DNA of 64,000 nt from Oxynema aestuarii AP17. GTDB taxonomy: Bacteria; Cyanobacteriota; Cyanobacteriia; Cyanobacteriales; Laspinemataceae. Below, piece by piece: positions 1 to 64,000 of this stretch. The notes under the pieces were generated by a model. That model had not been told where the DNA came from. It did no database searches and saw only the letters and a program-made list of their open reading frames with translations. Location of the stretch: NCBI RefSeq assembly GCF_012295525.1, contig NZ_CP051167.1:3100001-3164000 (forward strand), in the 5' to 3' direction. A program made the translations under genes and the position numbers. The stretch's first letter is position 1. Each line of letters begins with the position of its first letter.

Positions 1-1
1 A

Positions 2-1036
2 ACCGTTTCTCTGATTAGTTCCAACTTTCACTATTTGGGCGTCAACCGCCACCTCGCCGAAAGTTACAACCTGCAACCGGATCATTTTGTCGGGCGTCAA
101 GTCGGGTTTCGTCAGAGCGTGTTCGGACAGTTCGTGCGCGAGTTTTTCTCCAACCCCAAAACCGAAGCCTCGATCGAAATCGACTCGGACGTTAACGGCA
201 ACTTTCGCAGCGATTTAGTGATCGCTAAAAAATGGCTCGACGACGAAGCGGCGGTGTTCGTCGGGATTGACATTACCGAACGCAAGCGCGCCGAAGCCGC
301 CTTGCAAGCCGAATTAGCCGAGGCGGCAGAATACGTGCGATCGCTGCTGCCTTTGCCGACGGAAATGAGTCTGCACATCGACTGGCGTTTTATTCCCTCC
401 CAACAATTAGGAGGGGATTGTTTCGATTATTACTGGCTCGACGACGACCACCTCGTATTGTACTTGCTCGACGTTTCCGGTCACGGATCCCGGGCGGCCC
501 TGCTGTCGGTGTCGGTGCTCAACTTGTTGCGATCGCATTTCTTGCCGAATACGAACTTCTACCAGCCTCGGGAAGTGTTGGCGGCCCTCAATCAAGCCAT
601 TCAGATGGAGCGCCAACGCAATATGTATTTTACGATTTGGTACGGCGTTTACAACCGCCAAAAACGCGAATTAGTCTATTCGAGTGCGGGCCATCCCCCG
701 GCGATCCTGATTTCCGGCGACGGCAGCAACCCGAGTGACGTCCAACCGTTACGGACTCCCAGTTGTCTGCCGATCGGGATGTTTCCCAATGCCGAATATA
801 GTAATGCTTCCTGTAAAGTCGATCGCGGCAGCAGCCTGTATATTTTCAGCGATGGCATTTACGAAATTCATTGCGCCGACGAGAGTATGTGGTCTTTAGA
901 AGCCTTTATCGACCTGCTGGCGACATCGAGAAAGCAGAATGCGGCCAGTGTGGAAGGGGTGTTAAATGCGGTGCGTCAACTCAGTGCCAAAGAGACATTC
1001 GACGACGATGTTTCTCTATTGCGAGTTAACTTTTAA
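2..1036 (+). CDS. PAS-SpoIIE (PP2C-type) protein phosphatase, 5' end outside window
   Basis: This is the C-terminal part of a signalling phosphatase. The frame is open to the left edge of the window; the first possible internal start is a TTG at 35, which would cut into the PAS-like fold, so the true start lies upstream. The visible order is the end of a PAS domain closing with the usual DITERKRAEAAL linker (about residues 75-95 from that TTG), then a PPM/SpoIIE domain with GGDCFDYYW, DVSGHG, FSDGIYE and DDDVSLL. These hold the aspartates that bind Mn/Mg in the family. Such proteins dephosphorylate STAS anti-sigma-antagonist proteins. A STAS gene lies 174 bp away, convergently oriented, and is a natural candidate substrate (inference). 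Identity of the domain is firm; the target is unknown. Confidence 0.88.
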   Translation, partial: TVSLISSNFHYLGVNRHLAESYNLQPDHFVGRQVGFRQSVFGQFVREFFSNPKTEASIEIDSDVNGNFRSDLVIAKKWLDDEAAVFVGIDITERKRAEAALQAELAEAAEYVRSLLPLPTEMSLHIDWRFIPSQQLGGDCFDYYWLDDDHLVLYLLDVSGHGSRAALLSVSVLNLLRSHFLPNTNFYQPREVLAALNQAIQMERQRNMYFTIWYGVYNRQKRELVYSSAGHPPAILISGDGSNPSDVQPLRTPSCLPIGMFPNAEYSNASCKVDRGSSLYIFSDGIYEIHCADESMWSLEAFIDLLATSRKQNAASVEGVLNAVRQLSAKETFDDDVSLLRVNF

Positions 1037-1210
1037 TTTGAACATTTGATGAGTGCACCCTGGAGTTCGACTCCCCGGAGGCGATCGCCCCTCGTGCCGA
1101 TCTCGGCGACAATCGAGACAAATCCCGGGTCACCAGCGAGCGACCTGCAGCCAGTTTCGATCTCGTAAATCGTTAAAACTGACTGCTCCCCTCCTAATGA
1201 CCGCGCCGAT

Positions 1211-1645
1211 TTAAGCGTCTTCATTCAGGATTTCACGATTGAATTCCTCGCGATTTGCAAAAATTTTCATGACCTTATCCAATCCGGCCAATTCTAATAA
1301 CATTTTCACTTGATTGTTGATCGAGCAAACAAATAAAGTCGCTCCCGCCGCCTGTACGGTTCTAATCGCCGAAACAATCGCACCCAATCCAGAACTATCC
1401 ATAAAACTGACATCTTGAAAGTCGATCAACACGATGTCAGGCTCTTCGGAAATACAACTTTCGATTTCTTCGTCAAACTTACTGACTTTCGTTCGATCTA
1501 AAAGACCGAAAGGTCGAACAATTTTAACAACTGGACTCATAATGTGTAACCCAACCTCGCTGTTACGATCGTCGAAGGTAGCGATAGCAATCCTCTCGAA
1601 AGAAACTATTGAGAGACGATTGCTCGCGAAATCGATATCGCTCAT
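1211..1645 (-). CDS. STAS-domain anti-sigma factor antagonist-like protein
   Basis: The protein has 144 residues from the ATG at 1645, preceded by AGGG about 8 bases upstream. A second ATG at 1540 would give a 109-residue protein beginning MSPVVKIVRPFG, the usual length of a stand-alone STAS protein, so the first 35 residues may not be translated. The core shows the family features: a hydrophobic beta strand, IDFQDVSFMDSSGLGAI with the phospho-acceptor serine region (DSSG), then alternating helices and strands. SpoIIAA/RsbV-type proteins switch between phosphorylated and free forms to bind or release a kinase/anti-sigma factor. Here the neighbouring SpoIIE-type phosphatase suggests a partner-switching pair; no kinase is in view. 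The start is uncertain, the family assignment strong. Confidence 0.85.
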   Translation of the reverse strand: MSDIDFASNRLSIVSFERIAIATFDDRNSEVGLHIMSPVVKIVRPFGLLDRTKVSKFDEEIESCISEEPDIVLIDFQDVSFMDSSGLGAIVSAIRTVQAAGATLFVCSINNQVKMLLELAGLDKVMKIFANREEFNREILNEDA

Positions 1646-1793
1646 TATCTTACCCTGCCCGGGAACGACTCGACGCCGAGCGTCATAGATCGTAGCCCGA
1701 GTCCGTCGGTGACGGGAACGACCTCCCTAGCCTCCCCGTGGCCGATCGCCCCGGATCCCTTCTAAAATCTAAAATCAAAACCCCAATCCCGCC

Positions 1794-2468
1794 ATGACCG
1801 TTCACATTCTCGCGATCGAAGATGAAGCCAAACTCGCGGCGTTCATCGAACTCGAACTGAAATATGAAGGGTACCACGTGACCGTTGCCAGCGATGGCTT
1901 GAGCGGATTGAAAGCTGCCCGGGAACATCATCCCGATTTGGTGATTCTCGATTGGATGTTGCCGGGGATGTCGGGATTGGAAGTCTGCCGACGGTTGCGC
2001 GCGACGGGCGATCGCGTCCCCGTTATTCTACTAACGGCTAAAGATGATATCAGCGATCGCGTCGCCGGATTGGATGCCGGGGCGGACGATTACGTAGTCA
2101 AACCGTTCAGTATCGAAGAACTGCTCGCCCGGGTGCGCGCTCAAGTGCGCCGCCACAACGAACCGGACCCGGATCGGCTCCAATTTAGCGACCTGAGTTT
2201 AAATCGGCGCACTCGGGAAGTCTTTCGCGGCGATCGCGCGATCGAACTGACCGCCAAAGAATTCGATTTACTCGAATACCTGATCGCCCACCCCCGTCAA
2301 GTCCTCAGCCGCGATCGCATTCTCGAAAATGTCTGGGGCTACGACTTTATGGGCGACTCTAACATTATTGAAGTGTACGTGCGCTACTTGCGGCTCAAAC
2401 TCGAAGCCCAAGGCGAAAAACGGCTCATTCAAACCGTCCGGGGGGTGGGATACGTCTTGCGCGAATAA
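1794..2468 (+). CDS. OmpR/PhoB-family response regulator
   Basis: This 224-residue two-component regulator has a receiver domain (about 1-118) and a winged-helix DNA-binding domain (about 125-224). The acidic pocket is ED at 9-10, the phospho-acceptor is Asp53 in [10 protein letters not shown], Thr81 is in LLTAKD and the conserved lysine is Lys103 in VVKPF. The output domain has the typical [12 protein letters not shown] and RVLSRDRI-like segments and ends [11 protein letters not shown]. All catalytic residues are intact. No histidine kinase lies beside it, so the partner is unknown. It resembles the RppA/NblR-type regulators of cyanobacteria in general layout, but orthology cannot be fixed from sequence reading alone. 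TCTAAAA-type heptamer repeats sit just before the ATG. Confidence 0.93.
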
Positions 2469-2586
2469 GGGACGATCCTGACATGATGAGGATACTAATG
2501 CCCCATCGAGCCGACGCTCTCCCCCACGCCGCCTGTTTTCTCGACCCCTTTCGTCACTTTCTTGACTTCGACTCGCCCTATCGATC

Positions 2587-5394
2587 GTGATTTATTCTCC
2601 CTATCAAGTGGGGGGCAGCCTTGCCAGTAATGCCCCGACCTACGTGGAACGCGATGCCGACACTCACCTGTACGAGGCTATTAAAGCCGGAGAACTCTGT
2701 TACGTCCTCAATTCCCGACAAATGGGGAAATCTTCTCTGCTCGTGCGAACCCGGCACCGTTTGGAATGCGAAGGCTTTCGATGTACCTGTATCGATTTGA
2801 GCCGGATCGGCAGTAACGATATTACCCCACCCCAATGGTACAAAGGCATTGTCAGCGAACTGTGGATGGGTTTCAACCTGCCGGGTAAAGTCAACCTCAA
2901 ACAGTGGTGGCAAGATCGTCGAGACCTCTCTTATATCCAGCGCCTGAGCTGGTTTATTTCCGAAATCGCGATCGCCCATTTTCCGGAACAAAAACTGGCG
3001 ATTTTTTTTGACGAAATCGACAGCACGATCGCCCTCAATTTTAAAGTCGATGATTTCTTTGCCCTGATTCGCTCGTTCTACAACCAACGCAGTCAACATC
3101 CCGAATACAAACGGATTACCTTTGCCCTGTTCGGCGTCGGGACTCCGTCGGCTCTGATTCAAGACAAACAACGGACACCCTTTAATATCGGTCGGGCGAT
3201 CGACCTGCACGGCTTTACCTTTGACGAGGCCCAACCCCTCCTCCCGGGATTGGAACCGCGAGGGAATGCCCCCGCATTGCTGCGCGCCATTCTCGACTGG
3301 ACTGGAGGACAACCGTTTTTAACCCAAAAACTCTGTCACTTGGTCCGCGAGGAAGATGGGGTCGCGTTCTCGGAGGTCAACGGGGACGATCGCCCGGGAA
3401 GGACGATCGCCCCGGGACGTGAAGCCGAATATGTGGAACGGATCGTGCGATCGCATATTATCGATCGCTGGCAAACGAACGACGATCCCGAACATCTCAA
3501 AACGATTCGCGATCGCCTCTTGCGCGACGAGTGCCAAACGGGAAAAATCCTCTCTCTCTACCAACAAATCCTCGATGGCGACGTCGTTCCCGTCAATGAC
3601 AGTTGGGAACAAGTGGAATTGCGCCTCTCCGGTTTGGTCGAAAATCACCGTGGCCAACTTGTCGTCAAAAACCCCATTTATCGCCATGTTTTTAATGGGG
3701 ATTGGGTGCGAAGCCAACTCGATCGCCTGCGACCCTATGCGGTGGAACTGCACGGTTGGCTGGCTTCTAACTGTGAAGACACCTCCCACCTCCTACGCGG
3801 TCGGGCTTTACAAGAGTCACTGGCTTGGGCGAGTACCAAAGCCCTCGGCGAGTTAGACTACCGCTTCCTCGGCGCCAGTCAAGCCCTGGCCAAACAGGAG
3901 GTGGAACGGGATTTGGTCGCCGAAAAACAAGCCCGACAGCTCGATGTCGAAAAAGCGCAATTCGCCCTGGAGTCGGCTCGCGAAGCTCACCAAATTTTAG
4001 AACGCGCTCGGGCGATCGCCCGCTACGAAACCCAAAATTGGCGCTTGGGAAAAGGTTGGATGACTAGTGTCGCTGGAGGGGTCGCCAGTGTCTTGTTATT
4101 GCTGCGATCGCTCGGCGTGTTTCAAGGGATGGAATTAGCCACTTTCGATCGCTTCGTCCAAGCTCGTCCGGCCCAACCCGTGGACCCGCGTATCGCGATC
4201 GTTACGGTCAACGAGGCGGATTTGCAAAAAATCGGTCAATTTCCCATCCCCGACGATGTCTTAGCCCGTACTCTCAAAATTATCAACCGCGCCGAACCTC
4301 GCGCGATCGGACTCGACCTCTATCGCGATTTACCCGTCGAACCCGGTTACCGCGAACTCCTCGACGTGTTCGAGAACAGTCCCCATGTCTACGGGATCGA
4401 TAAGGTCGTCGGCGGTAAGGTCGCCCCACCGCCCGCTTTAGCGGCTAAAGGTCAAGTGGGCTTTGCCGATCAAGTTTTAGATGCAGACGGCACCGTTCGG
4501 CGCGCCTTGCTCTCGATTCGTCCCCGAGACGGTCAACTCAAGCTCAATCTCGGTTTACATTTAGCACTGCACTATCTCAAGGAAGAAGGGATCGTCCCCT
4601 ACGCCGTCGCCAACCGCCCCGACCGAATGCAGATCGGTAAATCGTTATTGTTACCGTTCGATCGCAATGGCGGCGGTTATGTCAATGCGGACAGTGGTGG
4701 CTATCAAATTTTGCTCAATTTTCGCGGTACCGAAGAACAGTTTCAACTGATTTCAATTTCGGATATTTTAAGCGAACGGGTGCCGCCGGAAGCTCTGCGC
4801 GATCGCGTGATTTTGATCGGTATGACGGCGGAAAGTGTCAACGATTTGTTTCAAACCCCCTACACGCGCAAGTTCGTCGGTCAGCCGAATCTGATGGCGG
4901 GGGTGACCCTCCACGCGAATATCGTCAGCCAAGTGTTGACCGCGGCGTTGGAGGGGGATGCGTTGCTGTATGTATGGTCCGATCCGGTTGAATGGATCTG
5001 GACTCTATTGTGGGCGTGGATTGGGGCTGCCCTGAGTTGGCAAGTCCGATCGCCGCGATGGCGCTTGAGTGTGGTGGCGATCGCGACCAGTTTTCCGATC
5101 GCGATCGCCTATGTCTCGTTCTTATTCGGTTGGTGGATTCCCGTGGTTCCGCCCCTGTTCGCCTTGGTGGGGGCGGCGATCGGACTTCCGGCGATCGCCA
5201 GTCGCGAGTTGGAGAAAATGCAACTACACGAAACAGTTAAATTGATCCTGACGATGATTCCCGTCAAACCCGCCGCCGGACAAATTGCTTTGGAATATCT
5301 CAAACAAGCCGAAAATCGAGAAAACCAGGTGGAAATCGAGCGGTTCGTTCGTAATTTGAGCGACAATCCCGCCGTCAGTAAGTTATTTGATTGA
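2587..5394 (+). CDS. AAA-like ATPase fused to CHASE2 sensor, membrane protein
   Basis: This 935-residue protein starts at GTG 2587; an in-frame stop at 2563-2565 excludes a much longer form. The N-terminus begins IYSPYQVGGSL and carries the cyanobacterial AAA-like domain, with a Walker A-like RQMGKSSLL near residues 44-52 and a Walker B-like LAIFFDEID near 137-145. An alanine/glutamate-rich helical linker (about 420-475) leads to a hydrophobic segment near 490-505. A CHASE2 extracytoplasmic sensor domain follows (about 510-770, beginning MELATFDRFVQARP), then about three membrane segments near 780-870 and a short cytoplasmic tail. CHASE2 usually feeds a cyclase or kinase; here no enzymatic output follows it, so the ATPase half may be the effector. 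It is convergent with the DUF928/CHAT/exoprotein operon. The ligand is unknown. Confidence 0.87.
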   Translation: MIYSPYQVGGSLASNAPTYVERDADTHLYEAIKAGELCYVLNSRQMGKSSLLVRTRHRLECEGFRCTCIDLSRIGSNDITPPQWYKGIVSELWMGFNLPGKVNLKQWWQDRRDLSYIQRLSWFISEIAIAHFPEQKLAIFFDEIDSTIALNFKVDDFFALIRSFYNQRSQHPEYKRITFALFGVGTPSALIQDKQRTPFNIGRAIDLHGFTFDEAQPLLPGLEPRGNAPALLRAILDWTGGQPFLTQKLCHLVREEDGVAFSEVNGDDRPGRTIAPGREAEYVERIVRSHIIDRWQTNDDPEHLKTIRDRLLRDECQTGKILSLYQQILDGDVVPVNDSWEQVELRLSGLVENHRGQLVVKNPIYRHVFNGDWVRSQLDRLRPYAVELHGWLASNCEDTSHLLRGRALQESLAWASTKALGELDYRFLGASQALAKQEVERDLVAEKQARQLDVEKAQFALESAREAHQILERARAIARYETQNWRLGKGWMTSVAGGVASVLLLLRSLGVFQGMELATFDRFVQARPAQPVDPRIAIVTVNEADLQKIGQFPIPDDVLARTLKIINRAEPRAIGLDLYRDLPVEPGYRELLDVFENSPHVYGIDKVVGGKVAPPPALAAKGQVGFADQVLDADGTVRRALLSIRPRDGQLKLNLGLHLALHYLKEEGIVPYAVANRPDRMQIGKSLLLPFDRNGGGYVNADSGGYQILLNFRGTEEQFQLISISDILSERVPPEALRDRVILIGMTAESVNDLFQTPYTRKFVGQPNLMAGVTLHANIVSQVLTAALEGDALLYVWSDPVEWIWTLLWAWIGAALSWQVRSPRWRLSVVAIATSFPIAIAYVSFLFGWWIPVVPPLFALVGAAIGLPAIASRELEKMQLHETVKLILTMIPVKPAAGQIALEYLKQAENRENQVEIERFVRNLSDNPAVSKLFD

Positions 5395-5550
5395 GGAGAT
5401 TTGAGATGTTATCCCATTTTTCTAAACCCTCGATGGAGATCGATCTCCTCTGGGGAGACGGCAGGGCGGTGTCCTTACCCTCGCGCGCTCTCATGATTTT
5501 TGAAAAGGGTATTAAATGTGAGAATTTGATTCGGGGGTGGCGTTTGGCAG

Positions 5551-5567
5551 GCGGGCAAGATGCTCGC
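5551..5567. repeat. Dispersed GCGGGCA hairpin repeat, copy 1
   Basis: GCGGGCA and TGCTCGC flank a 3-base loop, giving a 7-bp stem with one wobble pair. A second copy with a perfect stem is at 19643-19659. Both lie in gaps between convergent genes, here the CHASE2 gene and the DUF928 gene. The rest of the gap from 5395 to 5618 shows no convincing gene. Confidence 0.55.
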
Positions 5568-5618
5568 ACTACAAATCAACTTATCTATTGTAAGTCACTA
5601 ACTGCCACTCATTAAGTA

Positions 5619-6383
5619 TCAATTCTCCCCTAACCTTTCTGTGGCGATCGCCCCTAACCCGACTGAATTCAGAAACTGCTGCCAGATCGGATCGAATTCT
5701 CCCGGTTCGAGTTCGCTCTTCGCTTGGGCTAACGTGGCGATCGTATCGTACCAGTATCCTTGTTTGGCGTACCATTGAGCGCGCTCCAGGGTCGATTTTC
5801 CGGCTAACTGGCGCGCGATCGTCTCCGTGCGTTCCACGCGCTGGACCCAACCGGAAAAGACCGGATCGTCCGGTTGCAACGTCTCGCCACAAACCACCGC
5901 TAACGACCATTGATAGTTTTTCCCCACACTTAGCAATCCCCGGTCGGCGGGTAACTGAAACCCAACAACTTGCGATCGCGCGGCGATCGGCAAAAAGGCG
6001 CGATGATATTCTTGTTGTGCTTCATCTCGGAACAACAACACCACCTCGCGGGCTGTCGTTTCCGGGACGTATACAAAGACTTGAGGACGGTCGCTTAACG
6101 TCAGTCCGTAATTACGCGCGCTCATTACCGGACGAAAGGCGGCGCTATCCCCTTCGCAGCGCGACCCGTCCCGAGATCCGGCCCCGAAGGTATCTTGCGG
6201 TTCTCCATCTCCAGGCGGATCGAAATTCTCCATAAACACGATCGATGAAGAGTTGGTATTTGCTACCTTAGACAAGGTTTCAGCCCGTCCAAAAGCAGGT
6301 AAACTCACTAATATGGTCAGTTCTAGCCCCAAACTTAAAGCGAATAACCGACTCAACCCCGATCGTCTTAAATCACTAAACAT
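5619..6383 (-). CDS. DUF928-type secreted protein of the exoprotein/CHAT operon
   Basis: The protein has 254 residues from the ATG at 6383. An upstream in-frame ATG at 6452 would place 23 basic residues before what looks like a normal signal peptide (MFSDLRRSGL, then a hydrophobic run ending near PAFGRAET), so the shorter form is preferred. The mature part has the pattern of the cyanobacterial DUF928 family: a GLTLSDRPQVFVYVPET segment, a YHRAFLPI region, GKNYQWSLAVVC, then a helical C-terminus (RTETIARQLAG, ERAQWYAKQGYWYDTIATLA). Its biochemical function is unknown. It is the last gene of the minus-strand run exoprotein-CHAT-DUF928, 125 bp after the CHAT gene, so it probably acts with them at the cell envelope. 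Confidence 0.78.
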   Translation of the reverse strand: MFSDLRRSGLSRLFALSLGLELTILVSLPAFGRAETLSKVANTNSSSIVFMENFDPPGDGEPQDTFGAGSRDGSRCEGDSAAFRPVMSARNYGLTLSDRPQVFVYVPETTAREVVLLFRDEAQQEYHRAFLPIAARSQVVGFQLPADRGLLSVGKNYQWSLAVVCGETLQPDDPVFSGWVQRVERTETIARQLAGKSTLERAQWYAKQGYWYDTIATLAQAKSELEPGEFDPIWQQFLNSVGLGAIATERLGEN

Positions 6384-6508
6384 AGTCTTAGCTTCCACGC
6401 GAATTTTACGAGGAGCCAGCAATCGCCGATGTAATCGATCGGTTGCACGCAACCCGTTCGATCCCCCAAATCGTAACGATTGTTGCTGATAATTTCCCCA
6501 CTCTTACC

Positions 6509-9112
6509 TTAACGCCAATGTCCGACTAAAACAAAAGGCGCCCAGTAATAGGGATGGCGGTAATTTTCTGAGTACAACAGGGATTGTTGAGCTTGGCGCA
6601 ACGCTCGGGCTTTAGTCATGCCCGGTTGCAGCAACAGGCGGTAAAATTCCTCCATCAAATTAGCGGTCGAGCGGTCTTGGACGGACCAGAGGGTGGCGAC
6701 GGTGCTGCGGGCGCCCGATCGCACCGCGACCCCTGCCAATCCTAACGCCGCGCGATCGTCCCCTTTGGCGGTTTGGCAGGCACTCAAAACTAATAATTCA
6801 ATCCCAACTCGATCTTGCCTTACGTTTAAAAGTCGATCTAAATCTTTAACATTGATTTTGCTATTCCAAGTCAGTAAAAAAGTATCCTCGGCTTTAGAAC
6901 TGAACTGACCGTGAGTGGCTAAATGGACGATCGCAAATGGCAACTCTTTGAGGTTTTGTTCCAAGCGATCGCGCTCGAATTCTTGATTTAATAAAACCCT
7001 GGCACCGACGGTGGCGCGGATGTCGTCAATTTCGTCCGTCACTTCGGGGAGTGCCGAAAATCCCTGACGCGCTTCGCTCAATCCCGCCGCTAAGGTCTGG
7101 GTTTCCGTAAGCTGGAGGGGGTCGGATTCTACAAGGTGTAAGCCCGGGGCGAGGGCAATATTATACTTTTCGATGATATACTGTTCGCCGTCGTGAAGCA
7201 CGGCCATTGGCAGACTGCGTAAAAAGCCGTCGAGGACGAACACCAAGGTATCCACAGACGATCGCTCTAACTCGTCGGCGATCGGGCGAATTAACCAATC
7301 GTAGACCTTTTGAGCGCCGGGTAAGACTTCTTCGGGTAAAAAGACCGGATTGAGGGATTGACGCAATTGCTTGAAAGTGGCGGACATTTCCGCCTCGGAC
7401 AGGTCGGTGCGGTAATGTTGCAAGGGCTGTCCGGGAAGGGAAACGATGACGGAAAGGGAGCGATCGAGGACGATCGGGTAGATCGCCGCAGCGTGGGGAT
7501 CGATCGCGTCGATCGCCCGGGGTTCGACATCGAGACAAACCTCGCGGAAAAAATTATCTAATTCCGCCAGTTGCAAGGCTTCTACCAATTGGCGCGATCG
7601 CTCCAAACGAGCCTGACGCTGCGGCGGGTCGAGGCGATCGACATCTTGCAATAATAAAGCGACCAACTCCCGATAAACGGGTTCGACGCGATCGCGGAAC
7701 GAAAACTGCACCTCGGGATCGATCGCCAACAAATCCCGGCGCAACGATGTCAAGGTCTTCACCGCCTCCTCGTAAGCGACGATCGCGCGATCGCCTTCTC
7801 CCCGGACTTTGAGCAGGCGTCCCTGCTGCCACTCCCAAATCGCCGCAATCTCACGGGCGCCGATCGCCTCGGCTCGCATCAATGCCCGACGGGTCAAGGC
7901 TTCGGCCTCTTCCCACTGTCTCGTTTGCTCGTATACATAGCCTAATTCTCCCAAGGCATAAGATTCGGCACGCGGATCGGCGATCGATCGCGCCCAGTCC
8001 GCCGCCGTCGCCAACCCGACGGCAATCTCTTTGAGATCCACACGTTCGGGGGCTTTGCGCCAGAAAGAAACCGCAGTTTCGCCGAAATTGACCCACGCAT
8101 AAACTGCAAACCGACTTGGGGCTAAACGTTGCAGGCGATCGCGGATTCCTTCGAGGTCGGCTTTCGCTTCCGCGAGGCGATCGCCTTCTACCCACAGACT
8201 CCAACGGTTGAGGCGCGCTTGCAAGGCAGTTTGCGATTCCGGTCTCTCGTCGATTGCCTGAGTGTAGTAGTCCACCGCCGTTTCGAGATCGCCGCGCGAT
8301 CGGATCGTATTGCCCAATTGGAATAAGATCGCCGCCGTCGAGCTGCGATCGCCGATCGATCGCGCGATCGCCAGAGCTTCCGTTAAGAGCGCTTGCGATC
8401 GATCGCGATCGCCGACGACGTTCGCACTCGTGGCCAAACTTTGCAACCCGCGTACTTTTAACGCCGAATTCGGTAAGGGTTCCAACTGACGCGCCACTTG
8501 TTCTAACAGATCGCGCGCTTGACGATAAAGCCCCAAAGTTTGCAAGGCTTGAGCGCGATCGATCCGGGTTAAAATTACCCCGGTGAGGTCGTCAGCCTCG
8601 CGATACGCCGCTTCTGCCGCTTCCCAGGTTTTGACGGCTTCTTCCGTGGATCCGGTTTTGAGATAATAACTCCCACGGGTATTGAGAACTTGCGCGATCG
8701 CGAAGCGATCTCCCGATCGTCGGGCCAAAGTTTCGGCACGCGCGATCGCCGTTTGCGCTCGTTCAAATTGTCCTAATTCTTGATAGCCGATCCCTAAAAA
8801 GTTATGAACTAAGGCACGTTGGCGATCGGAGACAGCCTCGGGGCTTTCCAGATCCGCCCGCGCCGCCAACGCCGCCCAAATTGACACCGCATCGGTGAAT
8901 TTTCCCGCATTATAAAATTGTTTGCCCCGTTCTAATTCTGCCAGAAAAGAGTTGGTCTGGGCGTTCGCGATCGCGGGGGGAGCGGTTGGACGGTAGGCGA
9001 TCGTAGGTAGGACGGCGATCGCACACCAAAAGCCGAAACAGCCCCAAATTAAACTTAAATAAAGGGATGATTTGAGTTTAATGATTTTGGCGATCGTTTT
9101 TCGTAGACCCAT
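6509..9112 (-). CDS. TPR-CHAT domain protein (caspase-like peptidase fold)
   Basis: The 867-residue protein begins with a basic stretch and one hydrophobic segment (about 15-42), acting as a signal anchor or signal peptide. Roughly residues 55-480 form tandem TPR helices (for example FLGIGYQELGQFERAQTAI and SYALGELGYVYEQTRQWEEA). The C-terminal CHAT domain (about 570-867) carries the expected catalytic dyad: His734 in VHLATHGQF and Cys779 in VLSACQTAKGD. CHAT is a clan CD cysteine-peptidase fold related to caspases and separase. The TPR half normally recruits a partner. It starts 30 bp after the exoprotein stop codon, so the two are probably co-transcribed. A role in processing or sensing the exoprotein is inference. 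Several GCGATCGC octamers lie within the gene, so it looks native. Confidence 0.9.
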   Translation of the reverse strand: MGLRKTIAKIIKLKSSLYLSLIWGCFGFWCAIAVLPTIAYRPTAPPAIANAQTNSFLAELERGKQFYNAGKFTDAVSIWAALAARADLESPEAVSDRQRALVHNFLGIGYQELGQFERAQTAIARAETLARRSGDRFAIAQVLNTRGSYYLKTGSTEEAVKTWEAAEAAYREADDLTGVILTRIDRAQALQTLGLYRQARDLLEQVARQLEPLPNSALKVRGLQSLATSANVVGDRDRSQALLTEALAIARSIGDRSSTAAILFQLGNTIRSRGDLETAVDYYTQAIDERPESQTALQARLNRWSLWVEGDRLAEAKADLEGIRDRLQRLAPSRFAVYAWVNFGETAVSFWRKAPERVDLKEIAVGLATAADWARSIADPRAESYALGELGYVYEQTRQWEEAEALTRRALMRAEAIGAREIAAIWEWQQGRLLKVRGEGDRAIVAYEEAVKTLTSLRRDLLAIDPEVQFSFRDRVEPVYRELVALLLQDVDRLDPPQRQARLERSRQLVEALQLAELDNFFREVCLDVEPRAIDAIDPHAAAIYPIVLDRSLSVIVSLPGQPLQHYRTDLSEAEMSATFKQLRQSLNPVFLPEEVLPGAQKVYDWLIRPIADELERSSVDTLVFVLDGFLRSLPMAVLHDGEQYIIEKYNIALAPGLHLVESDPLQLTETQTLAAGLSEARQGFSALPEVTDEIDDIRATVGARVLLNQEFERDRLEQNLKELPFAIVHLATHGQFSSKAEDTFLLTWNSKINVKDLDRLLNVRQDRVGIELLVLSACQTAKGDDRAALGLAGVAVRSGARSTVATLWSVQDRSTANLMEEFYRLLLQPGMTKARALRQAQQSLLYSENYRHPYYWAPFVLVGHWR

Positions 9113-9117
9113 CGGGG

Positions 9118-9161
9118 AATTTTAGAGTTTAGAGTTTAGAATTTAGAATTTAGAATTTAGA
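9118..9161. repeat. Heptamer tandem repeat between exoprotein and CHAT genes
   Basis: Six or so 7-base units of the form TTTAGAG/TTTAGAA run in tandem. They cover the last codons of the exoprotein gene and the leader of the CHAT gene. This is a short tandemly repeated repetitive (STRR) type sequence; related AAATCTT and AAAATCT units occur before other start codons in this window. Confidence 0.8.
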
Positions 9162-12100
9162 TGAACTGTTGGTTGAGTGAGTCTCCGACTGGGTTGGTCG
9201 ATTCCCATTTCTGCGGGAATGACCTCCCTGCATCTTATTAATTTCACTTGGCCGCGATCGCCGACGATCCAGCCCGTAGCTTCTACCGGATCCGTGGCCG
9301 AAATTCGCAAATCTGGGACGATCGTCTCCCCGCGCAAGGGTTGGCGGGGGTCGGCGGGCAAACCGCCGCGTCCGGTGAGTGAGAAGCGGTTGCCCTCGTC
9401 CGCCGGACAGCCGGAAATAATGCGATCGCTCGGATCGGTGACTTGGTTGGGAAGGGGCACTAAACCGCGCGCCGGGTCGATCTCGGGGGTGTTGACTTCG
9501 ACGACGCCGCTAAACTCCGCGCCGAGGTCGGAACTGGCGGTGATATCGCTGCGATCGCTCAATTGCGGGCGAAATTGGATCCCGAAAATCCCCTGGGCCG
9601 TCACCCGAACCTGTCCGCCTTGACTGTTAACGGCGTTGGCGCTGATATCGCTATTGTCGATGGCGGCTAAATTTTGGGTGGCGATCGCGATATTGCCTCC
9701 CGGTTCCGACCCGCGCGCGTTCGTCGAAATTCGGCTATTGCCACGCACTCGCACGTCGGCGGCCATAATATCGATATTCCCCAACCCCCCACTATTGTCG
9801 GCGCGCAGTTTCGCTTGGGTATCGAGATCGAGTTGCGAGGTCACGACCGTTAAGGTTCCGGCGCGACCTTCCCCGCGACTGCTCACCGTGATTTCGGCGC
9901 GATCGAAGACCGTCAACTTGGGGGTTTCGACTTGCAGCGCCCCCGCATTTCCAGTTCCTTCCGACGCCGTAAATAAACCACTGGGGAATAAGGTTCCGGT
10001 CTCGTCGCGAAAGATGGGAATGTCCTCGACCGCCGTGAGGGCGCCGCGCAACTGCACCGATTCCGAGGCGCGTACCGTCAAACTGCCGCCATCGCCAGCA
10101 CCAAAGCTTCCCGCACTAATTTGTCCGCCTTCAAACACCCTCAATTGCCCGGTTTCGAGCAAGAAATTGCCGCCGTCGCCGTCGCCGAGGCTATCGGTAA
10201 ACAGGGTAGCGGGCCATCCGTCGGGGCTAGTTCCGCCGACCTCGACGGATTCCGAGGCGCGAATGGTCAACTGTCCGCCATTGCCCAAACCCCGGGTAGA
10301 AGCGGCGATGAAGGCGCGATCGCCTACGTCCAAGCGGCGGGTGGTGACGGTTAAGTTGCCTCCGTCTCCGGTGGCGTCGTCCCAAACATCGACTAAAATC
10401 CGACTGGGGACGAAACCGTTGGCATTGGTGCCGACCACGGAGACCGAATCGGTTGCATTCACTCTTAATGTTCCCGCATTGCCCGCCCCAAAGGTTACGG
10501 TGGAGACGGCGGCCCCGTCGCGAACCTCCAAGTGTCGGGTGGCGATCGCTACGTTGCCGCCGTTTCCCGTCGCCGAGGCTTCCACTTCGCTGCGCAGACT
10601 GCTGGGGTTTCCGCGCCCGTCTTCACCGCTTAACTCGACGCTTTCGCGGGTGGCGATCGCGATATTGCCCGCATTGCCGGATCCGAGTGTATTGACATTG
10701 AGTTCGCCGCCCTCGGATAAGTGCAAATCCTGGGTGTCTACGGTCACGTTGCCCGCATCCCCGGCCCCTCGGGTGATACTCGACACGATCGCCGAACGAA
10801 TTTCGATCCCGTCGCGGGCCTCGATCGCGATGTCGCCTCCCCGTCCCGCGATCGTCGTATCCGTGGAAATTTGGCCGCGATTTTCGACGATCAGCCGTCC
10901 GGTATGGACGGTTACGCTGCCCGCATTTCCCCTCCCCGTCGTTTGGGAAACGATACCGCTATTGGCGTTAATATTCGCATTAAAATTATTTGGATTTAAG
11001 GGATCTTCGGGCAGGGAAACCCCTTGGGTGCCTTGATTTTCTAAAGAGACTTGCAATCGGTAAGTATCGCCGCGATCGATCGCGTTGCCTTCGATCGGTT
11101 CGCCATCGGCAGCAAAGGACTCGAACTCGCCGACGCCGATGACATAAATCCCCGGTTCGTCTAAGGTCGTTTCGAGATAAGAATCGCGTGGGGTGTCACT
11201 TCCCAACCCGCCGGATTCGGGATCGGAATCGTCGTTGGCGTCGATCAGTTCTCCCGTAGTTAAGTTAAAGAGAAAAATTTGAGTATCTACGGCTCCACTA
11301 TCGCTTTCGTCAAAAGTAAAGCCGTTGTCGATATCGAAAATCCCCCGACTGTTGCTTTGTTGAATCGAAAATGAATAGTAATCGAAGGCATTTTCAGCCG
11401 TTCCTAAAACGGCGGTGCCGCTTATAATTTGTTCGGGGGTTCTTTCTAGGGAGATGTAGGGAATTCCCCCGGTTCCGGAGGCGGCTACGTCTGGATTGGC
11501 TGCGGTTGTGAAGGGGAGGTTATCGAGGTCAAACAGGGTTAAGTTTAAAAAGGGATTGGGGACGAAATCGCGGCTCGTTCCGGCGACGCGCACGCTTTCG
11601 GTGGCCTCGATCGCGATGTTTCCCGCATTTCCCGAGGCGGTGGTGGCGCTGACAATTTGACCGCCGTTTTCGAGGAGGAGTCGATTGACGGCGATCGCGA
11701 TCGCCCCGCCATCGTTGGGACTGTCGGTGAGGGCGGCGACGAAGCCGCGATCGCTTAAGGTGAGATCGCCGGAAGGGACGGCGATCGCGATCGCCCCTCC
11801 CGGTCCGCCCGTCTCGCCGATCGATCGCGTTAAAATCCCTGAAAATAGGCCGTCTGGGGTAAATCCTGAAATGACGATCCGATCGCGGGCGTCGATCGCG
11901 ATGTCGCCCCCCCTTCCCGGCGATCGGGCGATCGTTTGCACTCGCGATCCCCCGGTCAGGGACAGCGATCGTGCCGCGATCTGTATATTTCCGCCTCGGG
12001 CGATCGTCTCTGCGGCTAATTCGTTGGCGATCGTGCTGTTTTGGCTTAAATTAAGGTTTTCTGTAGCATTAATGTAGATATCTGGGGCGATCGCTCCCGA

Positions 12101-12922
12101 TATTTCGCTTCCCGGCTCGAATCCCGCCAGAATTCGGCTATTGACAATTTCGAGATTTTGTGAACTAACCTCGATCCGTCCCCCGGAGACGACATTTAAA
12201 CGGCTGTTCCCGGTGAGACTCACATCGGCGCGTCCGGTTTCGGGAAACTCGGGAACTGGGGCGAGGGCGATCGTCCCCGGCGCCGCTAAACCGCCGAGGG
12301 TGAGGCGCCCCCCCGGGGCGTTTAAGGTGGCCCCGTCGAGTTGTACGGTTCCGCCGAGTAAGCTTAAGTCTCGACCGGGCGCCACCTCTAGGATTGCCCC
12401 CTCGGCGCCAATGCTGCCGGGATTGCCGCCATACTGCACGCCGAGGGGAACGTTAATGCTCAGGAGTGGGGGCGCCTCGGGAGTGCGGGTATTGAATACA
12501 TAATTCTCGAAGATCGCCGCTTCTGCAGTGGTCGCGACGAAAGCACCGCCCAGGTCTAACCGGGCATTATTTCCGAAAAATATGCCGTTAGGATTGATTA
12601 AATAGAGGTTGGCCGAGCCTTCGACGCCTAACGTTCCGAGAATTTGCGAAATATTCGAGCCAGTGACCCGGGTTAAGATCTCGCGAATTTGAGGAGGGTT
12701 GGCGAAATAAACCGCTTGTCCTTCGCCGACGTTGAACTCGCGAAAACTGTGGAAAAGAACGGTATCGCGCACGGCGCCGCCCTCAATGCGATCGCCCCCC
12801 GGTTGCGGTGCGACCGTACTGGTTTCGCCCCCCAGGGAGTTATCGGGAATCAGTTGAGCTTTGGCCAATGCGGGAGAGAGGAAAGCCAGGGCGATCGCTG
12901 GCCAAGCGAGCCAAATCTTCAC
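9143..12922 (-). CDS. Filamentous haemagglutinin-type (TPS) exoprotein
   Basis: This 1259-residue secreted protein has a signal peptide (MKIWLAWPAIALAFLSPALAKA) followed by the two-partner-secretion N-terminal domain (about 24-150; LIPDNSLGGE, then SANLYLINPNGIFFGNNARL). Such domains are recognised by an outer-membrane ShlB/FhaC-type transporter. The remainder is repetitive beta-helix sequence of the type GNGGNVAIATRHLEVRDGA. About the middle (roughly 500-620) it is interrupted by a non-helical insertion, FDYYSFSI through DEPGIYVIGVGEF, which looks like a bacterial pre-peptidase C-terminal (PPC)-type beta-sandwich. A cysteine-containing tail near the C-terminus (ISGCPADEG and IRCRE) is common in cyanobacterial members. 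No transporter gene is in the window, so it must be elsewhere. Function as adhesin or surface scaffold is inferred from the family. Confidence 0.88.
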   Translation of the reverse strand: MKIWLAWPAIALAFLSPALAKAQLIPDNSLGGETSTVAPQPGGDRIEGGAVRDTVLFHSFREFNVGEGQAVYFANPPQIREILTRVTGSNISQILGTLGVEGSANLYLINPNGIFFGNNARLDLGGAFVATTAEAAIFENYVFNTRTPEAPPLLSINVPLGVQYGGNPGSIGAEGAILEVAPGRDLSLLGGTVQLDGATLNAPGGRLTLGGLAAPGTIALAPVPEFPETGRADVSLTGNSRLNVVSGGRIEVSSQNLEIVNSRILAGFEPGSEISGAIAPDIYINATENLNLSQNSTIANELAAETIARGGNIQIAARSLSLTGGSRVQTIARSPGRGGDIAIDARDRIVISGFTPDGLFSGILTRSIGETGGPGGAIAIAVPSGDLTLSDRGFVAALTDSPNDGGAIAIAVNRLLLENGGQIVSATTASGNAGNIAIEATESVRVAGTSRDFVPNPFLNLTLFDLDNLPFTTAANPDVAASGTGGIPYISLERTPEQIISGTAVLGTAENAFDYYSFSIQQSNSRGIFDIDNGFTFDESDSGAVDTQIFLFNLTTGELIDANDDSDPESGGLGSDTPRDSYLETTLDEPGIYVIGVGEFESFAADGEPIEGNAIDRGDTYRLQVSLENQGTQGVSLPEDPLNPNNFNANINANSGIVSQTTGRGNAGSVTVHTGRLIVENRGQISTDTTIAGRGGDIAIEARDGIEIRSAIVSSITRGAGDAGNVTVDTQDLHLSEGGELNVNTLGSGNAGNIAIATRESVELSGEDGRGNPSSLRSEVEASATGNGGNVAIATRHLEVRDGAAVSTVTFGAGNAGTLRVNATDSVSVVGTNANGFVPSRILVDVWDDATGDGGNLTVTTRRLDVGDRAFIAASTRGLGNGGQLTIRASESVEVGGTSPDGWPATLFTDSLGDGDGGNFLLETGQLRVFEGGQISAGSFGAGDGGSLTVRASESVQLRGALTAVEDIPIFRDETGTLFPSGLFTASEGTGNAGALQVETPKLTVFDRAEITVSSRGEGRAGTLTVVTSQLDLDTQAKLRADNSGGLGNIDIMAADVRVRGNSRISTNARGSEPGGNIAIATQNLAAIDNSDISANAVNSQGGQVRVTAQGIFGIQFRPQLSDRSDITASSDLGAEFSGVVEVNTPEIDPARGLVPLPNQVTDPSDRIISGCPADEGNRFSLTGRGGLPADPRQPLRGETIVPDLRISATDPVEATGWIVGDRGQVKLIRCREVIPAEMGIDQPSRRLTQPTVHLNSKF

Positions 12923-13099
12923 GTCAAGGACCTGTACGATATTCTCAAAAATATCACGATCGTCGGTGAATTTCGTTACCGGACAAACATGCGATCGCTT
13001 TCACAGGATAAGCTATTAGACATTTAAACTGCATGAGTTAAGGAGCGCGAACGCGTAGCCTCGACCGAAGAGAATCGTTCCTAAAAGTACTGTCGGATG

Positions 13100-13128
13100 G
13101 GTAGGGGCGCTGCCCGTTCGCCCCTACC
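13100..13128. repeat. Inverted repeat GGTAGGGGCG/CGCCCCTACC
   Basis: Two perfect 10-base arms (13100-13109 and 13119-13128) flank a 9-base loop. This resembles the short dispersed palindromes of filamentous cyanobacteria. It lies between the exoprotein promoter region and a transposon remnant. Confidence 0.7.
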
Positions 13129-13173
13129 CCGCCCACTTCTTTACTTCTATCGCCCTCCTCAATCGGTTGTAAA

Positions 13174-13446
13174 ATGAATCGGTTGTACGGATACGGCATT
13201 GCCGTATCCCGACTGCAATCCTTGGGAGAAGTCAGAGAGCATCATTGTCCTGAGTGTGGGTATCGGACTCATCGTGACTGTGCCGCAGCAGAGATGGTTT
13301 TGCATCGTGGACTAGAGAATGTAGTAACCCAGGGACTCTGGGGAACGGAAACCGCCTGTCAAGTCGGTCTGTCGGGGGTCGATGACCTAGATAAGTGGCG
13401 TGGGGCCCGAATACCCAATCGCGAGGTTGGGAAGCCCGCGCTGTAA
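13174..13446 (+). pseudogene. TnpB (IS1341-type) C-terminal remnant
   Basis: About 90 residues can be read, but only those from HHCPECGYRTHRDCAAAEM onward resemble a protein family. This is the second half of the TnpB zinc finger followed by the last RuvC aspartate motif (THRD.AAA) and the usual variable tail ending GKPAL. The first CxxC pair, the other RuvC motifs and the whole N-terminal domain are missing, so it is a 5'-truncated relic. The stop codon lies inside a hairpin loop, exactly as in the intact TnpB at 22857-24053, although the tails of the two proteins differ. The start shown is simply the first ATG. Confidence 0.75.
13189..13209. repeat. Near-perfect palindrome GGATACGGCA/TGCCGTATCC
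   Basis: Two perfect 10-base arms are separated by one base. The palindrome sits at the broken left side of the TnpB remnant, so it may mark the truncation point or be a mobile palindromic repeat that inserted there. Confidence 0.7.
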
Positions 13447-13475
13447 TCTTTGATTCAGCGTCGGGAGGATGTCAC
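13435..13475 (+). mobile_element. Right-end hairpin of the TnpB remnant
   Basis: CCCGCGCTG and CAGCGTCGGG pair imperfectly around the loop TAATCTTTGATT, and GGAGGATGTCAC follows. The loop sequence and the downstream TCAC match the right end of the intact element at 22838-22875. This suggests one related pair of IS200/IS605-family ends. Confidence 0.65.
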
Positions 13476-13519
13476 ACCGCTCTTTTTTTGACCAGTAACG
13501 CTCGATATTAACGAAATCT

Positions 13520-15643
13520 ATGAACGTTGAAGTTTGGCCCGGCGAACCCTATTCCCTCGGGGCCACTTGGGATGGCAAAGGAACGAACTTTGCGATCTAT
13601 AGTGAAAATGCAACACGAGTTGAACTATGCTTATTCGATCGCGACGATCGCGAAACCCGGGTGCCCCTGACCGAAGTTGAAAGTTATGTTTGGCACGGCT
13701 ATTTACCGGGAATCGGTCCGGGTCAGCGTTACGGTTTCCGCATCCACGGTCCGTTTGACCCGGAAAATGGCTATCGCTTCAATGCCAATAAATTACTCAT
13801 CGATCCCTATGCGAAAGCCTTAGACGGGGAAATTATCTACGATGAGGCGATTTTTGGTTATCCCCTGGGTGGAGAGGACGAAGATCTCGGATTTTGCGAT
13901 CGCGACGATGCCGAATTCATCCCCAAGGCGATCGTCATCGATGAATCGTTCGACTGGGAAGGCGATCGCCTCCTCAATATTCCCGAACACGACACGATTA
14001 TCTACGAGATGCACGTCAAGGGCTTCACCCGCCAGCATCCGGAGATTCCCCCCGACTTGCGCGGAACCTACGCCGGACTGGGCCATCCGGCGGCGATCGC
14101 CTATTTACAATCATTAGGCATCACCGCCGTCGAACTCCAGCCCGTCCATCACTTTGTTTCCCAACCTCCCCATCTCGTCGATCTCAAACTGCGCAACTAC
14201 TGGGGTTACGACTCGATCGCCTATTTCGCCCCCCACGCCGGATACAGCGCCACGGACGACCCACAACGACAAGTGCGCGAATTCAAACAAATGGTTAAAG
14301 CCCTCCACGCCGCAGGCATTGAGACGATCCTCGATGTCGTCTACAATCACACTGGAGAAGGCAATCACCTCGGTCCGACCCTCTCCCTACGGGGGATCGA
14401 CAACACCACTTACTATCGTCTCGGAGAAGAAGACCCCCGCTATTACACGGACTTTACCGGATGCGGCAATTCCCTCAATGTCAGTCACCCGCAAGTTCTC
14501 AAGCTGATTATGGACAGCTTGCGTTACTGGGTCACTCAGATGCACGTGGACGGTTTTCGCTTCGACCTCGCCTCGGCGTTAGCCCGGGAATTGTACGAAG
14601 TCGATAGTCTTGCTGCCTTTTTCGACATCATCCACCAAGACCCGGTGTTATCGAAAGTGAAGTTAATCGCCGAACCGTGGGATATTGCCGACGGCGGCTA
14701 TCAAGTGGGGAAATTTCCGATCCTCTGGTCCGAGTGGAACGGGCGTTATCGCGATACGGTACGCGATTTTTGGCGCGGCGAAGAAGGGAAACTGGCGGAA
14801 TTTGCTTACCGTTTTACTGGCAGTTCGGATTTATACGAGTTCAACGGGCGGCGTCCGAGTGCCAGCATTAACTTTATCACCGCTCACGACGGTTTTACGC
14901 TCAACGATCTGGTCAGTTATAACGAAAAACATAACGAAGCCAACGGCGAAGATAATCGGGATGGGGAAAGTTACAATCGATCCTGGAATTGCGGGGTAGA
15001 AGGGCCGACGGACGACCCGGAGGTGTTGAAGTTACGCAATCGTCAACGGCGCAACTTTTTAGTGACGCTGATTTTGTCTCAAGGGGTGCCGATGTTGCTG
15101 TCCGGGGACGAGTTGGGCCGGACGCAGAATGGGAATAATAATGCCTATTGCCAAGATAACGAACTGTCTTGGATTGACTGGGATTTGCAGGCAGAAAATG
15201 CGAATTTGCTTGAGTTTACCCGGCAGTTGATTGCATTTCGTGCCGAACATCCGGTGTTTCGCCGCCGCAAGTGGTTCCAAGGTCAGCCGATTTACGGGTC
15301 TGAGACGATCGATTTGGGCTGGTTTAACCCCGGTGGGGAGGAAGTTACCGAGGAACAGTGGCACGATGGCTTTGCGAAGGCGATCGCGGTGTTTCTTAAT
15401 GGGGAGGCGATTCCGGCCCGTGGACCGCGTGGGGAACGGGTGGCGGACGATAGTTTTTTGTTGTTCTTTAACGCCCATTATGAGGGGTTGGAGTTTACGA
15501 TTCCGGAAGGGTTGCAACAGCATCGCTGGTGTGTGGTGTTGGATACGACGAAAGCTTATTTCGCGAAGGAGGATACTTGTCATACCGGGGCGGCATCGAT
15601 CGCCGTCGCCGCGCGATCGATCGTGTTTTTGCAACGGCAGTAA
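13520..15643 (+). CDS. glgX: Glycogen debranching enzyme (isoamylase-type GlgX)
   Basis: The 707-residue enzyme hydrolyses alpha-1,6 branches of glycogen, releasing linear glucan for respiration or fermentation in the dark. Layout: N-terminal CBM48-like beta domain (about 1-115; PGEPYSLGATWDGKGTNFAIYSE), GH13 barrel (about 150-560) and C-terminal beta domain. Catalytic signatures are present: VDGFRFDLASAL (nucleophile Asp), LIAEPWD (acid/base Glu) and FITAHDGFTLNDLV (third Asp). DVVYNHTGEGN is the first conserved GH13 region. Length fits GlgX (about 690-720). It stands alone, with a transposon remnant upstream and an unrelated convergent gene downstream. Start ATG 13520 follows ATTAACGAAATCT with no strong ribosome-binding site. 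Confidence 0.95.
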   Translation: MNVEVWPGEPYSLGATWDGKGTNFAIYSENATRVELCLFDRDDRETRVPLTEVESYVWHGYLPGIGPGQRYGFRIHGPFDPENGYRFNANKLLIDPYAKALDGEIIYDEAIFGYPLGGEDEDLGFCDRDDAEFIPKAIVIDESFDWEGDRLLNIPEHDTIIYEMHVKGFTRQHPEIPPDLRGTYAGLGHPAAIAYLQSLGITAVELQPVHHFVSQPPHLVDLKLRNYWGYDSIAYFAPHAGYSATDDPQRQVREFKQMVKALHAAGIETILDVVYNHTGEGNHLGPTLSLRGIDNTTYYRLGEEDPRYYTDFTGCGNSLNVSHPQVLKLIMDSLRYWVTQMHVDGFRFDLASALARELYEVDSLAAFFDIIHQDPVLSKVKLIAEPWDIADGGYQVGKFPILWSEWNGRYRDTVRDFWRGEEGKLAEFAYRFTGSSDLYEFNGRRPSASINFITAHDGFTLNDLVSYNEKHNEANGEDNRDGESYNRSWNCGVEGPTDDPEVLKLRNRQRRNFLVTLILSQGVPMLLSGDELGRTQNGNNNAYCQDNELSWIDWDLQAENANLLEFTRQLIAFRAEHPVFRRRKWFQGQPIYGSETIDLGWFNPGGEEVTEEQWHDGFAKAIAVFLNGEAIPARGPRGERVADDSFLLFFNAHYEGLEFTIPEGLQQHRWCVVLDTTKAYFAKEDTCHTGAASIAVAARSIVFLQRQ

Positions 15644-15653
15644 AGGGGGTCTG

Positions 15654-15671
15654 GAAGGGCGATCGCCCTTC
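15654..15671. terminator. Perfect 18-bp palindrome after glgX
   Basis: GAAGGGCGATCGCCCTTC is centred on a HIP1 octamer 10 bp after the glgX stop and is followed by TTCTC. It lies between convergent genes and could end both transcripts, but there is no long T run. A second, shorter GGGCGATCGCCCC stem follows at about 15695. Confidence 0.45.
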
Positions 15672-15721
15672 TTCTCACATATAGGGAAGACGGGCGATCG
15701 CCCCGATGTTTTGTAGCGGAA

Positions 15722-16459
15722 TTACTGTAGGGGGAAGCTCAAGGCTTCGACTTCGGTGGTTCTGGCTTCGAGTTCGGGTCCGTAGCCGAGTTGGCGGGCG
15801 ATCTCGGTGAGGTCTTCTCCCGCTTGGATCGGGCGATCGTGGCAAAATTGCCAGTAGAGGGCATCGACGTCGCGCACTCCGCCGAAAATATAGGTGTGCG
15901 GATGGCTCGGATCGATAGCATTCATCAAATATGTTCCCTCGCGGGTGATGTCGATGGTCATCGGACGATCGCTGGAACATAAGACCATCGTCTCTCCCCA
16001 TCCAAAAGACCATTCCCCGGGGGGTAAGCCACTAGGGTTCGGATCTGGGTCGCTCATCTGGAACAGGCGGGTCATGGTTTCGGTGCTATACAAGCGTTCG
16101 TCCCCGGCTTCGGCAGACAAAACCCGCCGCAGGTAGTAACTTTCGACACATTCTCCCGAATTTCGGCAATAACCCGTCCCGGGGAGTGAGGCAATCTCTC
16201 CGTTGAAAACGGCTGCTTCTAAGGCTTCGTGGCGCATCTGTTTGACTTCCTCGTCGGCGATCGCGCCGTAGTCTGCCAGGGCTTCGTCAATGGCGTTCGG
16301 TGGGCTGCTGGGGTTGCTAAAGCGGGCTAGGGCGCCTTCGGAGGTGGCTCCGAGATAGCCGAGACTAGCTCCGAAAAGCAGGGCTAGGGCGATTCCGAGC
16401 TTGGTTTTGGCGCGATCGCGCGATCGGTTACTGTGACTGCTTTGACGGTTAAAACCCAT
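15722..16459 (-). CDS. Uncharacterised membrane-anchored or exported protein
   Basis: The 245-residue product is not recognised. A basic N-terminus (residues 1-20, SSHSNRSRDRAKTK) is followed by one hydrophobic segment (about 21-40, LGIALALLFGASLGYLGA), so the rest is probably outside the cytoplasm. The exported part has four cysteines that could form disulphides (CRNSGEC, VLCSSD, QFCHD) and an aromatic, acidic sequence with GEWSFGWGETMVLCSSDRPMT and DITREGTYLMNAI. No enzyme motif was found. It is convergent with glgX and divergent from the M50-like gene at 16695; GC content and HIP1 use match the neighbours. It may be a lineage-restricted protein. Confidence 0.7.
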   Translation of the reverse strand: MGFNRQSSHSNRSRDRAKTKLGIALALLFGASLGYLGATSEGALARFSNPSSPPNAIDEALADYGAIADEEVKQMRHEALEAAVFNGEIASLPGTGYCRNSGECVESYYLRRVLSAEAGDERLYSTETMTRLFQMSDPDPNPSGLPPGEWSFGWGETMVLCSSDRPMTIDITREGTYLMNAIDPSHPHTYIFGGVRDVDALYWQFCHDRPIQAGEDLTEIARQLGYGPELEARTTEVEALSFPLQ

Positions 16460-16694
16460 GTTTGATTCTCAATATCGTTAGGTCGGTCTCGGGTAGATCC
16501 CCCGATTCTGTCCGATGAAAACCCTTTCAACCCTGACAAACGGCGAACCGGGACAGTGGCGATCGCCGGACAGTTGCTTAACTGATACAGTGATAGCCAG
16601 TGATGGCAATCCCGGGTTCCCTTGCTAGTATGGAATCGTCGCATCTCCCTTTTCAAGAGGATCGACAGCTCACGTTTTCCAGAGGCGATCGCCC

Positions 16695-17435
16695 ATGTCT
16701 GACTCTCTATCGCCGTCCTCTTCCAAAATCGGCTTAATTTGGCTCGTCATTGCCGCCGCCGCTACGGTTTTGCTGTGGCAATTTCCTTGGGGGACTTATA
16801 TTTTATATCCTTTCTCGATTTTAGCCACCTGGTTTCACGAAATGGGCCATGGCTTAACGGCTGCTTTACTCGGCGGCAATTTCCATCAATTAGCGCTCTA
16901 TCGCGACGGTTCCGGTGTCGCGATGACCTCGGTCTCTTTCTTGGGTCGTTTGGGTCAAGGGTTCGTGGCGATGGGCGGTCCACTCGGTCCGGCGGTGGCG
17001 GGCGGCTTTTTTATTATATCGAGCCGTCGTTTTAAAACCGCTCATTGGTGTTTGATGGGTTTGGGTTGCTTGATGTTGATTTCGGTATTGCTGTGGATTC
17101 GCACTCTGTTTGGAGTGGTGGCGATCGCCTTATGGGGCTTATTTATTTTAGGAATAAGTCTTAAAACACCGAAAAGCATTCAAGCCTTTTTCCTCCAGTT
17201 TATGGGGATGCAAGCTCTGGTGAGTACCTACCATCAAAAAGAGTATTTATTTGGCTCTCCGTCGGTGAATGTTAATGGTAGTAACTTAGTTTCAGATACG
17301 GGCATTATTGCCCACTATTTGTTTCTACCCCACTGGTTTTGGGCGGCCTTCATTTTAATCCTATCGGCGTTAATTTTCGGATGGAGTTTGCGAATCGCTT
17401 ACGGATCGACCGATGAGAGCGATCGCCCCGTGTAA
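16695..17435 (+). CDS. M50-like integral membrane metalloprotease
   Basis: The 246-residue polytopic membrane protein has the zinc motif HEMGH at residues 48-52 (FHEMGHGLTAALLGG) inside the second hydrophobic region. This is the arrangement of the M50B-like site-2-protease relatives found widely in bacteria. Further membrane segments lie near 15-30, 90-110, 115-135, 137-150 and 218-240. The third zinc ligand usual for M50 (an Asp in a later NxxPxxxxDG-type motif) is not obvious; the GGPLGPAVAGG region near 96-106 may play that part. GAGG precedes the ATG. The gene stands alone and no substrate can be proposed. Confidence 0.8.
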   Translation: MSDSLSPSSSKIGLIWLVIAAAATVLLWQFPWGTYILYPFSILATWFHEMGHGLTAALLGGNFHQLALYRDGSGVAMTSVSFLGRLGQGFVAMGGPLGPAVAGGFFIISSRRFKTAHWCLMGLGCLMLISVLLWIRTLFGVVAIALWGLFILGISLKTPKSIQAFFLQFMGMQALVSTYHQKEYLFGSPSVNVNGSNLVSDTGIIAHYLFLPHWFWAAFILILSALIFGWSLRIAYGSTDESDRPV

Positions 17436-17479
17436 AGTCATCTGCTACAGTCATCTGGGATGTCGCGATCGCCCGCCCC

Positions 17480-17854
17480 TCAGTCTTCAATCACCGTCAA
17501 CCCCGTCGCATCCGCCACCTGTTGCGCCAAACTTCGATAGCGGCGGGGGGGCGACCCGGTTCTCTGATTGAGTTCGAACCCTTCGACCACTGCTTCGAGC
17601 AGTTTAGCGCGCCACGGCGCCTCGATTTCGTAGTCCGACGCCAAACTTCCCTCGGAAAGCGCCGCCATCAGTTTGTCTAAAACTTGGTACTGTCCGACCA
17701 AATTCGCCGCTTTCGCCACCTCTCCCGCGTCCGGATCGAGTTTTTCCAGTTCTCCTAACACGCGGTACCACTCCGTTTCGACGATCCGCCGCACGATCGC
17801 CCCCATGTTGGCTTGGCGTTGTTGCTTCAGGGCTTGGAATTCGTCGTTAGTCAT
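17480..17854 (-). CDS. Small conserved-looking cytoplasmic protein, function unknown
   Basis: The 124-residue product is mostly helical (TNDEFQALKQQRQANMGAIVRRIVETEWYRVLGELEKL) with a C-terminal SPPRRYRSLAQQVADATGLTVIED segment. It has no signal peptide, membrane helix or metal motif. It lies 96 bp downstream of the S4-domain gene on the same strand and may be co-transcribed with it. I do not recognise the family. Confidence 0.65.
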   Translation of the reverse strand: MTNDEFQALKQQRQANMGAIVRRIVETEWYRVLGELEKLDPDAGEVAKAANLVGQYQVLDKLMAALSEGSLASDYEIEAPWRAKLLEAVVEGFELNQRTGSPPRRYRSLAQQVADATGLTVIED

Positions 17855-17950
17855 GGTGTTGCGTGTTTCAACTGGGGTAGACGGGCTACTCGATCGCGAT
17901 TCATGACGATCGTAGCAGCCCGACCGCGATCGTGGTATTTCTCGGATGGC

Positions 17951-18730
17951 TTAGCGATAGCGGGTCAGTTGTATGCGATAGCGTCCTTTTTTGGTGACTT
18001 GCACTTCGCCGACTTCGAGGCGACCTTTCCCGCGAATCGCGATTAAATCCTCCGGTTTTACGGTGTAACTGCTTTGAGTGACTTCTTTCCAGTTCACCCG
18101 TACATCTCCGGCGCCGATCGCATCTGCCATTTTACTGCGCGACATCCCAAATCCGGCGGAGGCGATCGCGTCGAGACGCATGGACGCTTCTACGGTGGTC
18201 ATTTCTTTCTTTTTCGGTTCGCGAACCTTGAGCTCGTCGAGGGCGATCGCCCGGGTCTTCACCGGAACCGATCGCACTTGCGTTAAGTTCATTTCCAGAA
18301 ACTCCACCATCTCGGGAACCACGATCGCCTGGGCCCCGCGTTCTCCCTGGACGAGAATATCCCCGGTTTTATCCCGGACGATTCCGGTCCCGAGGATCGA
18401 CCCGAGAAAGTCGCGGTGGGTGGCGGTATCGAACAGGAAGTTTCCGGCAATTTCGAGTACCGCGATCGGGACTTGGGCAGACTCTAGGGGGAGTTCGGCG
18501 CGGGCGATCGCCAATCGTTGCCGTTCCGCCTGGGGATAGCCCCCCCACGCCACGCTATGCACTTCGGTGAGGCGTTTGAGAACCTGTTGGCTTTCGATCG
18601 CCTCCAACGGCGAGAGAAAGTCCGTAACCACGACCTCCCAGGTTTTCAACGCCCGTTCGCAATCGTCCACCACCCGGGCGATCGTTTCGCGACTTTCAAT
18701 TCCTTTTAACAGGTCTTCTTTCGGCAGCAT
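17951..18730 (-). CDS. Photosystem II S4-domain (YlmH-like) RNA-binding protein
   Basis: The protein has 259 residues from the ATG at 18730; a TTG at 18751 would add seven residues. The N-terminal two-thirds (LPKEDLLKGIESRETIARVVDDCERALKTWEVVVTDF, then the LAIARAELP and GNFLFDTATHRDFLGSILG regions) matches the YlmH-type fold. The C-terminal S4 domain (about 180-245) has MRLDAIASAGFGMSRSKMADAIGAGDVRVNW, the RNA-binding pattern. Cyanobacterial and plastid members are annotated as photosystem II S4 proteins, while the related YlmH of Gram-positive bacteria acts in cell division and ribosome rescue, so a link to photosystem II is by family name rather than by proof. Gene position gives no further clue. 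Confidence 0.87.
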   Translation of the reverse strand: MLPKEDLLKGIESRETIARVVDDCERALKTWEVVVTDFLSPLEAIESQQVLKRLTEVHSVAWGGYPQAERQRLAIARAELPLESAQVPIAVLEIAGNFLFDTATHRDFLGSILGTGIVRDKTGDILVQGERGAQAIVVPEMVEFLEMNLTQVRSVPVKTRAIALDELKVREPKKKEMTTVEASMRLDAIASAGFGMSRSKMADAIGAGDVRVNWKEVTQSSYTVKPEDLIAIRGKGRLEVGEVQVTKKGRYRIQLTRYR

Positions 18731-19001
18731 CCTAGCGACGTTTTCCCTCAAATACTGCTGTTATTCTATCGTTTTTATCCCAATTTCTTCGGGGCGTTAC
18801 AGGTAAGGCGCGCATCCACGGCCCCCGTTCACCTCGGAGTCCATCCATCCTATCTCCCGAACCCCTCGCGACCGTTCTCCCACAACCTTTCCTCGGACGA
18901 GACGGCGCGATCGCCGAACCCGCTCACGCTTTTCCCTCAAAATAAGCTACATTTTAGAATTATTTCTTTTCGCCTCAAAAGGAGAGGATATTCCCTCATT
19001 T

Positions 19002-19607
19002 ATGGACGCGCAAATTATCCACGATCTTGTAGCGTTATACCGGGAAATTGACGAAAAAACCGCTTCCCTTGCGGAACAAACGGGTTTACAATGTCCTTCG
19101 GGATGCGGTCGTTGTTGTGAAAATCCCGAAGTAGAAACCACGGTTTTGGAAGTGATTCCCCTCGCTTTGGAACTCTGGAAACGGGGAGAAGCCAGCCAGT
19201 GGCTCGCCAAAATCGAGGCCGTCGAAGCACGGGGGGCTTGTGTCTTTTACGCCCCCGATCCTTTCATCCCCGAAAACGGGCGCTGTTCGGTCTATCAATG
19301 GCGACCGAGTTTGTGCCGTTTGTTCGCTTTTGCAACGGTGAAAAACAAGCATGGCGAACCGGAACTCGCCGCCTGCGTCCGCCACAAACAGACGAACCCG
19401 GAAGCGGTAAACCGCGCCCGAATGGCGATCGCCAATGGCTTGAGTGCGGCCAATTTTGGCGAAATTTCCGCTCGCCTTGCCGATCTCGACCCCGGACTGG
19501 GAACCCGGTTATTACCGATTAACCAAGCGATGAAAGAAGCGTTACACCGGGTCGGTTTAATTGCCCAACTGCTCGACGATTTCGGCGACGGCGATCGGGC
19601 GGCGTAA
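19002..19607 (+). CDS. YkgJ-type Fe-S/Zn cysteine-cluster protein
   Basis: The 201-residue cytoplasmic protein has the YkgJ-family cysteine cluster near the N-terminus (CPSGCGRCCENP, about residues 31-42) and further cysteines at GACVFYAP, GRCSVYQWRPSLCRLF and AACVRH. The motif C-x3-C-x2-CC followed by CxxYxxRPxxCR is the family signature and is thought to bind a metal or iron-sulphur cluster; the biochemical role is not known. The C-terminal third is helical with no motif. It is convergent with lon, with a hairpin repeat in the gap at 19643-19659. Confidence 0.85.
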   Translation: MDAQIIHDLVALYREIDEKTASLAEQTGLQCPSGCGRCCENPEVETTVLEVIPLALELWKRGEASQWLAKIEAVEARGACVFYAPDPFIPENGRCSVYQWRPSLCRLFAFATVKNKHGEPELAACVRHKQTNPEAVNRARMAIANGLSAANFGEISARLADLDPGLGTRLLPINQAMKEALHRVGLIAQLLDDFGDGDRAA

Positions 19608-19642
19608 TTCGGTTGAAATCCCGGTAGTAAAATCCCAGTAGG

Positions 19643-19659
19643 GCGGGCATCTTGCCCGC
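19643..19659. repeat. Dispersed GCGGGCA hairpin repeat, copy 2
   Basis: GCGGGCA and TGCCCGC form a perfect 7-bp stem with loop TCT, followed by GCGCCTCTCCC. It lies between the convergent YkgJ-like and lon genes and is the better preserved partner of the copy at 5551-5567. It could serve as a transcription end. Confidence 0.6.
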
Positions 19660-19694
19660 GCCTCTCCCGCGAATTTCTAACATCAATCCCCAAA

Positions 19695-22190
19695 TTAATT
19701 CGGCAGAGGTTCGGCAGTTTTCGAGTTGGGATTGGCTTTCGATTCCTGCAAAGCTTGGGCTAAAATTTCTTCAATGCGATCGCACGCCACTAACTCGATA
19801 ACTTCGCGCACGTCTTCGGGAATGTCCACTGCATCTTTTTGATTGCGACGGGGAATTAAAACCCGGGTTACTCCGGCGCGATGGGCGGCCAAGACTTTCT
19901 CACGTAACCCCCCGATCGGTAACACTTCCCCACTCAAGTTAATCTCTCCGGTCATCGCCGTATCGGTCCGGGTGGGTTGCTGCATCAACAACGAGGCGAT
20001 CGCCGCGACCATGGTCACCCCGGCGGACGGTCCGTCTTTGGGAATCGCCCCCGCCGGGACGTGCAGGTGCAAGCCGTTTTCTTTGAAGGTCTTGGAGTCG
20101 ATGCCCAAGGTAGCCGCATTCGACCACACGTAAGCTCGCGCTAAGTGCGCCGACTCTTGCATCACTTTACCTAATTGTCCGGTAATTGTGAGATCTTTCC
20201 CTTCGGGTAACAAAGCCGCCTCGATGAATAAGATTTCGCCCCCTTGCAAGGTCCAGGCCAATCCGGTAGCGATTCCGGGTTTGCGCCGATCGCGGATTTC
20301 TTCCCCCAGGAACTGCGCCGGACCGAGCAAGGTTTCCAGTCGGTCGGCGGTGACGGTCATCGGTTCGCTGTCGCCGTTGGCGTAACGTACCGCCACTTTA
20401 CGACAGAGGGCGCCGATCTGCTGTTCCAGTTTGCGCACTCCCGCCTCGCGGGTGTAGTGGGCGATCGTCTCGCTGAGGGTTTCTTCGGGCAGAATCAGGG
20501 CGTCTGGGGGCAGTCCGGCTTTTTCGATCTGGCGCGGTAACAAGTATTCCCGGGCGATCGCCCGTTTCTCCCGTTCGGAATAGCCGGATAACTCGATAAT
20601 TTCGAGGCGATCGAGTAACGGTGGCGGCACTTTCGATAGATCGTTCGCCGTCCCGATAAAAAAGACTTGAGATAAATCAAAATCGAGATCTAAATATAAA
20701 TCCCGAAAACTATAATTCTGTTGCGGGTCGAGAATTTCTAACAGCACCGACGCCGGATCGCCGCGATAATCCATGCCGACTTTATCGAGTTCGTCGAGCA
20801 TAATCACCGGGTTGTTCACCCCGGCCCGATGCAGGGCTTGCACGATGCGTCCGGGCATGGCGCCGATGTAGGTACGGCGGTGGCCGCGCAATTCGGCTTC
20901 GTCGCGCAAGCCACCCAAACTCAAGCGCTCGAAGGGGCGCCCCAGGGCGCGGGCGATCGACCGCCCGAGGCTGGTTTTGCCGACTCCTGGCGGTCCGGTA
21001 AAACACAGGGCCGTTCCGACGCTGTAGCGTTCTCTCTGGTGGCTGCTATCCCTGTCCTCGGTGGAGGGATCCTCGGTGGCGCGCGCCACTTGCTTGAGTT
21101 TGAAGGTCGCCAGATGTTCGACGATCCGATCTTTAATGGGGGTTAAATCGTGGTGGTCCGCATCGAGGACGGCGCGGGCGTTATCTAAATCTAAGTTATC
21201 TTCGACGGTACGATTCCAGGGCATTTCGAGCAGCCAGTCGAGATAGGTGCGGATGACCCCACCTTCGGCGGAGGCGCTGCCGATGCGCTCCAGGCGCGCC
21301 AGTTCTCGTTTGGCTTGTTTGGCGGCGCTTTCGGGGAGTTTGCTCTCTTTGAGGCGCGATCGCAACTCCTCGACTTCCTGACGGTCTGGGTCGCCGTCGC
21401 CGAGTTCTTCTTGAATCTTTTTGAGTTGTTCGCGCAGAATATATTCCCGTTGTTTTTGGTCGATTTCTTTTTTGGTTTCCCCGAGGATTTCCCGCCGCAG
21501 GCGCATGACTTCCATTTCGCTTTGCAAGTTCGCCAAAACTCGCCGCATCAGGGTTTCTAAGTCGTTTTCTTCTAAAACGGCTTGCATCTGCTCGATTTCT
21601 TGCTGTAGCAAAATGCAACTTTGATAGGCCAGTTGGATCGGGTCGTCGGCGTTGAGCAGGATCGAGAGGACTTCATCGGGAAAGTTGGGATTGAGGGAAG
21701 CGGCTTCTCGCCACAGGGATTGCAATGCTCCGGTCAAGGCGTCGAGGGTGGCCCGTTCCATGCCGCGATCGATCGCCCCTTCTACGCTCAAGGCGGGTAG
21801 GGTCTGAAAACGCACTTCGTAAGTCGGATCGCGCTGTAGCAGTTCTTCGAGGCGGACTCGCTCCTGCCCTTCGACGATCAACTGCAACGGTCCGAGGGGG
21901 AGGCGGATGGTCCGTTGGACGACGGCTAAGGTGGCAATGGGATAGAGACTGTCGAGGTTTTCAATTTCCCGATGCGGGTCTTCGTCCAACAGCCGCGCGA
22001 TTTCCGGGCGCACGGAGGCGACGACCAGTTCTCGGGTTGGGGTCAATAGGGTGGCTTCGGCAACCGCAACCGAACGGGGTCGCCCCGCGACAATCGGTAG
22101 GGTAATCCCCGGTAGTAAGATGATGTTGCGTAAGGGAAAGAGCAATCCGGTTTTTACCGATCGCTCGATTTGCGAAGAAATGGGTGCCAC
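19695..22190 (-). CDS. lon: ATP-dependent Lon protease
   Basis: The 831-residue protease degrades misfolded and regulatory proteins. Start is GTG at 22190, with GGAGGG about 11 bases upstream. The N-terminal LON substrate domain (about 14-205) begins LLFPLRNIILLPG. A coiled-coil (about 215-300) is followed by the AAA+ module with Walker A GPPGVGKTSLGRSIA, Walker B VIMLDELDK and the GTANDL sensor region. The C-terminal protease domain has the catalytic serine in DGPSAGVTM and the lysine in GGLREKVLAAHRAG. Length fits bacterial LonA. It starts 32 bp after a host-attachment-like gene on the same strand, suggesting one transcript. LonA is, to my knowledge, not universal in cyanobacteria, so its presence is a trait worth noting. 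Confidence 0.95.
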   Translation of the reverse strand: MAPISSQIERSVKTGLLFPLRNIILLPGITLPIVAGRPRSVAVAEATLLTPTRELVVASVRPEIARLLDEDPHREIENLDSLYPIATLAVVQRTIRLPLGPLQLIVEGQERVRLEELLQRDPTYEVRFQTLPALSVEGAIDRGMERATLDALTGALQSLWREAASLNPNFPDEVLSILLNADDPIQLAYQSCILLQQEIEQMQAVLEENDLETLMRRVLANLQSEMEVMRLRREILGETKKEIDQKQREYILREQLKKIQEELGDGDPDRQEVEELRSRLKESKLPESAAKQAKRELARLERIGSASAEGGVIRTYLDWLLEMPWNRTVEDNLDLDNARAVLDADHHDLTPIKDRIVEHLATFKLKQVARATEDPSTEDRDSSHQRERYSVGTALCFTGPPGVGKTSLGRSIARALGRPFERLSLGGLRDEAELRGHRRTYIGAMPGRIVQALHRAGVNNPVIMLDELDKVGMDYRGDPASVLLEILDPQQNYSFRDLYLDLDFDLSQVFFIGTANDLSKVPPPLLDRLEIIELSGYSEREKRAIAREYLLPRQIEKAGLPPDALILPEETLSETIAHYTREAGVRKLEQQIGALCRKVAVRYANGDSEPMTVTADRLETLLGPAQFLGEEIRDRRKPGIATGLAWTLQGGEILFIEAALLPEGKDLTITGQLGKVMQESAHLARAYVWSNAATLGIDSKTFKENGLHLHVPAGAIPKDGPSAGVTMVAAIASLLMQQPTRTDTAMTGEINLSGEVLPIGGLREKVLAAHRAGVTRVLIPRRNQKDAVDIPEDVREVIELVACDRIEEILAQALQESKANPNSKTAEPLPN

Positions 22191-22222
22191 GTCAATCGAT
22201 CCCTCCCCCGAACCGAACTCTT

Positions 22223-22717
22223 TTAACTCGAAACGTTTTTGCGTGCGGGCAGTAGGGCTTTACTGGATAAATACTCGTGCAGGTCTAAGGGTTTGAGTTT
22301 GGATAAGTCTTTGGCCAGTTCGTCAATTTGCACGCCGTTGACTGACTGGGCATTTAAGGCGTCGCGCACGAAACCGAGGATTTGCGGTTCGGCGACCAAG
22401 ACCAGCCGACTCGCTTGATGTCCGTTTTTTAATTGGGCGATTTCTTCGGCGATCGCTCCGGCAAATCGCCGCCCGAATTCCCCGAGGTGACTGTCGCGGC
22501 GATCGTCGTAACCGTGCGCTTGATTGCCCGCGCCTCGGTTGCGTCCGGTTTTGACATTCGCCCACAACTCTTTCCCGGCTAATTCTTTCGCCGGGTTGAC
22601 CATATCTCCGCGCTCGATTAAGTTCGGCCCGGATTCGTATTCGGGGACTTCCGCTTGTTCTAAGGTGAAAAATCGCGCTCTAGTTCCGTCAATTACAGCA
22701 ACGAGAAATTGACTCAT
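22223..22717 (-). CDS. Host-attachment-like protein (AtsE/baeRF-related)
   Basis: The protein has 164 residues from the ATG at 22717, chosen because SQFLVAVIDGTRARFF is the family's usual opening and GAGAAAG precedes it; a start at 22753 would add 12 unrelated residues. It has the pattern of the bacterial host-attachment protein family: VAVIDGTRARFFTLEQ near the N-terminus, a basic GRNRGAGNQAHGYDDRRDSHLGEFGRRFAG loop, LVLVAEPQILGFVRDAL, and a C-terminal LDLHEYLSSKAL. The family is related to the archaeo-eukaryotic release factor fold. The founding name comes from plant-associated bacteria and says little about cyanobacteria. Placed 32 bp before lon, it may work in protein quality control or ribosome rescue (inference). 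Confidence 0.75.
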   Translation of the reverse strand: MSQFLVAVIDGTRARFFTLEQAEVPEYESGPNLIERGDMVNPAKELAGKELWANVKTGRNRGAGNQAHGYDDRRDSHLGEFGRRFAGAIAEEIAQLKNGHQASRLVLVAEPQILGFVRDALNAQSVNGVQIDELAKDLSKLKPLDLHEYLSSKALLPARKNVSS

Positions 22718-22816
22718 GAGCTTTCTCAACCCTCCCTTGTTGTTCGCTTCCAAATTTGATTTTGTCTTGCCCGAACTCCGGCTTTTTCAGTCTCGCGATT
22801 CTCCTGCGCAGATGCG

Positions 22817-22836
22817 ACCCGATCGCCGGGTTTTTT
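22817..22836 (+). terminator. Hairpin with T tract beside the TnpB right end
   Basis: ACCCG and CGGGT flank a 5-base loop and run into TTTTTT, the form of an intrinsic terminator on the plus strand. No plus-strand gene ends here. The TnpB element abuts it, so it may be part of the original target site. Confidence 0.35.
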
Positions 22837-22837
22837 C

Positions 22838-22875
22838 GTGAACTACCGCTATTGAATCAAAGATTATAATAGCGG
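22838..22875 (-). mobile_element. Right-end hairpin of intact TnpB element
   Basis: CCGCTATT (22846-22853) and AATAGCGG (22868-22875) form a perfect 8-bp stem. Read on the minus strand the loop contains TAATCTTTGATTC, including the tnpB stop codon, and is followed by GTAGTTCAC. In IS200/IS605-family elements this region is both the right end for transposition and the 3' end of the guide RNA (omega RNA), whose guide would begin just beyond it. Confidence 0.7.
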
Positions 22876-24053
22876 CTTCCCTCTTCACTGGGGACTGCGC
22901 TAGATAGAACTGAAGTTCTACCCCCTCGTCTTACATCCCCTCCAAGGGCAGTAGAGCGAGTTCCTAACTCTAATATCCGTAAGCCTTCATTTTTGAGATT
23001 GATGGCGGCATTGATATCCCTGTCATGATGGGTTTGGCAATGTTCGCAAGTCCAGCTTCTCGCATCAAGAGACAAGCTTTTGATTTGATTGAGACATACA
23101 TGGCAGGTTTTAGAAGAAGGAAAAAATCGATCGACTTCTAGATAAACTTTTCCTTCTGATTCAGCCTTGTACTTCAACATCGTACAAAACATCCCCCAAC
23201 CGACATCACTAATCGCTTTGGCGAGTTGGTGATGGCGAAACATGCCTTTGACGTTGAGATTCTCGACCACAATCACTTGGTTTTCGTTCACTATCTTACG
23301 GGATAGCTTGTGGAGAAAATCTTCACGACAGCGACTTATTTTGGCGTGAATCTTAGCAACTTTTACCCGCGATTTATTGCGGTTGTTGCTGCCTTTCCTT
23401 TTTCGAGCATGTTTTTGCTGTTTTCTTTTTAGGTTGCGCGCGTGTTTATCAAAATACTTGGGATTATTGTATTTCGACCCCTCACTGGTAATCGCAAAAT
23501 CGGTCAGCCCTAAATCAATGCCAATTGCTTTTCCTTCAGTTGAGAGAAGGGGAGGTTCTTTTTTACCCTCTACCAAAACTGAAGCATAATATTTACCATC
23601 TGGATTTTTGGAGAGGGTTACAGTTTTGATTTTTCCCTCAAAACTTCGATGCTGACGACAACGCACTAACCCAACTTTAGGCAGTTTGATGTAATTTCCC
23701 TCAAACTTAACATTTTGAGGATAACTGATAGATTGCCTTCCCTGCTTGGATTTAAATCGGGGTAATTTTGCCCGTTTCTCAAAGAAGTTTCGATAAGCGG
23801 TCGATAAGTTCAACGCCACGACTTGCAAGCATTGGGAATAGACATCTTCTTTAAGCCAAGGGTATTCCTGTTTGAGGGCAGGTAATAATCCCTGAAGATA
23901 ACCCCTTGACAAGCCTTTTCCGGTCGCTCGATAAGTCTCTTGGCACAAATTTAACGCATAGTTCCAATACCAACGACAGCAACCAAAGCTCTTGGCTAAA
24001 GTCGCTTGTTGCTCGGGGGTTGGATAGATGCGGTATTTGTACGCCTTGAACAT
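22857..24053 (-). CDS. tnpB: Stand-alone TnpB (IS1341-type) RNA-guided nuclease
   Basis: The 398-residue protein is intact. The N-terminal helix-turn-helix region opens MFKAYKYRIYPTPEQQATLAK. The RuvC-like nuclease motifs are complete: Asp180 in AIGIDLGLTDFAI, Glu264 in VIVVENLNVKGM and the DRD at 344-346 in HHDRDINAAIN. The zinc finger cysteines are 317, 320, 336 and 339. TnpB proteins are RNA-guided DNA endonucleases that help retain IS200/IS605 elements; this one has no tnpA beside it. The C-terminal 40 residues (GTRSTALGGDVRRGG onward) are low in conserved pattern because that DNA also encodes the guide-RNA scaffold. GC content is lower than that of the neighbours and HIP1 octamers are almost absent, in line with recent arrival. 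Confidence 0.93.
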   Translation of the reverse strand: MFKAYKYRIYPTPEQQATLAKSFGCCRWYWNYALNLCQETYRATGKGLSRGYLQGLLPALKQEYPWLKEDVYSQCLQVVALNLSTAYRNFFEKRAKLPRFKSKQGRQSISYPQNVKFEGNYIKLPKVGLVRCRQHRSFEGKIKTVTLSKNPDGKYYASVLVEGKKEPPLLSTEGKAIGIDLGLTDFAITSEGSKYNNPKYFDKHARNLKRKQQKHARKRKGSNNRNKSRVKVAKIHAKISRCREDFLHKLSRKIVNENQVIVVENLNVKGMFRHHQLAKAISDVGWGMFCTMLKYKAESEGKVYLEVDRFFPSSKTCHVCLNQIKSLSLDARSWTCEHCQTHHDRDINAAINLKNEGLRILELGTRSTALGGDVRRGGRTSVLSSAVPSEEGSRYYNL

Positions 24054-24586
24054 TATCGCCGATATAGCCAGATGATAAGATTATCACTGATTTGCCGAAG
24101 AGTCGCTTTCATCCCACGATTCACCTTCGGTAGAATCGGGGAATTCCCGCTCCCATTGTTAAAAAGGTCGTCTTTACTCTGAGGGCGATCGCCGGGAAAA
24201 CGACTCGGACAACAAAAGCCGCCCCCGTCTCCAACCGAGCAGGTTTCTAGATAACAAAAAGCACCCCCCATTTGGGCTGCTTCCGATCTCGATAGAGGGA
24301 AAATAGCGATCGCGATCGCCAGTCAATTAAAACAGGAGTTTGGGTCTTTTTGATGAAAAAATTACAATAATAGAGGAACTTGTTCTGTTATTGTCGTGAT
24401 TTCATTATAATCCCTTCTTGGAGGCGGGGATCGTCGAGGCTTAATTTGTTCATAATATTTAACCTTTCTAATCATTAAAGGTCGCACCTCTCGACGTTCG
24501 CCAATCGCCCCTCACGTTAACAAATCCCGCTCCCTCCCTCCATTTCCAAAATCTCAAATCTTAAATCTTAAATCTTAAATCTCAAA
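24054..24586. other. Intergenic region upstream of tnpB
   Basis: No convincing gene. TGATAA and TTATCA form a short palindrome at 24073-24086 just upstream of tnpB and may be part of its left end. An open frame on the minus strand here (24053-24271) has no resemblance to TnpA. The right half has AT-rich stretches and ends in the heptamer repeat at 24548-24586. Confidence 0.5.
24548..24586. repeat. AAATCTT heptamer repeat abutting a start codon
   Basis: Three exact AAATCTT units are flanked on each side by AAATCTC. The array ends at the ATG at 24587 and occupies the place of a ribosome-binding site. Confidence 0.8.
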
Positions 24587-25345
24587 ATGCCGCGACTTCA
24601 GCTTCCCGACTGTCCCAACGTCAGCCTCGTGGCGTTCTACGGCGATAAACCCCCCGAATTGAGCGCCACGATCGCCGAACTGCACGAGCGCTTGAGTGCA
24701 TCTCTGTCGGGAAACTTTCACCCCTACCGCCTCGCTCAAATCCACGCCACGGCGATCGGCTGTGAAGGGGTCAAGACCGACGGGGCGATCGTCGGGAAAT
24801 GGTTTTTAGAACGGCGGGAAGAAGTGCGATCGCTAGAGTTGGATAGATTTATACTATATGCCCGCCGCTTTCCCCGAGTTCGGGTGCGCTTCGGCGGTTA
24901 CGATCGCGCCACGGACTACGGCTTTCTCAGTCGCCAGCGCCATCCCGCCGAGCGATCGTTCCAATTCCAAGGGAACCTCGCCGTTTTAGTGGGTTGGATC
25001 GAGGACAATGGCACGTTTCCGGCGACCGTCGATCGATTTCGGCGCGGGGCGCAAGCGTACAATCTCTTACACAAATTTCACGATCGCCCGGAAACATTCG
25101 ACAACGATATATACTTGCGTTTGGGTGGCGTACGGCAGCCCCTCGCCGAGGACGAGCGCGATCGTGTCGAACGAGAGATCCGGGAATTTTTGAGCGCGCG
25201 ACCGCCCGTTGAGGTTCCCCTCACTCCAGAACAGCTCGCCTTCGTCGGCTATCGGGACCTCTGTCTGACCCCGGAAACCACCACGGCGATCGCACTCTCC
25301 CAAGTGCGGGCGATCGATCTCGAAGCCCTTTATCCGGAAATTTGA
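24587..25345 (+). CDS. Uncharacterised cytoplasmic protein
   Basis: The 252-residue product is not firmly recognised. The N-terminal half has alternating strands and helices: VSLVAFYGDKPPELSATIAELHERL, then a HATAIG segment near residue 54. The central part is arginine-rich with FPRVRVRFGGYDRATDYGFLSRQRHPAERSFQFQGNLAVLVGWI, and the C-terminus ends LSQVRAIDLEALYPEI. The HATAIG segment recalls the first HxTx motif of 2H phosphoesterases, but a second HxT/S motif is not evident. There is no signal peptide or membrane helix. It is monocistronic, with a strong hairpin after it at 25394-25440 and the convergent gap1 gene beyond. Many HIP1 cores suggest a resident gene. Confidence 0.7.
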   Translation: MPRLQLPDCPNVSLVAFYGDKPPELSATIAELHERLSASLSGNFHPYRLAQIHATAIGCEGVKTDGAIVGKWFLERREEVRSLELDRFILYARRFPRVRVRFGGYDRATDYGFLSRQRHPAERSFQFQGNLAVLVGWIEDNGTFPATVDRFRRGAQAYNLLHKFHDRPETFDNDIYLRLGGVRQPLAEDERDRVEREIREFLSARPPVEVPLTPEQLAFVGYRDLCLTPETTTAIALSQVRAIDLEALYPEI

Positions 25346-25393
25346 CCCATTCGGGATCCAAGCCGAAAACAACATCAAACCCGATTGACCGAT

Positions 25394-25440
25394 AGCGAGC
25401 GATCGCCCCGCTTCTCGTGCGGTAGGGGCGATCGCTCGCT
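25394..25440. terminator. Long hairpin between convergent genes
   Basis: Perfect 16-bp arms, AGCGAGCGATCGCCCC and GGGGCGATCGCTCGCT, flank a 15-base loop. It lies between the ends of the gene at 24587-25345 and the convergent gap1 gene. It lacks a long T tract; a bidirectional terminator or a cruciform repeat built on HIP1 are both possible. Confidence 0.6.
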
Positions 25441-25465
25441 CAGGGGTGACTGGAAAAAATCGAGC

Positions 25466-26503
<1,038 letters not shown>

Positions 26504-26605
26504 TCAAGGTAAACTTCTTTGACAATACAATCATCACTTCTAGGGATTCGTCTATCCCCCAAGTGAGGGAAACCCTTATCTGTGGGACTCTAACGAACGG
26601 TAGAG

Positions 26606-26640
26606 GGGGTCTAAAGGGCTTTAGGAAACTTTTAGACCCC
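26606..26640. terminator. Hairpin between pckA and gap1
   Basis: GGGGTCTAAA and TTTAGACCCC form a perfect 10-bp stem with a 15-base loop, 18 bp after the pckA stop. No T tract follows on the minus strand. It may stabilise or end the pckA message and separate it from gap1. Confidence 0.5.
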
Positions 26641-26657
26641 AACGGTTCCGAGGGCGC

Positions 26658-28421
26658 TCAATCGATGCTCGGTCCGGCTTCGACAATTTCGGGACGGGCG
26701 CTGGTAAAGCGCTTGAAGTTTTCGACGAACAAACGGGCCAACTCTCGGGCTTGACGGTCGTAGGCGTCGGGATCGCTCCAGGTTTGGCGGGGGTTGAGGA
26801 CTTCGGACGGCACTCCGGGAACGGTTTCGGGTACGAGGATTTTGAAAATGGGGTGCGGGTGGAAGCTGACGGCGTTTAAGTCGCCGTTGAGGGCGGCAGT
26901 GACCATGGCGCGGGTATGTTTGATCGAGATGCGTTGGCCGACGCCGTAGGGACCGCCAGACCATCCGGTGTTGATCAGGTAGACGCTGGCATGGTCGTTG
27001 TATTTACGCAGCCGTTCCCCGAGCATTTCGGCGTAGACGGTGGCGGACAGGGGTAAGAAGGGTTTGCCGAAGCAGGCGGAGAAGGTAGCTTGCGGTTCGA
27101 CGATGCCGCGTTCGGTTCCGGCGAGTTTGCTGGTGTAGCCGGACATGAAGTAGTACATCGCCTGACGGTTTGTGAGTTTGGCGATCGGGGGCAGCACGCC
27201 GAAGGCATCGGCGGAGAGAAAGATGACGGTGTTGGGATGGCTGCCGACGCTGGGGATCGCGGCGTTGGGGATGTAGTGGATGGGGTAGCCGACGCGGGTG
27301 TTTTCGGTGAGGCTGCCGTCGTCGTAGTCCGGATGGCGGCTGTCGCGGGTGAGGACGACGTTTTCCATCATCGACCCGAAGCGAATTGCTTCCCAGATTT
27401 GGGGTTCGTTTTCGTAGGAGAGGCGGATGGTTTTGGCGTAACAGCCGCCTTCAAAGTTGAAGATGCCTTTTGGCGACCAGCCGTGTTCGTCGTCGCCGAT
27501 CAGGCGGCGGGTCGGATCGGCGGATAGGGTGGTTTTTCCGGTGCCGGACAGGCCAAAAAAGAGGGCTGTATTGCCCTGTTCGTCCATATTGGCGCTGCAG
27601 TGCATCGGCAGGACGTCTCGCTTGGTCATGAAGTAGTTCATGAGGGAGAAGACGGATTTTTTGATTTCTCCGGCGTATTTGGATCCGCCGATGATCACGA
27701 GTTTTTTGCCGAAGTGAATGACGATGAAGGCTTCGGAGTTGATGCCGTCGTCGATGTCCGGGTCGCCTTGCAGTCCGGGAACGGCGATGACGGTGAAGTC
27801 GGCTTGGTGGTCGTCGAGTTCTTCGGGGGTGGGCCGGATGAACAGTTGATGGGCGAATAAGCTTTGGGAGGGGCGTTCGGTGATGATGCGAACGCCGACG
27901 CGGTAGTCGGGATCGGCGCCGACGAAGCCGTCGAACAGGTAGAGGTCTCGTCCTTGGACGTAGGATTGGATGCGTCGGTAGAGTAAGTCGAAGTTGTCTT
28001 CGGAGATGGCGACGTTGGTTTTGCTCCAGTGGACTTCGTCGTGGCTGGTGGCTTCGTCCACGATAAATTTATCGTTGGGAGAGCGCCCGGTATATTTGCC
28101 CGTCTTGACACATAGAGCGCCGTTGTCGGCGAGGATGCCTTCGGCCCGAGCGATCGCGTGTTCGATCAGTTTGGGAACGGTAAGGTTGCGATAGACTTGT
28201 CCGAGGTTTTTCAAGCCGAGGGCTTCGAGTCCGTAACTGGGACTGCCGTCCAGTCTAATTTTGGATTTCATGTTGGGGTGGGGCAGTTCTACCCCATCTT
28301 TGTGGGCTAGAGTGTTTTCGATCAGTTGGGCGATCGATACATCCTGATATATATTCCGGTAAAGGTCCGGTTTGTTGTCCGTACCTTGAGACTCTATGGA
28401 GGGTTTCATATTACCGCTCAT
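26658..28421 (-). CDS. pckA: Phosphoenolpyruvate carboxykinase (ATP)
   Basis: The 587-residue enzyme interconverts oxaloacetate plus ATP with phosphoenolpyruvate, CO2 and ADP. About 60 extra N-terminal residues (MSGNMKPSIESQGTDNKPDLY onward) precede the usual start of homology; an internal ATG at MKPSIES is also possible. Diagnostic segments are GKYTGRSPNDKFIV, the kinase P-loop GLSGTGKTTLSADP, the metal-binding LIGDDEHGWS, and TGWSGGPYGVGQRI. ATP-type PEPCK is present in some cyanobacteria and absent from well-studied unicellular strains. It may work in gluconeogenesis from C4 acids or in the carboxylating direction under high CO2. It lies upstream of gap1 on the same strand, with a 10-bp hairpin between them. 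About 1 kb of non-coding DNA upstream separates it from the divergent hox operon. Confidence 0.95.
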   Translation of the reverse strand: MSGNMKPSIESQGTDNKPDLYRNIYQDVSIAQLIENTLAHKDGVELPHPNMKSKIRLDGSPSYGLEALGLKNLGQVYRNLTVPKLIEHAIARAEGILADNGALCVKTGKYTGRSPNDKFIVDEATSHDEVHWSKTNVAISEDNFDLLYRRIQSYVQGRDLYLFDGFVGADPDYRVGVRIITERPSQSLFAHQLFIRPTPEELDDHQADFTVIAVPGLQGDPDIDDGINSEAFIVIHFGKKLVIIGGSKYAGEIKKSVFSLMNYFMTKRDVLPMHCSANMDEQGNTALFFGLSGTGKTTLSADPTRRLIGDDEHGWSPKGIFNFEGGCYAKTIRLSYENEPQIWEAIRFGSMMENVVLTRDSRHPDYDDGSLTENTRVGYPIHYIPNAAIPSVGSHPNTVIFLSADAFGVLPPIAKLTNRQAMYYFMSGYTSKLAGTERGIVEPQATFSACFGKPFLPLSATVYAEMLGERLRKYNDHASVYLINTGWSGGPYGVGQRISIKHTRAMVTAALNGDLNAVSFHPHPIFKILVPETVPGVPSEVLNPRQTWSDPDAYDRQARELARLFVENFKRFTSARPEIVEAGPSID

Positions 28422-29491
28422 TGACTTGACCTCACGCGATGACTGGGGTTTATGCTGCGAGCGAAAGGGTCGGCTTTTGGCTCGGTTGCCGATCGTCGAC
28501 GGCCATTCGGGTTTTGGATCGATCGATTTCTTTGAGAGGCTTCAATCGATCGCCCCTCGAAGTTGCTGGCGATCGCGACCGACTTTGACAACTCTAAAGT
28601 TGTAAATCTCGATCGCTGGAAATGATTTAGTTTTTTGAAGAATTGACGACAAAATGCGATCGAGTCTTCTCCCAATTTCGAGCAAACTGCGATCTCGTAA
28701 CTCACAAATTGACGGCGATCGCGTTGCCTTTCCGAGTCGGGCTGCAAAGTTGGCTGTCACCCTGCTTCGCTCACTTTTCCGATGGGGTTCGGTTGAGACC
28801 TATCGTACTATGAACTTTCGGAAATCAAAAATAAAAAAAACCTTACAAAATCTCCGAGATCGCTCAGTTCGTGCAGGGTAGAGTACCTTGCTCGATCGCG
28901 CGCAAACCGTTGACGGGATTGAGATCTAAACCCTTTTCTAAGAAATCTTGCAAGCCTTGTCAGACAAGGGTTAAAGCGCCGCGATCGCCTCGAATTATTC
29001 TAAGAAATCGTGACATTCGTTACACAAGTTTATGAAACGACCCACTTTTTGAATCTTTGCAACCCAACATGACTCCCCCTCGATTTCCCTCAAAAGCCAA
29101 CTCGTCGATCGCCGGGGCGACCTTGGGATTTTCAAGGGATTGTTAAGCGATTCCAAAAAAACGCTAGAATCAGCAGTAATTCCAGTAGGATTTTTAACAA
29201 GAGAAAAGCAACGCGACGCTCGAAAAAAATGAGAGGTGATTTCAGCCCCCTTTAACTTTTGTCAAGCTCTTAACTCATCCTTAACTGAAGTCGAGCGAAT
29301 TGAGTGTAATTTGAGAGGGATTTACCGGGGGAAATACGGGAAGTTCGCACGGGGGGAAACCCCGAATTGAGAAACCTAAACGTTGCTTTTATGGGCCGAG
29401 CGATCGCCCCGACGACGAAACGGAAATCACCTCGGGCGATCGCGTGGAAACCTTTCGGACACATTGAGACCCCATTGAGGACTGATTGAAT
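28422..29491. promoter_or_regulatory. Shared upstream region of pckA and the hox operon
   Basis: About 1.07 kb separates divergent pckA and hoxE; the short frames within it look like chance. A 15-bp operator-like palindrome, CCTTGTC-A-GACAAGG, lies at 28955-28969. AT-rich runs (28823-28850) and a TTGACG at about 28910 are weak promoter-like elements without a clear -10 partner. In other cyanobacteria hox transcription is controlled by LexA- and AbrB-type proteins from a long leader; their sites could not be assigned here by eye. Confidence 0.5.
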
Positions 29492-30043
29492 ATGCCTTCT
29501 GCTCAGGTAAATAACCGCGATCGCGCGCCGTCGGCGGGATCTAAAGCGGGATCTAAGGCGGGATCGAACGCGCACCCGAGTGGTGACAAGCGCTTCAAAG
29601 TGCTAGACATCACCATGAAGCGCAACCAACACCGTCAAGACGCCTTAATCGAAGTGCTCCACAAAGCCCAAGAAATCTTCGGCTATCTCGAAGAAGACGT
29701 CTTACTCTACGTCGCCCGCCAACTCAAACTCCCCTTGAGTAAAGTCTACGGCGTCGCCACCTTTTACCACCTCTTCTCACTCAAACCCAGTGGCGCTCAC
29801 ACCTGCGTGGTCTGTCTGGGAACTGCCTGTTACGTCAAAGGGGCGAGCAGCTTGCTCGAAGCCCTCAAAAACCAGGTGGGCATCGAGCCGGGAGAAACCA
29901 CCGACAACGGCCAGATGTCCGTGATGACCGCACGTTGTATCGGTGCCTGCGGGCTGGCTCCCGCCGCCGTGTACGACGGTAAAGTCATGGGCAATCAAAC
30001 CGCCGAATCCGTTCTCGACAACATCAAAGGTTGGCTCGACTGA
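29492..30043 (+). CDS. hoxE: Bidirectional hydrogenase diaphorase subunit HoxE
   Basis: The protein has 183 residues from ATG 29492, with GAGG 12 bases upstream. HoxE is the NuoE-like [2Fe-2S] subunit that links the NAD(P)H diaphorase of the [NiFe] hydrogenase to electron carriers. After a poorly conserved N-terminal tail containing [12 protein letters not shown], the thioredoxin-like domain begins near residue 45. Cluster ligands are visible in [11 protein letters not shown] and [11 protein letters not shown], the NuoE pattern C-x4-C and C-x3-C. The N-terminal tail arises from a short DNA direct repeat (GGCGGGATCTAAA-like units at 29536-29570). It is the first gene of hoxE-F-U-Y-CBS-CP12-H. 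Confidence 0.95.
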
Positions 30044-30111
30044 TGGGGGATCCCGTTTGGCGATCCCATTTTCCGATTTTCCTGCCAAAGTGCGCGTGAG
30101 GTCCGACCGCA

Positions 30112-31737
30112 ATGGATTTAAACGAATTACTCGAAATTGCCGAAAAAGAACGCCAGCGAGCCGCGAGTGTCCGCATTCGCTGCTGTACCGCAGCCGGATG
30201 TGCTTCCTCCGGAGCCGAAGAAATTAAAGACCGCCTCGAACAAAGCATCAAAGACGCCGGATTGGATAACACCGTCGAAGTCTGTAGCGTCGGTTGCATG
30301 AAATTTTGCGGACGCGGTCCGCTCGTCGAGATCGACATTCCCGGGGTTTTGTATCAACAAGTGAGCGGGGATCAAGTCGAGGCGATCGTCGATGCCCTCA
30401 AACAAAACAAAGCCGCCGAATCCGGGGCCACTCCCCTCGATCGCGAGCACCCCTTTTTCACCCTGCAACAACCGATCGTCCTCGAAAACTCCGGCAAAAT
30501 CAACCCGGAACGCATCGAAGAATATATCGCCGTCGGCGGCTATCAAAACCTCTATCACGTCATCCACGACATGAGCCCGGACGAAGTGGTAGACGAAGTG
30601 ACCCGCAGTGGCTTGCGCGGTCGCGGGGGCGGCGGCTATCCCACGGGCTTGAAATGGGCTACCGTCGCCAAAATGCCCGAAGGGCAAAAATACGTCATCT
30701 GTAACGCCGACGAAGGCGATCCCGGCGCCTTTATGGACCGGTCCGTCCTCGAAAGCGACCCCCACCGGATTATCGAAGGGATGGCGATCGCCGCTTACGC
30801 GATCGGCGCCAACCACGGCTACATCTACGTCCGCGCCGAATATCCCCTCGCCATCAAACGGCTCGAAACCGCAATCAAACAAGCCAAACGCCTCGGCTTG
30901 ATGGGGTCGCAAATCTTCGACTCCCCCTTCGACTTCAAAATCGATATCCGCGTCGGTGCGGGGGCCTTCGTCTGCGGCGAAGAAACCGCCCTGATGCAAT
31001 CGATCGAAGGCGGACGGGGTAACCCGCGCCCGCGCCCGCCCTACCCGGCCCAATCCGGCTTGTGGCATTCGCCGACCTTAATTAACAACGTCGAAACCTT
31101 CGCCAACATTCCGGCGATCGTCCGCGAAGGCGCCGACTGGTTCGCCAGCATCGGCACCGAAAAGAGCAAAGGCACCAAAGTCTTCGCCCTCACCGGAAAA
31201 ATCCGCAATACCGGACTGATCGAAGTCCCGATGGGAATCGCCCTGCGCGAAATCGTCGAAAAAATGGGCGGCGGCGTCCCCCGAGGCGAAGTCAAAGCGG
31301 TACAAACGGGCGGCCCGTCCGGCGGTTGTATTCCCGCCCACTTATTCGATACCCCGGTCGAGTACGACTCCTTAATCCAACTCGGGACGATGATGGGGTC
31401 CGGCGGCATGATCGTGATGGACACGGAAACGAGCATGGTAGACGTGGCTCAGTTCTATATGGAATTCTGCCGGGGGGAATCGTGCGGTAAATGTATCCCC
31501 TGCCGTGCGGGAACGGTGCAGATGTATCAGATGCTGACCAAAATCCTGCGTGGAGAGGCGACCCTTATCGATCTCGAACAACTCGAACGAGTCTGCGGGA
31601 TGGTCAAAGCGACCAGCTTGTGCGGCTTGGGACAAACGGCCCCGAATCCGGTGTTGAGTACGTTGCGCTATTTCCGCGAGGAATATTTGGAACTGCTCAA
31701 AGACAGTCCCAAAGCTCAAGGAGTCGCCAGCCGTTAA
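30112..31737 (+). CDS. hoxF: Bidirectional hydrogenase diaphorase subunit HoxF
   Basis: The 541-residue NuoF-like subunit holds FMN, the NAD(P)H site and iron-sulphur clusters, and exchanges electrons between NAD(P)H and the hydrogenase. The N-terminal 2Fe-2S thioredoxin-like domain (about 20-100) has CCTAAGCASSG and CSVGCMKFCG. The NADH/FMN glycine loop is SGLRGRGGGGYPTGLKW (about 163-179), followed by CNADEGDPGAFMDR. The C-terminal SLBB and 4Fe-4S domain carries ESCGKCIPCRAGT and, later, SLCGLGQTAPNP. GAGG lies about 11 bases before the ATG. It sits 68 bp after hoxE and 36 bp before hoxU, consistent with one transcript. No gene interrupts hoxF and hoxU, unlike some other cyanobacterial hox loci. 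Confidence 0.97.
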   Translation: MDLNELLEIAEKERQRAASVRIRCCTAAGCASSGAEEIKDRLEQSIKDAGLDNTVEVCSVGCMKFCGRGPLVEIDIPGVLYQQVSGDQVEAIVDALKQNKAAESGATPLDREHPFFTLQQPIVLENSGKINPERIEEYIAVGGYQNLYHVIHDMSPDEVVDEVTRSGLRGRGGGGYPTGLKWATVAKMPEGQKYVICNADEGDPGAFMDRSVLESDPHRIIEGMAIAAYAIGANHGYIYVRAEYPLAIKRLETAIKQAKRLGLMGSQIFDSPFDFKIDIRVGAGAFVCGEETALMQSIEGGRGNPRPRPPYPAQSGLWHSPTLINNVETFANIPAIVREGADWFASIGTEKSKGTKVFALTGKIRNTGLIEVPMGIALREIVEKMGGGVPRGEVKAVQTGGPSGGCIPAHLFDTPVEYDSLIQLGTMMGSGGMIVMDTETSMVDVAQFYMEFCRGESCGKCIPCRAGTVQMYQMLTKILRGEATLIDLEQLERVCGMVKATSLCGLGQTAPNPVLSTLRYFREEYLELLKDSPKAQGVASR

Positions 31738-31773
31738 GCCGACGATCGCGCCACTATCGATTCAGGAGAAGCT

Positions 31774-32490
31774 ATGTCAGTTAAAACATTAACCATCGAT
31801 GGCGTTCCCATCGCCATCGAAGAAGGAACCACCGTTCTCGAAGCCGCCCGCCAAAACGGGGTGCATATTCCCACCCTGTGTCATCTCGAAGGCATTTCCG
31901 ATGTCGGCGCTTGTCGCCTCTGTTTGGTCGAGATTAACGGCAGCCCGAAATTGCAGCCCGCTTGCGTCACCGAAGTGGCGGAGGGGATGAATATCCGCAC
32001 GAATACGGAAACCCTGCAAGACTATCGGCGCACGATTGTCGAGCTGTTATTTGCGGAAGGAAACCACGTCTGTGCGGTGTGCGTGGCGAACGGACATTGC
32101 GAACTGCAAGATTTGGCGATCGAGGTCGGGATGGATCACTCCCGGCTTCCCTATCGCTTTCCGGAACGAGAAATCGACGTGTCTCACGATCGCTTCGGCA
32201 TCGACCACAACCGTTGCGTGCTGTGTACGCGCTGCGTGCGCGTCTGCGACGAAATCGAAGGGGCCCACGTTTGGGATGTCGCCTATCGCGGGGCGGCGTT
32301 GAAGGTGGTGACCGGGTTGAATCAGCCCTGGGGCGCCGTCGATGCTTGTACCTCGTGCGGTAAGTGCGTCGATGCTTGTCCGACCGGGGCGATTTTCCGC
32401 AAAGGTTCGACGGTGGCGGAAATGGAGCGCGATCGCGATCGCCTCGAATTCATCGTCAACGCCCGCAAAGACCACCAGTGGACCCGCTAA
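31774..32490 (+). CDS. hoxU: Bidirectional hydrogenase diaphorase subunit HoxU
   Basis: The 238-residue NuoG-like electron-transfer subunit passes electrons from HoxF to the hydrogenase module. An N-terminal plant-type 2Fe-2S domain has HIPTLCHLEG and GACRLCLVEI. The His-Cys3 4Fe-4S motif lies in EGNHVCAVCVANGHCELQ. Two ferredoxin-type 4Fe-4S motifs follow: CVLCTRCVRVCDE and CTSCGKCVDACPTGAIF. All cluster ligands are intact and the length matches the family. AGGAG is 6-7 bases before the ATG. The stop codon is 13 bp before the hoxY start, so translation of the two is probably coordinated. Confidence 0.97.
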   Translation: MSVKTLTIDGVPIAIEEGTTVLEAARQNGVHIPTLCHLEGISDVGACRLCLVEINGSPKLQPACVTEVAEGMNIRTNTETLQDYRRTIVELLFAEGNHVCAVCVANGHCELQDLAIEVGMDHSRLPYRFPEREIDVSHDRFGIDHNRCVLCTRCVRVCDEIEGAHVWDVAYRGAALKVVTGLNQPWGAVDACTSCGKCVDACPTGAIFRKGSTVAEMERDRDRLEFIVNARKDHQWTR

Positions 32491-32503
32491 CGAAGGTACG
32501 ATT

Positions 32504-33052
32504 ATGGCTAAAATTAGATTGGCAACAATTTGGTTGGGCGGCTGTTCCGGCTGTCACATGTCTTTTCTCGATTTAGACGAATGGCTGTTCGATTTCGCCG
32601 AGAAAGTCGATGTGGTCTTCTCTCCGGTCGGGTCGGACATTAAAGATTATCCCGAAAACGTCGATGTGTGCTTGGTCGAAGGCGCCGTCGCCAACGAGGA
32701 AAACTTGGAGTTACTGCGCGAAGCGCGCCAACGCACGAAATTTTTAATTTCCTTCGGCGATTGTGCGGTGACGGCGAACGTTCCGGCGATGCGCAACATG
32801 CTCGGCGGTAGCGAACCCGTTCTCAAACGCTGTTATTTGGAATTAGGGGACGAACACCCGCAATTGCCCAATTTTCCGGGGATCGTGCCGGAATTGCTCG
32901 ATCGCGTGCGCCCGGTTCACGAAATGGTCGAGGTGGATATGTACATCCCCGGCTGTCCGCCGGACGCCAACCGGATTCGCAAGGCGATCGCCCCCCTGTT
33001 AGAAGGCCAAACCCCCGACATGACAGGACGGGACATGATCAAATTCGGCTAA
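32504..33052 (+). CDS. hoxY: [NiFe] hydrogenase small subunit HoxY
   Basis: The protein has 182 residues from ATG 32504, preceded by GAAGG at 7 bases. The frame continues upstream inside hoxU but that part is out-of-phase overlap. HoxY carries the proximal 4Fe-4S cluster beside the NiFe site: Cys14 and Cys17 in WLGGCSGCHMSFLDLD, then FGDCAVTANVP and PGCPPDAN. The short length without C-terminal cluster domains is typical of the soluble NAD(P)-linked group 3d enzymes. It lies 13 bp after hoxU and 53 bp before the CBS-CP12 gene. Confidence 0.96.
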   Translation: MAKIRLATIWLGGCSGCHMSFLDLDEWLFDFAEKVDVVFSPVGSDIKDYPENVDVCLVEGAVANEENLELLREARQRTKFLISFGDCAVTANVPAMRNMLGGSEPVLKRCYLELGDEHPQLPNFPGIVPELLDRVRPVHEMVEVDMYIPGCPPDANRIRKAIAPLLEGQTPDMTGRDMIKFG

Positions 33053-33105
33053 GTCGGCGCGAACCGCGAACGCCCAGATCCGGGATGCCTTGGAGGGATA
33101 ACGTC

Positions 33106-33732
33106 ATGAAAGCTTCAGAAATTCTCACTCAAAACATCACCACGATCGGCACTTCGGCGACGGTGGTCGAAGCAGTGAGCGCGATGAAAGCGACCGGAGT
33201 CGGTGCCTTGATTGTCGATCGCCGTCACCCAGGGGACGCCTACGGGATCGTCACCCGCAGCGATATCGTCTCGAAAGTGGTAGCCTTCGGCAGAGATCCG
33301 CACCGGGTGCGCGTTTACCAAATCATGACCAAGCCTTGCATCGTGGTCAATCCCGATCTGAGCGTCGAATACGTCGCCCGCTTGTTCGTCCACACGGGGA
33401 TTCAAGTCGCCCCGGTGATTCGAGGCGAATTACTCGGTACGATTTCCATGCGCGACATCCTCGAAAAAAGCGATTTTATCGAAACGCCTTCGGAACTCGA
33501 ACTCGACCGCCAAATCCAAGAGGCGATCGCCCACGCCCGCACGATCTGCGCCGAAGTCGGTCACCCCCCCCGGGAATGCGCGGCAGCTTGGCAGGTCGTC
33601 GAAGAACTGCAAGCGGACGCCGCCCACCAACAGGCGACGGTTTTAGAAAAGACTGCCTTCGAGGAATATTGTGAGGAATATCCGGAAGCGGCAGAACTCG
33701 CCAATTTATATAAAAACTGGTGTAGCGGCTGA
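33106..33732 (+). CDS. CBS-CP12 fusion protein encoded within the hox operon
   Basis: The protein has 208 residues from ATG 33106, with GGAGG 9 bases upstream. Residues 1-125 hold two CBS motifs ([47 protein letters not shown] and GTISMRDIL), an adenylate-binding Bateman module. Residues 136-208 are a CP12 domain: [22 protein letters not shown] with Cys148 and Cys158, the core [15 protein letters not shown] (160-174), and [14 protein letters not shown] with Cys189. The second cysteine of the C-terminal CP12 pair is replaced by Leu198; another cysteine is at 206. CP12 binds phosphoribulokinase and GAPDH in a redox-dependent way; CBS-CP12 fusions are a known cyanobacterial family. Position between hoxY and hoxH suggests a link between adenylate or redox state, carbon fixation and hydrogenase expression (inference). 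Confidence 0.92.
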
Positions 33733-33796
33733 AGGGGCGACGCCCGGATCGCTCACGACCGTCATTATTTACAGAATTTACAGAGGATTGCTCGAT

Positions 33797-35227
33797 ATGT
33801 CTAAAACAGTTGTCATCGATCCGGTCACGCGCATCGAAGGACACGCGAAAATCTCCATCTATCTCGACGACGCCGGAGAAGTTGAAGACGCCCGCTTCCA
33901 CGTGGTCGAATTTCGCGGCTTCGAGAAATTCTGCGAAGGACGTCCGATGTGGGAAATGGCCGGGATTACCGCCCGCATTTGCGGGATCTGCCCGGTGTCT
34001 CACTTACTGGCCTCGGCGAAAACTGGAGATAAAATCCAAGCGGTGACCATTCCCCCCGCCGGGGAAAAACTGCGCCGGATGATGAATTTGGGACAAATTA
34101 CCCAATCTCACGCCCTCTCTTTCTTCCACTTGAGCAGTCCGGACTTTCTCCTCGGTTGGGATAGCGACCCCGCCACCCGCAACGTCTTCGGCTTGATGGC
34201 TGCGGATCCGGATTTAGCCCGCAGTGGCATCCGCCTGCGCCAATTCGGCCAAAAAGTCATCGAATTGCTCGGCGCCAAGAAAATTCACCCGGCGTGGGCC
34301 GTTCCCGGGGGGGTGCGATCGCCCCTGAGTGAAGAAGGACGCGCCTGGATCCGCGATCGCCTCCCGGAATCGCGCCAAACCCTCAACACCGCCTTAGACC
34401 TCTTTAAATCCCTCCTGGATCAATTAGACACGGAAGTTAAAACCTTCGGCGAATTTCCCTCCCTGTTCATGGGATTGGTCGCCAAAGACGGCACCTGGGA
34501 ACATTACGGCGGTCATATCCGCTTTAAAGATAGCCAAGGCAACATCGTCGCCGACGGACTGAGTGAAGACAACTATCGCGACTACCTCGGCGAAGCGGTC
34601 GAACCCTGGTCTTATCTGAAATTCCCCTATTACAAACCGATGGGTTATCCCGACGGTATTTATCGGGTCGGTCCACTGGCGCGCTTGAATATCTGCGATC
34701 GCATGGGAACGGAAGCGGCGGATCGCGAATTGCAAGAATTCCGCGATCGCGCCGGAGGCGTGGCGACCTCTTCGTTCTTCTACCACTACGCCCGCCTGGT
34801 AGAAATTCTAGCCGCCCTCGAACGGATCGAACGCTTGGTCGAAGACCCGGATATCGTCTCCAAACGCACCCGCGCCAGTGCGGGGGTGAACAGTCTCGAA
34901 GGCATCGGCGTCAGCGAAGCCCCTCGGGGAACCTTATTCCACCACTATCAGGTAGACGAAAACGGTTTGATTAAGAAGGTCAACCTGATTATTGCCACGG
35001 GTCAAAATAACTTGGCGATGAATAAAACTGTCGCCCAAATTGCCAAGCATTACATCCACGGTAACGAAATTCCCGAAGGCTTGCTCAACCGCGTCGAAGC
35101 CGGAATCCGCGCTTTCGACCCCTGTTTGAGCTGTTCGACCCACGCCGCCGGACAAATGCCGATCCACCTGCAGTTAGTGGCCCGCGACGGCGCGATCGTC
35201 GATGAGGTCTGGCGCGATCCCGTGTAA
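33797..35227 (+). CDS. hoxH: [NiFe] hydrogenase large subunit HoxH
   Basis: The 476-residue catalytic subunit holds the NiFe(CN)2CO centre. Ligands are Cys62 and Cys65 in [11 protein letters not shown] and Cys443 and Cys446 in DPCLSCSTH. The 27 residues after His449 ([10 protein letters not shown] through VWRDPV) form the C-terminal extension that the maturation protease removes after nickel insertion; its gene, hoxW, lies at 45281. The ATG at 33797 was chosen because [18 protein letters not shown] is the conserved N-terminus; an upstream start at 33671 would overlap the CBS-CP12 gene. It is 64 bp after the CBS-CP12 gene and closes the hox operon. Confidence 0.97.
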
Positions 35228-35426
35228 GGGAGAACGGTTGGCAAAGGTTCAGTAAAAGGGAGACGTCCAGAGGGAATCGGGAGTAGGGAGAAAGTAAGAG
35301 GCAGCAAGTAACAGTCGCCAGCTTGTCGATCCCGCCTCCCGACTCCCTAAATTTCCGCGATCGCACGTTTGTTCCCGAGAATCTCCAAAACCTACAATTT
35401 AAGGGACGAGCATTGCGAGATTCGAT

Positions 35427-36335
35427 ATGGTTCAATTCGAGAAAGGCGGACAAATTGCATGGTTTCACGATGAAGGTCACTCCGCAGGCTTTTTTCACAC
35501 CTACGATCGCCTCCAGGTCGGCGGGGATGGCGACGCCCCCCGCAAGATCCATGTATTTCTCCCTCGGGAATACGAAACCGTCGTCGATGAATATCCCGTT
35601 ATTTATATGAACGATGGCGATACGGCCTTTTTCCGGGGCGGGGCGATCGGTCAGTCGTGGTGGACCGGGGAAACCCTCGGCGAACTCTACAAGCGCAATG
35701 CGATCGCCCGCGTCATCGTCGTCGCCATCTACGCCCTCAACCGCGATCGCGAATATACCCACGAACCCGCCGTCCCGCGCTGGATCCGACAGGTAGACTG
35801 TTGCGGCGTCGAGGCATATACCCAATATCTGGCCGATGCTCTCAAACCCTTTATCGATCGCAGCTATAGGACGATCCCCGATCCGCGCCAAACGACGATT
35901 ATGGGATCGTCTCACGGCGGCTTGGCTGCGTTTTACAGCGCCTGTCGCCGTCCCGATGCTTTTGGCAATGCGGCGGCCCTTTCCCCGTCGTTTTGGGTCG
36001 GACTCGACACGGGAACCGATACCTTTTTACCCTTGCATAAATCGAGTTTACTCGAACTGACGGCGCCGACATTGGGCGATCGCGACCGCCGCCCTCGCTT
36101 GTGGCTGGATTGGGGATTACGCAAAGACGAAGGCTTTCACAATTGGTTTATCGAGAACAACACTGTCAAACGCGGGCGCGAAATGGCCGAATTATTGCGC
36201 GAACAGTTCGGTTACGTCCTCGGTCGCGATTTGTGGACTTACGAAGATCCCGAGGGGGAACATTCGGAGGAATCCTGGGCCCGTCGTCTACCTTTAGTTC
36301 TGCAAGCCCTTTACGGCAATGGCGATCGCCCGTAA
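35427..36335 (+). CDS. Putative alpha/beta-hydrolase esterase (esterase D-like)
   Basis: The 302-residue protein has the putative-esterase fold related to esterase D and enterochelin esterase. Features are KIHVFLPREYE near 40-50, VIYMNDGDTAFF, the nucleophile elbow GSSHGGLAAF near residues 160-169, and LWLDWGLRKDEG, an acidic region where the catalytic Asp is expected. The histidine is probably in GEHSEESWARRLPLVLQAL near the C-terminus, as in the family. There is no signal peptide, so it acts in the cytoplasm. It follows hoxH by 199 bp on the same strand, but the gap contains GGGAGT-type short repeats and it may have its own promoter. The substrate is unknown. Confidence 0.82.
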   Translation: MVQFEKGGQIAWFHDEGHSAGFFHTYDRLQVGGDGDAPRKIHVFLPREYETVVDEYPVIYMNDGDTAFFRGGAIGQSWWTGETLGELYKRNAIARVIVVAIYALNRDREYTHEPAVPRWIRQVDCCGVEAYTQYLADALKPFIDRSYRTIPDPRQTTIMGSSHGGLAAFYSACRRPDAFGNAAALSPSFWVGLDTGTDTFLPLHKSSLLELTAPTLGDRDRRPRLWLDWGLRKDEGFHNWFIENNTVKRGREMAELLREQFGYVLGRDLWTYEDPEGEHSEESWARRLPLVLQALYGNGDRP

Positions 36336-36835
36336 CCTTTCACTTTTGGAAAACCTCTGTTTTGCGATCCCTAAATTGACAGGATTTAACTAACTATTCA
36401 GCCAGTCATTTTAACACTTTCAGCCCTTATTGACAAACTTTTATCGGTCGTCGATCGACGCAACGATCGCGGCACTGAGTGTTAGAATGACAGCAGTAGC
36501 ATCCGAGCTTAACTCTCAAATTATTTCTCGATCGTCGATGCTCTCCACTTAGAGTACGCCCATTTTTCCGAGTCTACCTGTAGCGATCGCTTCCCCCGAT
36601 CGAAAAAAATTTCCTCTCTACATTCCCGGAACTCAGTTCCTGCTATTTCCCTGGCGATCGATGCCTTGAGGAATGGCGATCGAACGAGATTGTTTGGATT
36701 AAACTCCCTCCCGAACCGCCCTAAAATTTCCCCACCGATACCCGCTTTTTCATTGCTGTTGGTTCGCGTTCCTCCCTCGGGAACTTTCCCCAGTTTCCCG
36801 GTTTAGATCGCTTCCCTTCTACCGAGAACGAAACC
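36336..36835. promoter_or_regulatory. Leader region of the ferredoxin/PAS/phosphatase genes
   Basis: About 500 bp without a convincing gene. It has a consensus-like TTGACA at 36430-36435, a perfect 12-bp palindrome CGTCGATCGACG at 36449-36460, and a TAGAAT at about 36484 that could be a -10, though the spacing to TTGACA is too long for a standard promoter. Confidence 0.4.
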
Positions 36836-37105
36836 ATGAAAGACAAAGAAAATCTATATTTATGCATGGGTTCCGCCTGCCACCAAATGGGTGTTTATGA
36901 AGTCTTACCCAAATTGCAAACCTTGATCGCCCAATACGAGTTAGACAATCGAATCGAACTGAAAGGTTCCTTTTGTTTGGAAACCTGTAGTGAAGGAATT
37001 GTCATGAAATTCAAAGACAAAATCTTCATTAAAATCAATGCAGACAATATCGAAGCAAAATTTAAAGATGAAATTTTGCCCAACATTCAACAAGCGATTG
37101 ACTAG
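36836..37105 (+). CDS. Small [2Fe-2S] thioredoxin-like ferredoxin
   Basis: The 89-residue protein resembles the C-terminal cluster domain of NuoE/HoxE. Cys10 and Cys15 (LYLCMGSACHQMG) and Cys47 and Cys51 (SFCLETCSEG) form a C-x4-C and C-x3-C set that would bind a [2Fe-2S] cluster. There is no helical NuoE N-terminal domain, so it is a free-standing electron carrier or redox sensor. It is followed 12 bp later by a PAS protein and then by a SpoIIE-type phosphatase. Similar small 2Fe-2S proteins accompany PAS and SpoIIE genes in [FeFe]-hydrogenase operons of anaerobic Firmicutes and Thermotogae. The gene is AT-richer than hox, with lysine-rich codon use, suggesting transfer. Confidence 0.88.
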   Translation: MKDKENLYLCMGSACHQMGVYEVLPKLQTLIAQYELDNRIELKGSFCLETCSEGIVMKFKDKIFIKINADNIEAKFKDEILPNIQQAID

Positions 37106-37117
37106 AGGACGCGATCG

Positions 37118-37624
37118 ATGAACGTCAACGATAAAAATTTGTGGGAAATTCTGTGGCAGTACGACCCTAATGCTTTAGTCGTAGTGGATACGGAGTTTAA
37201 AATTGCAGTAGTCAATCCGGCTTTTTGCAAAATGTTTGCAGTGGAAACATCGGAGGCGATCGGACGAGAGGCGATCGAGATTTTAGGCGAGATCGAAGAC
37301 TTCAAAACCGTTTGGAAAACCCAAGACGTGATTCGCGGTAAAGAGCGAGAATACAGCGATCGCGGTTTGTACGTCAAGCAAGTCATTTTCCCGATTCAAG
37401 ACCGGGAATTAATCGCCTGCATCATGGTCGATATTACCGAAGAACTCCAACGCAAAAAAGAAATGATCCGTTTCAAAACCGAAACTGTCGCCAAAGTCAA
37501 CGAAGTGGTCGATAACCAGATGAAAGTTGCCCAAGAAATTGCCGGACTCCTCGGCGAAACGACCGCCGAAACCAAAGTCAGCCTGTTAAAAATCATCAAA
37601 ATGATCGAACAGGAAAATGTTTGA
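37118..37624 (+). CDS. PAS-domain protein with conserved C-terminal helix (hydrogenase-operon type)
   Basis: The 168-residue protein has one PAS domain (about 8-108: WEILWQYDPNALVVVDTEFKIAVVNPAFCKMF, then the closing VKQVIFPIQDRELIACIMVDITEE). A long amphipathic C-terminal helix follows (about 118-168), containing VDNQMKVAQEIAGLLGETTAETKVSLLKI. That helix closely recalls the C-terminus of PAS proteins encoded with [FeFe] hydrogenases in Firmicutes, where an extra 4Fe-4S region is often present; none is seen here. Cys37 is a possible sensing residue. There is no kinase or DNA-binding output, so it probably signals through the phosphatase gene 57 bp downstream. No ligand can be assigned. Confidence 0.85.
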   Translation: MNVNDKNLWEILWQYDPNALVVVDTEFKIAVVNPAFCKMFAVETSEAIGREAIEILGEIEDFKTVWKTQDVIRGKEREYSDRGLYVKQVIFPIQDRELIACIMVDITEELQRKKEMIRFKTETVAKVNEVVDNQMKVAQEIAGLLGETTAETKVSLLKIIKMIEQENV

Positions 37625-37681
37625 CCTGGATTCCGCTTTTCAAAACGATCGCATCCCATAGAAACATCTTTAATCAAAAAA

Positions 37682-38842
37682 ATGGATAACTTTTTTGATA
37701 TCGCCCAATTCAGTTTAAACAAAAAAGGAGAAGAACTCTGCGGCGATCGCATTCAATATCGCAAAACCGCAGAGAAAACAACGATCGTCCTTTCCGACGG
37801 ATTGGGGAGTGGCGTTAAAGCAAACATTCTCGCCAGTTTGACGACTGAAATCTTAATTAACATGCTGAACGCCGACGTTCCGTTAGAAGAAGTCATCAAA
37901 ACCGTCATCGGAACCTTACCGATCTGTCAAGTCAGAAAAATTGCTTACGCTACCTTCACGATTATTCAAATCGAGCATAACACTGATAACTTTAAAGTCA
38001 TTAACTTTGACAATCCCCCAGTTTTTTATTTTAAAAAAGGCAAATTAATTCAACTCGAAAGTAAAACGGAGAAGATCTTAGATAAAAAGATCGCGATCGC
38101 CGAAGGAACCGTCGAACGCGGTGACTTTCTCGGGGCGATTAGCGACGGCGTCCTCTACGCCGGATTGGGGGTCGCTTTAAATTTTGGGTGGGGATGGGAT
38201 AACATTGCTAAATACCTACAAAACTTATTTTTCAACCAAACCCATACGGCGCGCAATATCGTGCAGAAAGTCATTGGTGAAACCAACCGTCTCTACGGTG
38301 GAAAAATTGGGGACGATGCCAGTTTTGTAGGCTTGTACGTCCGCCAACGCAATCCTTTGATTATTTTTACCGGACCGCCCTTAGAGAAAAGTAAAGATCG
38401 CGACTACGTCGAGCAGTTTCTGAACTTTGAAGGTCGCAAAGTGGTCTGTGGAGGAACCACGGGAAACATCGTGGCTAAATATTTGGGAGAAACGGTAGAA
38501 ATGGATATTTCGACGATGAGAAAAGATCTGCCACCCATCGGTAAATTAACTCCACTGAATTTAGTGACCGAAGGAATTTTAACGATTTCGACCGCATCGC
38601 AAATTTTAAAGAAATGTCAGTGCGATCTCGATCGCCTTCCCGGGGACAATAATGGGGCGGTGATGTTAGCCCGAGAAATTTTAGAAGCAGACTCGATCTT
38701 CTTTTTAGTCGGGCAGAAAATCAATGAATTTTATCAAAATCCTTTACTTCCTAAAAATATTTCGATTCGCAAGAACTTAATTGAAGAATTAGTACAGTAT
38801 TTACGCGAAAAGCAGAAAGAAGTGAGTATTGAATACTGTTAA
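37682..38842 (+). CDS. SpoIIE-family serine phosphatase linked to hydrogenase genes
   Basis: The 386-residue protein has an N-terminal PPM/SpoIIE phosphatase domain (about 1-222). The metal-binding acids are in place: Asp22 (CGDRIQ), Asp39 (VLSDGLGSG), Asp155 (AISDGVLYAG) and Asp211-Asp212 (KIGDDASFVGLYV). About 160 more residues follow (IIFTGPPLEKSKDRDYVEQFLNFEGRKVVCGGTTGNIVAKYLG and onward), a region also present in SpoIIE-type proteins of Firmicute hydrogenase operons. No PAS or response-regulator domain is fused, so input probably comes from the PAS protein just upstream. It closes the ferredoxin-PAS-phosphatase trio. GC content is lower than in hox or pha, and only a few HIP1 octamers are present. 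Confidence 0.88.
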   Translation: MDNFFDIAQFSLNKKGEELCGDRIQYRKTAEKTTIVLSDGLGSGVKANILASLTTEILINMLNADVPLEEVIKTVIGTLPICQVRKIAYATFTIIQIEHNTDNFKVINFDNPPVFYFKKGKLIQLESKTEKILDKKIAIAEGTVERGDFLGAISDGVLYAGLGVALNFGWGWDNIAKYLQNLFFNQTHTARNIVQKVIGETNRLYGGKIGDDASFVGLYVRQRNPLIIFTGPPLEKSKDRDYVEQFLNFEGRKVVCGGTTGNIVAKYLGETVEMDISTMRKDLPPIGKLTPLNLVTEGILTISTASQILKKCQCDLDRLPGDNNGAVMLAREILEADSIFFLVGQKINEFYQNPLLPKNISIRKNLIEELVQYLREKQKEVSIEYC

Positions 38843-39349
38843 CAGGCGATCGCCCTTTCCCCATTCCTAGATTTTCGCCACCCCGGCGCCTGTTGACCGT
38901 CGAGACAATGGTTCCCAATTTTTTTCGGAGTCCGATCGCTCTAAGTCTTTTCTAACGGGGATTTCAAGGGTTTTTGGCGATTCCCACTCACCGATAAGGG
39001 TCGCGCTGAAATCGCGATCGCTCTCCTTTAAGTTTTTAATTTTTTAAATTTTGATATCTTTTCTTAAACAAAATGAAAGAGAATGAACGTCAAAAAACTG
39101 AGCGATCCATCTGAGTTTTTCGATCGCCTCTCCGGTCGTCAACTCGGCGGCGATCGCCCGACAAAATTTTATTTTTTGTTAATTTTTAAGATTGGAAAAA
39201 TGAGATTTATTTATATGAACTTTTGTATCTCGCCTCAACCTTCATAAGCATTTCTGCTATAGTAAAGGGGAAAATTTGAAAGGGGTTTACAGTTAACGGA
39301 AACGAACCGCCTTTCATGCTCGAAAGCAACACCTATCACCCAATAAACA
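38843..39349. promoter_or_regulatory. Upstream region of the phasin-like gene
   Basis: About 500 bp without a convincing gene; it becomes strongly AT-rich from 39030 to 39210. TATAGT at 39258-39263 could be a -10 box about 85 bp before the phasin start, but no good -35 is visible. Confidence 0.35.
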
Positions 39350-39622
39350 ATGGATACGACTAAATATTTTGAAGAGTACCAAAACCAGTTGCGCGACTGG
39401 CAGAAAAAATTCTTTGACGCCTGGATGGAATCCCTCCCGACGGGAACCGACGGCTTCAAATTCCCGGAAAACATGGATCGCACGATCGAAACTCAGGAAC
39501 AACTCGTCAACAACTACCTGAAAGCTCAAGAAACCGCTACTAAAATCGCCCTCGAATCCCAAAAACAATTTTGGGATGGATATTTCAAATTAATGCGTAA
39601 AGTTCCCACGTTTTCGGAATAG
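39350..39622 (+). CDS. phaP: Small phasin-like protein (PHB granule coat)
   Basis: The 90-residue protein is almost wholly helical and amphipathic: YFEEYQNQLRDWQKKFFDAW, then EQLVNNYLKAQETATKIALESQKQFWDGYFKLM. It has no cysteine, no signal peptide and a high content of Gln, Lys and aromatic residues, the pattern of phasins. The short cyanobacterial phasin (about 94 residues) is the nearest match I can think of. It faces phaC across a strong terminator, in a cluster with all four PHB synthesis genes. A role on PHB granules is therefore likely, though based on composition and context rather than on a diagnostic motif. Confidence 0.78.
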   Translation: MDTTKYFEEYQNQLRDWQKKFFDAWMESLPTGTDGFKFPENMDRTIETQEQLVNNYLKAQETATKIALESQKQFWDGYFKLMRKVPTFSE

Positions 39623-39673
39623 AAACCCGGTGAACTCCCCGACGAACATAGATGATATGAACCTATCGAAATT

Positions 39674-39710
39674 AACCCTCAACGCGATCGCCGTTGAGGG
39701 TTTCCTTTTG
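39674..39710. terminator. Intrinsic terminator between phaP and phaC
   Basis: Perfect 11-bp arms AACCCTCAACG (39674-39684) and CGTTGAGGGTT (39692-39702) enclose a 7-base loop and are followed by TTCCTTTT. It ends phaP on the plus strand; the A/T-rich flank on the other side may let it also end phaC. Confidence 0.85.
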
Positions 39711-39737
39711 AATGACGGGTTCAATGAATGAAATCGA

Positions 39738-40835
39738 CTATTCGCTACGAGCGGTTAACCAATCTACGATCGTAGGGGGTAAATCCCGTTGTACCTTCCC
39801 ACTAACATACATGCCGATATGTCCCACGGGGAAAGAATGAACCGTATAATCGTCAGTGCCGACATACTTTTCGAGCGCCAAAGACGACTCCGGCGGAACT
39901 AAATGATCCTTCTCGGCATATAGGTTCAAAATCGGCATTTTCAGGTTATTTAAGTTCACCTTGCCCTCGCCGATCTCGATCTCCCCTTTAATCAGTTTGT
40001 TTTGCTGGTAAAACTCTTTAAGAAACTGTCGGTAAGCTTCTCCCGCTTGGTCCGGACTGTCGAAAATCCACTTCTCCATCCGCAAGAAGTTGAGAACCTT
40101 ATCTTCGCTGCCCGCAATTTCGGGAAAATCGAGGTATTTTTGAATTCCGAGTTGCCGGGGTTTGAGCATTAAAAACTCTAAATTGAGAAAATCCCCCGGA
40201 ATATTGCCCAACGCCTCCACCATCAAATCGATATCGAGGGCCTCGGAGCCCAGGCTACATCCTCCCCGCATGTTGAGCAAGGCTTTGGGCATGTAAAAAT
40301 CAACCGGAGCGACCATCACGATCAAGTTTTTGACTTTCTCCGGATACAGGGAACTGTAACAGAGACTGAAAGTGCCTCCCTGACAGATCCCCAACAGGTT
40401 AATTTTGTCCAACTCGTGTTTCTGGCGAATGGCATCGACGCAGTTATTGATATAACCGTTAATATAATCGTCGAGGGTCAACCAGCGATCGGCACGGGTG
40501 GGATAGCCCCAGTCGATCAAATAAACATCCAAGCCTAACTTGAGTAAATTGGCGACTAAAGAACGATTTTCCTGCAAATCGACCATAAAGGGGCGATTGA
40601 CTAGAGCGTAGACAATCAGGACGGGGATACCCAGGGGTTTTTCCACCGCAGGCTGAAAGCGGTACAAGACGACCTTGTCTTCTTTGTAGACCACTTCTTT
40701 TGGCGTCACGCCAATTTCGATATCTTCTTCGCGCAAGCTACTTAAGTTTTCGATGCCTTTGAGCAGTTTTTTGGTGAGTTCGGCATACTCGTGGGTGGCA
40801 TCTTCCAAGCGCATTTGCGTCAAAAATGGCAGCAT
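39738..40835 (-). CDS. phaC: Class III poly(3-hydroxybutyrate) synthase subunit PhaC
   Basis: The protein has 365 residues from ATG 40835; the frame continues upstream into phaE in another phase and is not expected to be used. PhaC polymerises 3-hydroxybutyryl-CoA. The lipase-like box is LGICQGGTFSLCY with nucleophile Cys151; Asp310 (YAEKDHLVPP) and His339 (PVGHIGMY) complete the triad. Length and sequence are those of class III synthases, which need PhaE. It is the last gene of phaA-phaB-phaE-phaC, 130 bp after phaE. That gap includes a purine-rich stretch and HIP1 sequence but no clear promoter. Confidence 0.95.
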   Translation of the reverse strand: MLPFLTQMRLEDATHEYAELTKKLLKGIENLSSLREEDIEIGVTPKEVVYKEDKVVLYRFQPAVEKPLGIPVLIVYALVNRPFMVDLQENRSLVANLLKLGLDVYLIDWGYPTRADRWLTLDDYINGYINNCVDAIRQKHELDKINLLGICQGGTFSLCYSSLYPEKVKNLIVMVAPVDFYMPKALLNMRGGCSLGSEALDIDLMVEALGNIPGDFLNLEFLMLKPRQLGIQKYLDFPEIAGSEDKVLNFLRMEKWIFDSPDQAGEAYRQFLKEFYQQNKLIKGEIEIGEGKVNLNNLKMPILNLYAEKDHLVPPESSLALEKYVGTDDYTVHSFPVGHIGMYVSGKVQRDLPPTIVDWLTARSE

Positions 40836-40965
40836 AACTCTCGCTACTCCGTGCAGTAATTGCCAACATGGTTTCGGGATACCGCGCTGAGGGAAGGGTG
40901 GATGAGGAGCTTTGGGGCGATCTTGGGCGGGGGGCGATCGCCCAAAGCTCCCCCTCCGAGTGCGG

Positions 40966-41970
40966 CTAGGGTTCGGGTTGCTCCCGACTCTCGGATTTCG
41001 CCAAGGCTTTTTTGAGCTGCTTGACTTCCTTGCGCAGTTCGTAGATGCTCTTGTGGATTTCATCGACTTCACTGCGCAGTGGCACGTTCATCGTTTTTAA
41101 AGACAGTTCCATCAGCTCTTGCTGTTGGATGCGGTAGGTATTGAGGGCGTTGAGGAATTTGCCGCGAATTTTGAGATTGTCCTCGCGACAGAAGGCTTCT
41201 TCAAACACGCCATCGGAAACCTGACTCCACAGAAGTTGAAACTGCCGCCAGTCTTCGACCTTTTCGCCTTGTTCAGCTAAAGACACCAATTCCTTCATTA
41301 AGACTTCAAAGGAGCGCACTTGGATGTCTGCGAGGACGAGCTGGTAGTTGATACTCGCTTTATACAGTTCGGTCCACGCATCGAAACCGGAGACGAGTTT
41401 GCCGTTAAATTCGCGGGTCGGGCCGAGAACGGGACTCTTCATCAAGCTGCCGAAGCTTTCCTCGTACAGGAGATTCCAGTAGAGGTTGTTGAGTTCGATC
41501 GAGGCGGAAGGGTTCCCCGTGACCGCTTTACCCATCGTACCGAGGGATAAGCCCAACGGATCGAACCAAAGTTGGCTGAACTTTTGCATCTCGCGGATGT
41601 AAAGCTGCCACAATTCGGCGATATCTTTGTTGGCGTTGAGGCTGCCCTCGGAAAAACTGGCCAACTGGTCGCGCATTTGTTCGGCATACTGGTTTAAGGT
41701 TTGCTGCCAGTTGCCCCCGGATGCGACTTGGGGAAAAATATCTTTCCAGGCATCGACGGAGAGTTTGAGAAAACGCACGTACACGTCCTGATTTTCTGCA
41801 ACTCTCTCGGTGAATTTGTTCAATTCGGCTTTAGAGTCGGACAGGGGTTGTCCGGAAGGGATCGAACCGACCAACTCGAACCAGCTTTGCCACATCTTCG
41901 TCCCGGTCTCGGACCAGGTGTTGACGAGCTCGGTGGCTACGTCACTCCAGTGAGTTTTTTCTTTATCCAT
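40966..41970 (-). CDS. phaE: Class III PHB synthase subunit PhaE
   Basis: The 334-residue helical partner of PhaC begins MDKEKTHWSDVATELVNTWSETGTKMWQSWFELVG. It contains the family-typical FDPLGLSLGTMGKAVTGNPSAS and GPTREFNGKLVSGFDAWTELYKAS segments. It ends in a coiled coil (about 300-328, VDEIHKSIYELRKEVKQLKKALAKS). PhaE activates and organises PhaC on the granule. No catalytic residues are expected. It lies 48 bp after phaB on the same strand. In model unicellular cyanobacteria phaA-phaB and phaE-phaC form separate operons; here they are joined. Confidence 0.94.
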   Translation of the reverse strand: MDKEKTHWSDVATELVNTWSETGTKMWQSWFELVGSIPSGQPLSDSKAELNKFTERVAENQDVYVRFLKLSVDAWKDIFPQVASGGNWQQTLNQYAEQMRDQLASFSEGSLNANKDIAELWQLYIREMQKFSQLWFDPLGLSLGTMGKAVTGNPSASIELNNLYWNLLYEESFGSLMKSPVLGPTREFNGKLVSGFDAWTELYKASINYQLVLADIQVRSFEVLMKELVSLAEQGEKVEDWRQFQLLWSQVSDGVFEEAFCREDNLKIRGKFLNALNTYRIQQQELMELSLKTMNVPLRSEVDEIHKSIYELRKEVKQLKKALAKSESREQPEP

Positions 41971-42018
41971 CTTGATTGCCTCAATTCTGTTTGGCGCATT
42001 GCGAATTACGAATCGAGT

Positions 42019-42741
42019 TTAGGTATGATGGGCTCCGTTGACGCGCAGGACTTCTCCAGAAACGTAGCTGCTGGCGACTGGAGAGAGGAGGTAGGCCACG
42101 GCCCAGGCGATATCTTCCGGTTCGCCGAAGCGACGGAAGGGGATTTCGGCGGTGATTTTGTCTTTGACTTTGTCGGGGAGAAATTTGGTCATTTCGGTGT
42201 TGATGAAGCCGGGGGCGATCGCGTTGGCCCGAACCCCATAACGGGCGGCTTCGCGGGCGAGGGATTTGATTAAACCGATGACGGCGGCTTTGGTGGCGGC
42301 GTAGTTGGTTTGTCCGGCGTTGCCGCGATCGCCCGAAATCGAACTGATGCCGACGATTGCCCCGGCGCCGCGATCGTACATCCCTTGAACGAACGGTTTG
42401 ATCGTATGGTTGACCCCTTTGAGGTTGACGTTAATCACCGCATCCCAGTCGGCGTCAGTCAGTTTATTGAAGAAGTTATCCCGAGTAATCCCCGCATTGG
42501 CGACCACGCCGTAAACTGGGCCTAATTTCTCTTCAATTTCTCGAGCGGCGGCTTCCATCGACCCTAAATCGGTCACGTCCGCTTTGACGGCTAAGGCGCC
42601 ACTGTCGGAGTCGTCAATTTCGATATCCGTATAAGCGACTTTAGCGCCTAACTCGGTTAACAAGGTGACGATCGCTTTCCCGATGCCGCGATTGCCACCC
42701 GTGACCACAATGACTTTATCTTCTAATCCTAGAGAGACCAT
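42019..42741 (-). CDS. phaB: Acetoacetyl-CoA reductase PhaB
   Basis: The protein has 240 residues from ATG 42741, with AAGGA 11 bases upstream; an upstream start at 42783 would add 14 residues before the conserved opening. This short-chain dehydrogenase reduces acetoacetyl-CoA to (R)-3-hydroxybutyryl-CoA, normally with NADPH. It has the cofactor motif TGGNRGIGKAI (14-24), NAGITRDN (82-89), catalytic Ser134, Tyr147 and Lys151 (GISSISGDRG, then NYAATKAA), and the C-terminal GYVSGEVLRVNGA-like ending. The FabG-like family is broad, but the position between phaA and phaE makes PhaB the clear reading. The step consumes reducing power, which fits the neighbouring hydrogenase. Confidence 0.94.
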   Translation of the reverse strand: MVSLGLEDKVIVVTGGNRGIGKAIVTLLTELGAKVAYTDIEIDDSDSGALAVKADVTDLGSMEAAAREIEEKLGPVYGVVANAGITRDNFFNKLTDADWDAVINVNLKGVNHTIKPFVQGMYDRGAGAIVGISSISGDRGNAGQTNYAATKAAVIGLIKSLAREAARYGVRANAIAPGFINTEMTKFLPDKVKDKITAEIPFRRFGEPEDIAWAVAYLLSPVASSYVSGEVLRVNGAHHT

Positions 42742-42814
42742 AATTGTTACTGTCCTTAAATTTCTGGATCGAACCGGGGGCATCGCGTCGCGACGCTCCC
42801 GGTCGGTTGTCGGG

Positions 42815-44005
42815 CTACACTCGTTCTAAGGCGATCGCCGTTCCTCCCCCGGTACCGTGGCACAAGGCGGCCAGTCCTCGGCTGCTATCCCGTTCTTGCA
42901 AGGCATTGAGCAAGGTGACGACAACCCGCGCCCCAGACGCCCCGATCGGGTGTCCGAGGGCGATCGCCCCACCGTGAACGTTGAGTCGATCGTGAGACAC
43001 GCCGAGCATCTTGTTAAACAGCAAGTTACTCACGGCAAACGCCTCGTTATTCTCAAACAAGTCGAAATCGGAAACCTCCATCTCCAGTTTCGCCAGCAGC
43101 TTCTTGCTCGCATGGATGGGAACTTCCGGGAAACGCCAACTCTCCCCTCCCGCAAAACTGCCGCCCAACACTTTCGCCAGGGGTTTGAGTCCGTGGCGTT
43201 CCACCGCCGCCGCACTGGCGACCACCAACGCCGCCGCCCCATCGCTGATCTGACTGCAATTGCCCGCCGTCAATACTCCATCCGCTTTAAACGCCGGACG
43301 TAACTTACTCAAACTCTCGGCAGTCGTCCCGGCGCGAATGCCTTCGTCGGTATCGATCTGCTGGGTTTCCTTTTTCACCCGTACCGCGATCGGCACAATT
43401 TCTTTTTTGAAAATGCCGCTTTCGGTCGCTTCCGCAGCCCGTTGTTGGGAATAGGCGGCCACTTCGTCTAACGCTTGGCGGCTAAAACCGTGCTCGGCAG
43501 CGAGTCGCTCGGTTTGCTCGCCCATCCCCTCACCTGTGGTCGAATCCGTGAGACCGTCGTGAATGAGTAAATCTGTGAGCGGTTCTGGCGCGCCCAACAG
43601 GGTTTTATAGCCCCACCGCGCTCGCGCCGAGAGGAAAAAGCCCGCTTGGGACATCGATTCCATACCCCCCGCCAGAACTAAATCTGCTTCTCCAGCACGA
43701 ATCGCCGTCACGGCGTTGGTCAGGGCGATCATCCCCGAGGAGCAAACCATATCCACTGCATACCCGTCCACCGTTGGGGGAATGCCCGCTTTTAACGCCG
43801 CCTGACGGGGTAATAACTGTCCGTGTCCTCCCCGTAAGACATTCCCTAAAATATAAAGGTCGAGGGCATCTCCGGAAATTCCAGCTCGCTCTAGCGCGGC
43901 GGCGATCGCGTGAGTTCCGAGTTCGACGGGAGACAGAGCGGATAGAACGCCTCCAAAACGACCGAGGGGGGTCCGTACTGCCGAAACAATATAGGCTTCC
44001 TGCAT
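42815..44005 (-). CDS. phaA: Acetyl-CoA acetyltransferase (beta-ketothiolase) PhaA
   Basis: The 396-residue enzyme condenses two acetyl-CoA to acetoacetyl-CoA, the first step of PHB synthesis. The thiolase residues are in place: Cys88 (VDMVCSSGMIAL), His352 (GGAIALGHPIGASG) and Cys382 (ALCHGTGGGTAIAL). The ATG at 44005 is preceded by AGGA at 7 bases and by about 1.27 kb without an assigned gene, which should hold the promoter of the whole phaABEC run. It lies 73 bp before phaB. Confidence 0.96.
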   Translation of the reverse strand: MQEAYIVSAVRTPLGRFGGVLSALSPVELGTHAIAAALERAGISGDALDLYILGNVLRGGHGQLLPRQAALKAGIPPTVDGYAVDMVCSSGMIALTNAVTAIRAGEADLVLAGGMESMSQAGFFLSARARWGYKTLLGAPEPLTDLLIHDGLTDSTTGEGMGEQTERLAAEHGFSRQALDEVAAYSQQRAAEATESGIFKKEIVPIAVRVKKETQQIDTDEGIRAGTTAESLSKLRPAFKADGVLTAGNCSQISDGAAALVVASAAAVERHGLKPLAKVLGGSFAGGESWRFPEVPIHASKKLLAKLEMEVSDFDLFENNEAFAVSNLLFNKMLGVSHDRLNVHGGAIALGHPIGASGARVVVTLLNALQERDSSRGLAALCHGTGGGTAIALERV

Positions 44006-45280
44006 AAATAATCCTGATTGAAAAACGATACAAACTTAGAAGAATACGAAGTTAGCCACAAGGAAAAACGAGAGGGGATCTGCGAACAAAGACCCTCTTC
44101 GGGAAACAAATTCATTCGCGATCGAGGTCGCTATCGAAATACAAATCTTCGATTGAGTGCATGAGTTAAGCGATCGCAGATCGACCAAAAAAAACATCGT
44201 CGTTGTTTCTCGTCCTCGTCCACTTCCGGCAGCAAAATTCGCCGCCTTTTCTCTTAGAAAAATTGAGTAAACTTGGCTTCATTCGCTCTAGCTCGATCCC
44301 AGTCTGATGGGATGCACTGACTGTCTGAACTGGGTGGAAGTCCCTTACGACTTTTCCCTGTGTTTTTCCCCGTGACTCTTGACGAGACTTGCACTAGCTA
44401 CATATTTATGATTTTTCTTGTTTTTCTACGTCCAGACACTCGGTAGGTCGTAGATCTTCAGGCAGGTTACCCGCCTTTAATGCGATCGGGAAATCTCCTT
44501 GTTAGGGTTGACCGAGGAATCGCTCGTGAAGCGGTTAGTTGCGAACTCACCCATACAGCTTTCTTTTTATCCGGGATATGGCTTTGACATTTCTGCTACT
44601 CCCCGATTGACGACTTAGGTAGCTTCCCCTCCTCAGACTGGAGTGGGAAAAGGAAGTCGCCGAGGGGAAAGACCGCCATTCCACGGTCAGATCCGATCGC
44701 CGGGATAAGGCTTGAGTCTCTTCCTTCCGACTTCACTGGGATAATTGTCCCTCCGTTTGCTCTTTAAGAGGGGTGTTCTTTATCTTTTTTTTAGAGATAC
44801 CGTTTCTGAAAAGATGACGGAATCCCTGGAAAGATCTGTATATATTTCCGCCTTCTGTCCCTAGCTCGGATTCGGCGCATCGTTGATGACAGGAAATCTT
44901 GCAAATGCGGACAAAATCTGGTGCTTATGGAAAATCGAACCTTTTCAAGTCCTCTACTACAGAAATCTAAATCCTTTACGCTGCTTAACAAAAAATTCAA
45001 GATTCGTGGCGGCGATCGCCCCCGCTCAACCCCTATCGCAGCCTGGGGGGAATACCCCTTCGAGGGAAGTTTCAAAAATGAGAACAATAAATTTTAAGTC
45101 TAAAAATCTTATAAAAATGTAAAATAATCACCCTAAAAAGATAGGGAGTTTGATAAATTAAAACTGAAATCGACCATAACTTTCAAATAGGTAGACGACC
45201 TAGAAACAGGTCGATCTTAAAAATGTGAAAATTCGATCGCTCCGTTCTCAAGTTTCCGTTCTCAAGTTAAAGTGTCCCCC
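44006..45280. other. Unassigned 1.27-kb region between phaA and hoxW
   Basis: Divergent promoters for phaA and hoxW are expected here. The middle (about 44290-44760) is poor in HIP1 and carries several short complementary arms: AGGC/GCCT around GGTTACCC near 44460, CTTCC/GGAAG and CCCCTC/GAGGGG near 44620-44670, and GACCG/CGGTC at 44671-44688. A T-rich run (TTCTTTATCTTTTTTTT) follows at about 44775. This looks more like structured RNA or a decayed mobile element than coding DNA. No family could be named. The right part is AT-rich. Confidence 0.4.
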
Positions 45281-45757
45281 ATGCAAATTTCGATCGTCGG
45301 TTACGGTAATACTTTGCGCGGTGATGACGGCGTAGGACAAAAAATCGCACAAATTATCGAATCGTGGAACCTACCCGACGTGCGATCGCTGGCTCTCCAC
45401 CAATTAACCCCCGAACTCGCCGAAGAATTAGCCCGGGTAGACTTAGCTGTGTTTGTCGATGCCTATCCGGCACAAAACAACACGGAGCGTGTCAAGGTTG
45501 CGGAGATCGCCCCCGGGGGCGATCGGGTCAACTCCCCGAGTTTAGGGCATACCGGGGATCCGCGTTGGATCTTGGGACTGGCCCAAACCCTTTACGGATC
45601 CTGTCCCGAAGCCTGGTGGATTCTCGTTCCGGGATGGGATTTCAATTTTGGCGATCGCCTCTGTGAGAACTGCGATCGCGCCGCCACCGAAGCCATCCAC
45701 ATCATCGAAACCCTGCTCCGCGATCGGGAGGACAACTCATGCACGAAGTCAGTTTGA
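45281..45757 (+). CDS. hoxW: Hydrogenase maturation endopeptidase HoxW
   Basis: The protein has 158 residues from ATG 45281; a GTG at 45272 would add three residues. HoxW removes the C-terminal extension of HoxH once nickel is in place. Family features are GYGNTLRGDDGVGQ with acidic Asp15-Asp16, Asp60 in VFVDAY and His90 in SLGHTGDP, the residues that sense nickel in HybD-type proteases. It is 10 kb away from hoxH but overlaps hypA by 19 bp, so it is translated with the maturation genes. Confidence 0.94.
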   Translation: MQISIVGYGNTLRGDDGVGQKIAQIIESWNLPDVRSLALHQLTPELAEELARVDLAVFVDAYPAQNNTERVKVAEIAPGGDRVNSPSLGHTGDPRWILGLAQTLYGSCPEAWWILVPGWDFNFGDRLCENCDRAATEAIHIIETLLRDREDNSCTKSV

Positions 45758-46086
45758 TGGAACAAACCCTCCACATTGCCATCGAGAACGCCCGCCAACA
45801 CGGATCGAATAAAATCGATCGCCTCAAAATGCGTCTCGGTGAAATGTCGGGAGTCGTTCCCGAAGCCCTCCAATTCGCCTTCGACGCCCTCAAAGAAGGG
45901 ACGATCGCCGCCGAAGCCATTCTCGAAATCGAAACCGTTCCCGTTATTTGCTACTGTCACCGTTGTCAAACATCATTTCATCCCGCCCATCTCTTTTACG
46001 AATGTCCCGATTGTGGAGAACTCAGTCGCGACACGCAATCGGGACGAGAGATAGAGCTAACCTCATTGGAACTGTCGGAGCAATAA
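45739..46086 (+). CDS. hypA: Hydrogenase nickel incorporation protein HypA
   Basis: The 115-residue nickel chaperone opens MHEVSLMEQTL, where His2 with the N-terminus binds nickel. A zinc site is formed by two C-x2-C pairs in CYCHRCQTSF and YECPDCGE. With HypB it delivers nickel to the hydrogenase large subunit. Its start lies inside hoxW (19-bp overlap). hypB follows after 189 bp. The other maturation genes (hypC, D, E, F) are not in the window. Confidence 0.95.
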   Translation: MHEVSLMEQTLHIAIENARQHGSNKIDRLKMRLGEMSGVVPEALQFAFDALKEGTIAAEAILEIETVPVICYCHRCQTSFHPAHLFYECPDCGELSRDTQSGREIELTSLELSEQ

Positions 46087-46275
46087 TCAAAACCTAATGA
46101 AAATTTAACCCAATCTCGCGTCTAGACCTTTTAAGATCGAGGAAGCTAGGCGATCGCTGGTTTCTATGCAATCGGTTGCAATATTGCGGCGATAACGGCT
46201 CTCATCTTTCATTCAATTGACGACTCCATCGATCGCTTTTTAACGGCTTTCCATTTCCATTCAAGGGGATTAATT

Positions 46276-47160
46276 ATGTGTAACAACTGCGGATGCAATG
46301 TCGTGGGCGACGTCAAAATTCACGCCCACCCCCACGAACACGCCCACCCTCACGAACACGTTCACCCCCACGAACACGCCCACCCCCACGAACACGTTCA
46401 CCCCCACGAACACGCCCACCCCCACGAACACGCCCACCCCGATCGGCACTCCCACCCTCACCCTTCCTCCCCACAGGAAGGGCGAACTGTAGAAATCGCC
46501 AGATCGATCCTCGATCGCAACGATCGCCTCGCCCAGCGCAATCGGGAGCATTTCTCCGAAAAAGGTCTGCTCGTCCTCAACGTAATGTCCTCCCCCGGTT
46601 CCGGTAAAACCGCGTTCCTCCAACGCACGATCGCCGATCTCGCCGATCGCCTGTCCGTGGGGGCGATCGTCGGCGATCTCGAAACCGACAACGACGCCCG
46701 ACGCCTGAGACAAAACGGCGCGCCCGTCATTCAAATTACCACCGGGACCGTCTGTCACCTCGAAGCCAAAATGGTGTTTGACGCCGCCCGACAACTCGAT
46801 CTCGACGCCCTCGATCTCCTGGCGATCGAAAACGTCGGTAACCTCGTTTGTCCGACCGCCTACGACCTCGGCGAAGACCTGCGCGTCATTCTCTTATCGG
46901 TGACCGAAGGTGAGGACAAACCCCTCAAATACCCCTCGGCATTCAAAGCGGCCCACGTGGCGATCGTCAATAAAATTGACATTGCCGAAGCGGTAGGCTT
47001 CGATCGCGAAATCGCTTTAAACAATATTCGTAAAATTGCCCCCCAAGCCACCATTTTTGAAACCTCCGCCCGCACGGGAACAGGAATGGAGGCTTGGTAC
47101 GAATATCTGGACAAATTTTACCAGCAAAAAACTCAGGATCTCAAGCAGGTAACCGTGTAA
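46276..47160 (+). CDS. hypB: Hydrogenase nickel incorporation GTPase HypB with His-rich tail
   Basis: The 294-residue protein inserts nickel in a GTP-dependent way. The N-terminal CNNCGC motif (residues 2-7) is the high-affinity nickel site of some HypB proteins. Residues 17-63 are a histidine-rich store made of six exact [12 protein letters not shown] units and two degenerate ones. The G domain (about 95-285) has P-loop [27 protein letters not shown]-like [11 protein letters not shown] with a metal-binding Cys-His pair, the [10 protein letters not shown] segment and NKID for guanine recognition. The repeat arm points to nickel storage as well as delivery. Confidence 0.96.
46324..46464 (+). 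repeat. 18-bp tandem repeat coding the HypB histidine arm
   Basis: Six in-frame 18-bp units encode (A/V)HPHEH, from 46324 to 46431, followed by degenerate AHPDRH and SHPHP. Units are nearly identical at DNA level (GCCCACCCCCACGAACAC type), so copy number may vary by slippage between strains. Confidence 0.9.
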
Positions 47161-47505
47161 AAGATAAACGATCGCCTTTGGTAAACTTATCCCGTCAATT
47201 TCCAACTCACTCTTCTCTTTGTAGGGTAGCCATACCTCTGAGGGAAATCAAAACCAAACGAGATCTAAAGCTTCGATCCGAGTCAAGAGAAAACTATTAT
47301 TTTCAATCTCGACAACGCGATCGATGGGCAGCAGAATGACAATTTTAAAGGCCAAAAAATAAGCCAAATTCCCCCTTTTCGAGCCGAACGTCCCTCTAGT
47401 TGTTCTACTAGGGTACTCCGAGGAAGGGGGAACGCGATCGCGCTCTTTGCCCGAGCGACAATCCGAGGCTCAGCTCAATGGTTTTATACCGAGGAAGAAG
47501 CAATT
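47161..47505. promoter_or_regulatory. Gap between hypB and the acyl-CoA synthetase gene
   Basis: No gene is visible in these 345 bp. CTAGT and ACTAG with flanking CCCT/GGGT form a short stem at about 47392-47415, which could end the hypB transcript or lie in the next leader. GAGGAAG 11 bases before ATG 47506 is a good ribosome-binding site. Confidence 0.4.
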
Positions 47506-50247
47506 ATGATTAAGACGCTACAATTTACGACCGATCCGGCCTATGACATTTTAAGGTCGGAACGAGAATCGCTCAGGACGATCTTTGCCCCGCAAAGCGT
47601 CGCCTTAATCGGCGCGACCGAAAAAGAAGGAAGCGTCGGTCGGATCCTCTTGTGGAACCTAATCCGTCATCCGTTTGGGGGTATCATTTACCCAATCAAC
47701 CCCAAACGTCACAGCGTGCTGGGCATTCCAGCCCATCCCAACATCGCCGCCGTTCCCGAAACCGTCGATCTGGCGATCGTCGCCACTCCGGCGCGCACGG
47801 TTCCCGGCATCATCAAAGAATGTGTGGACGCGGGGGTTAAAAGTGCGATTATTGTTTCTGCCGGATTTAAAGAAATCGGCAAAGAAGGGGTCGAACTCGA
47901 ACGGCAAATTATGGCAACGGCCCAAGGCAAAATGCGGATTATCGGGCCGAACTGCCTCGGCGTGATGAGTCCGAATAGCGGCCTCAATGCCACCTTTGCC
48001 AGTACGATGGCGCGAGCGGGAAACGTCGGCTTTATCAGTCAAAGCGGCGCCTTTTGTACCGCCGTCCTCGACTGGAGTTTCTCGGAAAACGTCGGTTTTA
48101 GCGCCTTCGTTTCCGTCGGCTCCATGATCGATGTCGATTGGGGCGACCTAATTTATTATCTCGGCGACGACCCGCGCACGGAAAGTATCGTCATCTATAT
48201 GGAATCGGTGGGCAACGCGCGATCGTTCCTGTCGGCAGCCCGCGAAGTCGCCCTCACCAAACCGATCGTCGTCATTAAAGCGGGAGAAAGTGAAGAAGCC
48301 GCCCAAGCCTGCGCCTCTCACACGGGATCGCTCACCGGGAGCGATGAAGTGCTAGACGCGGCATTTCGGCGTTGCGGGGTCTTGCGGGTCAAGCATATTT
48401 CCGAACTGTTCGACATGGCGGAAATGTTGGCGAAACAGCCCCGACTCCCCAAAGAACCGCACTTGTGCATTATTACCAACGCCGGAGGGCCGGGAGTCTT
48501 AGCCACGGATGCCTTAATCGCGACCGGAGGGGAACTGGCGCATCTGTCCCAGGAAACCACGGACAAACTCAACGCCTTTCTGCCGAAGCACTGGAGTCAC
48601 GGCAACCCCATCGATATTTTGGGAGATGCCAATCCCGAACGCTACAGTAAAACCTTGCAACTGGCGATCGACGATCCCAATAGCGAGGGCTTGTTGGTGA
48701 TTTTAACCCCGCAAGCGATGAGCAATCCGACGCAAACCGCAGAAGAGTTAAAACATTACGGCAATAACACCAACAAAACCGTGTTAGCCAGTTGGATGGG
48801 AGGTCCCGAAATTGCCACTGGGGAAGCGATCCTCAACCGCGCCAATATCCCTACCTACCGTTATCCCGACGCGGCAGCACGGGTGTTTAACTTAATGTGG
48901 CGCTACAGTTACAACTTGCGCGGTATCTACGAAACGCCGACATTAGCCTTTGATTGGGAAGATGGCAAACCCGATCGCGAGGTGGCGCGCAACATTATTA
49001 ATAGTGTTCGCGAATCGGGACGGACGATGCTCTCGGAAATGGAATCGAAGCAAATTCTCGCCGCTTACGGTATTCCCATCGTTCAGACCTGCATCGCCGA
49101 AAGTGAAGACCACGCCGTTTCCTGTGCCGATTCGATCGGCTATCCCGTCGTCGTCAAGCTCCTCTCGAAAACGATTACCCACAAAACCGATGTCGGCGGG
49201 GTTCAGTTGAATCTCACCGATGCGGAAGCGGTTCGCTGGGCTTACCGTCACATTTTAGAGTCGGTTCGCGAAAAAGTAGGCGAGGAACATTTTCTCGGGG
49301 TCACGGTTCAACCGATGATCGACCTCAATGGAGGTTACGAGTTAATTATTGGCAGTAGCATCGACCCTCAGTTCGGCCCGACGATTTTGTTTGGATCGGG
49401 GGGACAGTTGGTGGAGGTGTTTAAAGATCGCTCGATCGCCTTACCGCCGCTCAATTCCACCCTCAGCCGTCGGTTGATGGAACAAACTCTGATTTACAAA
49501 GCCCTCAAAGGGGTGCGAGGACGCAAAGCGGTCGATCTCGAAGCCCTAGAGCAGATCTTGGTGCGTTTCAGCCTGTTGGCGATCGAACAACCCTGGATTA
49601 AGGAAATGGATATCAATCCCTTACTCGCTTCGAGCGATCGCCTCCTGGCGTTAGACGCCCGCGTAGTCCTCCATCCTCCGGAAACTCCCGAGGATCGACT
49701 GCCGAAAACGGCGATCCGTCCTTATCCGCAGGAATACGTCAGTTCTTGGATGATGGGAGGGTCTACTAACATTACCGTACGCCCGATTCGTCCGGAAGAC
49801 GAACCTGCGGTGGTTCAGTTTCATAAAACCTTGTCGGAACAAAGCGTGTACCTGCGCTATTTCAGCATTATGAAACTGAGTCGGCGCATCGCTCACGAAC
49901 GGCTCACGCGCATCTGTTTTATCGATTACGATCGCGAAATCGCCCTGGTCGCCGACTACAAAAACCCGGAAACCCAAAAACGCGAAATCATCGCCCTCGC
50001 CCGGTTGACGAAACTGCACGGGCTTCCCGAAGCGGAATTTGCCATGCTCGTCAGCGATCCTTACCAGCGCCGGGGACTCGGAACCGAACTGCTCCAACGT
50101 TTGATTCAATGGGGTCGCGAGGAAAAATTACAGCGGATCAACGCCGAAATTCTCTCGGAAAACCGAGCCATGCAACGGGTTTGTGAAAAAGTTGGCTTCA
50201 AGCTCAAACGCGCTCCGGATCTGGTTAAAGCCTATATCGAATTGTAA
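47506..50247 (+). CDS. Acyl/acetyl-CoA synthetase (ADP-forming) fused to GNAT acetyltransferase
   Basis: The 913-residue protein has a CoA-binding domain (about 25-150, [15 protein letters not shown]), succinyl-CoA-ligase-like domains (about 155-480, [19 protein letters not shown]), an ATP-grasp domain (about 510-735, [22 protein letters not shown]), then a GNAT domain (about 750-905, [19 protein letters not shown]). His272 in [15 protein letters not shown] matches the phosphohistidine of ADP-forming acetyl-CoA synthetases; in the related lysine acetyltransferase Pat that histidine is, as I recall, lost. The enzyme could therefore make ATP from acetyl-CoA in fermentation, be regulatory, or both. 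Placement after hydrogenase maturation genes favours a role in fermentation (inference). Confidence 0.87.
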
Positions 50248-50324
50248 ATCTCGTGGGCGGGGTTTGGGGATGCTTCGATCTTTCCAAACCTGCTAGGAAA
50301 TTTCCTCTCTGTTGCTCAAAAATC

Positions 50325-51137
50325 TCAGCGATCGACTTGGTGAGGTGGTGATTGTAACTGGATTGTTTCCCGACCCGAACGCTCTAGTTTGAGGCGATCG
50401 AGCAGTTGTAATAACTCCCGATTCAGTTGGGCATATCCGCGATCGTTGACGTGTAATTCGTCTTTACGATAGTCGGCAAACATCAACCCGCGATCGTCGG
50501 CAAACACTGTAAAGGTATCGAAAACAACTACGTTTTCCCCGGCTAATGTTTTAATGTAGTCGTTGACTTCGATCGTGGCTTTCTCGATCTCGTCGGACCA
50601 AAAGGGTTGGCGTTGCAGGGGGACTGGACCGACGGGGAAAATGGTCGTCACGATCGCCACGGCTCCTAACTCCCGGGAGGCTTCTACCAATGCTGTAAGA
50701 TGCTCGCGCAAATTGGTAACGATCGACTCGCGGCGCTCGGGAAATAAGGCGATCGTTTTGAGGTCGTTAATTCCGACTTGAATAATGACGATCTCCGGTT
50801 CGAGCGATCGCACGTGTTTCTCGAATCTTCCCAGGGTTTGAATCGAGGTTTGCGAGCCAATGCCACGATTGATAAATTGGTAGCGATTGTTGTCGGGAAC
50901 TACCCAATCGGCGGCGCGAGAATCTCCGAAAAGGACGACTCGAAGTTTTTCGGAATTTTCAGTTGTTTGGCGATCGTCTCGATATCGATCGATCCCATAA
51001 GGATCTAATCGGGTTTGATTGAGTTCTAAATAATATTTGCTGGCTCGATTGTAAAGGAGAATGTTGAGACCGATCGATGCGGCTAACAGGAGAGAGAGAA
51101 GGGCGATCGCACCGAGCCAAAATTTATTCAATGACAT
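50325..51137 (-). CDS. SGNH/GDSL-family hydrolase, membrane-anchored
   Basis: The protein has 270 residues from ATG 51137; a longer frame upstream lacks homology-like sequence. An N-terminal hydrophobic anchor (about 8-30) is followed by the SGNH hydrolase domain. Block I is VLFGDSRAADW with the catalytic serine, block III includes VQVGINDL (GxND), and block V is DELHVNDRGY (DxxH). Such enzymes deacetylate or hydrolyse esters on polysaccharides or lipids. It lies 202 bp downstream of a beta-helix protein on the same strand, so both may act on the same envelope polysaccharide (inference). Confidence 0.85.
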   Translation of the reverse strand: MSLNKFWLGAIALLSLLLAASIGLNILLYNRASKYYLELNQTRLDPYGIDRYRDDRQTTENSEKLRVVLFGDSRAADWVVPDNNRYQFINRGIGSQTSIQTLGRFEKHVRSLEPEIVIIQVGINDLKTIALFPERRESIVTNLREHLTALVEASRELGAVAIVTTIFPVGPVPLQRQPFWSDEIEKATIEVNDYIKTLAGENVVVFDTFTVFADDRGLMFADYRKDELHVNDRGYAQLNRELLQLLDRLKLERSGRETIQLQSPPHQVDR

Positions 51138-51339
51138 GTGATTCTCTACCTTATTCCCAACTATCAAAAATAGTCGATTCGGGAGAGATTTACCCCATCC
51201 GATCCCCTCGTGACCTGTCATTGGCGTTTGAGTGGGGTATCGACCAATCCCTTTATAACCAACGCGATCGCGAACGGCAATAGATTCGCGGTGATTCAGG
51301 ATCGCCCCATGCTTTTGAATTGCTCTGGAGATAAAGGCT

Positions 51340-53037
51340 TCAATCTCGGCAAGGTTTAACGGTAAAGCCGGAATTATCCCTAATTTCGACATGACAGGAG
51401 GCTTCGATTTCGGCGCGATCGCCCCCGCGATTGTTGGCGATCGTATTATTACTGCCTCCCGCACTGGCTTGCACGAAAATATTGCCGTTGATACGATTAT
51501 TTTCAACGCGCACGTCGTGCATTTGGTGCGGGGCATTATTCGTATCTGCGTTAATGTAAATTAACGCGGTGTTGGTGACATTAGAAAGTAATTCATTTTC
51601 AGAAACAACAACATTTTTAATATCGGGGACTTTATAAAATCCGATATAAGAATTTCCCCGATTATTGGTAATTTTTGCGCCGTTTACTTGGCTGCCGCCA
51701 CAGCATTCTTGAATAAGGATTCCTTCGCCATCTACACTCAAATAGTCGGAATCCATAATCCGATGTCGGTACACTTGGTAATCGTTTCCTTCTACGGTTA
51801 CGTCCCATCCAGACCAATCGATGGCCCGATTTTCTAAGGTGACCGCTCCCGTCGGTTGTTTGAGTCCGGTGGGATGAGTCCACCATTGTTTGTTTGGGCG
51901 ATCGCGAATAATATTATTGCTAATTTTTAATCCTTTTCCCGAGGCGTGAATGGCGACGCGCATGGTGTGGTAAACCCAGTTATCGCGAATTTCAATGCCT
52001 TCGCGAAACAGTCCCGGTTCGCTGTCGGGATCGGCATTGAGTTGGAAGCCGCCGGGTTTGGAGCGATTGACGGCAATTCCATAATGATTGGCGTAGTCGA
52101 AGGGAACGCGATCGCCTTCGGAATAGGTAATAATTTCGTCGCCTTTGACAGATTTGAGAGTGTAGCCCGGTTGTTCGTAAGTATCGGTAATGGCATCGTT
52201 GAGCCGATTGTTCGCGATTAAAACATTTTCAAAGGCGTTAATTTTAATATTGGTGGCAAAGCGATCGCTGTAGCGCATCCAGGGGGCTTGAAAGGATAAA
52301 TCCGGGACGTTGGGATCCGGACGCGCGACGTTATTGCTGCGAATACCAAAAATGACGATATTTTTATTTTGAGCGCGACTGACATCGGTTCCGAGCAAAA
52401 TGGCGGCTCGATTGATATCTAAATTGACTAAACCGAGATTGGAATCGCGATCGCCGTTTTCGGTCGTAATTGTTTTAAAAGCGGTTTCGTTAGGGGTTCC
52501 GTTCCCGGAAAGTTGCGGTTTGTATTCGGGAAAAACTAATTTTGATGGTGGCGCGTAGCGATCGGATCCGGCGTCGGTTGTCCCTGGGGTGGCCCCGCGC
52601 AAAACGACCCCATCTTTCAACTCTAAATTGTCAGAAAACTCGTAAATTCCCGGGGGAAAATAGACGACGCCGCCCCCCCGACGGGCGGCGGTATCCCGGG
52701 CTGCATTGAAGCGGGCGATCGCACTATTGCCCTCGAAATCTTGCACGTTATAAACGCAGTTCCAGGGAATTTGTGCCGTCCAGGGATAGGCTCGTTCGCC
52801 GTAGGCGCCCGCGATCGGATTGTCCGTCGGTCCGCCACTGGGGGTGGCGCAATCGGAGACGGAAACGACGGCGGTCGAAGATGACTGAACCGGGGACGGG
52901 CGATCGCTGGCGGGTTGAATCGCCAACGTGGTAAAAATATACACTGCCGCGATCGTGCTGAGGAAAAAACCGAATAACGATAGCACCTGTAACGGTTTTC
53001 TCCACTGCCGCAACCACGCTTTAAATCGGGCATTCAT
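51340..53037 (-). CDS. Right-handed beta-helix (pectate-lyase-like) exported protein
   Basis: The protein has 565 residues from ATG 53037. A basic N-terminus precedes one membrane segment (about 15-42, LQVLSLFGFFLSTIAAVYIFTTLAI), so it is anchored or exported. The body begins with the pectate-lyase-superfamily entry motif ARRGGGVVYFPPGIYEFSDNLELKDGVVLRG (about 115-145), the usual start of a beta-solenoid, followed by parallel repeats such as NNRLNDAITDTYEQPG, ISNNIIRDRP and VENNRINGNIFVQ. The enzymatic residues of pectate lyase were not recognised. It probably binds or cleaves a polysaccharide and pairs with the SGNH hydrolase just downstream. Confidence 0.8.
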   Translation of the reverse strand: MNARFKAWLRQWRKPLQVLSLFGFFLSTIAAVYIFTTLAIQPASDRPSPVQSSSTAVVSVSDCATPSGGPTDNPIAGAYGERAYPWTAQIPWNCVYNVQDFEGNSAIARFNAARDTAARRGGGVVYFPPGIYEFSDNLELKDGVVLRGATPGTTDAGSDRYAPPSKLVFPEYKPQLSGNGTPNETAFKTITTENGDRDSNLGLVNLDINRAAILLGTDVSRAQNKNIVIFGIRSNNVARPDPNVPDLSFQAPWMRYSDRFATNIKINAFENVLIANNRLNDAITDTYEQPGYTLKSVKGDEIITYSEGDRVPFDYANHYGIAVNRSKPGGFQLNADPDSEPGLFREGIEIRDNWVYHTMRVAIHASGKGLKISNNIIRDRPNKQWWTHPTGLKQPTGAVTLENRAIDWSGWDVTVEGNDYQVYRHRIMDSDYLSVDGEGILIQECCGGSQVNGAKITNNRGNSYIGFYKVPDIKNVVVSENELLSNVTNTALIYINADTNNAPHQMHDVRVENNRINGNIFVQASAGGSNNTIANNRGGDRAEIEASCHVEIRDNSGFTVKPCRD

Positions 53038-53168
53038 GGTAGATGAGGGAAAGACTCGACCTCTATTGTACGATCGCCGATCCGAGCGCCTACCGAACCC
53101 CTCCGGCAACCCAAACCCTCCCTAACTCTTGAAACTTCCAAAAATCCCAAAAATCCCAAAAATACTGA

Positions 53169-53198
53169 TGTAGAGACGCACCACGGCACGCCTCTACA
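53169..53198. repeat. TGTAGAG/CTCTACA inverted repeat
   Basis: Seven-base arms TGTAGAG (53169-53175) and CTCTACA (53192-53198) enclose a 16-base loop. It is a typical dispersed hairpin of cyanobacterial intergenic DNA, here between the PadR gene and the beta-helix gene, beside AAAAATCCC direct repeats (53140-53160). It may terminate padR. Confidence 0.6.
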
Positions 53199-53261
53199 CG
53201 ATCCTCCACATCCAAGTAGATGGGGTGTTATCGAGGGAGAATACAAGGGATCGGCGCCCCC

Positions 53262-53660
53262 TCAACCCATTCCGTGATTGGTTCGCAATGTGGTGGCTTT
53301 CGTATTCGAGGAAAGGGGGTGTTGACCGTTGACATACTGCTGCCACAATTTGGCTAAATCTCTAGCTTTGGCTTGCCAATCTGGGTTGACTTGATACATT
53401 CGCCTCGGTCTTCCCCGCCCTTCTACCTTTTTCCAGTATCCCCTGATGGTATTTTCCGTTTCGAGGAACTTGAGCGCGCTGTAGAGAACGGTATCGGAAA
53501 GCCGATAGTTGGAATAGTCGCGCTCCAACCGTTGAATCAGTTCGGTCCCGTAAGAATCTTCCTCTAATAAGACCCACAAGACATAACAAACGGTTAGTTC
53601 CTTGTTCAAGTAAATGGGTGGGGGATTTTGAAAAAACTGATAGATATCTTCAAATTTCAT
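53262..53660 (-). CDS. PadR-family transcriptional regulator
   Basis: The 132-residue protein has a winged-helix DNA-binding domain: CYVLWVLLEEDSYGTELIQRLERDY, then LSDTVLYSALKFLETENTIRGYWKKVEGRGRPRRMYQVN. This YG.EL and GRPRR.Y pattern is characteristic of PadR proteins. There is no long C-terminal effector domain, as in the short (subfamily 2) members. No neighbouring target is certain; the beta-helix and SGNH genes lie downstream on the same strand. It was probably acquired with or regulates local envelope genes, but that is a guess. Confidence 0.85.
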   Translation of the reverse strand: MKFEDIYQFFQNPPPIYLNKELTVCYVLWVLLEEDSYGTELIQRLERDYSNYRLSDTVLYSALKFLETENTIRGYWKKVEGRGRPRRMYQVNPDWQAKARDLAKLWQQYVNGQHPLSSNTKATTLRTNHGMG

Positions 53661-55037
53661 CTGATTTACCCGCTAAATACCCCATCAAATCCCGATCGCG
53701 ATCGGAGTGGTCGCGATCGTAACCGAATGATTTCGGTCGGTCGAAACTCCATCTTTGGGAATGGCTTTTTGGGAATTCGTCCTCAATTGAGTGCTAGAAT
53801 GACGCGAATTTTTTTCCATTTTGGCCTTGGCAAAATAAAAGGTGAACCGTGCTGAATCAAAAACTGAAGTGCTAGCAAAATCAAGATTGTTCCCCACCGA
53901 TTCGCGATCGTCAGGAGGAGGTTAGCCGTTTTCCCCGACGGTCACAGGAGCATGGCGATCGGGCCGAACGCGATCGCGTTCTGACCCTAGCTAAAACTCA
54001 AAAAAATACACGGGAGAATCGTCTCCATTGAGACGATGTTTAGATTTAATCGGCTTGGGGTCATCATTCGCCTGAAATTACTGCGATTCAGCTTTGCCGA
54101 TGCACCCTCCTCAACCGGGCTGACTGGCTAAAAAGAACCGATTCCAAGAGTCGGTGTCAGCCCACTGATAGAAGACCCTAATCTAAGTAGATCGCGGCGA
54201 TCGAGTCGTTCACTGAAGAGCGCTCGGACAGCCAATTCCAACTTCTAAGTCGCTTCAATGAAACCAAGAATCGATACTCAAGCATACCGTTTTAAGGTTT
54301 AAAAATACAATTGAGCTTTACCGGAATCCCCATCAAAACTCAACGCATTGGTTGACCCAGACATCGAACACAATTGAAAGGAGGGGCATTGCTGCCACAA
54401 ATAAGACCTTTTCGGCTGGCTAAAACCGCCGTTGCCAACGTTGGCAACTCGGTTGGTTTGGCACAATCGTTCACGTGGATTCCTCTCAATTGATGATGGG
54501 AGCTTCATTACTCACACCCATACTGTCCATAAAAAACAGTGGCTGTGTAGCAGGTGGATTCTCCCGACGGCGACGCCAGGACAAAAGCACGAAGCTTTTG
54601 CCGAGAAACGATACCCGATCCTCTTGTCCGATCCCTGAGATGGCAATCAGAACGAAGAATGACAAGAGAACGCGAGGCACACCCCGAGATGGTCAGCTCC
54701 TTACCCCTAGTACCAGAAGTGCAAGGCAATATCAGGATAGAAGCCATTCTCGGGCGTCTCTAACCCGATCGCAATGCAACGGGCGATCGCCGCGAAACTC
54801 CCCGTGTCAACCGAATGAATCCCGAGTAGATGCTTCTCGGGAAAGCGACGGTACAATAGGCTGAAATGTTCTCAATTGTCCGAGGTTTGAGACGGGCGAT
54901 CGCCTCCACCTCGTAACGAATACTTGTCGATCGCGTGGCGATCGCGACCTCCCCTTCGAGGCGATCGAGGACGGTTATCGTTTAGCATAGAAACAGTGCG
55001 ATCTGCCGCACCCCTTGCCCTTAAGTCCACCGAGCAT
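53661..55037. other. Unassigned 1.4-kb region with a structured element
   Basis: No convincing gene. The first part may hold the padR promoter. The middle (about 54000-54750) is unusually poor in HIP1 octamers and contains the nested stem at 54117-54163. A CCCGAG/CTCGGG hairpin with a 9-base loop lies at 54821-54841, then TACAAT at 54852-54857, a possible -10 for the DUF3611 gene. Decayed mobile DNA or a non-coding RNA gene would fit. Confidence 0.4.
54117..54163. other. Nested stem-loop, candidate non-coding RNA element
   Basis: Outer arms GGGCTGAC (54117-54124) and GTCAGCCC (54156-54163) are perfect. Inner arms ACCGA (54137-54141) and TCGGT (54151-54155) stack directly on the 3' arm, leaving a 12-base bulge on the 5' side and a 9-base apical loop. 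No coding frame explains it. Confidence 0.45.
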
Positions 55038-55637
55038 ATGCCCGATAACTCCGACCTCCCCGCACTGCCACCCACCGTTCGACGAGTCATTCCGGCCCTG
55101 CGTCGTGTCGGCTGGATTAGCTTTTGGGTGCAACTCGTTCTAGCTGTCGTCGCCGGACTGATTTTCTTATTTTCAATTCCCCTCGCCATTCCCCGGGACA
55201 GTCCAACCACCGTGACGCGCAATCCCGGCGCCGGACCGGGAACCTTTTTCGCCGTCTTAGGATTAGTCGCCCTCGGAATTAGCATTTATTGGGCCTTCCG
55301 CTATACCCGCCTCGCCAAACAACTCGAAGCGACCAATCCCAACTTACGCCCCAAAAAAGCCGATACGGTCAAACTGATCCGACGCGGTTTGATGGTTAAT
55401 TTAGTCGGTATGCTCTTAGCTCTCTTAGGAGCCGAAGCCATTAACGGCACCCTATTAGCTAAATCCCTCAGTTCTCAAGGAATTGTCTTCTCGGATCCGT
55501 CCGCTCTCAGCCGCTTCATCCAACCCCTAGATATCTTTTTGGTCTTGGGCAATACTCATACGATCGTCGCCCATTTCGCCGGATTGGTAACGGCTTTATG
55601 GTTACTCAATTGGATCGACCGTCAAACTCAAGCTTAA
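55038..55637 (+). CDS. DUF3611-type membrane protein
   Basis: The protein has 199 residues from ATG 55038; an upstream in-frame start at 54924 would add 38 low-complexity residues. Four membrane segments are visible, near 27-50 (GWISFWVQLVLAVVAGLIFLFSI), 70-90, 118-140 (GLMVNLVGMLLALLGAEAI) and 170-190. The pattern fits the DUF3611 family of cyanobacteria and plastids, of unknown function. Membrane location (thylakoid or plasma membrane) cannot be told. It is monocistronic and ends 62 bp from the convergent RlmL-like gene. Confidence 0.8.
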   Translation: MPDNSDLPALPPTVRRVIPALRRVGWISFWVQLVLAVVAGLIFLFSIPLAIPRDSPTTVTRNPGAGPGTFFAVLGLVALGISIYWAFRYTRLAKQLEATNPNLRPKKADTVKLIRRGLMVNLVGMLLALLGAEAINGTLLAKSLSSQGIVFSDPSALSRFIQPLDIFLVLGNTHTIVAHFAGLVTALWLLNWIDRQTQA

Positions 55638-55699
55638 TCCAAATGTAGCAAACTTGCGGCGCACTCGTCGGACCCGCGACGACGGAACGATCTCAACTG

Positions 55700-56824
55700 T
55701 TAATACAATTCGTATTTCAGCAGGGTACAAGGTAAAGAACCGTTGTAAAATGGAATCCGGCGCGATGTTCTCAGCCCGATGCGCTTGGTCAGCTCTTTAT
55801 TTCCCGATAAAATATACGCCGTCCATCCCGTAAAACGCTGTTTTAAAATATCGCCGATTAATTGATAAAAATCTCCCAACTCTTCTGCATTGCCGAGGCG
55901 TTCGCCGTAAGGAGGATTGCAAATCAGCAGCCCGCGATCGCCCGGCGCTTCAATTTGGGCAAACTCTTGTTGCCGAAACTCGATTTGATGTCCCAAACCG
56001 CAATTTAAAGCATTGACTCGGGCTTCGGCGAGGACGGAACCATCACCGTCGGTGCCATAAATAGGGGCAGGTAATTCGCTGTTTTCGGCAGCTTCTGCTT
56101 CAGTTAATAACTGTTGCCACAATTCGTCATCGAAATCGGGGAAGTTCATCAAGGTAAAGCGATCGCGAAATAACCCCGGAGCGATATTTTTAGCTTTTAA
56201 AGCCGCTTCGATGGGCAACGTTCCCGACCCGCATAAAGGATCGAAAAAAGGCAAGTCTGGCGAATATTCCGCCATCTCTAAAATCGCCGCAGCCAGGCTT
56301 TCTTTTAATGGAGCTTTTCCCATGGCCGGATGATAGCCGCGACGGTGTAAACTGTTTCCCGTGGTGTCTAAACTGAGAACGGCCCGATCGCGGTTGACGT
56401 GAAGGTTGACGAGTAAATCGGGGTTTTCGGTATCGACATTCGAGCGCGCGCCGAAGTGGTCGCGTTGGCGATCGACGATCGCGTTTTTCACTTGCAAGGC
56501 GGTAAAGTGGGTGTGGTTGAGTTGTCGATTTTTTCCCGTCGCTTTCACGGCTAAAGTCTGCTCGGGAGTTAAGTACTTTTCCCACTCGATTTGAGCGATT
56601 TCTCGGTAAAGCATCCGTGCATCTTTACAGCGAAAATCGGCGATCGGCATCAGGACGCGAAAAATGGTTCTCGCCCATAAATTAACGCGATATAATAGAG
56701 CGCGATCGCCCGTAAAACGAACCCCTGTAAATTCGGGATTGACTGATTTTGCTCCTAACTTTTCTAACTCGGTCGCGGCGATCGCTTCTAACCCTCGGGC
56801 AACTGTTGCAAAATATTCTGGCAT
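55700..56824 (-). CDS. THUMP-domain RNA methyltransferase (RlmL-like)
   Basis: The protein has 374 residues from ATG 56824; an upstream start at 56878 would add 18 residues over repeat-rich DNA. Residues about 1-155 form the THUMP RNA-binding region (PEYFATVARGLEAIAATELEKLGAKSV, then LTPEQTLAVKATGKNR and HTHFTALQVKNAIVD). The Rossmann methyltransferase domain follows, with FDPLCGSGTLPIEAALKA and the base-flipping LLICNPPYGERL. This is the N-terminal half of the RlmL/RlmK type, which methylates guanine N2 in 23S rRNA; the target in cyanobacteria is assumed by homology. TTTAGAT heptamers overlap its start region. Confidence 0.9.
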   Translation of the reverse strand: MPEYFATVARGLEAIAATELEKLGAKSVNPEFTGVRFTGDRALLYRVNLWARTIFRVLMPIADFRCKDARMLYREIAQIEWEKYLTPEQTLAVKATGKNRQLNHTHFTALQVKNAIVDRQRDHFGARSNVDTENPDLLVNLHVNRDRAVLSLDTTGNSLHRRGYHPAMGKAPLKESLAAAILEMAEYSPDLPFFDPLCGSGTLPIEAALKAKNIAPGLFRDRFTLMNFPDFDDELWQQLLTEAEAAENSELPAPIYGTDGDGSVLAEARVNALNCGLGHQIEFRQQEFAQIEAPGDRGLLICNPPYGERLGNAEELGDFYQLIGDILKQRFTGWTAYILSGNKELTKRIGLRTSRRIPFYNGSLPCTLLKYELY

Positions 56825-56967
56825 TTTAGATTTTAGATTTTTAGATCTTAGTAGGTTGGTAAGTCGAGCAAACCGCATGGTTATCAGGAGATTTTAAACG
56901 ACTTTGCCTCGGGAATCAAAAAATTGACTATTTCGGTTTACAATAGGTCAGTCCTCTATCAAAAAAC

Positions 56968-58134
56968 ATGGTGAAACTTCCTCAAATAATCATGTTGCTC
57001 GGTTCCGGGGAACTCGGCAAAGAATTTATAATTGCCGCCCAACGTTTGGGAAATAGAACGATCGCCGTCGATCGCTACCCCGATGCTCCCGCAATGCAAG
57101 TTGCCGATGAATCCGAAGTGATTTCTATGCTGGATGGCGACGCTTTAGAGGCGATCGTACAGAAACACCAACCGGATATTATCGTACCAGAAATTGAAGC
57201 GATTAGAACGGAAAAACTCGCCGAATTTGAACGCCGAGGAATCAAAGTCATTCCTACGGCAAAAGCCACAAACTATACCATGAATCGCGATCGCATTCGC
57301 GAACTGGCAGCGACCCAATTGGGGCTGAGAACGGCTCGATATGGCTATGCAACGACCTTAGAAGAAACGATCGCCGTCTGCCAAAAAATTGGCTTTCCGA
57401 ATGTGATTAAACCCGTGATGTCTTCTTCTGGAAAAGGCCAATCGATCGTCACCGACCCCACGGAGATCGAACGGGCTTGGGATGAGGCGATCGCCGGATC
57501 GAGAGGGGATACTCAAAAAGTAATTATCGAAGAATTCATTAACTTTGAAATTGAAATTACTTTACTCACCATTAAACAGTGGAAAGGGCCGACATTGTTC
57601 TGCGATCCGATCGGTCACCGTCAAGAACGCGGCGACTATCAAGAATCTTGGCAACCTGCGGCACTTTCCAAAAGTCAAATCGAACAGGCTCAAATGATTG
57701 CAACTAAACTGACCGACAGTTTAGGCGGGGCGGGGATTTTTGGAGTCGAGTTTTTTGTAACTTCGGACGAAGTCATTTTCTCCGAACTTTCGCCGCGACC
57801 TCACGATACGGGAATGGTCACCTTAATCTCGCAAAACTTGAATGAATTCGAGTTACATTTAAGAGCGATTCTCGATTTACCGATTCCTGCGATCGAACAG
57901 TTCGGTCCGTCGGCGAGTGCCGTCATTTTAGCGCGGGAACATTCCAATTCTATTATCTTTGACGGAGTGGATGACGCTTTAGGGGATACCGATGTCGATT
58001 TACGCTTATTTGGCAAACCGGATTCTCGTCCCTATCGTCGTATGGGAGTTGCTTTAGCAAAAGGCGATAGTATTCAAGAAGCGCGTTTAAAAGCGACAAA
58101 AGCGGCGAATTTAGTTAAAATAGTCAGACATTGA
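56968..58134 (+). CDS. purT: Formate-dependent phosphoribosylglycinamide formyltransferase
   Basis: The 388-residue ATP-grasp enzyme makes formyl-GAR from GAR, formate and ATP in purine synthesis. The opening IIMLLGSGELGKEFIIAAQRLG is the PurT preATP-grasp signature. MNRDRIRELAATQLGLRTARY and VIKPVMSSSGKGQS are nucleotide-binding segments, and VEFFVTSDEVIFSELSPRPHDTGMVTL ends the active site. Length is normal. It is divergent from the RlmL-like gene, with about 140 bp between. It uses formate directly, unlike PurN, which uses formyl-tetrahydrofolate. Confidence 0.95.
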   Translation: MVKLPQIIMLLGSGELGKEFIIAAQRLGNRTIAVDRYPDAPAMQVADESEVISMLDGDALEAIVQKHQPDIIVPEIEAIRTEKLAEFERRGIKVIPTAKATNYTMNRDRIRELAATQLGLRTARYGYATTLEETIAVCQKIGFPNVIKPVMSSSGKGQSIVTDPTEIERAWDEAIAGSRGDTQKVIIEEFINFEIEITLLTIKQWKGPTLFCDPIGHRQERGDYQESWQPAALSKSQIEQAQMIATKLTDSLGGAGIFGVEFFVTSDEVIFSELSPRPHDTGMVTLISQNLNEFELHLRAILDLPIPAIEQFGPSASAVILAREHSNSIIFDGVDDALGDTDVDLRLFGKPDSRPYRRMGVALAKGDSIQEARLKATKAANLVKIVRH

Positions 58135-58223
58135 AAGGGATTAAAAGGCTTCGATAGGGGGACGATCGCCCTCCGCTTTTGTCAACCATCTGTTGCCAAA
58201 AATATTAAATTTAAAGGAACGCA

Positions 58224-58748
58224 ATGAATTCTTCAAATCGAAAACTATTCGGCGCGATCGCCTTAACTTTTGCTTTAAGTTTGGCGAGTTGTCAGCCTCC
58301 ATCTACACCGGATACACCGGAAGATATTCCAGAACCTCAAGTTTCGCAAAATTCTGCCAGCGATGGATTGGCAACCATGCCCGACGGTAACTATTTTTAC
58401 GGCGAAACGGACAATCCGCAAGCGCCCGGACAACAATATCTCATTTTTGAAAAAAGTGGTTCCCAAATTCTCGGACAACTTTACAGATTTGGTACGGATA
58501 GCAGTAGTTGTTTCCAAGGAAAAGCGGGCAGCGATCGTATTGACGACGTCACCCATGCTTATTTTAACAGCGAACTGATGGGAACTATGGAAGAGAATCA
58601 AAATCCCTGGATCGTCGAAAAAGGAGAACCGATCGCCCTCGATCCTTTTGTAGAAATCGGCATCAGTGAAGCCCCGGATTTTGCCGTCCAACAAATTGAC
58701 GAATGCCGCAAAATCTTACAAGAAAATCAAATCGGTCAATCGTCATAA
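58224..58748 (+). CDS. Putative lipoprotein of unknown function
   Basis: The 174-residue product has a lipoprotein signal: a basic N-terminus, a hydrophobic stretch and the lipobox LASC with Cys23. A short proline/threonine-rich linker follows (PPSTPDTPEDIPEPQ), then a domain with DGNYFYGETDNPQAPGQQYLIFEKSGSQILGQLYRFGTDSSSCFQG. That segment looks like a small beta domain seen in other cyanobacterial lipoproteins. A cysteine pair (SSSCFQG and DECRK) could form a disulphide. No function is known. AAAGGAA precedes the ATG. It sits between purT and an ABC exporter and may be independent. Confidence 0.75.
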   Translation: MNSSNRKLFGAIALTFALSLASCQPPSTPDTPEDIPEPQVSQNSASDGLATMPDGNYFYGETDNPQAPGQQYLIFEKSGSQILGQLYRFGTDSSSCFQGKAGSDRIDDVTHAYFNSELMGTMEENQNPWIVEKGEPIALDPFVEIGISEAPDFAVQQIDECRKILQENQIGQSS

Positions 58749-58823
58749 AAAAAGATATTTTTACTGAAATTACGACTTGTTTTTTCTCCTTCAAACCCCA
58801 CCATCTGAAATCTAAAACTCAAC

Positions 58824-60590
58824 ATGACCGTGCATCCCCTCCAACGCTTGCTCGCTTACGGACGCGATTACCGCGTGCGAATTGGGCAAGCGATCGCCTG
58901 TTCTATCCTTAACAAACTTTTCGATCTCGCTCCTCCGGCGTTAATTGGTGCGGCGGTCGATGTCGTCGTCCGTCAGGAAGACTCGCTAATCGCACAGTTG
59001 GGCGTGAGAGATATTTTTTCCCAATTAGTCGTTTTGGCAATCCTCACCTTTGTGACCTGGGGATTGGAATCCCTGTTTCAGTATGCCTACGATCGCCTCT
59101 GGCGCAACCTCGCCCAAACTTTCGAGCATGACTTGCGCCTCGACGCCTACAACCACCTGCAAAACTTGGAAATGGCGTACTTCGAGGAACGTTCTACCGG
59201 GGGGTTGATGTCGATTCTCAGCGACGATATCAACCAACTCGAACGGTTTCTCGATGTCGGTGCCAACGATATTTTACAAGTGTCTACGACCGTGGTAGTG
59301 GTCGGGGCGACTTTTATCGTTCTCGCACCGAGTGTATCTTGGGCGGCGATCGTTCCCATCCCCGTTATCGTGGTCGGATCGATCGCCTTTCAACGCACCC
59401 TCGCGCCGCGCTACGCCGAAGTGCGAGAAAAAGTGAGTCTTCTCAACGGCCAACTGGCCAATAATTTAAGCGGCATGGCGACGGTAAAAAGCTTTACGGC
59501 GGAAGCTTACGAAGCCAAGCGGATCGAACGCTACAGCAATGACTACCGACAAAGTAACGGTCGGGCGATCGCCCTGTCTGCAGCTTTCGTGCCGTTGATT
59601 CGCTTTGTGATTCTCGTCGGGTTTACCGGGATTCTCCTCTTTGGCGGCATGGCAGCCGTAGAAGGAACCCTGGCGGTGGGAACGTATAGCCTGCTAGTGT
59701 TTCTCACTCAACGCTTGTTGTGGCCGCTCACGCGCCTGGGTCAAACCTTGGATTTGTATCAACGGGCGATGGCGTCGGTGACCCGGGTGATGAATTTACT
59801 CGATACGGAGATTGCCATCCATCCCGGCGATCGCCCCTTACCCGTCGAGTCGGTTAAAGGTGAGATCGAATTTAAAGACGTTACCTTCGCCTACCGCGAT
59901 CGCGCCCCGGTCGTCGAAAACCTGTCCTTCCAAGTTCGTGCAGGTCAAACGATCGCCATTGTCGGGGCCACCGGGTCGGGGAAAAGTACGTTAGTCAAGC
60001 TCTTACTGCGGCTTTACGAAGTGCGATCGGGACGAATTACCCTCGACGGGATCGACATCCAAGATTTGCAATTGCAGGATTTGCGCCGGGCGATCGCCCT
60101 CGTCAGTCAGGACGTGTTTTTATTTCACGGAACCGTCGCCGAAAATATCGCTTACGGCAACTTCGACGCCAATCGCGACCAAATCGTAGCGGCGGCGACG
60201 ATCGCGGAAGCCCACGAGTTTGTCTCAAAACTACCCCAGGGGTACGATACGATCGTCGGCGAACGGGGCCAAAAGCTCTCCGGAGGACAGCGCCAACGGA
60301 TCGCGATCGCCCGCGCCATTATAAAAGATCCGCCGATTTTGATTCTCGACGAAGCGACCTCGGCGGTAGACAACGAAACCGAAGCGGCGATCGCGCGATC
60401 GCTCGATCGCATCGTCCAAAATCGCACCACGATCGCGATCGCCCACCGTCTCTCGACCATCCGCCATGCCGATCGCATTTACGTCATGGAACGCGGGCGT
60501 TTGGTAGAATGGGGAACCCACGACGAACTGCTCGATCGCCCCGGCATTTACGCAAACTTGTGGCGAGTGCAAACAGGAGTTAAAGTATAA
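58824..60590 (+). CDS. ABC-type half-transporter (exporter, permease-ATPase fusion)
   Basis: The 588-residue protein has an N-terminal type IV-like exporter membrane domain with six predicted segments (about 15-310) and a C-terminal ATPase domain (about 345-585). Walker A is GATGSGKST, the signature is [14 protein letters not shown], Walker B is ILILDEATS and the H-loop is AIAHRLST. It would work as a homodimer in the cytoplasmic membrane, exporting a lipid, peptide or drug-like compound. There is no N-terminal peptidase C39 domain, so it is not a leader-cleaving bacteriocin exporter. It is convergent with the PatA/PatG-like protease gene, 20 bp away. Substrate unknown. Confidence 0.93.
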
Positions 60591-60610
60591 ATCAAACGGG
60601 GTTGCAATGA

Positions 60611-62740
60611 TTATTCCGAGACCGCCCAGGAACGCACTTCACCGAGGGTGACGGGAGTGCGATCGCTCACGTCGATCGTAAAGCGAAACACCCGTTTGGC
60701 GCGGAGGCTATTGTCCGGGTCGAAGAACTTTAATTTGACATCCCAGCATTCGCTACCGTAGCGGCAAAACGGGCTTTTTTCCACGTCAATACTGTGGAGT
60801 TCCATCCCGATCGCCACCGCTTCAGAAAAGGTTTGTACCGCTTGGAAAGCATTAGTCGCGGCAAAATTTAAGGCGCGATCGCGGGCAATTTGTCCGACAT
60901 TTCGTAAGTCGTAATAGACTCGATTGAGGAAACTCGCCAAACAACGACGCACGATCGCCTCGTCCGTGGTTTCTCTTTCCCCAGCGACCACCTGCAGGGC
61001 AGATTCCACCAGGGTATTCACTTTCCAACCGTACATCCCTCTCGGGCTGTTAATTTTGAGAACGGGCACCACCTGACCGGAAAACAGGCGCACGGTTTCA
61101 TCGGTCATCAAACCGGGAAGACTAATCCGTTCGATATAATCTTCGTTATCTTCGGGTAAGAGTTGACCCGCCAGCATATATTGTATAACTTCGTGAATCT
61201 CAGCCCCAAACGCGCCCACGGGTTCGATCGCATAGATCGGAGTCATTTCTATATTTAAGGTCCAAATGAGGGATTTGGCTTCCGATAGATTATTTTCTAG
61301 ATAATCCACCATCTGGCGGGCATCGTAGGGATTGGCGGGAACTTCCGTCTCGCCAACCGTGACGGGAGGCATCAATTGTTTGAAGCTATCGCGGCGCGCT
61401 TCGGTTCCGAAATCGTACCCTAACGTTCCCAGGGCGTAGACCAGGGGCGATCGCTGGCTGGGAGTGACGTTACTGGGAACAATATTATTGTGAATCGTTG
61501 CAGGAGTCTCGACAGCTTTGGAAGCGGCGATCGCGGCTGAACTCACTTTTCCTCGTTCCCGTTTCTCACTCGCTACCACCTTGCTGGAAATAACGGGTTC
61601 TGCAATCTCCGAGGAGCTGACCGTTGTCACCCCTTCCCCAGCTTCCGTCCCGGTTTCCGGCGACGCCATTGCCGGATCGGCTTCCATGGGTGTCGTGGCG
61701 GAATCGGTCACCGTCTTCTCAGCAATATTGTCCGATTCCACAAGCTGGAGTGCTTCCCCCATCAGCAATTGGTAAGCCCCCGGAATGTTTATTTTTCCCA
61801 ATAAACAGCGTTCCGCTTCTTCGACCTCACTCGGATCGCAAGCAATAGCACTATTGGTTAACGCAGCTCGCACCGCTTCCGCATCGGGGGCCGCACCCCG
61901 TTGCAGTTGCAAACTCATCAACAATGCTGCCGTTCCCGTGACGACGGGGGCCGCGCAACTCGTCCCTTTTTTGCGAATCGCTTCGTTAGTTCCCGGTTGC
62001 GCGCCTAAAATATTCTCTCCCGGTGCGAGAATCCCTTGGCTGGCATATTTGCCGCCGAAATTACTAAATTTAAAGGGTTCCCCATTATCTTTCATCGCCC
62101 CGACGGTGAGGACGTTTTCCAACACTGCCGGAATGCACCAACATTCGCCTTTATCGTTCCCGCCAGGGGCAATCACCAGGATATTATTGTCTTGTGCCTG
62201 ACGGATAGCTTTATCGATAAATTCGTGGGCGAGCCCAGTTTGGGTGGGGTGACAGGCGGCGCAGTGGATAATATTTGCCCCTTGCTCGATCGCAGTGCTA
62301 ATCGCACGAGATAGATTGAGGGGATTGATAAACTCCTCGTTACTGTAAGCGATCGGAATATTAATGACCGTAGCACTCGGCGCAATCCCTTCTACCGGGG
62401 AATTGGGTTGTCCGCAAATCGTGCTGATAATATGATTGGCGTGGAAGTGGAAATGTAGAGCAGTGAGGATGCTTTCGTCGGCGATCGCTTCTTGCATCAG
62501 CTTCGCTTTCTCTTCATCACTTTTGCCGCTACTTTCGATGTCGAGAAAAGCTTGAAGATGCTGCGGGTCAATTTCGACTTTTTCAGCCCAATACGGCTCG
62601 AAGCGAGTCAGATTCGCCCCTTGAAAACAAGCGCGCTCTAAATCTACCGGGCCGTCGAGAACGGCAATTTTAATGCGGGGGTCGCCTTTGGTGTGCGATC
62701 GCAGCGCCGCCAATCCGAGGATATCATTGAGGTCAGGCAT
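60611..62740 (-). CDS. PatA/PatG-type cyanobactin-like subtilase
   Basis: The 709-residue serine protease has its subtilisin domain at about 20-330: Asp29 (IAVLDGPVD), His103 (HFHANHIISTICG), Asn195 (APGGND) and Ser261 (KKGTSCAAPVV). A low-complexity linker (about 345-440) follows. The C-terminal region (about 445-709, SPLVYALGTLGYDFGTEARRDSFKQLM onward) resembles the domain shared by PatA and PatG of cyanobactin pathways. PatA cleaves the precursor N-terminal side and PatG macrocyclises; no PatE precursor, YcaO cyclodehydratase or oxidase is visible nearby. A stand-alone role in another pathway is as likely. A LamG-like gene lies 92 bp upstream on the same strand. Confidence 0.85.
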   Translation of the reverse strand: MPDLNDILGLAALRSHTKGDPRIKIAVLDGPVDLERACFQGANLTRFEPYWAEKVEIDPQHLQAFLDIESSGKSDEEKAKLMQEAIADESILTALHFHFHANHIISTICGQPNSPVEGIAPSATVINIPIAYSNEEFINPLNLSRAISTAIEQGANIIHCAACHPTQTGLAHEFIDKAIRQAQDNNILVIAPGGNDKGECWCIPAVLENVLTVGAMKDNGEPFKFSNFGGKYASQGILAPGENILGAQPGTNEAIRKKGTSCAAPVVTGTAALLMSLQLQRGAAPDAEAVRAALTNSAIACDPSEVEEAERCLLGKINIPGAYQLLMGEALQLVESDNIAEKTVTDSATTPMEADPAMASPETGTEAGEGVTTVSSSEIAEPVISSKVVASEKRERGKVSSAAIAASKAVETPATIHNNIVPSNVTPSQRSPLVYALGTLGYDFGTEARRDSFKQLMPPVTVGETEVPANPYDARQMVDYLENNLSEAKSLIWTLNIEMTPIYAIEPVGAFGAEIHEVIQYMLAGQLLPEDNEDYIERISLPGLMTDETVRLFSGQVVPVLKINSPRGMYGWKVNTLVESALQVVAGERETTDEAIVRRCLASFLNRVYYDLRNVGQIARDRALNFAATNAFQAVQTFSEAVAIGMELHSIDVEKSPFCRYGSECWDVKLKFFDPDNSLRAKRVFRFTIDVSDRTPVTLGEVRSWAVSE

Positions 62741-62832
62741 TTTTAAATCTTAGAATAGGGCGAAAAATTGACAACAAAATGAAAAAAATACAGGTTTTCG
62801 CCAATCAATTGAAGTTTAAAGTTGAAGCACTT

Positions 62833-63642
62833 TTACGACCAAATACGACCGCGACGGAAGGATTGACTGTCACTCGATTGGGGTAAAGATTGCTTCCACC
62901 GATACCAATAGGCATAATCTTGCAAACCCGTTCCCAGGCTCGTCTCTAAAGACTGGCGCGCTTGAGGTTTTACAGGCAATTCTGTTGTTTGCCAAACCGC
63001 ACCATTGATGGTGCCATCATAACCGTTTCCAGTCTTATCTTTGGCTACTGTTCCTCCACCCTCATTGAGAGGCCAATAAGCAGCTAATCCAGCTTCTTTA
63101 CCTGTCAATCGGGTATTCATATTTTGTTGAATACGCTCTGGGGTTAAAGCGATATTCCAAATTCTAAATTCACTCAGCAAACCCGCCCAATGTTTATAAG
63201 AATCCCAAAAACAGCCAATAGTAAATGTTTCAACTCGAATTAAAGAGCGCTGATGTCCCGTTCCGCTTTGCCAAAGTTCTCCATTCCGGTAAATGAACAT
63301 TTCTCCAGTTGTACTGTCTTTGACAAATGCCCAGTGATTCCAGGTATCTTTATATTCTCGTTCTTGAGTCCCTTTATGAATGCGATCGAATCCGGTTTGA
63401 TTTCCCGCATCCCAATAAATATGATTAGTCCAAGGTAAGTGAATACTAAATATGCGATTGCATTCCGAGCTAGCCGCCCTGAGCAACCCGGTTTGATCCG
63501 CTAAACGATTGGCTCCATTTGCCCAAAATTCAAGGGAAATTTTGTCTGTCACGCGATCGAAAACTTGGGAAAATAAAATAAAATCATCTACCCCATCAAA
63601 CGACAGAACGGATTGGTGGTGATTTTGAGTTTCTTGGCTCAT
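62833..63642 (-). CDS. LamG-like jelly-roll (concanavalin A-like) protein
   Basis: The protein has 269 residues from ATG 63642; a start at 63666 would add eight residues. It has the concanavalin A-like/LamG pattern: SVLSFDGVDDFILFSQVFDRVTDKISLEFWAN, NHWAFVKDSTTGEMFIYRNGELW, then the FTIGCFWDSYKHWAGLLSEFRIWNIALTPERI segment typical of the domain's last strands, and YWPLNEGGGTVAKDKTGNGYDGTINGA. A 45-residue tail without family pattern follows. There is no signal peptide, so cell location is uncertain. Such domains bind glycans or proteins. It is next to an IS630 fragment and may have been moved in with it; it may share a transcript with the subtilase. Confidence 0.8.
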   Translation of the reverse strand: MSQETQNHHQSVLSFDGVDDFILFSQVFDRVTDKISLEFWANGANRLADQTGLLRAASSECNRIFSIHLPWTNHIYWDAGNQTGFDRIHKGTQEREYKDTWNHWAFVKDSTTGEMFIYRNGELWQSGTGHQRSLIRVETFTIGCFWDSYKHWAGLLSEFRIWNIALTPERIQQNMNTRLTGKEAGLAAYWPLNEGGGTVAKDKTGNGYDGTINGAVWQTTELPVKPQARQSLETSLGTGLQDYAYWYRWKQSLPQSSDSQSFRRGRIWS

Positions 63643-63684
63643 AAGATTAGACCTATACCCTTTCATTGAGTAAATATAGCAATC

Positions 63685-64000
63685 CTAAGTCATTTGTGGC
63701 AAAAATCCATAAGAATATAGCTTAGGGAAATCAAAAACTTGGCCATCAGCAAATATCTTGAATAGCTCTTTAACTCTTTTAAATGAATCACATAAAAAAT
63801 AAAATGTTCTCAAGAAATTTTTAGTTTGCAGCCAAATATCTTCAACTGGATTTTGCTCGGGAGCATTCGGAGCAAACTTCGTACAAGTAATCAACCATTC
63901 ATCTTCTTCTAAGCCTTCATTTAGCTCTTTTAAAAAATCTCGAAATTGTTGAGAGTCGTGATACCTGGCACCATCCCAAAAAATGGCTAATTTTTGTCCC
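63685..64000 (-). mobile_element. IS630-family transposase, 3' part (gene continues beyond window)
   Basis: The frame is open to the right edge. Visible motifs are LAIFWDGARYHDSQQF, with a catalytic aspartate (DGA..H), and FAPNAPEQNPVEDIW, with the catalytic glutamate, the DDE_3 arrangement of IS630 transposases. The C-terminal 55 residues are intact (FLRTFYFLCDSFKRV through SYGFLPQMT) and the stop is at 63685. The first catalytic Asp and the N-terminal half lie outside. Strong AT bias marks it as a recent arrival. It lies 42 bp upstream of the LamG-like gene on the same strand. Confidence 0.85.

What the first reader, a model, noticed from the sequence alone, without database searches (positions are those of the whole stretch)
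36836..38842. Ferredoxin/PAS/SpoIIE trio of the [FeFe]-hydrogenase type beside a [NiFe] Hox hydrogenase
Seen: three genes in tandem (12- and 57-bp gaps) encode a C-x4-C/C-x3-C 2Fe-2S protein, a PAS protein with a VDNQMKVAQEIAGLLGETTAE helix and a SpoIIE phosphatase with intact metal-binding acids plus an extra C-terminal region. Known: similar gene sets accompany electron-bifurcating [FeFe] hydrogenases in Firmicutes and Thermotogae. Inference: a redox-sensing phosphatase relay, possibly acquired from an anaerobe, has been rewired to the cyanobacterial hox locus. This is the best candidate in the window for an undescribed system. What the phosphatase acts on is unknown; the STAS protein at 1211 and unlinked STAS proteins are candidates.
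Basis: partly seen in the sequence, partly recalled or inferred. Interest (0 to 1): 0.82.

Follow-up and report, generated by a model that had tools for sequence, protein, structure and literature searches.

The report
Hydrogenase-linked phosphatase switch in cyanobacteria
Three neighbouring genes beside a cyanobacterium's hydrogen-handling enzyme look like a stripped-down version of a hydrogen-sensing protein switch known from fermenting bacteria, with the hydrogen-sensing part missing, and the set accompanies that enzyme in many cyanobacterial families, which suggests an undescribed regulator of it.

Summary
The trio is real, at the stated coordinates, and under purifying selection in relatives. 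The PAS protein matches the C-terminal PAS plus helix of HydS, the sensory [FeFe] hydrogenase linked to a phosphatase (HydDB group C3; Hfs/HydS operons), without the H-cluster domain. The small [2Fe-2S] protein and the 386-aa SpoIIE phosphatase match the other two genes of those operons.

In 388 Cyanobacteriia genomes, PAS and SpoIIE occur in the same 27, and all 27 carry HoxH (HoxH overall 127 of 388). In 18 of the 27, SpoIIE lies within about 5 kb of hoxH; in 9 it is far away or on another contig. The commonest order is hoxH-fdx-PAS-SpoIIE-hoxW. One close relative has only a decayed remnant, another none, both with hox kept.

The SpoIIE tree joins cyanobacteria with other PAS-only modules (Armatimonadota, KSB3, Chloroflexota, Verrucomicrobiota, Acidobacteriota). 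A cyanobacteria-plus-Bacillota grouping without these is rejected.

Most likely function: a redox- or H2-status-dependent Ser/Thr phosphatase switch for Hox-linked dark/anoxic metabolism. Signal, complex and substrate are inferred, not shown. The STAS protein at 1211 sits beside another SpoIIE phosphatase, so it is a weak candidate target. New variant of a known kind.

The parts
36836..37105 (+). fdx: 89-aa thioredoxin-like [2Fe-2S] protein, like the small protein upstream of HydS
   Evidence: ORF; PF01257 4.1e-05, just under cut-off; C10, C15, C47, C51 invariant in 8 incl. Clostridia and in 40 of 40 other cyanobacterial genomes aligned
37118..37624 (+). PAS adaptor: PAS fold (about residues 8-105) plus one predicted 60-residue helix (107-166) carrying the QMKVAQEIAGLLGETTAETK motif; equals the C-terminal part of HydS
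   Evidence: same 27 of 388 genomes as SpoIIE
37682..38842 (+). HfsC-type phosphatase: SpoIIE/PP2C domain (residues 1-223) and a conserved unannotated C-terminal domain (224-386)
   Evidence: PF07228 2.2e-15; AF2 model pLDDT 90.3; PDB 5ucg Z 24.6, rmsd 2.7, 213 aligned
38351..38839 (+). C-terminal domain of the phosphatase (GPP, CGGTT, TEG motifs)
   Evidence: motifs in 31 sequences; no Pfam family above cut-off; only match in the genome at E up to 1
29486..30043 (+). hoxE
   Evidence: NF005747 7.3e-84
30112..31737 (+). hoxF
   Evidence: PF01512, PF10589
31774..32490 (+). hoxU
   Evidence: NF005745 8.8e-129
32504..33052 (+). hoxY
   Evidence: PF01058; start chosen by me inside the ORF
33797..35227 (+). 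hoxH
   Evidence: PF00374; start chosen by me inside the ORF
45272..45757 (+). hoxW maturation protease; directly follows the trio in most relatives seen, displaced here by the pha block
   Evidence: name from memory; no Pfam match at 0.001; homologue of about 36-60% identity follows the trio in relatives

Best explanation
The trio is a PAS-only (H-cluster-less) branch of the hydrogenase-linked HydS/phosphatase signalling module, kept as a regulator of the cyanobacterial Hox hydrogenase. Shown: homology of all three genes to the HydS operon, absence of the H-domain, intact phosphatase residues, purifying selection, co-occurrence with hox. Inferred: the [2Fe-2S] protein reports the redox state of Hox or its ferredoxin/NAD(P)H partners; the PAS protein, as a dimer on its long helix, takes that signal and docks in trans on the phosphatase in place of the usual fused linker; the phosphatase then removes phosphate from a serine or threonine of another protein, perhaps a STAS anti-anti-sigma factor, and so sets expression of hox and fermentation genes in dark or anoxic conditions.
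For: The PAS protein aligns with the last ~165 aa of HydS and shares the GETTAETK helix (10 helix residues invariant in 39 of 39). The phosphatase is homologous end to end, 37-41% to Clostridia. SpoIIE in 27 of 388 Cyanobacteriia, PAS in the same 27, HoxH in all 27 against 127 of 388 overall (hypergeometric 1e-14; by genus 18 of 18 against 72 of 160, 1.5e-7). In the 9 carriers where SpoIIE is not near hoxH, fdx, PAS and SpoIIE are all still present. Of 8 PAS-only genomes outside cyanobacteria, 8 have a Hox-type HoxH or an [FeFe] hydrogenase. PAS model: PAS plus a single 60-residue helix. Precedent: in T. saccharolyticum deleting hfsA or hfsB raises ethanol yield, deleting hfsC or hfsD does not (PMC5707799 passages); in R. 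albus the cluster with the sensory hydrogenase showed the largest change, 111-fold, in co-culture, which the authors attribute to H2 level (PMC6776011 passages). A PAS-helix control of a PPM phosphatase is proposed for RsbP (PMC12143880 passages).
Against: No signal, complex or substrate was tested. 100 of 127 HoxH genomes in the sample lack the set, so Hox works without it, and one Laspinema relative has only a decayed remnant with hox kept. Four of the eight PAS-only sets outside cyanobacteria have no detectable fdx by them. The hypergeometric test treats related genomes as independent. 5 of the 9 separated cases rest on different contigs of drafts; in G627 the contig ends about 0.8 kb upstream of fdx, so linkage there is not excluded. 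The docking model is by analogy only.
Confidence: 0.52

Rival explanations
1. Autonomous redox or oxygen sensor: the PAS domain itself binds a cofactor or uses its conserved Cys37, and the trio controls a fermentation regulon of which hox is only one member; Hox is not the signal source.
For: Cys37 is kept in 40 of 40 other cyanobacterial genomes aligned but present in only one HydS-type row of the alignment. Outside cyanobacteria, PAS-SpoIIE pairs lie near NfnAB-like genes (L063 by Pfam, L066 by eye) and a Rex-like gene (L066) rather than by hydrogenases. The PAS model resembles LOV, FixL and NifL PAS domains.
Against: Confinement to HoxH-bearing cyanobacteria (27 of 27) and the usual place inside the hox gene set. 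A shared PAS fold does not identify a ligand.
Confidence: 0.27
2. Direct post-translational control: the phosphatase acts on Hox subunits or maturation proteins themselves rather than on a transcription pathway.
For: Close spacing to hoxH and hoxW, and SpoIIE next to hoxW without hoxH in G052 and G160.
Against: No phosphorylated Hox residue was examined; bacterial PPM phosphatases such as SpoIIE and RsbU act on STAS proteins (PMC11418112 abstract and passages); Hfs effects include transcript changes.
Confidence: 0.11
3. The small [2Fe-2S] protein is an electron-transfer subunit of Hox, and the PAS-phosphatase pair is a separate regulator that shares the gene set.
For: In G190 fdx stays with hoxH while PAS and SpoIIE are on other contigs; fdx weakly resembles part of HoxE.
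Against: fdx also stays with PAS and SpoIIE in 5 fetched stretches without hox genes and with HydS in Clostridia.
Confidence: 0.08
4. Neutral passenger genes carried with the hox cluster, without function.
For: Patchy distribution and absence or decay in close relatives of carriers (G297, G003).
Against: dN/dS 0.02-0.13 and retention of all three genes when scattered.
Confidence: 0.02

Closest known systems
Phosphatase-linked sensory [FeFe] hydrogenase module, HydDB group C3 (HydS of Ruminococcus albus; TM1420-TM1422 of Thermotoga maritima by literature)
   Same: Same gene order fdx-(HydS)PAS-SpoIIE, same C-terminal PAS helix, same two-domain phosphatase in R. albus and other Clostridia (HydDB table in PMC5037454). 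That the R. albus protein is a HydDB C3 member is my inference; Thermotoga was not compared
   Different: No H-cluster domain and no CGSCGYxTC motif; linked to [NiFe] Hox instead of [FeFe] hydrogenase; a distinct LWxLLWxYDPN-like start of the PAS protein
hfsABCD of Thermoanaerobacterium saccharolyticum
   Same: Reported as PAS hydrogenase HfsB, serine-phosphatase-like HfsC and a fermentation-regulating phenotype (PMC5707799 and PMC11837493 passages)
   Different: No HfsB hydrogenase half and no HfsD beside the cyanobacterial set. Hfs sequences themselves were not compared here
RsbP/RsbU partner-switching phosphatases
   Same: PAS sensor, helical linker and PPM phosphatase as the working parts (PMC12143880 passages)
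   Different: PAS-helix and phosphatase are separate proteins here, no STAS or kinase in the gene set (with one possible exception, G513), and an extra C-terminal domain on the phosphatase
Known hox regulators LexA and cyAbrB1/2
   Same: Act on hox expression (PMC4463661, PMC13421787 passages)
   Different: Transcription regulators; no phosphatase module is mentioned in the passages seen

Membership tests
Group C3 sensory [FeFe] hydrogenase (HydS) | H-cluster domain (PF02906) | tested here: not met
   PAS protein lacks it; no PF02906 match at 0.001 in G000
Group C3 sensory [FeFe] hydrogenase (HydS) | C-terminal PAS with conserved helix | tested here: met
Group C3 sensory [FeFe] hydrogenase (HydS) | Adjacent Ser/Thr phosphatase of the two-domain type | tested here: met
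Group C3 sensory [FeFe] hydrogenase (HydS) | Senses H2 | not testable with these tools
   biochemistry needed
SpoIIE/PPM phosphatase | PP2C fold and family score over cut-off | tested here: met
SpoIIE/PPM phosphatase | Metal-site acids intact | tested here: met
   (ligand assignment recalled)
RsbU/V/W-type partner switch | Cognate STAS and HATPase genes in the same gene set | tested here: not met
   In G000 the nearest STAS and HATPase_c_2 matches are about 35 and 38 kb from the trio. The genome's own 9 STAS and 5 short HATPase proteins as blast queries against 47 stretches with the trio or its relatives gave one free-standing STAS match (L239, 1.6 kb before hoxE), matches of SulP-transporter size in two stretches and no HATPase match at 1e-5; more distant ones would be missed
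RsbU/V/W-type partner switch | Phosphatase dephosphorylates a STAS protein | not testable with these tools
   substrate assay needed
Hox gene set component | Conserved position by hoxH in many lineages | tested here: met
   18 of 27 carriers within about 5 kb; 29 of 38 over
Hox gene set component | Co-transcription with hox | not testable with these tools
   RNA data needed; promoter scan at chance level

The most novel reading that the evidence does not exclude
Cyanobacteria use a hydrogen-sensing phosphatase relay in which the catalytic Hox [NiFe] hydrogenase itself has taken over the sensing role of the missing H-cluster domain: the [2Fe-2S] protein carries Hox redox state to a free PAS-helix adaptor, which switches a two-domain phosphatase whose unannotated C-terminal domain adds a second input. 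The PAS-helix would be a general plug that accepts different sensor heads (H-cluster domain, Cache-HAMP-receiver chain as in L087, or a separate enzyme).
Probability: 0.22. Interest if true: 0.82.

Novelty: new variant of a known kind. Interest (0 to 1): 0.6.

Why it matters
How cyanobacteria adjust Hox, their route for dumping or recovering electrons as H2, is known mainly through transcription regulators studied in Synechocystis. A conserved phosphatase module inside the hox gene set of other families would add a signalling layer to that picture, and would show how the signalling half of a sensory hydrogenase system can be used beside an unrelated hydrogenase. It gives a concrete three-gene knockout target.

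Tried and rejected
Firmicute origin: a cyanobacteria-plus-Bacillota clade without the other PAS-only rows was rejected (the Bacillota rows were chosen after the tree was seen). STAS at 1211 as the target: it has a neighbouring SpoIIE phosphatase; not excluded. Fold of the C-terminal phosphatase domain: the PDB profile search gave nothing better than E 0.051, and the structure searches were filled by the PP2C half. One row, 3ke6 (RsbU and RsbW domains of Rv1364c, Z 22.2, 273 residues aligned, model range 2-379), reaches into the C-terminal domain; I did not follow it, and the fold of that domain remains untested on its own. Viral contigs: no relative. Promoter and terminator scan: at or below chance. 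Literature: the listings of searches (some capped) showed no paper that by title or abstract start describes this set at cyanobacterial hox, and the passages seen in PMC3858816, PMC2674450 and PMC5186783 do not mention it; most subscription journals are not in the library and supplements were not read, so this is not proof of absence. Zheng et al. 2014 on R. albus was not held and is known to me only through citing papers.

Mended on checking: an earlier count of 67 of 74 loci with a HydA-like match included the H-domain of HydS itself; one search gives 45 of 74 with a separate one. The 43 rows hold 3 repeats, 40 genomes.

Rows dropped: the SpoIIE tree used 69 rows after thinning by me: 6 of 18 f47 loci kept, about a third of L077-L134 plus a few kept, 5 Laspinema-type copies left out, L127 left out for a stop. 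The HoxH tree left out 4 Laspinema-type rows, labels two non-cyanobacteria with PAS-SpoIIE but no fdx as without the trio, and is weakly supported; its best tree needs 9 changes of the trio label, 4 forced by starred branches. In the PAS search at most 9 candidates per genome were scored. dN/dS used six of seven Laspinema-type copies.
Full report
Observation. Domain searches give a thioredoxin-like [2Fe-2S] protein (just under the cut-off), a PAS protein and a SpoIIE phosphatase.

What the parts are. Aligned with the HydS proteins of Monoglobus and Ruminococcus albus, the PAS protein covers only the last ~165 residues: it has the PAS and the terminal helix and lacks the hydrogenase domain and the CGSCGYxTC motif before the PAS. 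The helix is the best conserved part: Q134, M135, I141, A142, L145, G146, E147, T149, A150 and K153 are invariant in 39 of 39 sequences from several phyla. The [2Fe-2S] protein aligns with the small proteins upstream of HydS. The phosphatase aligns end to end with those downstream of HydS, including a C-terminal domain with GPP, CGGTT and TEG motifs. AlphaFold models are confident for the phosphatase (pLDDT 90.3) and the PAS protein (89.9); the latter is a PAS domain and one 60-residue helix. The phosphatase half matches SpoIIE of B. subtilis (5ucg, Z 24.6, rmsd 2.7 over 213 residues). The C-terminal domain has no Pfam match above cut-off and one match in the genome.

Where it occurs. In the first ten relatives with all three genes the order is hoxEFUYH-fdx-PAS-SpoIIE in 10 of 10, followed by hoxW in 8 and by hypA and hypB in 6. 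The window differs by an esterase gene before and a pha block after the trio; it is not alone in having inserts, since Okeania (L056) and G475 (L238) have about 2 and 3.5 kb between hoxH and fdx, and Microseira (L057) has hoxW about 6 kb away. Among 388 Cyanobacteriia, SpoIIE is in 27 (E at or below 1e-50), PAS in the same 27 (weakest E 3.1e-50, no other genome at 1e-20 or better), HoxH in 127 including all 27. 18 of the 27 have SpoIIE within about 5 kb of hoxH. Of the other 9, four (G052, G160, G225, G556) have it 0.6-1.4 Mb away on the same contig and five (G190, G403, G566, G600, G627) on another contig; in G627 the contig ends about 0.8 kb upstream of fdx. In G403, G556, G566, G600 and G627 the triplet is intact. 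In the four f13 genomes the genes are split: hoxH-fdx-PAS with SpoIIE elsewhere (G225), hoxH-fdx with PAS and SpoIIE on other contigs (G190), fdx-PAS and SpoIIE apart (G052, G160); all three genes are present in each. In 16 loci fetched later, the triplet is complete in 16, beside hoxH in 11, with hoxW after it in 10 of those. fdx was found in all 25 of the 27 carriers whose DNA was read; G399 and G414 were judged from coordinates only. Over Cyanobacteriia genomes with handles carry full-length SpoIIE, 29 with it within about 5 kb of hoxH, all 38 with HoxH. Two Spirulinaceae carry the triplet beside hoxW-hypAB with hoxEFUYH on another contig. Against: 100 of 127 HoxH genomes lack it; G297, of the same genus as the carriers G290 and G196, has hoxH directly before hoxW; G003 keeps hox but has only a remnant with frame breaks and the first fdx cysteine gone.

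Selection. Nei-Gojobori dN/dS over 15 pairs of six Laspinema-type genomes is 0.02 (SpoIIE), 0.13 (PAS), 0.08 (fdx) and 0.03 (hoxH).

Outside Cyanobacteriia. Of 80 loci from named genomes (the best 80 of at least 576), 74 are not cyanobacterial: PAS upstream of SpoIIE in 74, H-domain in 62, a small [2Fe-2S] gene in 62, a separate HydA-like gene in 45 and a HoxF-like gene in 11 of the fetched stretches. 12 lack the H-domain. Three of these (L074, L130, L133) are at contig edges; L087 has the PAS-helix on a Cache-HAMP-receiver protein. Eight are PAS-only: Armatimonadota (L060, with a radical SAM/BATS gene nearby, HydE/HydG-like by recall), KSB3 (L064, before a HydCBA-like set), an Ilyobacter-labelled bin (L067, before a HydA-like gene), Planctomycetota (L107, before hoxE/F/U-like genes), and, without a detectable fdx, Chloroflexota (L061, L066), Verrucomicrobiota (L063) and Acidobacteriota (L065). 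Whole-genome searches: Hox-type HoxH without [FeFe] in the Ornatilinea and Verrucomicrobia bins; both in the Acidobacteriales and Anaerolineaceae bins; [FeFe] in the Armatimonadota, KSB3, Ilyobacter-labelled and Planctomycetota bins, of which the last two also have weaker HoxH matches; the Desulfomonile bin (L087) has no PF02906 match and one partial HoxH match. The four cyanobacteria in the same searches (both Spirulinaceae, Okeania, Microseira) have HoxH and no PF02906 match. So the PAS-only form goes with either hydrogenase type, but hydrogenases are common and no background rate was measured outside cyanobacteria.

Ancestry. The SpoIIE tree puts 21 cyanobacterial rows together (99/100), next to L060 (94/85), inside a 27-row group (100/98) and a 28-row group (97/93), all of PAS-only type; Bacillota rows lie outside. 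Cyanobacterial and most other PAS-only rows share Trp9, Trp13 and Tyr15 at the start of the PAS protein, with exceptions. The two f47 loci fetched have the HydS type, and f47 sits on a long branch. The root is not known, so whether the H-domain was lost or gained cannot be decided; two planctomycete loci with and without it (L071, L107) show that it changes.

Mechanism. Shown: homology, intact catalytic residues, co-occurrence, selection. Inferred: that the [2Fe-2S] protein reads redox state, that PAS docks on the phosphatase through its helix, and that the substrate is a phosphoprotein of a transcription pathway. The docking idea rests on RsbU/RsbP, where a helical linker controls the phosphatase (PMC12143880 passages); here the linker is on a separate protein. 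The regulatory idea rests on Hfs and HydS results in T. saccharolyticum and R. albus (PMC5707799, PMC11837493, PMC6776011 passages). HydDB lists group C3 as phosphatase-linked, putative, role undetermined (PMC5037454). Membership in C3 fails because the H-domain is absent; that lowers 'it is a C3 hydrogenase', not 'it works like its signalling half'.

Target. The genome has 9 STAS matches over cut-off and five short HATPase_c_2 proteins. The STAS at 1211-1645 is beside a different SpoIIE phosphatase (35-1036) and near a HATPase_c_2 and a STAS gene just outside the window, which looks like a self-contained partner switch. Of 47 stretches with the trio or its relatives, one (G513, L239) has a STAS gene 1.6 kb before hoxE, 54% identical to the STAS at G000:C1:4949624: a single case, but a lead.

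Verdict. A real, conserved, hox-associated gene set, most likely regulatory; new variant of the HydS-phosphatase module. Interest 0.6: a specialist would not expect the signalling half of a sensory [FeFe] hydrogenase inside cyanobacterial hox gene sets, but the function is inferred.

Noticed in passing
33085-33732: A CBS-CP12 protein gene sits between hoxY and hoxH, as also in G321 (L169) and G475 (L238), and near hoxW or hyp genes in L055 and L225; a possible Calvin-cycle link to hox.
   Followed up: partly
47506-50247: Acyl-CoA synthetase-like protein (CoA-binding, ligase and ATP-grasp domains) fused to an acetyltransferase; a homologue follows hoxW in L216 and L217 and lies near hoxE in L242.
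   Followed up: partly
35-1645: A second SpoIIE phosphatase beside a STAS gene, with HATPase_c_2 and STAS genes just left of the window: probably a separate partner switch.
   Followed up: partly
39738-44005: pha-type gene block between the trio and hoxW, not found by blast between these genes in the relatives' trio loci fetched (gene names recalled).
   Followed up: no
35427-36335: Esterase-family gene between hoxH and the trio, not found there in the relatives fetched.
   Followed up: no
L239:85-360: STAS gene 1.6 kb before hoxE in the trio-bearing genome G513, 54% identical to a STAS protein of the window's genome (G000:C1:4949624); possible substrate lead.
   Followed up: partly
L065:5550-6668: Acidobacteriales relative whose phosphatase lost three conserved acids (D39S, D155G, D211N) but keeps the C-terminal domain; maybe a pseudophosphatase or a sequence problem.
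   Followed up: partly
L087:1736-4036: Cache-HAMP-receiver-PAS protein ending in the same helix motif, upstream of the phosphatase: another sensor head on the same plug.
   Followed up: partly
L063:1724-4187 and L066:3888-8461: NfnAB-like genes near PAS-SpoIIE in Verrucomicrobiota (Pfam) and Chloroflexota (by eye), and a Rex-like gene directly upstream of PAS in L066.
   Followed up: partly
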